Source: Elusimicrobia bacterium RIFOXYD2_FULL_34_15 (GTDB taxonomy: Bacteria > Elusimicrobiota > UBA8919). Taken from it: a stretch of DNA of 41,601 nt. A program made the position numbers and the translations under genes. Shown in pieces: positions 1 through 41,601 of this stretch. Below the pieces are notes generated by a model. The model worked only from the letters and a program-made list of their open reading frames with translations. It was not told the origin of the DNA and made no database searches. Position 1 is the stretch's first letter, and every line of letters starts with the position of its first letter. Where the stretch lies: the NCBI GenBank assembly GCA_001800605.1, contig MGVS01000052.1:7095-48695 (forward strand), given 5' to 3'.

Positions 1-933
1 AAAAAGTGCGTATATCCGATAATAGAGGATATTCCAATATTACTATGCCCTGAAAAGTTGGTTAGCGTTAATGAAAGGAGAAGAATTGATGTAAAAGACA
101 TAAAATACCGTGAAGCATATGAAGAAATGGCTCATTATAACAACCGCGGTCTTGAAAGTATAAATATTGCTGAAAAATCAGATATTTGCAGACAGATAGA
201 TGAAATAAAGGATAATGGTAATAAATATGTCGATTCTTTTCCTAACCCCAAAAAAATATGGATAGATGCTTTACATGATTGTTTGGGGCAATGGGACGCA
301 TATAATTTTATATCTCTAGTAAAAGGAAAACGAATTCTTCAATTAGGCGGAAGCGGTTCCCATGCTGTAAAATTTCTTCTGGCAGGCGCTTCCGAGGCAT
401 GGTTATTGACACCTATGTTAGGCGAAATAAAAATGGCAATACATTTGGCGAAAAAAGCCGGTGTTAAGGATAGGCTCAAATGCGTAGTTGGTATTGCGGA
501 AGAAATCCCTTTTAAAGATAATTCATTTGATGCAATATATTCCGGTGGATGCGCCCATCATTTTTATATGGATTTAGCAATGAATGAATGTTCCCGTGTT
601 TTAAAAGAAGGCGGAAAAATTGCCACGGTGGACCCTTGGAAACACCCTTTATACAGTTTTGGAATTAAGTTGTTCGGAAAAAGGGAAGCCGATGTGCATT
701 GCAAACCTTTTACAGATACGAGGATAAAATCTTTCAGAAATAATTTCAGTAAAACGGATGTTATCCACCACGGGCACATATTAAGGTATTTGTTTATTGC
801 TGCTTCAAAATTCAAATTAGTGCTAAATTTGTCCACAATGTGGAAGATTCATAAATTGGACGATATTTTATTTTCCTGGCTGCCGTATTTGAAAAGGAAC
901 GGCGGCAGTGTCACATTATTAGGAGAGAAATAA
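1..933 (+). CDS. SAM-dependent class I methyltransferase, 5'-truncated by window edge; possible Trm112-like zinc-ribbon remnant at N-terminus
   Basis: Frame is open from base 1 (KKCVYPIIEDIPILLCPEKLVSVNE..., resembling the end of a Trm112-like domain) into a Methyltransf_11-type core (ILQLGGSGSHAVKFLLAGA...FDAIYSGGCAHHF...SRVLKEGGKIATVDPW). The TTG at 58 is probably not the real start. Confidence 0.75.
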   Translation, partial: KKCVYPIIEDIPILLCPEKLVSVNERRRIDVKDIKYREAYEEMAHYNNRGLESINIAEKSDICRQIDEIKDNGNKYVDSFPNPKKIWIDALHDCLGQWDAYNFISLVKGKRILQLGGSGSHAVKFLLAGASEAWLLTPMLGEIKMAIHLAKKAGVKDRLKCVVGIAEEIPFKDNSFDAIYSGGCAHHFYMDLAMNECSRVLKEGGKIATVDPWKHPLYSFGIKLFGKREADVHCKPFTDTRIKSFRNNFSKTDVIHHGHILRYLFIAASKFKLVLNLSTMWKIHKLDDILFSWLPYLKRNGGSVTLLGEK

Positions 934-982
934 TAAAAGGTAAAGAGGTAGAAAGGTAGAAAGCTAATATTACTGATATATT

Positions 983-2209
983 ATGAAGGTTTTAATTGTT
1001 TCACATTATTTTTGGCCGGAAAATTTACGTGTAAATGACTTAGCGCTGGGTTTAATTGAAAGAAATCATTCAGTTACCGTTCTTACGGGTATACCAAATT
1101 ATCCTGAAGGTGAATTTTATAAAGGATACGGATTTTTTAAAAAACTAAGACAGAATTATAGTAATATTAAGATAATAAGGGTGCCGGTAATACCGCGTGG
1201 CAAAGCAAGGAAAATAGATATGATATTAAACTATATGTCATTTCCGTTTATGGGCAGTTTATTGGGTCCTTTTTTTTGTAGAGATAAATATGATGTAATT
1301 TTTGTTCCGCAGTATTCACCTTTTACTGTAGGAATACCTGCAGTAGTTTTAAAGTGGTTCAAGCAAATACCCATTTTTTTTTGGGTCCAGGATTTATGGC
1401 CTGAAAGTGTCCTTACCGCAAAGGATTCAATAAAATCACCTTTTATATTGAATCTTATTGAGAAAATGGTAAGATTTGTGTATAAAAATTGTGATAAAAT
1501 TTTAATACAATCAAAGGCATTTGTAGATAATATGAGAAAAATGGATGTTGCTCAGGAAAAAATTTATTATTTTCCTAATTGGGCCGGTGAGTTTTCTCAA
1601 CAGAATTCAGTATCTGAAAAAAAAGAAATAATACCTGATTTGCCAAAAGGTTTTCGCTTGATGTATGCCGGCAATATTGGAACAATTCAGGATTTTGAAA
1701 CTATATTAAGTTCAATGGAAAAACTGAACAATTATTCTGATATACATTTAATTATCATAGGAGAAGGACGGAATAGCGGGTGGGTAAGGGAACAGGTAAA
1801 ACTTAGAAATTTGGATAAGAATGTTCATTTATTAGGAAGAAAACCTTTGAATGAAATGCCGTATTTCTATTCACAAGCGAATGCTATGCTGGCAACGCTT
1901 AAGACTGAACCGATTTTTGCTTTGACTATTCCTAATAGAGTCCAGTCATATCTTGCGAGCGGCAGGCCTATTATTGCTGCATTGGACGGTGAAGGAGCAA
2001 GAGTTATTAATGAAGCCGGAGCGGGATTAACATGCCCTAGTTCAAGACCGGAAGAATTAAAGGATATTATTTTAAAACTTTACAAAAAAACACCGGCAGA
2101 ACGGACTGAAATGGGGTCCAAGGGTTTGGATTATTATAAAAAAAATTTTGATTATGATATGTTGATGGATAGATTAGTAAATTTGATGTCTTCTTGTTGT
2201 AATAATTAA
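983..2209 (+). CDS. Glycosyltransferase family 4, WbuB/WcaI-like
   Basis: MKVLIVSHYFWPENLRVNDLALGLIERNHSVTVLTGIPNYPEGEFYKGY is typical of WbuB-like GT4 proteins. Confidence 0.85.
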   Translation: MKVLIVSHYFWPENLRVNDLALGLIERNHSVTVLTGIPNYPEGEFYKGYGFFKKLRQNYSNIKIIRVPVIPRGKARKIDMILNYMSFPFMGSLLGPFFCRDKYDVIFVPQYSPFTVGIPAVVLKWFKQIPIFFWVQDLWPESVLTAKDSIKSPFILNLIEKMVRFVYKNCDKILIQSKAFVDNMRKMDVAQEKIYYFPNWAGEFSQQNSVSEKKEIIPDLPKGFRLMYAGNIGTIQDFETILSSMEKLNNYSDIHLIIIGEGRNSGWVREQVKLRNLDKNVHLLGRKPLNEMPYFYSQANAMLATLKTEPIFALTIPNRVQSYLASGRPIIAALDGEGARVINEAGAGLTCPSSRPEELKDIILKLYKKTPAERTEMGSKGLDYYKKNFDYDMLMDRLVNLMSSCCNN

Positions 2210-2213
2210 AAAT

Positions 2214-3083
2214 ATGAGAATAATTATTTTAGGTGGGACTGGATTACTCGGTCATACTCTTTGGGAATATTTTTCCTTAAAATATCCGGATACTTTTACT
2301 ACCGTAAGATTGGCTCGTACAACGTATGAAAATCATAAAATATACAAAAATGATAAGGTTATAGATAATGTTGATATAACTGATATTGAAAACGTTGAAA
2401 AGGTACTTTATAAAGTAAAACCTGACTTCGTTTTTAACTGTACAGGTGTAACTAAGCGAAGGGAAAATATAGATGATTATCAGTATCTGGGCATTCTTTT
2501 GAATGCTTTGTTTCCGATAAAATTATCAAAGTGGGCTAAAAAAAATAATTCAAAAGTAATCAATTTTAGTACTGATTGTGTTTTTGACGGAAAAACCGGA
2601 AACTATTCCGAAGATAGTCCTACAAACGCAACGGATATATATGGAAAAACGAAATCACTCGGAGAAATTAGGGATGATAATTCTCTTACACTACGTTCTT
2701 CGTTTATTGGCTTTGAACTTTATAATAAGACAGAATTATTAGAATGGTTTCTATCGCAAAAAGGAACAGTGAAAGGTTTTAAGAATGCGATATATACAGG
2801 ATTAACCACTTTGGAATTAAGCAAAGTAGTTGAGAATATATTATTATCATATACTAAAATGACCGGACTTTACAATATCTCAAGCGAGCCGATAAATAAA
2901 TATGATTTATTAATGCTGATTAAAAAGAAATTTAAACTTAATACGGAAATAATTCCTGATGAGTCGTTTCATTGTGATAGGAGTTTAGATTCCACAAAGT
3001 TTAGAAAAGAATTTAATTATATCCCGCCGTCGTGGGAAACAATGGTTGATGAATTGGCTGAGGAATATAACAGGGGGAAATAA
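2214..3083 (+). CDS. RmlD-like SDR sugar-nucleotide reductase (dTDP-4-dehydrorhamnose reductase family)
   Basis: MRIIILGGTGLLGHTLWEYF Rossmann start; FSTDCVFDGKTGNYSEDSPTNATDIYGKTKSLGE is the RmlD-type catalytic region. Confidence 0.85.
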   Translation: MRIIILGGTGLLGHTLWEYFSLKYPDTFTTVRLARTTYENHKIYKNDKVIDNVDITDIENVEKVLYKVKPDFVFNCTGVTKRRENIDDYQYLGILLNALFPIKLSKWAKKNNSKVINFSTDCVFDGKTGNYSEDSPTNATDIYGKTKSLGEIRDDNSLTLRSSFIGFELYNKTELLEWFLSQKGTVKGFKNAIYTGLTTLELSKVVENILLSYTKMTGLYNISSEPINKYDLLMLIKKKFKLNTEIIPDESFHCDRSLDSTKFRKEFNYIPPSWETMVDELAEEYNRGK

Positions 3084-4150
3084 TGATTTTTGAAGGAAAA
3101 ACGATATTAGTAACCGGTGGGACAGGATCTTTTGGTAAAATATTTGTCCGCCGTGTTTTGACAGGAGAAATGGGTACACCAAAAAAGGTCATTGTTTTGT
3201 CAAGAGACGAAGCTAAGCAACATGATATGAGAATGGCTTATTTGCATAAGCTGGTAGCAACAGACGAAGTTATTTACCGCAATTTTATGAACGTGCTTGA
3301 ATTCAGAATAGGGGATGTAAGAAGCTATCCGGATGTTTGTTCTGCGATAAAAAATGCCGATATAGTTATAAATGCCGCAGCGTTGAAGCAGGTCCCTGCA
3401 TGTGAATATTTCCCGACACAGGCTGTTATGACAAACTGTATAGGGGTTGCTAACATAGTCCGTGCAATAGAAGAAAATAGTTATTCCGTTGAAACTGTTA
3501 TTGCTATAAGCACGGATAAAGCGTGCAAACCTGTAAATGTTATGGGTATGACAAAATCAATCCAGGAAAGGATTGTAATAGCCGCAAATATTCTTAATCC
3601 TAAAACCCGTTTTATATGTGTTAGATATGGTAATGTTCTGGCATCACGTGGTTCGGTTATACCATTATTTCATGATCAGATTAAAAACGGCGGGCCGGTT
3701 ACTATTACTGTTCCGGATATGACGCGGTTTCTTTTAAGTTTAAATCAGGCTGTTGATACCGTATATGCTGCATTAAAATATGGAAAAAGAGGGGAAACAT
3801 ATATACCCAATGCAGCTTCTGCCACCGTTTTAGATATAGCAAAAGCTTTGATAGAAAAAAGAAATATTAAAATTAAAGTCACAGGGATTCGTCCAGGTGA
3901 GAAAATGCATGAAATAATGGTTTCAGAAGAAGAAGCAAACCATTGTATAAAACGGGGCGATTATTATGCAATATTACCGATGCTTCCTGAATTGCGCGAT
4001 AAGAATGAGAAGGCGATAAATGCGTTGAAAAAAGAATTTAGTTCAGCAGACAATGTATTAAATTTTAAAGACACGATTTCTCTACTGAAGAAACACAATT
4101 TAATGATTGGTGAATCAATACCGCAGGAAGATGGTGAGTTGCTCAGATAA
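3083..4150 (+). CDS. UDP-GlcNAc 4,6-dehydratase (soluble FnlA/WbjB/CapE-like)
   Basis: ILVTGGTGSFGKIFVRRVL; INAAALKQVPACEYFP; MGMTKSIQERI; VRYGNVLASRGSVIPLFHDQIKNGGPVTIT. Confidence 0.88.
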   Translation: MIFEGKTILVTGGTGSFGKIFVRRVLTGEMGTPKKVIVLSRDEAKQHDMRMAYLHKLVATDEVIYRNFMNVLEFRIGDVRSYPDVCSAIKNADIVINAAALKQVPACEYFPTQAVMTNCIGVANIVRAIEENSYSVETVIAISTDKACKPVNVMGMTKSIQERIVIAANILNPKTRFICVRYGNVLASRGSVIPLFHDQIKNGGPVTITVPDMTRFLLSLNQAVDTVYAALKYGKRGETYIPNAASATVLDIAKALIEKRNIKIKVTGIRPGEKMHEIMVSEEEANHCIKRGDYYAILPMLPELRDKNEKAINALKKEFSSADNVLNFKDTISLLKKHNLMIGESIPQEDGELLR

Positions 4151-4250
4151 ATCATAGTTATAGAGTTTTAGAGTTATAGGGTTTTAGTGTTTTAACTCTA
4201 TAACTCAACGAACTCTAAAACACTATAAACTCTTTTAGTTGGGAGAATTT

Positions 4251-5393
4251 ATGAAGAAGACGAAAGTAATGACGATAGTCGGAACAAGGCCTGAAATAAT
4301 TAAACTTAGTAGAATAATGCATGAATTGGAAAAGTACACAGAACATATACTTGTTCATACAGGGCAGAATTTCGATTATGAATTGAACGAGATATTTTTC
4401 AAGGAAATGGAAATAAGAAAGCCTGACTATTTTTTAAATTCTGTCGGTAAAAATGTTGCAGAAACAATAGGGAATATAATTTCTAAATCTGATGAAATAA
4501 TGGAAAAAGTAAAACCGGATGCGATAGTTCTTTACGGGGATACGAACAGTTGTCTTTCTATTATTTCAGCAAAGCGAAGAAAAATACCAGTTTTTCATTT
4601 AGAAGCCGGTAATCGTTCTTTTGACCAGCGGGTACCTGAGGAACTAAATAGAAAGATAGTAGATCATTTAAGTGATATTAATATGACGCTTACCGAGCAT
4701 GCCCGCAGATATTTAATAAATGAAGGAATAAAACCGGAAACAGTTATAAAAGTCGGTTCTCCTATGAAAGAAATTTTGGATTTTTATATGCCAAGGATAT
4801 TGAAATCAGATGTTCTAAGGCGTTTAAAATTAAAAGATAATGATTATTTTGTTATTAGTGCACATAGGGAAGAAAATATAGATTCTGAACAGAATTTTAA
4901 TGATATGTTAGATTCTCTTAATGCTATAGCGAAAAGATACAATAAAAAAATGATTGTTTCTACACATCCAAGGACAAGAAAGAAATTAGAAAAAGTAAAT
5001 AAAAAATTTCATTCTTTAATAAGTTTTATGAAACCTCTTGGTTTTAGCGATTATGTTAAGCTTCAGCTTAATGCTGCATGTGTTATTTCTGACAGCGGAA
5101 CCATTACCGAGGAATCTTCGATATTGAATTTCCCTGCTGTGACAATTAGGCAGGCACATGAACGTCCGGAGGGAATGGACGAAGGTACACTTATAATGTG
5201 CGGTTTGAAAAGTGAGCGTATTATTGAGGCTATGGATATAGTTATGTCACAATATTCTAAAAGAAACAGGCAGTTTAGAATAATACCTGACCATGATGTA
5301 AATAACGTTTCAAAGAAAGTTACTAGAATTATTATGAGTTATATTGATTATATAAATCGTGTAGTATGGCAGAAGAACTCGTGTGTAAAATAA
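4251..5393 (+). CDS. UDP-GlcNAc 2-epimerase (WecB/FnlC/WbjD family)
   Basis: VMTIVGTRPEIIKLSRIMHELEKYTEHILVHTGQNFDYELNEIFF; YGDTNSC; VISAHREENID; SDSGTITEESSIL. ATG at 4251 has a GGGAG upstream; the ORF track starts at TTG 4239. Confidence 0.92.
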   Translation: MKKTKVMTIVGTRPEIIKLSRIMHELEKYTEHILVHTGQNFDYELNEIFFKEMEIRKPDYFLNSVGKNVAETIGNIISKSDEIMEKVKPDAIVLYGDTNSCLSIISAKRRKIPVFHLEAGNRSFDQRVPEELNRKIVDHLSDINMTLTEHARRYLINEGIKPETVIKVGSPMKEILDFYMPRILKSDVLRRLKLKDNDYFVISAHREENIDSEQNFNDMLDSLNAIAKRYNKKMIVSTHPRTRKKLEKVNKKFHSLISFMKPLGFSDYVKLQLNAACVISDSGTITEESSILNFPAVTIRQAHERPEGMDEGTLIMCGLKSERIIEAMDIVMSQYSKRNRQFRIIPDHDVNNVSKKVTRIIMSYIDYINRVVWQKNSCVK

Positions 5394-5394
5394 T

Positions 5395-6381
5395 ATGAAT
5401 GTTGCGGTAACGGGCGGGACAGGTTGTTTAGGTCAGCCATTAATTAAAAGGTTGCAGCAAAATAATTATAAAGTTAAATTATTGGTTGAACCTGCAGATA
5501 AAAGAGTATTTCTATTTGAGGGTATTGAAATAATAAGAGGGACAATAGATGATAAAAAAGCTTTAGAAAATCTATTGGAAAATGTAAATGTTCTGTTTCA
5601 CCTGGCCGGCAAAGTTCATGATTTTTCGAAGAATACTGATGAAGAGGATTTTTTTCGGATTAATACTGAAAGTACAAGGCAGCTTTTAGAGATAGCAAAA
5701 ATTAAAAAAGTAAGAAGAATTATTTTTTATTCAACGGTAAGCGTTTATGGTAAAGACAGTGATTTTCATGCTGATGAGGATACTATGTGTAATCCAAAAA
5801 CACCGTACGGAAAGAGTAAATATGAAGCAGAAAAGTATATTTTAGAATCTTCTAAAAATGGAGGGCCCGAAGGTGTAGTTCTAAGGTTTCCTGTTGTGTA
5901 TGGACCTTTTGATAGGGGAAACGTTGCTAGTTTAATAAAAGCGGTATATAAAAAACAGTTCATGTATCTTGGTGACGGAAAAAATTCGAGAAGTATGATT
6001 TCATCTGAAAATACGGCAGCCGCGGCAGTGCTTGCGGCAATTACTAATAATTCAGCTAACCAGATTTTTTGCGTAACCGATGGAATTGATTATTCAATGG
6101 AATATATAATAAATACTATTTGTAAAATACTTAACACTTCGTGGATGCCTATACATTTACCAATGTTTATTTCAAAACTTCTAGGTAGCATCGGGGATGT
6201 TTTAGAAAAAATAACTAAACGCACAATGCCTGTCAATTCAGACAGAGTTAGAAAACTTTCCACTCCTATGACGCTTTCTTGTACTAAAGCTAAAAAAATA
6301 TTGAACTATAAAGCAGAGAAAACGCTTGAAGAAGGTATGAGAAACGAAATTGATTGGTTAAGAAACAATAAAAACAGTTAA
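5395..6381 (+). CDS. NAD-dependent epimerase/dehydratase (GalE/WbpV-like SDR)
   Basis: MNVAVTGGTGCLGQPLIKRLQ; FYSTVSVYGKD...CNPKTPYGKSKYEAE. Confidence 0.8.
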   Translation: MNVAVTGGTGCLGQPLIKRLQQNNYKVKLLVEPADKRVFLFEGIEIIRGTIDDKKALENLLENVNVLFHLAGKVHDFSKNTDEEDFFRINTESTRQLLEIAKIKKVRRIIFYSTVSVYGKDSDFHADEDTMCNPKTPYGKSKYEAEKYILESSKNGGPEGVVLRFPVVYGPFDRGNVASLIKAVYKKQFMYLGDGKNSRSMISSENTAAAAVLAAITNNSANQIFCVTDGIDYSMEYIINTICKILNTSWMPIHLPMFISKLLGSIGDVLEKITKRTMPVNSDRVRKLSTPMTLSCTKAKKILNYKAEKTLEEGMRNEIDWLRNNKNS

Positions 6382-6389
6382 AAGGTATT

Positions 6390-7358
6390 ATGTATTTTTT
6401 ATTTATTATTAGTCTTATATTAGCCGCAGCTGGGGCTTTTTTTATCAATAAGTTTGGTGCAAAATTGGGATTGGTTGATTATCCGAATTACCGCAGTTCA
6501 CATTCAATTCCTATCCCAAAAGGCGGAGGTATCGGTATCCCGTCAGGGTTTCTACTTATTAGTATTTTGAGTAAGTCACACATAAGCATTTGGCTGCCTG
6601 CGGTACTTATTGCATTTTTAAGCTTTATTTCAGATAAAATGGAAATTCCTCCCAGACGGCGATTTTTATTGCAATTATTAATTGCTTTATTATTTTTGAA
6701 TCTAATAAATAGATATTATTTATTCACTACCGAAAATATTATAATTTTTGTTTTTTTAACATTATTTATTGTTGCAACGACTAATTTTTTTAATTTTATG
6801 GATGGAATAAACGGTATCGCCGGGATTACAGCTTTGATTGCATTTAGTTTTATTGCTTTTTTTTCATTTTATATAATGGATGATAAAAATACTGCTTTGA
6901 TGAGTTTGGTTTTAGTTATGGGTTGTTTTGGTTTTCTGCCTTTTAATTTTCCTAAAGCTAAAGTTTTTTTGGGTGATGTAGGTAGTATTTTTTTAGGGTT
7001 CGTATTTGCTGTTTTTGTAGTAAAATTATCAATAACAATAAACATTTTTCTTTGTGTAATAATGTTTTTAAGTACTTTTTATGCTGATGCCATAATAACC
7101 ATTTTTTATAGATTAAAAAATGGGGAGAATTTAACTAAGGCCCATAGAAGTCATTTATATCAGTATTTAAGTAACGAATTGAATTACCCTCATTGGAAAG
7201 TAACAGTAATATATGCGTTAGTTCAAATTGTATGTGGATTTTTAGCAATAATTTTGTATAATAAAACGATTAGTTTTCAATTGATATTGATTTTTGTATT
7301 TGGATTGGCGTTTATAATAGTTTACAACAATATAAAAAAAGATTACCAAATTAGTTGA
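6390..7358 (+). CDS. Polyprenyl-phosphate HexNAc-1-P transferase, WecA/WbpL/MraY family
   Basis: Multi-TM protein with SSHSIPIPKGGGIGIPSGF, NFFNFMDGINGIAGITA, FLGDVGSIFLGF and HRSHLYQ motifs. Confidence 0.9.
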   Translation: MYFLFIISLILAAAGAFFINKFGAKLGLVDYPNYRSSHSIPIPKGGGIGIPSGFLLISILSKSHISIWLPAVLIAFLSFISDKMEIPPRRRFLLQLLIALLFLNLINRYYLFTTENIIIFVFLTLFIVATTNFFNFMDGINGIAGITALIAFSFIAFFSFYIMDDKNTALMSLVLVMGCFGFLPFNFPKAKVFLGDVGSIFLGFVFAVFVVKLSITINIFLCVIMFLSTFYADAIITIFYRLKNGENLTKAHRSHLYQYLSNELNYPHWKVTVIYALVQIVCGFLAIILYNKTISFQLILIFVFGLAFIIVYNNIKKDYQIS

Positions 7359-9214
7359 ATAATATGATTAAAAGTGTAATTTTAAAATACCGGCGGTTGC
7401 TGATTATTGTTCTTCATTTTATATTTATTGTTTTATCATATATTACAGCATTTTATATAAGATTTGATTTTACATTTCCTAAAGAATACTTACAAGTTGT
7501 AGAAAGAACCATCCCGCTTTTAATTTTAATTAAATTATTATTCTTTTATTCTTTTGGTTTATTTGTCGGGCTATGGCGATATGTAAGTATCGGAGATATT
7601 TGGAAAATTTTGCTTGCAAATATGTTGTCTTCTGTTACTTTTTTTGGCGGAGTTGTATTCTACCGCGGTTTAGTAGGATATCCGCGTTCTGTTTTTATAC
7701 TTGATTTTATTTTATGTGTAGCTATTGTATCAGGTGTTAGATTTCTTACAAGATTAATAAGAGAAAAATCCAAAATTGATCTTTCTGAAAAAAGGAAGAA
7801 AGTACTTATTGTAGGAGCCGGAGATGCAGGTGTCCTGACATTAAAAGAATGCCAAAATAATATTAATATGGATGTTGAGGTAGTTGGTTTTATCGATGAT
7901 GACCCGATTAAAAAAGGACATAATATTTATGGTGTTAAAGTATTTGGTGGAAGGAAACTTATTCCGGATATCGTTGATGGTTATGGTGTTGAAGAAATAA
8001 TTTTAGCGATACCCTCAGCAAGCGGCGATGTGATACGCGAGATACTTTACTATTGTGAATTAACAGATGCGAGGATTAAGACAATTCCCGGGTTAGATAA
8101 AATTTTAGAAGGAAATTTGGAAGTAAAACCCCGTGCAGTTAAACCGGAAGATCTTTTGGGAAGAAAATCGGTAAAAATAGATAAAAAAGAAATAAGTTCT
8201 TGCATAATGGGAAGGACAATTTTAGTTACAGGAGCCGGCGGTTCTATTGGTTCAGAATTGTGCCGTCAAATTGCAAGTTTTTCTCCGGAAAATATAATAT
8301 TAGTAGATAATCATGAGAACTATGTATATTTTTTGGGTATAGAATTCAAGTCAAAATATCCTCAGCTTAAGTTTGATACAATAATTGGTGATATAAAAGA
8401 TATTGGTTTTTTGAGATATGTATTTTCTACTTATAAACCGCAAGTAATATTCCATGCAGCAGCTCACAAGCATGTTCCTTTAATGGAAGAAAATCCTTCG
8501 GCGGCTGTAAAGAACAACGTTGTAGGCACGCGAAATATTATTTATGCCTCGAGTCATTATAAAGCCGAAAGGTTTATTTTGATTTCTACAGATAAGGCAG
8601 TGAATGCTAGTAGTGTAATGGGAGCTACCAAACGAATAGCTGAAAAAATATTACAAGCAAAATCTAAAAATAGTAAAACAAAATTTATGGCGGTTAGATT
8701 TGGTAATGTATTAGGTTCTTCGGGAAGTGTTATTCCGCTTTTTAAAAAACAAATAGAAGAAGGCGGTCCTGTAACTGTTACGCATCCGGATGTTAAAAGG
8801 TATTTCATGAGTATTTCTGAAGCATCACAATTGGTGCTGCAAGCGGGAGCGATAGGTACGGGTGGTGAAATATTTGTACTTGATATGGGTGAACAAATAA
8901 AAATTGTGGATATAGCAAAAAACTTAATTGCATTTTCTGGGCTTAAATTAGGAAGAGATATTTCTATTGAATATGTAGGTTTAAGACCCGGTGAAAAACT
9001 TTTCGAAGAGATTTTATTAAATACGGAAGAAGATAAAGTTACAAAAAATGATAAAATTTATATAACTAAACCCGGTGATTTTGATTCAGCAAAGATAAGG
9101 AAACAAATAAGAGAATTGGAAAAATATGCGAATAATTTTGATGATGATAAAATAACTGATATGATAAAACGAATGGTTCCTTCATATAAACCCGAATCTA
9201 AAAGTAAAGATTAA
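7355..9214 (+). CDS. Membrane-anchored nucleoside-diphosphate sugar 4,6-dehydratase (WbpM/PglF/CapD/FlaA1 family)
   Basis: N-terminal TM helices, CoA-binding-like domain, then GRTILVTGAGGSIGSELCRQIASFSPENIILVDNHENYVY and FHAAAHKHVPLMEENPSAAVKNNVVGT. Start TTG 7355 or ATG 7364. Confidence 0.92.
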   Translation: MNNMIKSVILKYRRLLIIVLHFIFIVLSYITAFYIRFDFTFPKEYLQVVERTIPLLILIKLLFFYSFGLFVGLWRYVSIGDIWKILLANMLSSVTFFGGVVFYRGLVGYPRSVFILDFILCVAIVSGVRFLTRLIREKSKIDLSEKRKKVLIVGAGDAGVLTLKECQNNINMDVEVVGFIDDDPIKKGHNIYGVKVFGGRKLIPDIVDGYGVEEIILAIPSASGDVIREILYYCELTDARIKTIPGLDKILEGNLEVKPRAVKPEDLLGRKSVKIDKKEISSCIMGRTILVTGAGGSIGSELCRQIASFSPENIILVDNHENYVYFLGIEFKSKYPQLKFDTIIGDIKDIGFLRYVFSTYKPQVIFHAAAHKHVPLMEENPSAAVKNNVVGTRNIIYASSHYKAERFILISTDKAVNASSVMGATKRIAEKILQAKSKNSKTKFMAVRFGNVLGSSGSVIPLFKKQIEEGGPVTVTHPDVKRYFMSISEASQLVLQAGAIGTGGEIFVLDMGEQIKIVDIAKNLIAFSGLKLGRDISIEYVGLRPGEKLFEEILLNTEEDKVTKNDKIYITKPGDFDSAKIRKQIRELEKYANNFDDDKITDMIKRMVPSYKPESKSKD

Positions 9215-9235
9215 TTTTTCAAGGAGTCAAAATCA

Positions 9236-10324
9236 TTGAATATAGCTATAGATGCCAGGTCGGTGAATAATAATAAAACCGGCATAGGAAATTATATTGT
9301 AAACTTAGTAGATGGTTTAAAAGCAGCTGATAAAGGAAATAATTATGTTGTTTATACAGAGAAAGTAAGACATAGTATAAAAAAAATACCAATAATATCT
9401 GCTATAAGCAGAATATTTTATTTGTTTTATGATAATCTTGTATTTCCGTTTGTTTTGCTTGTAAATAAAATAGACGTATATCATTGTCCGGCATTTATTT
9501 TGCCGTTGTTTAATTTTAAGTATAAAAAAGTTATCACGATCGCTGATTTGGGTTTTTATGTGTTTGGTAATAACTTTTCAAAGAAATGGCATGCACGGCA
9601 TCTTAAATTCATGCTCCCGATTTCAGTAAAAAAAGCAGATAAGATAATAGCAATAAGTGATTCAACGAAAAAACAGATTGTAGAGATTTTCGGTGTTCCG
9701 GAAGAAAAAGTGAAAACTATTTATCTTGGGGTTTCGGAGAAATACAAAGTTATTGAAGATAAAAAAGTAATAGAATCTTTATTGGAAAAATACCAAATAA
9801 AAAAACCTTTTATTTTATTCGTAGGTAATATGGACCCTCGGAAAAATTTGAAAAGGCTCATATCCGCATTTCGTAAATTAAAGGTAAATAAAAGTAATTT
9901 ACAATTGGTGATAATTGGAAGAAAAGGAGAATTGTTCCAGCAAGACATTTTAGAAGAAGTAAAAAGAGGGGATATTGTTTTAACCGGATATTTAGATGAG
10001 GATGCAGTTATTTGTTTATATAATGCTGCTTCGGTATTTGTGTTTCCTTCCTTATATGAAGGTTTTGGCTTGCCGATTCTTGAGGCGATGGCATGTGGTT
10101 GTCCGGTTGTAACCTCGAAAGTTTATTCTATGCCGGAAGTAGCCGGTAATGCTGCAATTCTAATAAATCCGGAAAAAGTTGATGAAATTTCGGAGGCTGT
10201 ATTAAATATAATGGATGATAATAAATTGCGGGAAAATTTAATAGCCAAAGGTTTTGAGAGAGCTAAGAAATTTAATTGGGAAAAAACCGCTTTAGAAACA
10301 ATGGAAGTATTTAAAACAATATAA
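9236..10324 (+). CDS. Glycosyltransferase family 4 (mannosyltransferase B-like)
   Basis: [65 protein letters not shown] start preceded by AAGGAG. Confidence 0.88.
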   Translation: MNIAIDARSVNNNKTGIGNYIVNLVDGLKAADKGNNYVVYTEKVRHSIKKIPIISAISRIFYLFYDNLVFPFVLLVNKIDVYHCPAFILPLFNFKYKKVITIADLGFYVFGNNFSKKWHARHLKFMLPISVKKADKIIAISDSTKKQIVEIFGVPEEKVKTIYLGVSEKYKVIEDKKVIESLLEKYQIKKPFILFVGNMDPRKNLKRLISAFRKLKVNKSNLQLVIIGRKGELFQQDILEEVKRGDIVLTGYLDEDAVICLYNAASVFVFPSLYEGFGLPILEAMACGCPVVTSKVYSMPEVAGNAAILINPEKVDEISEAVLNIMDDNKLRENLIAKGFERAKKFNWEKTALETMEVFKTI

Positions 10325-10330
10325 AAATTT

Positions 10331-11608
10331 ATGCTAAATTTTACAGATCCTGTAACATATATCTTCTTATCAGTATTTTTTACTGCCCTGGGCGGAATTT
10401 CTCTGTACAATATAGGACCAATCCATTTTAGGCCTTACCAAATACCGTTAATAATAGCTTTACTTCTATTAATATTTAAATTTTTAATATCTAATAAGAA
10501 AATAGTATTACCGATACAATTTTTTCTTGTATTACTGATATTTTATATTACTATAATTATTTCTTTTTTAAATGCTCCTTTTCCAATTCTGACATTAAAA
10601 CAATCTATACTTTTATTTCTATATGTAATTTTATACTTTTTAATAATCAATGTCTGCACTAATAAAAAAAATATTCTTCAACTTCACAAAGTAATAATAT
10701 TTTCATGTTTTGTAGCTTGCGTATATGGTGTTATAATGTTAGTTTTGACAAATTTGCCAAATCACGGGAGGGAAGGGGGGTATTTTTACAGCAGACCGCG
10801 TTCTTTTTTTGTTGAACCTAATGAATTTGGAGAATATCTTGTTTTTGTATTCGGTTATATTTTTTCCGAATATGCTTCTCGTAAAAAAATAGTAAATAGA
10901 AGAATATTTTGGATTACATTTTACTTAATACTGATTTTATTGGTTCCTAATATGAGCAGGGGTTCCTGGTTGGGTTGTGTTGTTATTATGTTTCTTGTTT
11001 TTTATTATCAAGATAAATTAAAATTAATTAAAGTAAATTTTGCGAAAAAAATAAAGACAGTATTTTTTATATTTTGTTTTTCTGTAATAACATTGTTAGT
11101 TGTATCAAAATTTATTCCGAAAAGATGGAATATGTCAGTTGCAGAAGTTGTTACTTCAAGGATATCTTCTTTATTTAGCGGTACAGATGCAACGAGTTCA
11201 ATACGTATTGATAGTAATAAAAAGGCGTTCAAAACGATGTTTGAATATCCATTTACCGGAATAGGTTTGGGAAATGCTTTTACTGTCATGCAAGATGTAA
11301 AAAAGAATGACGGAAAATTACCCAATGTAATAGTAGCTACATCATCTAATTTTATTGCTGATCTAGGTATGGAGTTGGGATTATTCGGATTAGGAAGTTT
11401 CATTTTATTCCTTTTCTTTGTTTTTTTTAAAGGGATATTTAGTCTTAAAAAGATAAAAGATACAGATCTGCTTGTTGTTTATATAGGTGCTTTTGCCTCG
11501 TATATAGGATTATTAATAAATAGTTTAACATACTCAAGTTATTTATTGCCATTCCTTTGGATTTCGGCCGGAATTATTTCTGCAGGGGTTATTAATGACG
11601 AGTTGTAA
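10331..11608 (+). CDS. O-antigen polymerase/ligase-like membrane protein (Wzy_C/WaaL superfamily)
   Basis: Polytopic hydrophobic protein with RPRSFFVEPNEFGEYLVF, MSRGSWLG and FPFTGIGLGN-type features. Confidence 0.75.
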   Translation: MLNFTDPVTYIFLSVFFTALGGISLYNIGPIHFRPYQIPLIIALLLLIFKFLISNKKIVLPIQFFLVLLIFYITIIISFLNAPFPILTLKQSILLFLYVILYFLIINVCTNKKNILQLHKVIIFSCFVACVYGVIMLVLTNLPNHGREGGYFYSRPRSFFVEPNEFGEYLVFVFGYIFSEYASRKKIVNRRIFWITFYLILILLVPNMSRGSWLGCVVIMFLVFYYQDKLKLIKVNFAKKIKTVFFIFCFSVITLLVVSKFIPKRWNMSVAEVVTSRISSLFSGTDATSSIRIDSNKKAFKTMFEYPFTGIGLGNAFTVMQDVKKNDGKLPNVIVATSSNFIADLGMELGLFGLGSFILFLFFVFFKGIFSLKKIKDTDLLVVYIGAFASYIGLLINSLTYSSYLLPFLWISAGIISAGVINDEL

Positions 11609-12335
11609 AGAATTAAGTGAGTTGTATGAAGCTGCTATTTCCGGTATTCTATTAGGCAATAAAGATTTGTCGCATTTATCCAATAAGGTTGGAATTAAAA
11701 ATTATATTAAAATTGCAGATGAAATAAAGAAAATAATTAAAAAAGGTAAGATTCTTGATTGGGGTTGTGGTTATGGACATATGACTTATTTGCTTAGAAA
11801 CAGGGATATAGAATCTATGCCGTATGAAGTTGAAAAGCGTGATAACCTTGAAAAATTTCAAATATTTTCAAAATTAAATATAATTTTTGGTGATAATGAG
11901 CATAGATTACCCTTTGAGACTGGATTTTTTGATGGCGTGCTATCCTGCGGAACTCTTGAGCATGTTTCCGATATAAATTCTTCCTTAATTGAAGTTAGCA
12001 GGATACTTAAAAAGGATGGGTTTTTTTTTATTTATATGCTGCCTAACAAACGGTCTTATGCGGAATGGATAGCAGAAAAAAGAGGTAAAAGCATACATCC
12101 CGTTAAATATAATATTAAAGAAATTTCGAAAATTCTAGGGAATTTTGGTTATAAAATAATCACAATAAGAAGGAGCAATTTACTTCCAAAGAATTTGACT
12201 GACTTGCCTTTTATTATAAAAAAAATATACGGAAGTTTATCTTTTTTGATAATTCCAATAGATAGTCTTCTCTCTAAAATTCCTTTATTAAATCAATTTT
12301 GCGGTGTATTCGAAATTGTAGCTAAAAAAAAATAA
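11595..12335 (+). CDS. SAM-dependent methyltransferase
   Basis: KILDWGCGYGHMTYLLRNR; FFDGVLSCGTLEHVSDINSSLIEVSRILKKDGFFFIYMLPN. Confidence 0.82.
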   Translation: MTSCKELSELYEAAISGILLGNKDLSHLSNKVGIKNYIKIADEIKKIIKKGKILDWGCGYGHMTYLLRNRDIESMPYEVEKRDNLEKFQIFSKLNIIFGDNEHRLPFETGFFDGVLSCGTLEHVSDINSSLIEVSRILKKDGFFFIYMLPNKRSYAEWIAEKRGKSIHPVKYNIKEISKILGNFGYKIITIRRSNLLPKNLTDLPFIIKKIYGSLSFLIIPIDSLLSKIPLLNQFCGVFEIVAKKK

Positions 12336-12350
12336 GAATAAATAATTAAT

Positions 12351-13457
12351 ATGAAAATATTGTTAGATTCAAGGATGATAAATAATTCCGGAGTTGGAAC
12401 ATATATTAGAAATTTATTAAAAAATTATGAAAAATCAAATGAAAATATCTATGTATATGCATTGACAAATAATTCTGTCTATGAAATATCAGGAAAAAAA
12501 TCTAAAATTGAAATTGTAGAAGTAAAGTATTCTACTCCGATTTATTCAATTAGAGAACAGATTGTTTTACCCTATTATATTAACAAAATAAAACCGGATT
12601 TGGTTCATTTTCCGAATTTCAATGTATCATATTTTTTAAAAACACCTTTTGTCGTTACAATACATGATTTAATTTATTATCTTCATGCCGATGCATGTCC
12701 AAATAAAATAGGGTATTTATATGCAAGGGTTATGATGAAACATGCGGCTCGAAAGGCAAAATTAATTATAACGGACTCGATGTATAGTAAAAAAGATATT
12801 GTTCAAAATTTAAATGTTTCTGAAGAAAAAGTTCATGTAATTAATCCGGGGATAAATAAAAATTATTTACATGTAGAGAATAGTCAGAATATTTTAAAAA
12901 AATATAAATTACCGGCTAATTATATATTCTATATTGGTAATCATGAGCCGCGAAAAAATATAATGGGAATAATAACGGCATATTCAAAAAGTAAATATCG
13001 TAATGATTATTTTTTAGTAATCGGCGGAAAGAAGGATTTAAGAAGGAAAGATATTTATAATATTATAGAAAATCTAAAATTAGAAAAACGTGTAATTTTT
13101 ACTGATTATATTGAAGAGGAAGATTTGCCTGCAATTTATAGTGCAGCAAAGTTATTTATATTTCCTTCGTTTTACGAAGGATTTGGTTTGCCGCCTTTAG
13201 AAGCAATGGCTTGCGGAACTCCGGTAATTTCTTCAAATGCTTCTTCATTACCTGAAATTTTGGGAGATGCATCAATTTTTGTTAATCCTACTAATATTGA
13301 TGAATTAACCGGGGCAATAGATAATATATTAAATAATAAAAATTTAGCTGATGATCTTATTAAAAAAGGATATGAGCAAGTAAAAAAATATTCTTGGGAT
13401 ACGGCTGCAATTAAAACAATAGATATTTATAAAAACGCTTTGGGATATATAAAATGA
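12351..13457 (+). CDS. Glycosyltransferase family 4
   Basis: [59 protein letters not shown]. Confidence 0.88.
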   Translation: MKILLDSRMINNSGVGTYIRNLLKNYEKSNENIYVYALTNNSVYEISGKKSKIEIVEVKYSTPIYSIREQIVLPYYINKIKPDLVHFPNFNVSYFLKTPFVVTIHDLIYYLHADACPNKIGYLYARVMMKHAARKAKLIITDSMYSKKDIVQNLNVSEEKVHVINPGINKNYLHVENSQNILKKYKLPANYIFYIGNHEPRKNIMGIITAYSKSKYRNDYFLVIGGKKDLRRKDIYNIIENLKLEKRVIFTDYIEEEDLPAIYSAAKLFIFPSFYEGFGLPPLEAMACGTPVISSNASSLPEILGDASIFVNPTNIDELTGAIDNILNNKNLADDLIKKGYEQVKKYSWDTAAIKTIDIYKNALGYIK

Positions 13458-14893
13458 GATTCAATCGCATATTATTAGTTTTTCCGGAATACAAACATAC
13501 CCAGTTTGGTGCCACTCATCCGCCGGTTGGGTTAGGTTATCTTTCTGAAATCCTAAAAGTTAATAATATCGTCCATGAAGTTGTTGATATGCGATTAGGA
13601 TGCGATTTAAAAGGCTTAAAGCAGAAAATACAGAAATTTAATCCTGATGCGGTTGCCATAAGTATGATGACACTCATGCATAAAGAGACATATGGGATAA
13701 TAGAAGAAATAAAAAAATCATTTTCAAATATTAAAATAATAGTAGGTGGTCCGCATATTTCTACATTCAGAGAACGGGCGTTGGAACAATGTAAATCAAT
13801 AGATTTTGGAGTAACAAGAGAAGGCGAAATAACTTTGATTGAGTTGTGTCAAGGGTTGGATTATGAAAAAATAAAAGGACTTATATTTAGAAAAAATGAT
13901 GAGGTTGTTTACACGGGTGAGAGGGAATTTATATTAGATTTGGATTCAATACCTTTTCCAAAGTATGAAAAGTTTGACTTAAAAAAATATATAACTGAAG
14001 AGATAGCAATACTAACTTCAAGGGGCTGTCCGTATAGTTGTATTTACTGTCCGGTAAAGACAGCAATTGGCAGGAAATTTAGAGTAAGAAGCCCCAAAAA
14101 TGTTGTCAAAGAAATCCAATATTGGTATGAAAATGGAAGACGGTCATTCGGAATAGTTGATGACAATTTCATGATGATAAAGGAAAGAGTTCTAAATATT
14201 TGCAGTGAAATAGAAAATCAATCATTAACTAAGCTTGAATTAAGATGTCCTAATGGTATAAGGGCAGATCAGTATGACCATGAGCTTTTAAGTAAAATGA
14301 AAAAGATTGGTTTTGAATATTTAGCAATAGGTGTTGAAGCTGGTAATAATAAAATTTTAGAAAATATAAAAAAGGGTGAAAAAATAGAAGTTATAAAAAA
14401 AGCGATTGAAGATGCATGTAATTTGGGTTATGAAGTAATTCTTTTTTTTCTTGTTGGTTCTCCCGGGGAAACATGGATGGATATTGAAGATTCAGTGAAA
14501 GTGGCGCTTGCATATCCTGTTTTTGACGCAAAATTTTACAATCTAATACCTTTTCCAGATACCGAATTATTCACTTTGGTCAGTGAAAAAAAATATTTTA
14601 TCAGAAATCCTGATGATTATTTGAACGATGCTTCACATTGGGATGTTAATCCGGTTTTTGCAACGCCTGAGCTATCCTTTGAACAGAGGGTCAATGCACT
14701 TAAATATACAAATAAAATAAGAAAGCGTATTAGAAAAAATGCAATGGAAAGAAAACTTAAAAAATTAGGATTTATGTCAAAATTTTTAGCAAATATTTTT
14801 GTTTTAGACTTTGTCCAGTATCAACTTTTGCATAATTGGTTTTTACGTAAGTTAAGTACGAGTATATTTCGTCGAATTAACAAAAAACATTAG
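13454..14893 (+). CDS. B12-binding-domain radical SAM protein
   Basis: LLVFPEYKHTQFGATHPPVGLGYLSEIL (B12-binding-like) plus TSRGCPYSCIYCPVK (CxxxCxxC cluster motif). ATGA overlap with the upstream gene. Confidence 0.88.
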   Translation: MRFNRILLVFPEYKHTQFGATHPPVGLGYLSEILKVNNIVHEVVDMRLGCDLKGLKQKIQKFNPDAVAISMMTLMHKETYGIIEEIKKSFSNIKIIVGGPHISTFRERALEQCKSIDFGVTREGEITLIELCQGLDYEKIKGLIFRKNDEVVYTGEREFILDLDSIPFPKYEKFDLKKYITEEIAILTSRGCPYSCIYCPVKTAIGRKFRVRSPKNVVKEIQYWYENGRRSFGIVDDNFMMIKERVLNICSEIENQSLTKLELRCPNGIRADQYDHELLSKMKKIGFEYLAIGVEAGNNKILENIKKGEKIEVIKKAIEDACNLGYEVILFFLVGSPGETWMDIEDSVKVALAYPVFDAKFYNLIPFPDTELFTLVSEKKYFIRNPDDYLNDASHWDVNPVFATPELSFEQRVNALKYTNKIRKRIRKNAMERKLKKLGFMSKFLANIFVLDFVQYQLLHNWFLRKLSTSIFRRINKKH

Positions 14894-15031
14894 AGAGCGT
14901 GAAAGTGTCTTATTAATTCAATTAAAATGCAAAATTTTCGCAACTGATACTTTGTTATAAAAATCTTTGATTTAGTGACAGAAAAAAATTAGGTGTTTAT
15001 ATTATTAAAAGCAATTAATAAGATTTTAACA

Positions 15032-15093
15032 TTAATTTTTCATTTTTAATCCCGCAACTATCTCGGGACAAGTTTTTAAATTTTGAATTGTTT
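15032..15093 (+). repeat. Direct repeat D1 (left boundary of 7-kb cassette)
   Basis: ttaatttttcatttttaatcccgcaactatctcgggacaagtttttaaattttgaattgttt; 61/62 identical to 22092..22153. Confidence 0.93.
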
Positions 15094-15105
15094 ATTTTAA
15101 AAAAT

Positions 15106-16191
15106 ATGAAATTAGCAATTGTACATGATTATCTTAATCAATATGGTGGAGCAGAAAAAGTTATAGAAGCATTAAATGAAGCATTTCCAACGGCTCCAAT
15201 ATATACTTCTATTTATGTTCCTGCTGATATGCCTGAGAGTTTTAAGAAAATGGACATAAGGACTTCGTTTATGCAAAAATTGCCATTTATAAAGAAACGT
15301 TTTAAAGAGTATTTCTTACTTTATCCGTTTGCATTTAAAAGTTTTAATTTTAATGATTATGACGTTATTTTATCTTCAAGCAGTGCATACGCAAAGGGGA
15401 TAAAAATCCCGAAAAATGTTTTACATATATGTTATTGTTACACTCCTACAAGATTTATATGGAGATTCGAGCAATATGTGGAAAATGAAAAACTCAGTAA
15501 TATAAAGAAAAAAATTCTGTTTTATCTTACCCGCATATTGAAGAATTGGGATATTAAAACTGCAGAAAATGTAAACTTTTTTATATCAACATGTGAGAAT
15601 ATTCGGGATAGGATAAAAAATATTTATAAAAAAGAATCCGAGGTAATTTACCCGCCGGTTGAGACTTGTAAATTTTCTATTTCAAAAAATATAGATAAGT
15701 ATTTTTTAGTAGTTTCAAGGCTAAATGCGTATAAAAAAATAGATTTTGTAGTTGAGACATTTAATAATTTAAAATTACCGTTAAGAATAATTGGTGATGG
15801 ACCTCACCGCAAGTACTTAGAAAATATTGCAGAATCAAATATAGAATTTCTGGGTAAGGTTAACGAGAAAGTCTTAGCAGAAAATTATGCAAATTGTCAG
15901 GCTATTATATTTCCTGGGGAAGAAGATTTCGGTATAGTACCTGTTGAAGCTATGGCTTGCGGCAGGCCGGTTATTGCATACGGGGCTGGGGGAGCTTTGG
16001 AAACGGTAATTAATGAAAAAACAGGTATATTTTTTAAAGAACAAAGTGTTTCTTCTTTAAAAGAGGCGGTTAATCACATAACAACAATATCGTTTGATAG
16101 CGATTACATAAAAAAACATACAGAAAAATTTAATAAAGAGAGATTTAAAGAAAAAATAATAAAATTCATAAATAAAAAATATAAGGGATAG
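15106..16191 (+). CDS. Glycosyltransferase family 4 (WbaZ-like)
   Basis: MKLAIVHDYLNQYGGAEKVIEALNEAFPTAPIYTSIY; HICYCYTPTRFIWRFEQYVEN; PGEEDFGIVPVEAMACGRPVIAYGAGGALETV. Track start is TTG 15088, which lies inside a repeat; ATG 15106 preferred. Confidence 0.87.
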   Translation: MKLAIVHDYLNQYGGAEKVIEALNEAFPTAPIYTSIYVPADMPESFKKMDIRTSFMQKLPFIKKRFKEYFLLYPFAFKSFNFNDYDVILSSSSAYAKGIKIPKNVLHICYCYTPTRFIWRFEQYVENEKLSNIKKKILFYLTRILKNWDIKTAENVNFFISTCENIRDRIKNIYKKESEVIYPPVETCKFSISKNIDKYFLVVSRLNAYKKIDFVVETFNNLKLPLRIIGDGPHRKYLENIAESNIEFLGKVNEKVLAENYANCQAIIFPGEEDFGIVPVEAMACGRPVIAYGAGGALETVINEKTGIFFKEQSVSSLKEAVNHITTISFDSDYIKKHTEKFNKERFKEKIIKFINKKYKG

Positions 16192-16192
16192 T

Positions 16193-17278
16193 TTGAATAT
16201 GAGAATTGGACTAGATGCCAGAATGATCGACCATTCCGGCATAGGTACATACATAAAGAATCTTTTATATTTTCTTCCAAAAATAAGTAATTATGAATAT
16301 GTATTATTTGGAAATACCGAAAGGCTTAAAATGTATAATATTCCGGTATATGAATCGAAAGCACCAATATACAGCATACAAGAACAAATAATGTTTCCTA
16401 ATATAATAAAAAAAAGCAATATTGATCTGTTTCATTCACCTCACTATATAACTCCGATTTTGTATAACGGAAAAATGGTAGCTACAATACACGATCTGAT
16501 ACATTTAATATTTCCTGAGTATTTATCGTCAAAAATGGCTAATTTATATTCAAAGTATATGGTAAAAAGTGCTTGTAAGAAATCCAAGAGAATTATTACT
16601 ATTTCAAGAAATACAAAGAAAGATATTATAAACCATTTTAATGTTGATGAATCAAAAATAAAGATTACGTATTTAGCTGCAAGCGAGATATTTAAACCAT
16701 CGTCAGTTACTGCAGAAGATATGAGAATAAAATACGGCAAATATCTATTATATGTTGGAGCTATCCGACCTCATAAAAATATATTATTTCTGTTAGATTT
16801 ATTTAAAAAGCTGAAAAAAGAAAAAAAAATAACACATAAACTTATCTTGATAGGTAAAGGTAAGGTTCCATATATTAATGAAGTTAGGAGAAAAATATAT
16901 GATTACTCTATGCAAAACGATGTTTTAATAATAGAAGAAATAAAACAGGAACAAATTGCAGAATTTTATTGCGGTGCTGATTTGTTTGTATTTCCGTCTT
17001 TATATGAAGGTTTTGGTTTGCCGCCGTTAGAAGCGATGGCTTGCGGTTGTCCGGTTGTTAGTTCGCAAGCTTCATCTTTACCGGAAGTTATCGGAGATGC
17101 AGGTATTCAGGTTAATCCTGCAGATAAAGAACAGTTTTTAAATTCTGTTTATATTGTTCTGACTGATGAAAAAATAAGAAAAGAACTAATAGAAAAAGGT
17201 TACAAAAGAGTGAAACTTTTTTCATGGGAAAAAACTGCTAAGGAAACATTAAGTGTATACGAAGAGGTCTTGCAATGA
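16193..17278 (+). CDS. Glycosyltransferase family 4
   Basis: [63 protein letters not shown]. Start may be ATG 16199. Confidence 0.88.
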
Positions 17279-17970
17279 AATCTCTAATAATTATTCCTAC
17301 CTATGATGAAAAAGAAAATATTGAAAAGCTGGTTAAACAGATAACTGATTTGGGATTTTTTATATTAGTTATTGATGATAACTCGCCTGACGGGACCGGC
17401 GAAATACTCGAAAAATTAAAATTGAGTAATGAAAGACTAAGTGTAATCCACCGTGAAAAAAAACTTGGACTGGGAACTGCATATATACAGGGTTTTAAAT
17501 GGGCGTTGAAAAGAGATTTTGATTATATTTTTACTATGGATGCCGATTTTTCACATAATCCTGAATATTTAAGAAGTTTTGTTGAAAAACTTTCTGAATT
17601 TGATTTGGTTGTTGGAGCCCGCTATGTAAAAGGCGGCGGTGTAGTTAATTGGCCGTTCCATCGAAAGATAATATCCCGGTGCGGTAGTTTATATGCCAGG
17701 ACTATATTAGGTTTTCAGGTTAAAGATTGTACTTCTGGTTTTATGGGATTTCGAAGAAAAGTTTTAGAAAAAATTGATTTAGATGATATAAAATCTGAGG
17801 GATATGGTTTTTTAATAGAAATGAAATATAGAACGTTTAAATTAGGTTTTAGAATTTATCAGAATCCAATTATATTTGTAGATAGAACGGCGGGGAAATC
17901 CAAAATATCTAAAAATATTATTTGGGAAGCAATTTTTCTTGTTTGGAAATTAAAATTTACAATTAAATGA
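17275..17970 (+). CDS. Polyprenol-phosphate mannosyltransferase (DPM1-like GT2)
   Basis: SLIIIPTYDEKENIEKLVKQI; VIDDNSPDGTGEIL; LGLGTAYIQGFKWAL; FTMDADFSHNPEYL; SGFMGFRRKVLEKI. Confidence 0.9.
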   Translation: MKSLIIIPTYDEKENIEKLVKQITDLGFFILVIDDNSPDGTGEILEKLKLSNERLSVIHREKKLGLGTAYIQGFKWALKRDFDYIFTMDADFSHNPEYLRSFVEKLSEFDLVVGARYVKGGGVVNWPFHRKIISRCGSLYARTILGFQVKDCTSGFMGFRRKVLEKIDLDDIKSEGYGFLIEMKYRTFKLGFRIYQNPIIFVDRTAGKSKISKNIIWEAIFLVWKLKFTIK

Positions 17971-19403
17971 AAAACAAATCGGTATACATACTTCTCTCAA
18001 TAGTCCTGTTTAGTATCATTATGCATTTAAAAGGAATTACCAGTCCTTTGCTTGATTTTCATGCATGGCGACAAACACAAACTGCTATGATAGCTAGGAA
18101 TTATTATGAGAATGGCTTTAAATTTTTTAATCCTCAGGTAGATTGGTATGGACAGGAATCAAATAAAAGGGCAGGTACAGAATTTCCGGTATTTTCATTT
18201 ATCATAGCTTTGTTATATAAAATGTTTGGAATGCACGATATCCTTGGAAGATTTCTTGCTGTATTTTTTTCAGCAATGAGTTCTGTTTATCTATTTTTGC
18301 TTTTAAGAAAATATTTTGAGTTTTGGTATGCGTACATCTCAACATTAATTTTTATTATTCTACCGATCAATATTTACTTTACCAGAACAGTTCAACCGGA
18401 ATCCATTATGTTGTTTTCTATAATTTCCGGACTATATTACTTTATAAATTATCTTGAAAATCCGAGCAAAATATTACAACTCATATTTTCATTTGTTCTT
18501 TTAACAATAGCACCGTTGGTAAAATTACCTTCATTATATGTTTTACTGCCCATAGGATTTCTTGCTTATAATAAATGGGGCTGGAAAGTGATATACAGAA
18601 TAGAAATATGGTTGTTTAATATTTTTTTGGTTTCTAATGTCTTTTTGTGGTATAGATTTGCAAAAACCGGAATGGATGTTTTACCTTTAAAAATAAACGA
18701 TTATATTTATATGTTGAAAATATTGGGACAACCAAAGTTTTGGATTATGCATTTTTTATCAAGATTTGTAGAATTAACAACTACTTATGCAGGTTTGTTA
18801 TTTTTTATAATCGGGTTTTGGTTCATTGTTTTAAAAAAGCATTTATATTTTTTCGGAGTTTGGTTTATATCGGTAGTTATTTATATAATTGCGATAGGGG
18901 AATACGGCTATATTCATCAGTATACAGCACTTCCATATGCACCAATAAATGCAGTATTTATTGGTGGCGGAATAGTTTATGCTTGGAATAAATACAGTTT
19001 AGTTAAAATAAATAAAATATTATTGATATTATTAATAATATCTATACCTTTACATAGTTTACTTAGAATTCGTAATTGGTATAAGTTGAGTGATTTATGG
19101 TTGCTGAATGCAAAAGAAGATGTAAGCAGAATAAGTGAAAAAAATGATTTGTTTTTATGTAATTCAAAAACAATACCAATACAATTATATCATATAGATC
19201 GTAAAGGATTCTCAATAGACATACTAAAATCTGATTTAAACGAAGTTAAATATCTGATTAAGAAAGATATGAGTTTTTTTCTAACTGCTAACGATAAAAG
19301 ATGGTCTGATGATAATGAAATCGGAAAATATTTTATTAAAAACTACAAGGTAGTATGTGAAAATGAAGATTATAAAATATTCGATTTGAGAAAGAAGATA
19401 TGA
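17967..19403 (+). CDS. GT-C glycosyltransferase (PMT/ArnT-like, GT39-type)
   Basis: Polytopic; LLDFHAWRQTQTAMIARNYYENG...GTEFPVFSFIIALLYKMFGMHDILGRFLAVFFSAMSSVYLF. Confidence 0.75.
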   Translation: MKNKSVYILLSIVLFSIIMHLKGITSPLLDFHAWRQTQTAMIARNYYENGFKFFNPQVDWYGQESNKRAGTEFPVFSFIIALLYKMFGMHDILGRFLAVFFSAMSSVYLFLLLRKYFEFWYAYISTLIFIILPINIYFTRTVQPESIMLFSIISGLYYFINYLENPSKILQLIFSFVLLTIAPLVKLPSLYVLLPIGFLAYNKWGWKVIYRIEIWLFNIFLVSNVFLWYRFAKTGMDVLPLKINDYIYMLKILGQPKFWIMHFLSRFVELTTTYAGLLFFIIGFWFIVLKKHLYFFGVWFISVVIYIIAIGEYGYIHQYTALPYAPINAVFIGGGIVYAWNKYSLVKINKILLILLIISIPLHSLLRIRNWYKLSDLWLLNAKEDVSRISEKNDLFLCNSKTIPIQLYHIDRKGFSIDILKSDLNEVKYLIKKDMSFFLTANDKRWSDDNEIGKYFIKNYKVVCENEDYKIFDLRKKI

Positions 19404-20509
19404 AAGTAGCTATTATTCATGATTGGCTTACCGGTATGCGCGGTGGTGAAAAATGTTTGGAGGTGTTTTGTGAACTTTTTCCGGAAGCCACTGTTTTTAC
19501 GTTATTGCATAAAAGAGGTTCCATGTCTAAAATAATAGAAAATATGGAAATCAGGACATCTTTTTTGCAAAAATTTCCGAATATAGAAAAAAGATATAGA
19601 TATTACTTACCGTTAATGCCTATTGCGATTAAGCAATTTAATCTGCAAGGATATGATTTGATTTTATCATCAAGTCATTGTGTTGCTAAGGGTATTAAAA
19701 TTCCTAAAGGTTCTTTGCATATATGTTACTGTTACACACCGATGAGATATGTTTGGGATATGTACAATCAATATTTTGATAATTCAAGATTTTATATAAA
19801 ATATAGCATGAAATGGCTAAGAAAATACTTACAAAAGTGGGATGTCAAAAGTTCTGTGAATGTACATCATTTTATAGCGATTTCTGAATATATAAGAGAA
19901 CGGATAAAAAAACATTATAACCGGGATTCTTTAGTTATTTATCCTCCTGTAGATACAATTTTTTTTAAATCAGAAGATTTGACTCCCGAAAAATCGATTC
20001 ATCCATATTATCTTGTTGTTTCAAGTTTTGCACCGTATAAAAAAATCGATTTAGCTATAGAAGCATTTAATAAATTAGGTTATTCTCTTAAGATTATCGG
20101 TAATGGGCAGGACGAAAAAAAATTGAGAAAAATTGCAAAAGATAATATTGAATTTCTTGGTTGGCGTAATAATGACGAATTGCGGATATATTATAATAAT
20201 TGTAAAGCACTAATATTTCCTAGCGAAGAAGATTTTGGAATCGTGCCTGTAGAAGCTCAGTCAATGGGTAGACCGGTGATTGCATATAAAAAAGGCGGGA
20301 GCTCTGAAACGATAGTTGAAGGTGTGACCGGCATTTTTTTTGAAGAGCAAAATGTAAGTTCACTAATTGATGCTGTTAAAAAATTAGAGAATATGAAGTT
20401 TAATTCAAACAATGCTGTTGAAAATGCAAGAGGATTTAATAAAATAATATTTAAAAATAAAATAAAAAATTTTATTGATGAAAAAGTAAAAATAATGTAT
20501 AATATATGA
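19400..20509 (+). CDS. Glycosyltransferase family 4 (WbaZ-like; paralogue of 15106..16191)
   Basis: MKVAIIHDWLTGMRGGEKCLEVFCELFPEATVFTL; HICYCYTPMRYVWDMYNQYF; PSEEDFGIVPVEAQSMGRPVIAYKKGGSSETIVEG. Confidence 0.87.
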   Translation: MKVAIIHDWLTGMRGGEKCLEVFCELFPEATVFTLLHKRGSMSKIIENMEIRTSFLQKFPNIEKRYRYYLPLMPIAIKQFNLQGYDLILSSSHCVAKGIKIPKGSLHICYCYTPMRYVWDMYNQYFDNSRFYIKYSMKWLRKYLQKWDVKSSVNVHHFIAISEYIRERIKKHYNRDSLVIYPPVDTIFFKSEDLTPEKSIHPYYLVVSSFAPYKKIDLAIEAFNKLGYSLKIIGNGQDEKKLRKIAKDNIEFLGWRNNDELRIYYNNCKALIFPSEEDFGIVPVEAQSMGRPVIAYKKGGSSETIVEGVTGIFFEEQNVSSLIDAVKKLENMKFNSNNAVENARGFNKIIFKNKIKNFIDEKVKIMYNI

Positions 20510-20644
20510 TTGTTAAAAAAAACAATCACTGATTAAAATGATTAAGAACACAGATTACACAGATTAGAGCGTGTCGTTAAATCTGTGTAATCGTCTTTCA
20601 AAATCTGTGTAATCAAGAGCGGGGATGACTTTTTCAACGCTCTC
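20506..20644 (-). repeat. Palindromic intergenic element, copy C (139 bp, reverse orientation)
   Basis: Reverse complement starts GAGAGCGTTGAAAAAGT and ends TCAGTGATTGTTTTTTTTAACAATCAT; shares ends and AATCTGTGTAATC core with copies at 23194 and 35755. Flanked by AATAT on both sides. Confidence 0.85.
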
Positions 20645-20656
20645 AATATATAACTT

Positions 20657-22024
20657 ATGAATTTAAAAATTAGAAAAATTTTGTTTCCAGTCGCACTTTT
20701 AATAACGGATATAATTGCGATATATATATCTTTTATTTTTGCATATTGGATAAGATTTTCTTCTACTCTTATTCCGATTATAAAAGGAATACCGCCTTTT
20801 AAATTATATCATACTGCAATTTTGGTGGTTATATTTCTCTGGATTATTATATTTTTATATACAGGTTTTTATGAAGAAAAGAAAACCGATGGGTTTAGCG
20901 AGTTTCTAAAAATTTTTAAAGGTGTGTTTTTAGGCACGATTGTGATTGCTGCGATTACTTTTATTTATAGAGATTTCACTTTTTCAAGAATGATGTTGTT
21001 TATCGCTTCAGTTGTGAGTACATTCGTTATTTTTATTTTTCATGAAATTATAAGAATTATAGATATGTATGCAGGAAATTTTTTATTAGGAACACACAAA
21101 ATTCTAATTTTGGGCAGCGGTAACATAGCAGAAGATATTAAAAAGACATTGAGGCATAGGAAAAAGTTTGAGGTTCATATTTCGCATTTCACTGATTCTG
21201 AACATTTAAAAAATTTTATAAACGAAAATCAAATAAATGAAGTTATATTTTCGAAAAGCCAGATTGCTCATAAAGAAATTCTTAAAATTGCTTCAGTTTG
21301 CGAAGATTTGAATGTTGAGTTTAGATTTGTACCGGATGTGTTGGAATTAACTCGAGGGGAAATTATAATAGACGAATTTATAGGAATTCCAGTTTTTAGA
21401 TTTAAATCGATATCATTGTATGGCTGGAATTTTATGCTTAAACGGTTAACAGATATAGTGGTATCGTTAATAATTATTACTTTTTCTATTATACCTTTAT
21501 TGATTTTAGTATTACTTATTAAGCTTGAAGATGGAGGTCCTGTATTTTACACACATAGAAGGAAAGGATATAAAGGTAAGGACTTTGAGTTTATAAAATT
21601 CAGGACTATGGTTGCTAATGCGGATAAAATGCTGGGTAATTTAAAGATTTTAAATGAAAGAAGCGGACCTGTCTTTAAAATGAAAAATGATCCGCGGATG
21701 ACTAAGATAGGAAAGTTTATAAGAATGTTTTCTATAGATGAGGTGCCACAGTTTATTAATGTATTAAGAGGTGAAATGTCGATAGTGGGACCAAGGCCTC
21801 AGGTGCTTTGGGAAGCTGCGCATTATGATGAGATTGCAATGCGCCGTTTAAAAGTTTTACCGGGAATTACGGGAATTTGGCAGATTCGCGGTAGAAGTGA
21901 TTTGTCATATGAAGAAATGATACGCCTGGATATTTATTATCTTGAAAATTGGTCAATTGCATTAGATATAAGGATAATGTTAGGTACTATACCTGCGGTT
22001 TTATCAAAAAAAGGCGCATACTAA
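20657..22024 (+). CDS. Exopolysaccharide polyprenyl glycosylphosphotransferase (WcaJ/WbaP-type PHPT)
   Basis: N-terminal TM and CoA-binding-like region; C-terminal sugar transferase: DGGPVFYTHRRKGYKGKDFEFIKFRTM, FSIDEVPQFINVLRGEMSIVGPRPQ, LPGITGIWQIRGRS. Confidence 0.93.
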   Translation: MNLKIRKILFPVALLITDIIAIYISFIFAYWIRFSSTLIPIIKGIPPFKLYHTAILVVIFLWIIIFLYTGFYEEKKTDGFSEFLKIFKGVFLGTIVIAAITFIYRDFTFSRMMLFIASVVSTFVIFIFHEIIRIIDMYAGNFLLGTHKILILGSGNIAEDIKKTLRHRKKFEVHISHFTDSEHLKNFINENQINEVIFSKSQIAHKEILKIASVCEDLNVEFRFVPDVLELTRGEIIIDEFIGIPVFRFKSISLYGWNFMLKRLTDIVVSLIIITFSIIPLLILVLLIKLEDGGPVFYTHRRKGYKGKDFEFIKFRTMVANADKMLGNLKILNERSGPVFKMKNDPRMTKIGKFIRMFSIDEVPQFINVLRGEMSIVGPRPQVLWEAAHYDEIAMRRLKVLPGITGIWQIRGRSDLSYEEMIRLDIYYLENWSIALDIRIMLGTIPAVLSKKGAY

Positions 22025-22091
22025 TAAATGCAATTAAAAATGCAAAATGCAAAATTATAAATTTTTGTAAATAACTTTAATAAAATAATCC

Positions 22092-22153
22092 TTAATTTTT
22101 CATTTTTAATCCCGCAACTATCTCGGGACAAGTTTTTAAATTTTTAATTGTTT
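22092..22153 (+). repeat. Direct repeat D2 (right boundary of 7-kb cassette)
   Basis: ttaatttttcatttttaatcccgcaactatctcgggacaagtttttaaatttttaattgttt; one mismatch to D1. Also bears a terminal inverted repeat caattaaaaa (22031) / tttttaattg (22141). Confidence 0.93.
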
Positions 22154-22169
22154 TTTGCAAGGAGTTAAT

Positions 22170-23195
22170 ATGAAAGCGATGATTTTAATAGGTGGATTTG
22201 GTACCAGGTTGAGACCTTTGACGTGTAACACTCCAAAACCTCTTTTACCGGTTATAAATAAGCCATTTTTACTTTATCAGATAGAACTTATTAAGAAGCA
22301 TGGCATTAAAGATATTATTTTGTGTATGGCTTACTTGCCTTTGGAGTTCAAGAAATTTTTCGGTGACGGTAAAAAATTCGGTGTAAATATATCTTATGCA
22401 ATTGAAAAGATGCCTTTGGGTACCGGTGGGGCATTAAAAAATGCAGAAAAATTCGTTGATTGTCCTGTTTTAGTATTCAATGGAGACGTTTTGACAGATC
22501 TTGATTTAACCGAGCTTATAAAATTTCATAAGCAAAAGAAGTCCAAAGCTACCATAACATTAGTAGAAGTGGCTGATCCTACTAGTTTTGGTTTAGTTGA
22601 AACAAATAAAAATGGCAATATCCTTCAATTTTTGGAAAAACCATCGTTAAGCCAAATTACCTGTAATACAATAAATGCCGGAACTTATATTTTTGAACCT
22701 GAAATTTTAAAGGAAATACCTGAAAATACTGTTTATTCCGTAGAAAGAGGGCTTTTTCCCAATTTATTAAATAAAAAGTTTCCATTTTATGGATTTGTCT
22801 ATTCAGGTTATTGGATAGATATAGGTACTACCGAGAAATATTTTCAGGTTCATCACGATTTAATGAACAAAATGAAAAAAAATATTATAGGCAAAGATTC
22901 TAAATTAAGTAAGACTGTAAAAATAGAAGAAGGAAGATTAGTAATTGGAGATAACTCAACACTTGGTGAATCAACAATAATTGAAGGAAATGTTTGTATT
23001 GGTAACAATGTCGATATAGAAAATAATTGTAGTCTTATAGACTGTATAATTTTAGACGGAACGAAAGTGCAGGAAGGCAGTAAAATAGAAAAATCATTGA
23101 TAGGTAAAAACTGTTTAGTGGAAACGAATTCTATTCTAAGCAGCGGTTGCGCAATAGGCGATAATACTATAATAAGGAGTTACAGCAGATTATAA
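22170..23195 (+). CDS. Sugar-1-phosphate nucleotidyltransferase, probably mannose-1-phosphate guanylyltransferase
   Basis: MKAMILIGGFGTRLRPLTCNTPKPLLPVINKPFLLYQIELIKKHG; FNGDVLTDLDL; C-terminal left-handed beta-helix repeats. ATG 22170 with AAGGAG; track start is TTG 22155. Confidence 0.85.
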   Translation: MKAMILIGGFGTRLRPLTCNTPKPLLPVINKPFLLYQIELIKKHGIKDIILCMAYLPLEFKKFFGDGKKFGVNISYAIEKMPLGTGGALKNAEKFVDCPVLVFNGDVLTDLDLTELIKFHKQKKSKATITLVEVADPTSFGLVETNKNGNILQFLEKPSLSQITCNTINAGTYIFEPEILKEIPENTVYSVERGLFPNLLNKKFPFYGFVYSGYWIDIGTTEKYFQVHHDLMNKMKKNIIGKDSKLSKTVKIEEGRLVIGDNSTLGESTIIEGNVCIGNNVDIENNCSLIDCIILDGTKVQEGSKIEKSLIGKNCLVETNSILSSGCAIGDNTIIRSYSRL

Positions 23196-23314
23196 GAGCG
23201 TTGAAAAAATACTTACCGCTCTTGATTAGACAGATGTTTAAGTCATGCCTTAATCTGTGTAATCTGTGTTTTTAATCGTTTTAATCAGTGATTGTTGGAT
23301 TTTTCAACAATCAC
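23194..23314 (+). repeat. Palindromic intergenic element, copy B (121 bp)
   Basis: AAGAGCG...CGCTCTT 5' hairpin, GTGATTGTTG-gattttt-CAACAATCAC perfect 3' hairpin; flanked by 25-bp near-perfect direct repeats (23169..23193 and 23315..23339). Confidence 0.92.
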
Positions 23315-23337
23315 ATAATAAGGAGCTACAGTAGATT

Positions 23338-23670
23338 ATGAAAATTGTGAAAAAGCCCTGGGGGCAAGAAACTTGGTTTGCGTTTACTAAATATTATGTA
23401 GGGAAAATACTTTTTATAAAAAAAGGACATCGTTTAAGCAGACAGTTTCACAGAGTAAAGCATGAAACCATTTATACTCTTAAAGGAAAATATATAATGG
23501 AATTAAGAAATAGTAAAAAAATAATGAAAGAAGGCTCGGTAATAGTTATCCCGCCTAAAAAGATACATAGAATGTATGCAAAGTATGGTGATATAACTTT
23601 AGTTGAAGCATCAACACCTCAGGTTGAAGATGTTGTGCGTTTGGAAGATGATTATGGAAGAAATAAATAA
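23338..23670 (+). CDS. Cupin; type II mannose-6-phosphate isomerase C-terminal-like
   Basis: KPWGQETWFAFTKYYVGKILFIKKGHRLSRQFHRVKHETIYTLKGK...VIPPKKIHRMYA. Confidence 0.82.
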   Translation: MKIVKKPWGQETWFAFTKYYVGKILFIKKGHRLSRQFHRVKHETIYTLKGKYIMELRNSKKIMKEGSVIVIPPKKIHRMYAKYGDITLVEASTPQVEDVVRLEDDYGRNK

Positions 23671-25045
23671 AATCAAATTTGGTACTGATGGCTGGCGAGG
23701 TATAATAGCGAAAGATTTTACATTCAGCAATATAAGAATTGCTTCGCAGGCAGTATCGGATTATATTAATTCAGAATTATACGATTCTAAATATGCTAAA
23801 TCTGTTATTATCGGTTATGATAACAGGTTTCTTTCTGAGAAATTTGCAAGTGAGGTAGCAAGAGTTATAATGGCGAATAATATTGAGGCTAAGGTTTCTA
23901 AAACAGCCGTAACTTCGCCTTCTATTTCTTTATTCTGCAAAGAAAATAATTGCTTGGGTATAATGATAACCGCAAGCCATAATCCTCCTATTTGGAATGG
24001 CTTGAAAGTTAAACTTCAATATGGCAGTTCGGTGTCTCAGGAAGTAATCAATAAGATTTCAGATTTTCTTTATAAAAATAGTGTTAATACCGGAAATAAA
24101 GAAATTATATTTGTGGATGTATTGAATTCTTACAAAAAATATCTTAAATCAATGGTTAGTATTAAATCGCTTTTAAAATTGAAAATTGTCATAGATTCTA
24201 TGAATGGCAGCGGTGCAGGGATTTATGAGAGTTTTTTTAAGAAAGAAAAAATATATTCAGTTAGAAATTACAGGGATCCTATGTTTTCAGGTGTGAATCC
24301 TGAACCGATAGAGAAAAATCTAAACGAACTGAAAAAAGAGATATTAAAAAACAATGCAGATGTGGGTTTTGCTTTTGATGGTGATGCGGATAGATTAGGT
24401 GTGATAGATGATAGAGGGCGTTATTTACCGCCGCATATCGTATTTCCTTTAATATTATTATATTTGATTGAGGGTAGAAAGTTAAAAGGAAACATTGTGC
24501 AAACTATTTCATTGGGTTACATATCCGAAAGAATTGCTAAAAAATATTCTATACCGCTTGAAGAGGTTTCCGTCGGATTTAAATATGTTTGTGAAAAAAT
24601 GCTAATAAAAGACGTTTTACTTGGCGGTGAAGAATCTGGCGGATATGGCTGGAAAGGCGGAATTCCGGAAAGAGACGGAATATTGAATGCGCTTCTATTG
24701 ACAGAAATGCTGATAAAAACAAAAAAGAAATTATCATTCTTAGTTGATGATATGCAGAAAAAATTTGGAAAATCTTGTTATATGAGAAAGGATATAAAAT
24801 TAAAACAACCTGTAGATAAAGAAAAATTTACTAATAAAGTTAAAGAAATAATAAGTAAAGAAAAAAATATAAAAGAAATCAGAGCTTATGATGGAATAAA
24901 AATAGTTTTTGACAATGATAGCTGGCTATTACTAAGGCCATCCGGTACTGAACCGGTTCTAAGGACTTATTCTGAGACGGAATCAGTTAACAATACAAAA
25001 AAACTTCTTGATTTTGCGGAAGAAATTTGTTTAAATCTTTTATAA
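23654..25045 (+). CDS. Phosphoglucomutase/phosphomannomutase family protein
   Basis: KIKFGTDGWRGIIAKDFTFSN; MITASHNPPIWNGLKVK phosphoserine loop; AFDGDADRLGVID; GGEESGGYG; RPSGTEPVLRTYSE. Internal ATG 23654 preferred over track start 23603. Confidence 0.9.
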   Translation: MEEINKIKFGTDGWRGIIAKDFTFSNIRIASQAVSDYINSELYDSKYAKSVIIGYDNRFLSEKFASEVARVIMANNIEAKVSKTAVTSPSISLFCKENNCLGIMITASHNPPIWNGLKVKLQYGSSVSQEVINKISDFLYKNSVNTGNKEIIFVDVLNSYKKYLKSMVSIKSLLKLKIVIDSMNGSGAGIYESFFKKEKIYSVRNYRDPMFSGVNPEPIEKNLNELKKEILKNNADVGFAFDGDADRLGVIDDRGRYLPPHIVFPLILLYLIEGRKLKGNIVQTISLGYISERIAKKYSIPLEEVSVGFKYVCEKMLIKDVLLGGEESGGYGWKGGIPERDGILNALLLTEMLIKTKKKLSFLVDDMQKKFGKSCYMRKDIKLKQPVDKEKFTNKVKEIISKEKNIKEIRAYDGIKIVFDNDSWLLLRPSGTEPVLRTYSETESVNNTKKLLDFAEEICLNLL

Positions 25046-25235
25046 GAAACGATTAAGATTGATAAAGGGAAAAGGAGCGTCTTGTAGTTAGTTTGAGTAG
25101 TTAGTAGTTAGGGATAAATTTTTCGTTGAATTAGTAAAATTATTACCTAGTGCTAATTACAAAATACTAATTACTAATTACTTAAATTTTGGAGGTCGCC
25201 GCGGCGACCGAAAAATTTATAATGGGGGGTAGAAT

Positions 25236-26429
25236 ATGTTTTGTGGTGATTATGTTTTTACGTCGGAGTCAGTGACAGAAGGGCATCCGGATAAGGTTTG
25301 TGACCAAATTTCTGATGCGGTGTTGGACGAAGTTTATAGGCAGGATTCGCCTTTAAAAAATAATTTTACATGCCGGGTTGCTTGCGAGACTTATGTCACA
25401 GCCGGACTTTTAATTGTTGGTGGTGAGATAACAACAAAAGCATATATAGATGTGCCTGTTATAGCCAGAAGAGTTATTAAAGATATCGGTTATACAGATG
25501 TAAAATATGGTTTCAATTATCAGACTTGCGGGATACTTAACGCAATCGGCCGTCAGTCACCAGATATTTCTCAGGGTGTATCAAGAGGTAAGGAAATCGG
25601 TGCCGGAGACCAGGGATTAATGATAGGTTATGCATGTACCGAAACAAAAGAGCTTATGCCGCTTCCTATAACACTCGCGCAGGAATTAACTATGCGTCTT
25701 GCTGAAGTAAGGAAGAAAAATATATTGAAATATGTCGGACCTGACGGAAAATCACAGGTTACAGTAAAATATGTTGATGGAAGACCTGTTGAAGTTGATA
25801 AAATTGTTATATCAACCCAGCATACAGAAGATTCTGTTGATAAAAAAACCGGAAATCTTGCTAAATGGGCGAAAGACGAATTGATTGAAACGGTAATAAT
25901 GCCAACTATTCCAAAAAATCTTTTAAAGAATTTTAGTTTTAAAAATGATTGTTTTGTTAATCCAACAGGAAGATTTGTTGTCGGTGGTCCGCAGTCAGAT
26001 ACCGGTATGACCGGCAGGAAGATTATAGTTGATACATACGGCGGTATGGCTCCACATGGCGGCGGTGCATTTTCAGGAAAAGATCCGACGAAAGTTGATC
26101 GTTCTGCATGTTACATGGCAAGATATATTGCAAAGAATATTGTCGCGGCAGGTCTTGCTGAAAAATGCATGGTTCAACTTGCATATGCAATCGGAGTTGC
26201 TGAACCGGTATCAATAATGGTTGATACACTTGGAACCGGTAGAACAGACGGCAGACTTGAAAAAGTAGTAAGAAAAGTTTTTTCATTGACTCCAAAAGGT
26301 ATAATTGATTCACTTGAACTCCATAGACCGATTTACCAAAAGACAGCAGCCTACGGTCATTTTGGAAGAAAAGAATTTACATGGGAAAGAACTGATAAAG
26401 CCGCTCAATTGAAATCGGAATTAAGATAG
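25236..26429 (+). CDS. metK: S-adenosylmethionine synthetase
   Basis: [70 protein letters not shown]. Confidence 0.98.
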
Positions 26430-26443
26430 AGGGAAAAGGGTAT

Positions 26444-26501
26444 CCCGCCACTGAATCATTGGCGGGTCCGCCAAATTCGCCACCTGGCGAATTTGTAGCG
26501 G
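26444..26501. repeat. GC-rich nested palindrome between metK and ahcY
   Basis: CCCGCCA-9 nt-TGGCGGG stem followed by AAATTCGCCA-cc-TGGCGAATTT perfect 10-bp stem; first half resembles the elements at 28037 and 30003. Confidence 0.8.
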
Positions 26502-26616
26502 AAAAGGTAAAAAGGGAGAAAGGTGGAAAGTGGGATATTGGTGGATAGATGTTCCATCATTGCACAATCGCACTATCGCACCAACTTACGACCTTATCAC
26601 CTAAATACTTTTATAG

Positions 26617-27891
<1,275 letters not shown>

Positions 27892-27985
27892 AAGACAAGT
27901 TAAAAGTATAAATTAAAATAAAAAAACAGAAAGACTTAATTTTAACTTTTGATTTAAATTTTGATTGCCTTTATTGGGGGGTATT

Positions 27986-29857
27986 ATGAAAAAAAACAGT
28001 TTATTACTTGTTTCTATTTTAACTTTTATAACTTTTCCGCCACTGATTTTATGGCGGACCCGCCAACGGCTCAGTGGCGGGTTACTTTTCACCCCGTTTA
28101 GAAAATTAACAGAGAGAATAAATAAAATATTTAAACCTGTAGAAAATAAAATATATCATTGTTTTATAGTAATTACATTTTTGTATTTTCTAACGGGGTT
28201 AACTTGCCTCTATTGCGAGTCTTTTAAAATTCTTGGAACTCGACCTTTGGGAATGGGCGGTGCATATGTTGCCATAGGTGAAGATGCTATTACTCAATAT
28301 TGGAATCCAGCCGGTCTTGGTATTGGTTCTGATGTTGATGTACAATTACCTTTTACCGTTCAAGCGGAATTAACAGGTGACATTCTTGGTTCTGCAGATC
28401 GTCTTTCAGAGCTTGCCGAGCAATATTCACAGATATCAACTGCTCAAAAATCAGGAAAAGCAATATCGCTAAGTCAGTTAAGTGCGTTTATTAAGGGTAT
28501 TAAAGAATTAGAAGACCTTAATGACCCCAAAAAAGGAGTACTTATAAATGCAGGTGCAGGTGGAAATATAAGGATAAAGAATTTAGCGTTTTCGGTAAAC
28601 AATTTTACTTCAATTAGCACAGATCCGAGCGTAGATATAAAAAATTTGGGTTTGGGTGCCGGAAGTTTTTCTCCGGAGATGAAACGTGCAATTTATAGAG
28701 CTGAAAGTTACAGCGGAGTGGATTTAGGTGAAATTGTGGATAGTTATAATACTACATATGCAGCAGAACATCCCGGACAGAATATTTTTGATGCTCCTAC
28801 TGACCCTACGCTTCAAACATCAGCAAATACTTTATCAACAGGAATTTTAACAGATATTACAGCAAATCTTACAAACCTTGGAATTGATACGACAATAACT
28901 GCAACTATCCCTCTAGGAATGACAGTCGAACAGGCTCTTGCAAATGCAATTGTAAAAGCCGCCACAGATCCTACAATTGCTGCACAATTAGGTTCTACAG
29001 TTTTAACTCCTGCAGAGGTTGCAGATTATGTTCAGCAGATTGAAGATATTAGGCCATTAGTAGTTAGCATCTTAACAGGTGCTACGTCAGGTTCATCATA
29101 TGCAAAAAACCAGTCTAACTTTACAATTCGCGGAGCATCAACATTTGAAGCATCTTTGGGATATGGCAGAGAGGTTCCGTATGTACAGACAGAAACATTT
29201 CTAAAAGGTATTTTAAAAGGACTTTATGCAGGTATAAATATCAAATATATAAAAGGTTATGTTGCATATCAAAAAATAGAGGTTCTTAGAGATACTGATA
29301 CAGATTTATTGGCAGATTTTAGAAATAATCAGCAAGCTTCCAATTCTTTTGGTTTGGATTTAGGTTTCTTATTGCAAAAAAGGTTTTTTGATAGAAAAAC
29401 TAATTTTGGAATTTTAGTGAGAAATATCAATCAGCCAACATTAGATATGCCGGTAGCTGCTACTAATAACGGAGAAGGTTCAAAATATGAAATTGATCCA
29501 CAGGTAAGGGGTGGAATAGCAGTTTGGCCGTTTAACTGGTGGACAGTATCAACAGACATTGATTTAACAAATAATTTTACAGCACTTCCAAAATATAAAT
29601 CCCGTTTGTGGGGTTTGGGTAACGAATTTAATCTTGTGAATAAGCCATGGCTTAACTTTGCATTGCGTGCCGGTTTAATGAAAAATATGGCAGAATCTAC
29701 ATCAAAACTTGCTTATACAGGCGGTTTTGGAATAAATATTATGCATTTCGTTATCGATGCCGGAGTTGCTATGTCTTCCGATAGGGTTGAAATAAGTGAT
29801 GGCACAAAAGTACCTTCTTCAGCAGCCGGCGCAGTAACAATATCATTCGATTTCTAA
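27986..29857 (+). CDS. Outer-membrane beta-barrel-like protein of the PorV/TraF_2 type
   Basis: FKILGTRPLGMGGAYVAIGEDAITQYWNPAGLGIGSDV is the PorV/TraF/UPF0164-like N-terminal motif; C-terminal strands end in aromatic ...AAGAVTISFDF. Confidence 0.75.
   Translation: MKKNSLLLVSILTFITFPPLILWRTRQRLSGGLLFTPFRKLTERINKIFKPVENKIYHCFIVITFLYFLTGLTCLYCESFKILGTRPLGMGGAYVAIGEDAITQYWNPAGLGIGSDVDVQLPFTVQAELTGDILGSADRLSELAEQYSQISTAQKSGKAISLSQLSAFIKGIKELEDLNDPKKGVLINAGAGGNIRIKNLAFSVNNFTSISTDPSVDIKNLGLGAGSFSPEMKRAIYRAESYSGVDLGEIVDSYNTTYAAEHPGQNIFDAPTDPTLQTSANTLSTGILTDITANLTNLGIDTTITATIPLGMTVEQALANAIVKAATDPTIAAQLGSTVLTPAEVADYVQQIEDIRPLVVSILTGATSGSSYAKNQSNFTIRGASTFEASLGYGREVPYVQTETFLKGILKGLYAGINIKYIKGYVAYQKIEVLRDTDTDLLADFRNNQQASNSFGLDLGFLLQKRFFDRKTNFGILVRNINQPTLDMPVAATNNGEGSKYEIDPQVRGGIAVWPFNWWTVSTDIDLTNNFTALPKYKSRLWGLGNEFNLVNKPWLNFALRAGLMKNMAESTSKLAYTGGFGINIMHFVIDAGVAMSSDRVEISDGTKVPSSAAGAVTISFDF
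28037..28081. repeat. GC-rich palindrome inside the N-terminal coding region
   Basis: CCGCCACTGA...TCAGTGGCGG perfect 10-bp outer stem with inner TGGCGGacCCGCCA; near-copy at 30003..30047. Confidence 0.88.
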
Positions 29858-29889
29858 CCCAATTTTTTAAAATAGTAAAAATGGGTTAA
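29855..29889. terminator. Possible stem-loop after the outer-membrane protein gene
   Basis: aacccaattttttaaaatagtaaaaatgggtt forms an ~11-bp stem with one bulge; no clear downstream U-tract. Confidence 0.4.
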
Positions 29890-29962
29890 AAAAATCTTAC
29901 CATATTAAGAATCCAATCAATATAATATTGCATCATAATATATATAAGAAAGAAAATATTTA

Positions 29963-30106
29963 ATGAAAAAAATAAATGCTTTAATAACTATTATAACTTT
30001 TTCCGCCACTACTTCTATGGCGGACCCGCCAACGGCTCAGTGGCGGGAACTTTTTTATCCCGTTAGAAAATTAAATAATATCATTTATAATCACTTGGAT
30101 ATTTAA
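29963..30106 (+). CDS. Putative 47-aa leader ORF with signal-peptide-like sequence; overlaps the next start (TAATG)
   Basis: MKKINALITIITFSATTSMADPPTAQWRELFYPVRKLNNIIYNHLDI*; not in the supplied track. Most of the middle is encoded by the palindrome at 30003. Confidence 0.4.
   Translation: MKKINALITIITFSATTSMADPPTAQWRELFYPVRKLNNIIYNHLDI
30003..30047. repeat. GC-rich palindrome, near-copy of 28037..28081
   Basis: CCGCCACTacttctaTGGCGGACCCGCCAacggctcAGTGGCGGg. Confidence 0.88.
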
Positions 30107-31968
30107 TGAAAAAAAAATATGGTTATTATGTAATTGTAATTTTTATGTATTTTCTAACGGGACTTACCTACCTTCATTCTGTTCCACACATAAATGGCAG
30201 AAACCCTGGTCCCAAAGAATACGTTAGAAGAACAAAACAAATAAAAACAGTTAAAGGTGCGGTTTCAAAAACAATAACCGCAACTGGTGCGCGAAAAATT
30301 GCTATCATAATGGTTAATTTTGCTTCAGCCGGTACAAGTACTTCAGGTAATGAAATAATGTCATCTGACGATATTAGAGGTCTCAATTATAATTTTTCAT
30401 ACTTAAGAAACTTTTATTTAGAAGCATCGTATAGAAAATTAGATATAGAAATAACATTTTTTTTCTCAACAGGTTCTGCATCTTCGCTTAGCGGAAATGA
30501 AACCCCTTTTACATTGTCTACTCCGATGTCGACATACGGGCAGGATACAGATGCCTCGCTTTCTCAACTTATAATGGATTCAATAAATATCTGCGGTCAA
30601 GTAAATTCAATAAACTTTGACGGTGTAATGGTTGTGCACGCCGGATACGGTAATGAATCAACGAGTAATGATGGCGATATATGGGCTGCGTATGTTGGAC
30701 CTTTTGCGAATACATACGGTTTTACCGAAGGTACAAATGTCCCTGTAAAAGAATCCGGTGCAAGTCCTATAGGGGTAACTTGCCATGAATTTGGTCATCA
30801 CATAGGTTTGTTTGATTTATATTCTACGGTTACTAGGGGAGCCACGCAGGTTGGGTTTTGGTCTTTAATGGATTATGGTGTTTGGCAGGGGAGTGTGCAG
30901 GGTTCAAATCCTACACATCCATCCGCCTGGGAAAAAAAATCGTTAGGATGGCTTGAATTTGTTGAAATATCTTCGGGAACACATAATTTAGAAAGTTTTG
31001 CTTTTGAAACAAGTTCAACATCGGTATACAAACTTAAATTAATTGATACCGAATCGGAATATTTCCTTGTTTATCAAACATCTAGAACCGCTTTTTCACC
31101 GGCACCTTCAGGGAACAACGGTATTTTGATATGGCACATTGATGAAGGAATAATTGACGGTACTACCCTTAGCGATAGAATGGCTACCAATTCTTTAAAT
31201 AATTTTTCTCACAGAACAGTTAGTGTAGTTCCGGCGAATGGTATCGATCCTTCGGCAAATTTTGGTGATTTTGGCAATTTGTGGCCTGGTAAAAAAGTAA
31301 TTTTTACAGCTCCGTTATCAAATAAATATAATGGACAAGAGACTATGTTAACAGTTTTTGATATTAATAACCTAATACAATCATCACAATTTAAAGCTTC
31401 TTATAAACCTTTTATACGAGGTTTTGTAAAAGATTCGGCTGGTGTTGGAATAGAAAGTATTAATGTTGCGTTAACCAAAACGAACTTTGTAGATGTTACA
31501 GTAACTGATAAAAACGGTTCGTATGTATTTGCTAATTTAGAAAATGGAATTTATGAAATTAGACCGGTAAATGCTAATCTAGAATTTGTTCCAACGAGCA
31601 AAATAATTTCTATAGTAGATTTGCCGTTAAGCAATAATAATTTTGCAGGAATTGCTGTAAATACTTTTGCAAACCTTACAGAAAAATCAAATAATATAAA
31701 AGCGGTTAATAATCTATTTGTCCCAGGACAAGAACTGTCTACGATATATTATAAGATAGCTAAAGATGGAAATGTTACTATAAAACTTTATACACTTGAC
31801 GGTAAATTTATAAAGACCCTGGTCGATGAATTTACGTCTGCAGGGATAAATTCTATAACTTGGGATGGAAAAAATCTTAAAGATAATGAGGTGGCTTCCG
31901 GGATCTATCTTGTTCATATCGAAGCTCCCGGTTTTAAATCAACAAAAAAAATATGTGTGATAAGATGA
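30106..31968 (+). CDS. Secreted M6-family metalloprotease with carboxypeptidase-regulatory-like domain and T9SS type-A-sorting/FlgD-like C-terminal domain
   Basis: Signal peptide; zinc motif TCHEFGHHIGLFDLYS; GFVKDSAGVGIESINVALTKTNFVDVTVTDKNGSYVFANLENGIYEIRP; tail VTIKLYTLDGKFIKTLVDEFTSAGINSITWDGKNLKDNEVASGIYLVHIEAPGFKSTKKICVIR. Confidence 0.88.
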   Translation: MKKKYGYYVIVIFMYFLTGLTYLHSVPHINGRNPGPKEYVRRTKQIKTVKGAVSKTITATGARKIAIIMVNFASAGTSTSGNEIMSSDDIRGLNYNFSYLRNFYLEASYRKLDIEITFFFSTGSASSLSGNETPFTLSTPMSTYGQDTDASLSQLIMDSINICGQVNSINFDGVMVVHAGYGNESTSNDGDIWAAYVGPFANTYGFTEGTNVPVKESGASPIGVTCHEFGHHIGLFDLYSTVTRGATQVGFWSLMDYGVWQGSVQGSNPTHPSAWEKKSLGWLEFVEISSGTHNLESFAFETSSTSVYKLKLIDTESEYFLVYQTSRTAFSPAPSGNNGILIWHIDEGIIDGTTLSDRMATNSLNNFSHRTVSVVPANGIDPSANFGDFGNLWPGKKVIFTAPLSNKYNGQETMLTVFDINNLIQSSQFKASYKPFIRGFVKDSAGVGIESINVALTKTNFVDVTVTDKNGSYVFANLENGIYEIRPVNANLEFVPTSKIISIVDLPLSNNNFAGIAVNTFANLTEKSNNIKAVNNLFVPGQELSTIYYKIAKDGNVTIKLYTLDGKFIKTLVDEFTSAGINSITWDGKNLKDNEVASGIYLVHIEAPGFKSTKKICVIR

Positions 31969-32030
31969 TAAAAATAAGTAACGAGTAACGAGTAATGGGT
32001 AATGGGTAAAGAGTAACTGATAAAAATGAA

Positions 32031-33443
32031 ATGAAAACTATTAAAATGTTTTATAAAATAATTATTATTCTTTCATGTTTATTAACTGGGTTTAATTGCC
32101 TTTATGCTAAGGGTGCCGGAAGCAATTCGGGCGAAAATATATTACAGTCACCGGGAGTAAGACAAATGGGGATAGGCGGCGGTGGAACTGCCGTCAGTGG
32201 CGATATATATTCAATCTATCAGAATCCGGCGGGTATTTCAATTATATCTGAAAAACAGGTGTCATCAGTTTTAGAAAACGGGCTAAGTAATGATTACAAA
32301 GCTTCAATTGTTTTTGGCCATGGTGTTAGTGGACAGAATAAGTATGGAATTGCTTTTGCCGTTTCATATTTTAACGGCGGACCCATGGAAATTAATTATA
32401 TCGACGGTACTTCTAAAAATGTTCTTTCTCAATCAGATTTTCTAGCTATGCTTGGCTGGAGTATGTATACAGCATCAAACATTTCCATGGGGTATAATAT
32501 AAAATATTTATCTTCACAACTTATAGAGAATTATAATTCTTCTGCAGTAGCTTTTGATGCCGGTATTATAGCAGAAAATACAACTAATAAAAGATTAAAG
32601 CTTGGGCTTGCTGCGCAGAATTTTGGAACTTCTTTAAAATATAGAAGTAAAAAGGAAACGCTACCGGCATTGATTAGGGGTGGTCTTTCATACATTATAC
32701 CTATAGATACTAAAAGTTCACTTCTTACTGTAATTGATGGTTTCTATTTGATTGATGAAAGTAATTTTTACAAATCTTTAGGTGCTGAATATTCTATGAG
32801 TGATAGATTTTTTTTAAGGGGTGGTTTGAAAATCTTACCAGATAGACGCAGTTTTACTTTTGGCATGGGTTTAAAATTGTATGAAAAATATAATATTGAT
32901 TTAGCGTCTGAACCCAATTCAATTAATAATATATATAAAGTTTCTTTTACAATGAAGTTTGGGGGTATTGAACATGCAGGGTCTAAAGTGATAGGGCAAA
33001 AGCAGGAGTTATCAAAACTTGAAGAAGAAAAAAAATATGAATATGAAAATATTATGGAAAAAATTGCGGTTGTAGATTTTGAAGGTAAAAGTGTTTCTCA
33101 CACAGATGCATCCATTGTTACGGATTTTCTGAGAACAGAACTTGTCAACATTGGTGCTTTTAATATAATCGAAAAGAATAATATGGATAAAATTTTAGCA
33201 GATGCTTTATTCCAGCAATCAGAGTGCTCAACTTCCGACTGTGCAGTTGTAATTGGCAAAATAGTGAATGTCAAAAAAATATTGATTGGTTCATTGTCGA
33301 AAACGGATGATGCGTATTTTTTAACAGTCAATCTAGTTGAGGTTGACACCGGTAAGGTAATAAAGTCTGAAGATTCTAAAGCATATTCAATCGAAGAATT
33401 CAAAGATATTAGTAAGAGTATAGCTCAGAGAATCAGCCAATAG
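32031..33443 (+). CDS. PorV/PorQ-like outer-membrane protein with C-terminal CsgG-like domain
   Basis: Signal peptide, then QSPGVRQMGIGGGGTAVSGDIYSIYQNPAGISII (PorV-like) and barrel strands; C-terminus EKIAVVDFEGKSVSHTDASIVTDFLRTELVNIGAFNIIEKNNMDKIL...ADALFQQSECSTSDCAVVIGKIVNVKKILIGSLSK is CsgG/DUF2380-like. Confidence 0.8.
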   Translation: MKTIKMFYKIIIILSCLLTGFNCLYAKGAGSNSGENILQSPGVRQMGIGGGGTAVSGDIYSIYQNPAGISIISEKQVSSVLENGLSNDYKASIVFGHGVSGQNKYGIAFAVSYFNGGPMEINYIDGTSKNVLSQSDFLAMLGWSMYTASNISMGYNIKYLSSQLIENYNSSAVAFDAGIIAENTTNKRLKLGLAAQNFGTSLKYRSKKETLPALIRGGLSYIIPIDTKSSLLTVIDGFYLIDESNFYKSLGAEYSMSDRFFLRGGLKILPDRRSFTFGMGLKLYEKYNIDLASEPNSINNIYKVSFTMKFGGIEHAGSKVIGQKQELSKLEEEKKYEYENIMEKIAVVDFEGKSVSHTDASIVTDFLRTELVNIGAFNIIEKNNMDKILADALFQQSECSTSDCAVVIGKIVNVKKILIGSLSKTDDAYFLTVNLVEVDTGKVIKSEDSKAYSIEEFKDISKSIAQRISQ

Positions 33444-33575
33444 TTTAAACAGTTCAAAGTATATAGTTCAAAGTTCATAGATAAAAAGAGTCCATAGTAA
33501 TTGGTTTAAGAAAAATATAATACCATGAACTATGAACCTGCCTGCCGGTAGGTAGGCTCAAAACTATGAACTTTT

Positions 33576-34646
33576 TTATTTTTCGGTTCTGTAAATCAAT
33601 ATAGTAGCGAGGGTTAAAAAAATAACATTAGGTATCCATGCAGCCAAAATAGGACTCAGTGTTCTATTCATACCCAAAGCAAATCCAACCGATACGGCGC
33701 CCCAATAGATAAATCCTGTAAAAATTGAAATAGTAAATGAAAATATTTTAGCGGTTCTTGCTGTTTTTATTGCAAAAGGGATTCCTAGAAAAATCATTAT
33801 TAGATTTGCAAAAGGTTTTGCAAATTTAGAATATTTATGCACCGTCTCCTGATGCGAGGGGATTCCTGATTTTTTTAATCTTGAAATCAAAACTGAAATT
33901 TCCTTGTAAGACATTTCATCCGGATTTTTCTTTACATTAATAAATTCTGACGGTTTTTTTTCAAAAGTAATTTTCGTTATACGATATTTTTTTATTTCAA
34001 ATCTATTATTGTTGAAATTTCCTATTGAGGCATCTAGAAGTTCGAGCGAATTATCTTTCCAATGAGCTTCTTTGGCAGTTATTTTTTCAGTTATATTCAT
34101 TCCTTCATCCAATCTCATTATAATAAGACCCGTAATCCGCTGTGTATCACCGTCAATTATTTTTGCTGAGAAAATGCTGCCTTTTTCCATTTGAACAACA
34201 TTAAATCCTTTGTTGGGTTGTTCCTTCTGTTTTGTAATTTTGTAATTCCAAATTTTATTGAATTTTTTATTTGACTTGACCAAAAATGAGTCGTTAAAAA
34301 AAATGAAGAAAAGAGTTATAGCAATTCCGGCAATAATTATAGGTTTTGAAATTCGTAAAATACTGATTCCTGAGGTTCTTAATGCTGTGATTTCATTATT
34401 TCTTGCTAAATCACCTATAGAAAAAAGTGTTGCAAGCAATGCGGCTACGGGAAATATAAGTGAAATCCAGTTGGGCAATGAGTAGAAAAGTGATAAAAGG
34501 AAAATGGAGATTGAAGCATTATTTTTAAAGACAACATTAATTCTGTCGAAAATATAGGTTATACAAATAATAATTAAAAAAACTATCGATGCCATAATCA
34601 GCGATTTTAAAAATGTCTTTGAAAGATATTTATCTACAATTTTCAT
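33576..34646 (-). CDS. lptG: LPS export ABC transporter permease LptG
   Basis: YjgP/YjgQ-family permease: MKIVDKYLSKTFLKSLIMASIVFLIIICITYIFDRI; RNNEITALRTSGISILRISKPIIIAGI. Start at 34646 overlaps lptF stop (ATGA); track start 34709 is too long. Confidence 0.85.
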   Translation of the reverse strand: MKIVDKYLSKTFLKSLIMASIVFLIIICITYIFDRINVVFKNNASISIFLLSLFYSLPNWISLIFPVAALLATLFSIGDLARNNEITALRTSGISILRISKPIIIAGIAITLFFIFFNDSFLVKSNKKFNKIWNYKITKQKEQPNKGFNVVQMEKGSIFSAKIIDGDTQRITGLIIMRLDEGMNITEKITAKEAHWKDNSLELLDASIGNFNNNRFEIKKYRITKITFEKKPSEFINVKKNPDEMSYKEISVLISRLKKSGIPSHQETVHKYSKFAKPFANLIMIFLGIPFAIKTARTAKIFSFTISIFTGFIYWGAVSVGFALGMNRTLSPILAAWIPNVIFLTLATILIYRTEK

Positions 34647-35731
34647 TTTTTTGAAATATTTAACAACAATAGGATACCGGTAAACCCAACAATAATATTC
34701 GGGATCCAAACAGCTATCATGGGATTGATTGCACCTCTTTTTCCAAGTGTTGTTCCAGTGACCAATATTATATAATATATAAACATAATTATAATAACAT
34801 TTGTAATACCCAAACTTTTAGTTCTTTTTTTAGTGAAAGAAATAGAGAGAGGAACAGCAACAAATACAAAAATAAGTCCGGCAGAAGCAAGTACGTTTCT
34901 TAGGTGAAATTCGGTAAGATAGAAGTTTTTAAATTCAGGTGAACCGGTTCTAGCTTTATTTAAAAGTTCTTTTGATTTTAATTCCCGCATTCCTCCTTCT
35001 CTATTGGCAAGGAAATCTGTGTTTTGAATTATTTCAAGAAACATCTCGTTTTCGGAAAAGTTACATAAATTAAATTCGCCGCTTTTTTTAGGATTTTCCT
35101 GCAATATTTTACCATTATATAAACGGAATAATATACCTTTATCTTCTGCAACAGTCATCTCGGCTCTTTCTGCGGTAGTTATGGTTGGAAGATCATCTTT
35201 CCACTTATAAATAATAATTTTTTTTAATATATTATTTTTAGATATTTTTTTTACATAAATATCATAGTTTTGTATCTGAACAAAATTTTTCTCTGAAAAT
35301 TGCATAATAGGATTTTTATAAAGTATTTGGTAATAAAGTGTTTTAAATTTTGAATTTAATATAGGTATCAGAGAGGAATTAAAATAAAACATTATTAATG
35401 ATAAAAAAAGTGAAATTGTGATTATTGGTTTAATAATTGTTAGTATCTTTATTCCGGATGTGCGAATAGCTAAGATCTCATTATCTTCACTCAAACGGGA
35501 GAAGAGCAGTATTGTGCCGGAAAGTATTGACATCGGCATAGTGAACATAAAAAATGATGGTAAAATGTAAATAAAAAGCTTAATAGTATTTATCAATCCG
35601 GCACCTTTGTTTAACAGTAAATCAGATAAGTCAAAAAGTAAGTCCATAAGCAGGATAAATGTAAATACCAAGAGCGATGTTAAAAATTTGGGAATAAATT
35701 CTTTTATTAAGTAACGATTAATTATTTTCAT
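34643..35731 (-). CDS. lptF: LPS export ABC transporter permease LptF
   Basis: MKIINRYLIKEFIPKFLTSLLVFTFILLMDLLFDLSDLLLNKG; LSEDNEILAIRTSGIKILTIIKPIITISLFLS. Confidence 0.85.
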   Translation of the reverse strand: MKIINRYLIKEFIPKFLTSLLVFTFILLMDLLFDLSDLLLNKGAGLINTIKLFIYILPSFFMFTMPMSILSGTILLFSRLSEDNEILAIRTSGIKILTIIKPIITISLFLSLIMFYFNSSLIPILNSKFKTLYYQILYKNPIMQFSEKNFVQIQNYDIYVKKISKNNILKKIIIYKWKDDLPTITTAERAEMTVAEDKGILFRLYNGKILQENPKKSGEFNLCNFSENEMFLEIIQNTDFLANREGGMRELKSKELLNKARTGSPEFKNFYLTEFHLRNVLASAGLIFVFVAVPLSISFTKKRTKSLGITNVIIIMFIYYIILVTGTTLGKRGAINPMIAVWIPNIIVGFTGILLLLNISKK

Positions 35732-35754
35732 AAAAAAAACGGTATTGTTATTAT

Positions 35755-35875
35755 AAGAACGTTGAAAAAGTACTAAATCGCTCTTGAGTACACAGATACT
35801 ATCGTCGTGCCTTAATCTGTGTAATCTTGTTTTTAATCGGTGTAATCAGAGATTGTTGTGTTTTTCAACAATCTC
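35755..35875 (+). repeat. Palindromic intergenic element, copy A (121 bp)
   Basis: AAGAACGTTGAAAAAG...; GAGATTGTTG-tgttttt-CAACAATCTC perfect 3' hairpin; same length and ends as copy B; flanked by ATTAT on both sides. Confidence 0.9.
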
Positions 35876-35891
35876 ATTATATAAAAAGTCC

Positions 35892-35920
35892 TTGACAAAT
35901 ACAAGTTTTTTAGTTATAAA
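35892..35920 (+). promoter_or_regulatory. Sigma70-like promoter
   Basis: TTGACA (35892..35897), 17-bp spacer, TATAAA (35915..35920). Confidence 0.7.
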
Positions 35921-36144
35921 TATAAGAGTGGTATTGGTAACAAGCGGCAGTAATAAACATAGTTAAGAGTTCATTGTTTTAAGTCAGAAGCTATTATTAT
36001 TTACTAATTATTTATTGTAGACTATGAATATTAGTTTTTGCTATGTTACCGAAACGATAACAATTAAAAGTTAGTGATTGAAAATTGCGGTAATTATTTA
36101 CCTCATATTTTAATTTAATATTTTAATTTTTAATGACTTAACGT

Positions 36145-36180
36145 CCGAGTTTTGGTAGCATTACACTCGGTCTTTTTATT
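36145..36180 (+). terminator. Intrinsic-terminator-like hairpin upstream of the SprA-like gene
   Basis: CCGAGT-14 nt-ACTCGG followed by TCTTTTTATT. Confidence 0.6.
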
Positions 36181-36210
36181 ATTTGTGTGTTTAAAGTTAG
36201 TTTAAATTAA

Positions 36211-39200
36211 ATGAAAAAATACCTTATTTTTATATCAATTTCCTTAATTCTATTAGCATCTGTATCCATATTATTTGCAGAAGAATCTTTTAGTGCTGGT
36301 GATTTTGATATTGATGATTGGCAACAGATCAGGAAAGAAAAAGAAGAAAAGACATTTAAAGAAGAGGAAATAAAAATTGCAGCACCTGAATCTCTTCAAG
36401 TAAGTTCAGCGACAAAAACTTCCGGACCTTCTCTGCGTTCGATACTTTCAGAGGGTATAGAATTCCCCTATGAGTCAAAGCTTGAGGTTACAGATTTTTC
36501 AGGGATATCAGGAATTTCAGGAAGAAAGTTTATAGGAATGAAATATTCTGTAACGAAATATCTTCATAAAGACGAAAATAATGTTTCCAGTAATAGAAAT
36601 TTAGGCACCAGCGGTTTTGAGTTAAATCAACAGCTTCAGGTTAGAGTAAAGGGAACAATTAAGAAAAAAATAACTGTAAATGTTGATTATGATGATACTG
36701 TTGAAAATAAAAAAGATATTTCAATTATGTACAGGGGTGATCCGGAAGAATTAGTTCAGGAGGCAGCATTTGGTGATATTACACTTTCGTTACCTGGTAC
36801 AGAGTTTGTATCGTATAATAAGGCAGCTTTTGGTGCTATGGGTAGGCTTAAGTACAGAAAAGCAAATTTATACGGTGTTTTTTCAAGAACAAAAGGTACA
36901 ACAGAAATAAAACGTTTTAGCGGAGCCACAACTTTTGAAAAAAGAGATATAAACGATACTTCTTATCTAAGAAGAAAATATTACCGATTGAATTTAGATT
37001 CGTCTCACCTTCCTATAAAACCGGGTACTGAAAAAATTTATATTGATGATAGAATTGCCACTAATAATACAATTCTTACTTCTACAATCACCGTATCAAT
37101 ATTTGGTGTGCCTAATTCTACTTTTTCAATAACGGCAGATCTTTTATATTCCGGAAGTGATTATACAATTGACTATGAAAAAGGTATTATTATTTTCAAG
37201 AAGTCTATAAATCAGAATTTTATAATTGCAGTTGATTATGAGAAAGAAGACGGCACAAGAGTTATTGATGACAATCCTTCAAGCACATATAAAATGATAA
37301 AAGATGAAAACGAGACCCTGGCATACGAATTAAAAAACTATTATTCTATTGGTCATACTAAAATTGTACGCGACGATAATAGGGGCAACTTTATTTTCAG
37401 AGTTTTAGATTTAAACAGGACGCAAGTTCTTATCATTGGAACTACCAATGTTGCATATCCTGGTTTTGTTGAAGTGGATTTTGAAGCAGGAACATTCAGG
37501 TTTACGGATGGCAAGGGTAATGATGTGGAGCCTTTTCCTTCAACAGTATATACAAATTCCCCGACAAGAAGTTTTATAATTTATATAGAATATAGATATA
37601 GAACAAAATCATATCTTGTAAGACCTAATATAATTCCGCAATCAGAGAAGATATTAATGGATGGTAGGACATTGATTAGGGACCAGGATTATTTTATGGA
37701 TTATGATTCCGGTTTCATTACATTTATGAATGAAGAAAAAATTAATGATTCAACATTAATAGAAATAACATATGAATGGGCACCTTTTGGCGGACAAATG
37801 GACCAAACGGTAGTTGGGGTTCGCAGCGAATACGCTCCGTTTGATAATATATCTATAGGCTCTACATTCTTATATAATTTTCCTGCAAAACCGCTTACTT
37901 CTCCCGATGTGCGTTCTACCCCGGAGAGCATTTCGGTTTACGAGGTAGATACAAGAGCATCATTTAACAATGTACCTTTACAACCGGTTATATCCGGAGA
38001 GTATGCGGGCAGCACAAGAGATCTTAATACGTTCGGAAACGCACTAATTGAAAATATGGAAGGTGTAAAGCAGGCAGATATTATGCCTACTGATAGGGAT
38101 TCATGGAAAATATCATCTAATCCTACATCTGATGTGACAACAAAAGATTCATTTGTATGGGGAAATATGGATGTAAAAAATGGTGATATAAATCCTTCCG
38201 TTCCGGAAAGGGAGCGTGATTCAACACAACAAGTGTTGAGTATTAATTATAAACTTAATGCCGGTAAAGAAGCATCTCTTATTTTTCCAATATCAAAAAT
38301 AGGTGTTGATTATACCAAAAAGCTATTTCTTGATTTCTGGATGTACGGCGATAATTCAGGCAATAATATTAATATAGCAGCCGGTTCTTTAAATGAAGAT
38401 TCAGATAATGACGGAATACTTGAAAGTGAAGATAAAAATTCAGATGGTATTTTAAATCCGGGTGAAGACATCGGAATTCTTTTTCACCATCCCGACGGTC
38501 AAATAACTATAATAGGAGCAAACAACGGCAAAATAGATACAGAAGACCTTGATGGCGATGGAGTATTAAGAAGAAATGATAATATATCAGGTAATTTTGA
38601 TATATCAAATTTTACTAATTCAGATGGTTCTATAGGATTTAAAGATGAATCAGGTATAGTTTATAACAGCATTTCCTGGACTGGTTGGAAACATTTCATA
38701 GTACCGCTTGGAGATGTTACAACTTGGGAGACTGTGAAACAAATAAGATTGACTATCAAATCAAACTTTGGTGATACTATACTTAGAAATATTGAATTTA
38801 CGCAATTGTCTTTTGTGGGAAATAAATGGGAAAAACCTACAATTTTTGGTACTGGCGAGATGACAGCAACCGGTATAAACAATATTGACAACACGGGTTA
38901 TGTTCCGTTGTATGCACAATTTCCGTCAGTTTATAAAGATTTGTATAATCTAGGAGCAATTGATTTAGACCAAAAAAAAGAGCAAGCATTAGCTTTAAGA
39001 TATACTCTTGACAGTGGTTCTACCGGCACTACTAAGGTCGTTTTCTCTAATTCTGCAGATTATTCCAAACATAAAGAACTTACATATTTTTTATGGGGGA
39101 ATGAGGCTAAGGGTGCTACATTTGCAATACAATTTGGTGCAGATTCGGCATATTATGAGCATAGAATAATACCTAATTGGATAGGTTGGAAAAAAATAAC

Positions 39201-41412
39201 CTTAAGATTAGTTGATATAAACAAGGATTCAAAACCTGATACCATCACAAGTGACGAAGGAATTATTAGCATCGTTGGTAATCCTTCGCTTACTAATATA
39301 TCACAAATAAAAATTCTTGTCCGGAACGATACCGCATTTCAAATCAAAGACGGTGAAATTTGGCTGGATGAAATATTTTTAGATCGGTCCTGGCAAATAA
39401 CAGGATTTGCAACCAGGGAAAATGTAGATTTTACCATTCCGGACTGGACAACTTTTGGCGGAAGATACAAATTTGTTAACCGTGATTTCCAGACACTTAC
39501 GACTCAAATATCAAACCAGGATAATGAAGAAATGTCTGCTTATTTTAATATGCCCCAGATTTGGGTTCTGAAACCTTCTTTTCTTAGCTGGATTTCCGTC
39601 CCTCTTAATACTTCAGTTTCAAAAACATTAACAACAACACCTTCATCTTTTCAGACAGGAGATCCAAATTTAGTTTCTATTCTATCTCAGGGAAAGGTTG
39701 TTTCAGTCTCAGGTAACGCTTCAACATCAGTTACAATCCCCTTATTACCCAGGGTGGGCGGATCTTATTCAAAATCGATAACAGATTCAAATAGTATATC
39801 ACAGCGTGATGAAACCAATACATTTAACGGGACTATTGATTATGTTAATCCAATAAAACTTTACATAACCCCGAACAATATATCCGGATCGATTTCAAGA
39901 ACTGATGCATACAGAGGAAAAACTCGGGAAAAGTTTTCTAATTTCAGGGATTTATTGCAAAAAACAACAGACTGGGAATTATTGACATATACTAATGAAT
40001 ATTCAGGGCAAACATCTTTCACACCATTAGGATGGACTGATTCTTGGTTTGGCATACAACAATTTTCAAATCTTTCCCTTGTACCAAACTATAAATTTAC
40101 AGTAATAAGAGAAAAAAAACGATTATCGATTGAAGAAGATACTGACTATCCAAAAAGTGATGCACAGTCAGCGTCTTTATCAACATCATTCAGTGTGTTC
40201 CCGTGGTTTCAGCCGTCAGCATCTTACAATACAACAATTAACCAATCTTACAACTTGAGCTCTTCAACATCTCAGCTTACAGGTCCTGCAACAGGTCAAA
40301 TTGAAGCTAAAACAAAAAATATAGAAAGAACTTCGGGAGGAAATGTATCAATTGCATTGACACCAAAAGATATAATAGATTTTAAACCTATTAACTCTCT
40401 TTCATTAAATTCATCGTATGAAATTTCTGATGGGGATTCGTATGAAAATGTTAGAAAACAATCATATATTTATAATAAACTTTGGATTAGAAAATCCTTA
40501 TCGTTGAATAATTTTGAGGCAAAAAGAAAGTCATTGACTATATCTGATACCTATAGGGTAAATGCCAGATGGCTGCCTTTTGAATTTATTAACTTTGGCG
40601 GAAGATTATCACCTATAAGTACAATCAATACATCGTCAGCCTTTTCAAAAACTGACAGAAATAGTGAAGTAACAGGTACAAGAAGCCGTTCAATAACAAG
40701 AAACTGGCCTGATGTTTCTGCCGGAATAACAGAAACTGAAAAAATATTATTTATTGAAAAAGTGATTTCTGATACCCAGGCAAATTTAAGATATACTAAA
40801 AGAACAAATAGTGATTTTTCTTTTGGTGAAGAAACTAAATTATCACGTTCGATTTCAAATTCTTATGATTACAGGTTTAATATTATAAAAAAATTCGACT
40901 GTTTTACCTCATATAGTGTTTCTACAGATTTCAATAAAGCTGTTCTACAAGATAAAGTTACAGGCGATGCAAAATCGCAAAGTGCGGCATTTCAGGTGGG
41001 TTATAGAATAAATGACCTTAGGTTTACTCCAAGGTATGACTGGAAAAAAGATTTTTCTGTAGATGGTACACCAACAATATTACAAGATGCTGTGAATCAT
41101 GCTTTTTCAATGGGAATTAATTATGATGTATCAAAGCCGATTACCTGGAAAATACCATTTACATCTACAATATTAGATCTAAAAAACAGACTAACAACTA
41201 CTACTAACATAAAATATGCAAGAAATATAGATAGACGTGAAGCAAACAATAATACTGATACCTATTCGCTATCTCTAAGCGGGGACTATACGATTTCAGA
41301 TAATCTCAGGGTAGACCTTGGCTCATCAGGATCGCTTTTTAAAAACCGTAACAGAAAAGAAGATGATTACTACACTTTAGAAATCTCCGCAGCACTTACC
41401 ATAACATTCTAA
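36211..41412 (+). CDS. SprA-like giant outer-membrane protein (T9SS translocon family)
   Basis: Signal peptide MKKYLIFISISLILLASVSILFA; SprA-type motifs FELNQQLQVRVKGTIKKKITVNVDYDDTVENKKDISIMYRGDPEELVQEAAFGDITLSLPGTEFVSYNKAAFGAMGRLKYRKANLYGVFSRTKGTTEIKRFSG; LDFWMYGDNSGNNINIAAGSLNEDSDNDGI; strand-rich C-terminus ending TLEISAALTITF. Confidence 0.8.
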   Translation: MKKYLIFISISLILLASVSILFAEESFSAGDFDIDDWQQIRKEKEEKTFKEEEIKIAAPESLQVSSATKTSGPSLRSILSEGIEFPYESKLEVTDFSGISGISGRKFIGMKYSVTKYLHKDENNVSSNRNLGTSGFELNQQLQVRVKGTIKKKITVNVDYDDTVENKKDISIMYRGDPEELVQEAAFGDITLSLPGTEFVSYNKAAFGAMGRLKYRKANLYGVFSRTKGTTEIKRFSGATTFEKRDINDTSYLRRKYYRLNLDSSHLPIKPGTEKIYIDDRIATNNTILTSTITVSIFGVPNSTFSITADLLYSGSDYTIDYEKGIIIFKKSINQNFIIAVDYEKEDGTRVIDDNPSSTYKMIKDENETLAYELKNYYSIGHTKIVRDDNRGNFIFRVLDLNRTQVLIIGTTNVAYPGFVEVDFEAGTFRFTDGKGNDVEPFPSTVYTNSPTRSFIIYIEYRYRTKSYLVRPNIIPQSEKILMDGRTLIRDQDYFMDYDSGFITFMNEEKINDSTLIEITYEWAPFGGQMDQTVVGVRSEYAPFDNISIGSTFLYNFPAKPLTSPDVRSTPESISVYEVDTRASFNNVPLQPVISGEYAGSTRDLNTFGNALIENMEGVKQADIMPTDRDSWKISSNPTSDVTTKDSFVWGNMDVKNGDINPSVPERERDSTQQVLSINYKLNAGKEASLIFPISKIGVDYTKKLFLDFWMYGDNSGNNINIAAGSLNEDSDNDGILESEDKNSDGILNPGEDIGILFHHPDGQITIIGANNGKIDTEDLDGDGVLRRNDNISGNFDISNFTNSDGSIGFKDESGIVYNSISWTGWKHFIVPLGDVTTWETVKQIRLTIKSNFGDTILRNIEFTQLSFVGNKWEKPTIFGTGEMTATGINNIDNTGYVPLYAQFPSVYKDLYNLGAIDLDQKKEQALALRYTLDSGSTGTTKVVFSNSADYSKHKELTYFLWGNEAKGATFAIQFGADSAYYEHRIIPNWIGWKKITLRLVDINKDSKPDTITSDEGIISIVGNPSLTNISQIKILVRNDTAFQIKDGEIWLDEIFLDRSWQITGFATRENVDFTIPDWTTFGGRYKFVNRDFQTLTTQISNQDNEEMSAYFNMPQIWVLKPSFLSWISVPLNTSVSKTLTTTPSSFQTGDPNLVSILSQGKVVSVSGNASTSVTIPLLPRVGGSYSKSITDSNSISQRDETNTFNGTIDYVNPIKLYITPNNISGSISRTDAYRGKTREKFSNFRDLLQKTTDWELLTYTNEYSGQTSFTPLGWTDSWFGIQQFSNLSLVPNYKFTVIREKKRLSIEEDTDYPKSDAQSASLSTSFSVFPWFQPSASYNTTINQSYNLSSSTSQLTGPATGQIEAKTKNIERTSGGNVSIALTPKDIIDFKPINSLSLNSSYEISDGDSYENVRKQSYIYNKLWIRKSLSLNNFEAKRKSLTISDTYRVNARWLPFEFINFGGRLSPISTINTSSAFSKTDRNSEVTGTRSRSITRNWPDVSAGITETEKILFIEKVISDTQANLRYTKRTNSDFSFGEETKLSRSISNSYDYRFNIIKKFDCFTSYSVSTDFNKAVLQDKVTGDAKSQSAAFQVGYRINDLRFTPRYDWKKDFSVDGTPTILQDAVNHAFSMGINYDVSKPITWKIPFTSTILDLKNRLTTTTNIKYARNIDRREANNNTDTYSLSLSGDYTISDNLRVDLGSSGSLFKNRNRKEDDYYTLEISAALTITF

Positions 41413-41601
41413 TTAATAAAAAGCAGTGCGATAGCGGGATGGTGGGATTGTGCTATAGTGCAAGGCATTTTCTATGAACTCTCAACCATGTACTTAATTT
41501 ACTATTTTAGGTCTGTCCCGCCAAAATGATAATGTCTTGTATGACCAAAGTAGAAATGTCCTGAAATAGCTATGGTATAATGCCTGTAACCAGGAGGGCA
41601 T

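What the first reader, a model, noticed from the sequence alone, without database searches (positions are those of the whole stretch)
27986..41412. T9SS-like neighbourhood: SprA-like translocon, PorV-like proteins and a protease with a type-A-like C-terminal signal
Seen: a 1733-aa SprA-type protein, two PorV/TraF-type proteins and a signal-peptide-bearing M6 protease ending in an Ig-like tail (...WDGKN...VASGIYLVHIEAPGFKSTKKICVIR) lie within 13.5 kb. Known: in Bacteroidota T9SS, SprA (Sov) is the outer-membrane translocon, PorV is the cargo shuttle bound to it, and cargo carries a C-terminal sorting domain of this general form. Inference: this is a compact T9SS-like module in a lineage that may not be classical Bacteroidota, with SprA shorter than the usual ~2400 aa. 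No PorK/L/M/N, PorU or PorT is visible here.
Basis: partly seen in the sequence, partly recalled or inferred. Interest (0 to 1): 0.85.

Follow-up and report, generated by a model that had tools for sequence, protein, structure and literature searches.

The report
Motor-less T9SS-like secretion in Elusimicrobiota
This window holds part of a protein-export system related to the type IX secretion system of Bacteroidota, found here across an unrelated phylum (Elusimicrobiota) with its outer-membrane gate, its sorting tails and many dedicated shuttle proteins, but without any recognisable motor or anchoring enzyme, which makes it a natural test of what the motor is for.

Summary
The genome is an Elusimicrobiota (non-FCB) MAG. 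The 1733-aa protein is a genuine SprA relative: TIGR04189 E=5e-40 (sub-cutoff), a profile whose only PDB matches are SprA (1e-29), and an AlphaFold model whose four best PDB matches are all SprA (5e-50). It occurs in 194 of 202 near-complete genomes of the phylum. The genome encodes ~54 proteins ending in a type A-like sorting tail (16 of 16 sampled tails match TIGR04183) and ~30 PorV-family proteins. New here: 25 tail genes are followed on the same strand by a PorV-family gene (0.4 expected), and most unlinked tails form two families, each branching near a linked pair. So type A-like tails seem to have dedicated PorV shuttles; in Bacteroidota one PorV serves all type A tails and downstream cognate shuttles are a type B feature. 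GldL, GldM, GldN and PorU-type C25 homologues were not found (C25 pieces in 1 of 61 genomes; motor searches lacked a positive control). In Endomicrobium-type genomes without SprA, tails are nearly absent. Verdict: a T9SS-like, apparently motor-less variant, not a demonstrated T9SS.

The parts
27986..29857 (+). PorV/TraF-family outer-membrane protein (623 aa from this ATG; an in-frame TTG lies at 27965)
   Evidence: PF13729 TraF_2 E 2.6e-25; NF033709 E 1.6e-14, sub-cutoff; conserved V-T-(V)-lptG-lptF-sprA order in several related genomes
30106..31968 (+). Putative cargo: M6-family metalloprotease with signal-peptide-like N-terminus, HEFGHHIGLFD zinc motif and a C-terminal sorting tail
   Evidence: PF05547 E 4.7e-13, TIGR03296 E 2.8e-30 (just below its cut-off), TIGR04183 26.9 bits vs cut-off 23
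31684..31968 (+). Type A-like C-terminal sorting domain (CTD) of the M6 protease, plus stop codon
   Evidence: TIGR04183 32.9 bits on the domain alone; member of a tail family of ~54 in this genome
32031..33443 (+). PorV-family shuttle directly downstream of the cargo, with CsgG/LpoB-like C-terminal domain
   Evidence: NF033709 130.7 bits, cut-off 90; PDB phmmer hit to PorV 6h3i_F E 9e-4
33576..34709 (-). LptG (LPS export permease), neighbour of sprA
   Evidence: TIGR04408 222.7 bits, PF03739 E 6e-79
34643..35731 (-). LptF (LPS export permease), neighbour of sprA
   Evidence: TIGR04407 181.6 bits, PF03739 E 3e-76; LptF/G-type genes at positions -1/-2 of sprA in many named loci
36211..41412 (+). 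SprA-like outer-membrane translocon (1733 aa), signal-peptide-like N-terminus, C-terminal strand ending in F
   Evidence: TIGR04189 E 4.8e-40; profile hits only SprA in the PDB, E 1e-29; Foldseek top 4 = SprA 8gl6/8gl8/6h3i/6h3j, E 5e-50; C-terminal fragment also SprA first

Best explanation
The locus encodes the outer-membrane half of a T9SS-like export pathway that is ancestral to Elusimicrobiota. Cargo such as the M6 protease crosses the inner membrane by Sec (inferred from signal-peptide-like N-termini). Its C-terminal Ig-like tail then docks in the SprA-like barrel on the extracellular loops of a PorV-family shuttle, and the shuttle carries it out through the barrel's lateral opening (mechanism established for F. 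johnsoniae SprA-PorV; inferred here by homology). Unlike Bacteroidota, which use one PorV for all type A tails, this phylum appears to use many PorV paralogues, each encoded directly after a cargo gene and serving that tail subclass; large families of unlinked cargo presumably share the shuttle of their nearest linked relative. PorL/M/N and PorU homologues were not found, so energy input and surface anchoring must differ or be too diverged to recognise. Shown: homology, fold, tail families, gene pairing, phylum-wide occurrence, tail scarcity in SprA-less Endomicrobium-type genomes, failure of motor and sortase profiles to match. Inferred: that export happens, that pairs are cognate, that the lost parts are replaced.
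For: SprA identity by sequence and fold. SprA in 194/202 genomes of the phylum. ~54 tails in this genome, all but one of the FlgD_ig hits at the extreme C-terminus; 16/16 sampled tails match TIGR04183, against 9/16 for the best-matching FlgD model; tails match the PorZ and PorU CTDs and a T9SS substrate CTD bound to SprA in the PDB, besides FlgD. 25 of 54 tails have a same-strand PorV gene within 1.2 kb downstream, using 25 of 32 PorV matches; 0.42 pairs expected; 22 are immediate neighbours. At least 29 further pairs in 14 other genomes, none opposite-strand within 3 kb, 0.3 expected. Tail and partner-PorV distances correlate (Mantel r=0.66, p=1e-4; r=0.25, p=0.024 after removing recent duplicates). 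In Endomicrobium-type loci, cargo, PorV and sprA are consecutive on one strand. SprA-less genomes: tails zero in 5 of 8 vs 7 of 194, Fisher p=1.5e-5; within the one family with 7 losses, tails 0-1 vs mostly 3-11, p=3e-4. Mechanism: PMC10994853.
Against: No experiment. SprA is below the NCBIfam equivalog cut-off and Pfam SprA_N does not match. GldL, GldM and GldN profiles find nothing over cut-off in 61 genomes and the C25 (PorU-type) family is in 1 of 61, so a driver and a sortase are missing. Several genomes of family f4 keep SprA with no detectable tail, so SprA may have other cargo or the tails there have diverged. Tails resemble FlgD Ig domains too. G144 has 24 tails and no SprA match (probably an assembly gap: 170 contigs). 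Genomes sharing ancestry are not independent in the co-occurrence tests.
Confidence: 0.8

Rival explanations
1. A complete but highly diverged T9SS: motor, ring and sortase exist in the genome but lie beyond the reach of the curated Bacteroidota profiles.
For: SprA itself scores below its curated cut-off, so other parts may too; the GldN search rang in no control genome, and no genome with a known PorL/M motor could be searched as a positive control.
Against: SprA, PorV and tails are all detected at E 1e-30 or better or as large families; the best GldL hit (E 1.8e-5, one genome) is a repetitive coiled-coil protein and the best GldM hit overlies ordinary cytosolic genes; hits do not recur consistently among relatives. 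C25 peptidase pieces occur in only 1 of 61 genomes.
Confidence: 0.25
2. The SprA-like barrel serves another envelope task (for example LPS or large-polymer handling together with LptF/LptG), while tail proteins are exported or anchored by their PorV partner alone.
For: LptF/LptG-type genes are the commonest sprA neighbours across the phylum; some genomes have SprA and no detectable tails.
Against: Homology and fold to a protein translocon whose known partner is PorV and whose known ligand is this tail type; cargo-PorV-sprA adjacency without lptFG in termite-gut Endomicrobium-type genomes; scarcity of tails in SprA-less genomes.
Confidence: 0.12
3. The tails are structural Ig/FlgD-like domains unrelated to sorting, and the pairing with PorV-like genes is an accident of operon structure.
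For: The tail profile also hits FlgD in the PDB at slightly better E-values than PorU/PorZ.
Against: Position at the extreme C-terminus, unrelated N-terminal domains (protease, GH2, LamG, Kelch, fn3), TIGR04183 in 16/16 sampled tails, 25 pairs against 0.4 expected.
Confidence: 0.05

Closest known systems
Type IX secretion system of Bacteroidota (SprA/Sov + PorV + type A CTD)
   Same: Homologous translocon by profile and fold, homologous PorV-family shuttle, CTDs matching TIGR04183
   Different: Different phylum outside FCB; SprA ~1730-1900 aa, not ~2400; ~30 PorV paralogues, most paired with cargo genes; no GldL, GldM, GldN or PorU-type homologue found
Type B CTD cargo with cognate PorP/SprF shuttles in Flavobacterium (PMC12618676)
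   Same: Shuttle gene directly downstream of the cargo gene, plus orphan cargo that share one shuttle (shown there, proposed here)
   Different: Here the CTDs are type A-like and the shuttles are PorV-family; PorP/SprF family not tested here
Tail proteins without a known secretion system in Poribacteria (PMC3909097)
   Same: Many TIGR04183-type tails in a non-Bacteroidota phylum, with no Por system recognised
   Different: Here the translocon and shuttles are found; there the authors found no structural genes

Membership tests
Type IX secretion system | SprA/Sov outer-membrane translocon | tested here: met
   Homology and fold met: TIGR04189 E 4.8e-40, PDB profile hits only SprA, Foldseek top 4 SprA. 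But 136.8 bits is below the equivalog cut-off of 200
Type IX secretion system | Pfam SprA_N domain (PF14349) | tested here: not met
   No match at E<=0.1
Type IX secretion system | PorV/PorQ-family shuttle | tested here: met
   NF033709 over cut-off for 32031-33443 and 19 places in the genome in all; stricter PorV equivalog NF033710 not reached (67 vs 250 bits)
Type IX secretion system | Cargo with C-terminal sorting domain (type A, TIGR04183) | tested here: met
   Window protease 26.9 bits vs cut-off 23; 16/16 sampled tails match at E<=0.001; some cargo pass Pfam PF18962 or PF13585 cut-offs
Type IX secretion system | PorL/GldL and PorM/GldM proton-driven motor | tested here: not met
   No match over cut-off in 61 genomes; best weak hits inspected and spurious; no positive-control genome could be searched
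Type IX secretion system | PorN/GldN ring protein | tested here: inconclusive
   0 of 61 genomes, but the search rang in no control genome either
Type IX secretion system | PorK/GldK ring lipoprotein, PorT, PorW/SprE, PorE, PorP | not tested
Type IX secretion system | PorU sortase (Peptidase_C25 family) | tested here: not met
   PF01364 in 1 of 61 genomes, two partial matches in G005
Type IX secretion system | CTD-dependent export across the outer membrane | not testable with these tools
   Needs experiment

The most novel reading that the evidence does not exclude
A phylum-wide, T9SS-related export system that works without the PorL/M motor, ring and sortase (or with an unrelated energy source such as a Tol/Exb-type complex), in which each class of type A-like sorting tail has its own PorV-family shuttle: either an ancestral, simpler T9SS or a lineage that has replaced the motor.
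Probability: 0.5. Interest if true: 0.88.

Novelty: new variant of a known kind. Interest (0 to 1): 0.77.

Why it matters
Published surveys and reviews place the T9SS only in Bacteroidota or FCB phyla and say its genes are absent elsewhere (PMC4793230, PMC11285876). If a whole unrelated phylum uses the SprA-PorV-CTD core without PorL/M, then either the motor is not intrinsic to translocation or something else supplies the energy, which bears on the open question of what the proton-driven motor does. It also offers a route for TIGR04183-tailed proteins in phyla where no Por system was recognised (Poribacteria, PMC3909097), and a large natural set of cargo-shuttle pairs for learning tail-shuttle specificity.

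Tried and rejected
Single-sequence PDB search with the SprA-like protein found nothing; the profile search did. The weak Pfam CBM_11 hit inside SprA is a local beta-sandwich resemblance, also seen by Foldseek. Best GldL and GldM hits inspected and rejected. One FlgD_ig match (C69, L065) is not C-terminal (264 residues follow; the protein ends in an OmpA-type domain) and was dropped as a tail. A first tail alignment (A2) carried a typing slip of one residue in row 1 and was replaced by A3. The upstream-neighbour control is not informative because the cargo gene itself occupies that space. The Mantel correlation is mostly due to four recently duplicated pairs. Horizontal transfer from Bacteroidota was not tested by a tree; near-universal presence and conserved lptFG/comF neighbours argue for vertical descent within the phylum. 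An alignment for folding the PorV-like protein (A5) was made but not used.

Full report
What is there. The 1733-aa protein at 36211-41412 matches NCBIfam's SprA model at E=4.8e-40 but with 136.8 bits against a curated cut-off of 200, and Pfam SprA_N is silent. A profile of 16 relatives (A1) finds exactly two distinct sequences in the PDB, both F. johnsoniae SprA (1e-29), aligning residues 130-242, 488-568 and 791-1143 in order, so the length difference is spread along the chain. AlphaFold models of residues 60-1200 (52 sequences, mean pLDDT 81) and 1081-1733 (50 sequences, mean pLDDT 86) each have SprA as first PDB match (5e-50 and 6e-10); for the first the next non-SprA hit is 1.7e-5, for the second generic outer-membrane barrels follow. 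The protein is a SprA-type barrel.

Whose genome. A scan of one genome per species kept 80 of 162 relatives, nearly all named Elusimicrobia or Endomicrobia. With the protein as query 58 of 61 relatives have it; with the profile, 194 of 202 near-complete genomes of the phylum. The most frequent neighbours are LptF/LptG-type genes (divergent, positions -1/-2) and comF (+1). The scan kept only the best 80, so presence in other phyla was not assessed.

Cargo. Pfam FlgD_ig finds 30 places in this genome, 29 of them at the extreme C-terminus of unrelated proteins and ending in motifs such as KKIAVIK or KKGKLAIIR. A profile of 16 of these tails finds 54 (a 55th match is the OmpA-type protein of C69). 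All 16 match TIGR04183 (type A sorting domain), 15 match the PorU model and 13 the PorZ model, against 9 for the best-matching FlgD model. Cargo domains include an M6 protease, GH2, LamG, Kelch, sortilin-like propellers, PKD and fn3 arrays: surface enzymes and adhesin-like proteins.

The new feature: cargo-shuttle pairs. The genome has about 30 PorV-family genes. Of 54 tails, 25 are followed on the same strand, within 1.2 kb, by a PorV gene, using 25 of 32 PorV matches; 0.42 pairs would be expected. Gene maps show 22 immediate T-V neighbours. Truncated hit lists from other genomes still give 29 pairs in 14 genomes, median gap 144 bp, none on opposite strands within 3 kb, 0.3 expected. Unlinked tails are not random: in the tail tree most fall in two tight families (HVYPNPFKP...KKGKLAIIR and VYAYPNPAKNG...KKIALIK) that branch near the linked tails of contigs C94 and C87. 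Tail and partner-PorV distances correlate (r=0.66, p=1e-4), weakly once recent duplicates are removed (r=0.25, p=0.024). In the window the M6 protease is followed by PorV 32031-33443; in termite-gut Endomicrobium-type loci the order is cargo, PorV, sprA, comF on one strand. In Bacteroidota all type A tails use one PorV, and downstream cognate shuttles are a type B/PorP-SprF feature (PMC12618676).

SprA and tails go together. Among 202 genomes, 8 lack a SprA match; 5 of the 8 have no tail against 7 of 194 with SprA (p=1.5e-5). Seven of the 8 belong to one family that includes reduced genomes, with 0, 0, 0, 0, 0, 1 and 1 tails, against mostly 3-11 in its SprA-bearing members (p=3e-4). The eighth, G144 (170 contigs, 24 tails), is probably an assembly gap. 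Some f4 genomes keep SprA and PorV-family genes with no detectable tail, an exception not explained. Shared ancestry makes these p-values optimistic.

What is missing. GldL and GldM profiles give nothing over cut-off in 61 genomes, and their best weak hits are spurious. GldN gives nothing, without a positive control. The C25 peptidase family to which PorU belongs is in 1 of 61. PorK, PorT and PorW/SprE were not searched. In F. johnsoniae the motor is thought to pull PorV with its cargo off SprA (PMC10994853), so the drive here is the main open question.

Prior knowledge. A 2016 survey found T9SS only in Bacteroidetes and warned that unknown systems may remain (PMC4793230); a 2024 paper extends it to FCB phyla and states the genes are absent from others (PMC11285876). 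Poribacteria were noted to have TIGR04183 tails with no Por system (PMC3909097). No paper in the library described T9SS parts in Elusimicrobiota; subscription papers were not searchable, so priority is not proven.

Verdict. Works like: outer-membrane export by SprA and PorV of tail-bearing proteins (confidence 0.8). Is it a T9SS: three defining parts met; motor and sortase tested and not met, so it is filed as a T9SS-like variant, not as a member.

Noticed in passing
window 1-25045: Long co-directional polysaccharide/nucleotide-sugar cluster (glycosyltransferases, polymerase-like membrane protein 10331-11608, sugar-phosphate transferase 20657-22024, nucleotidyltransferase 22155-23195, phosphoglucomutase-like 23603-25045), followed by MetK and AhcY-like genes; possibly surface glycan synthesis.
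   Followed up: no
window 32031-33443: The PorV-family protein carries a C-terminal CsgG/LpoB-like domain; in Endomicrobium-type loci (L128, L134, L137, L139, L147) the corresponding PorV-like protein is longer and its C-terminal part looks TPR-like by eye.
   Followed up: partly
G020 and G186: SprA survives only as weak partial matches in two reduced genomes, suggesting decay of the system in intracellular symbionts.
   Followed up: no
L107, L109: Two MAGs labelled 'Clostridia bacterium' carry Elusimicrobiota-type sprA, probably misnamed genomes.
   Followed up: no
G005:C83:8486-8974 and G005:C55:15182-15640: The only C25 (gingipain/PorU-type) peptidase pieces seen in 61 genomes.
   Followed up: no
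G017, G021, G080, G086, G087 (family f4): SprA present but no tail detected: tails may have diverged, or SprA has other cargo there.
   Followed up: no
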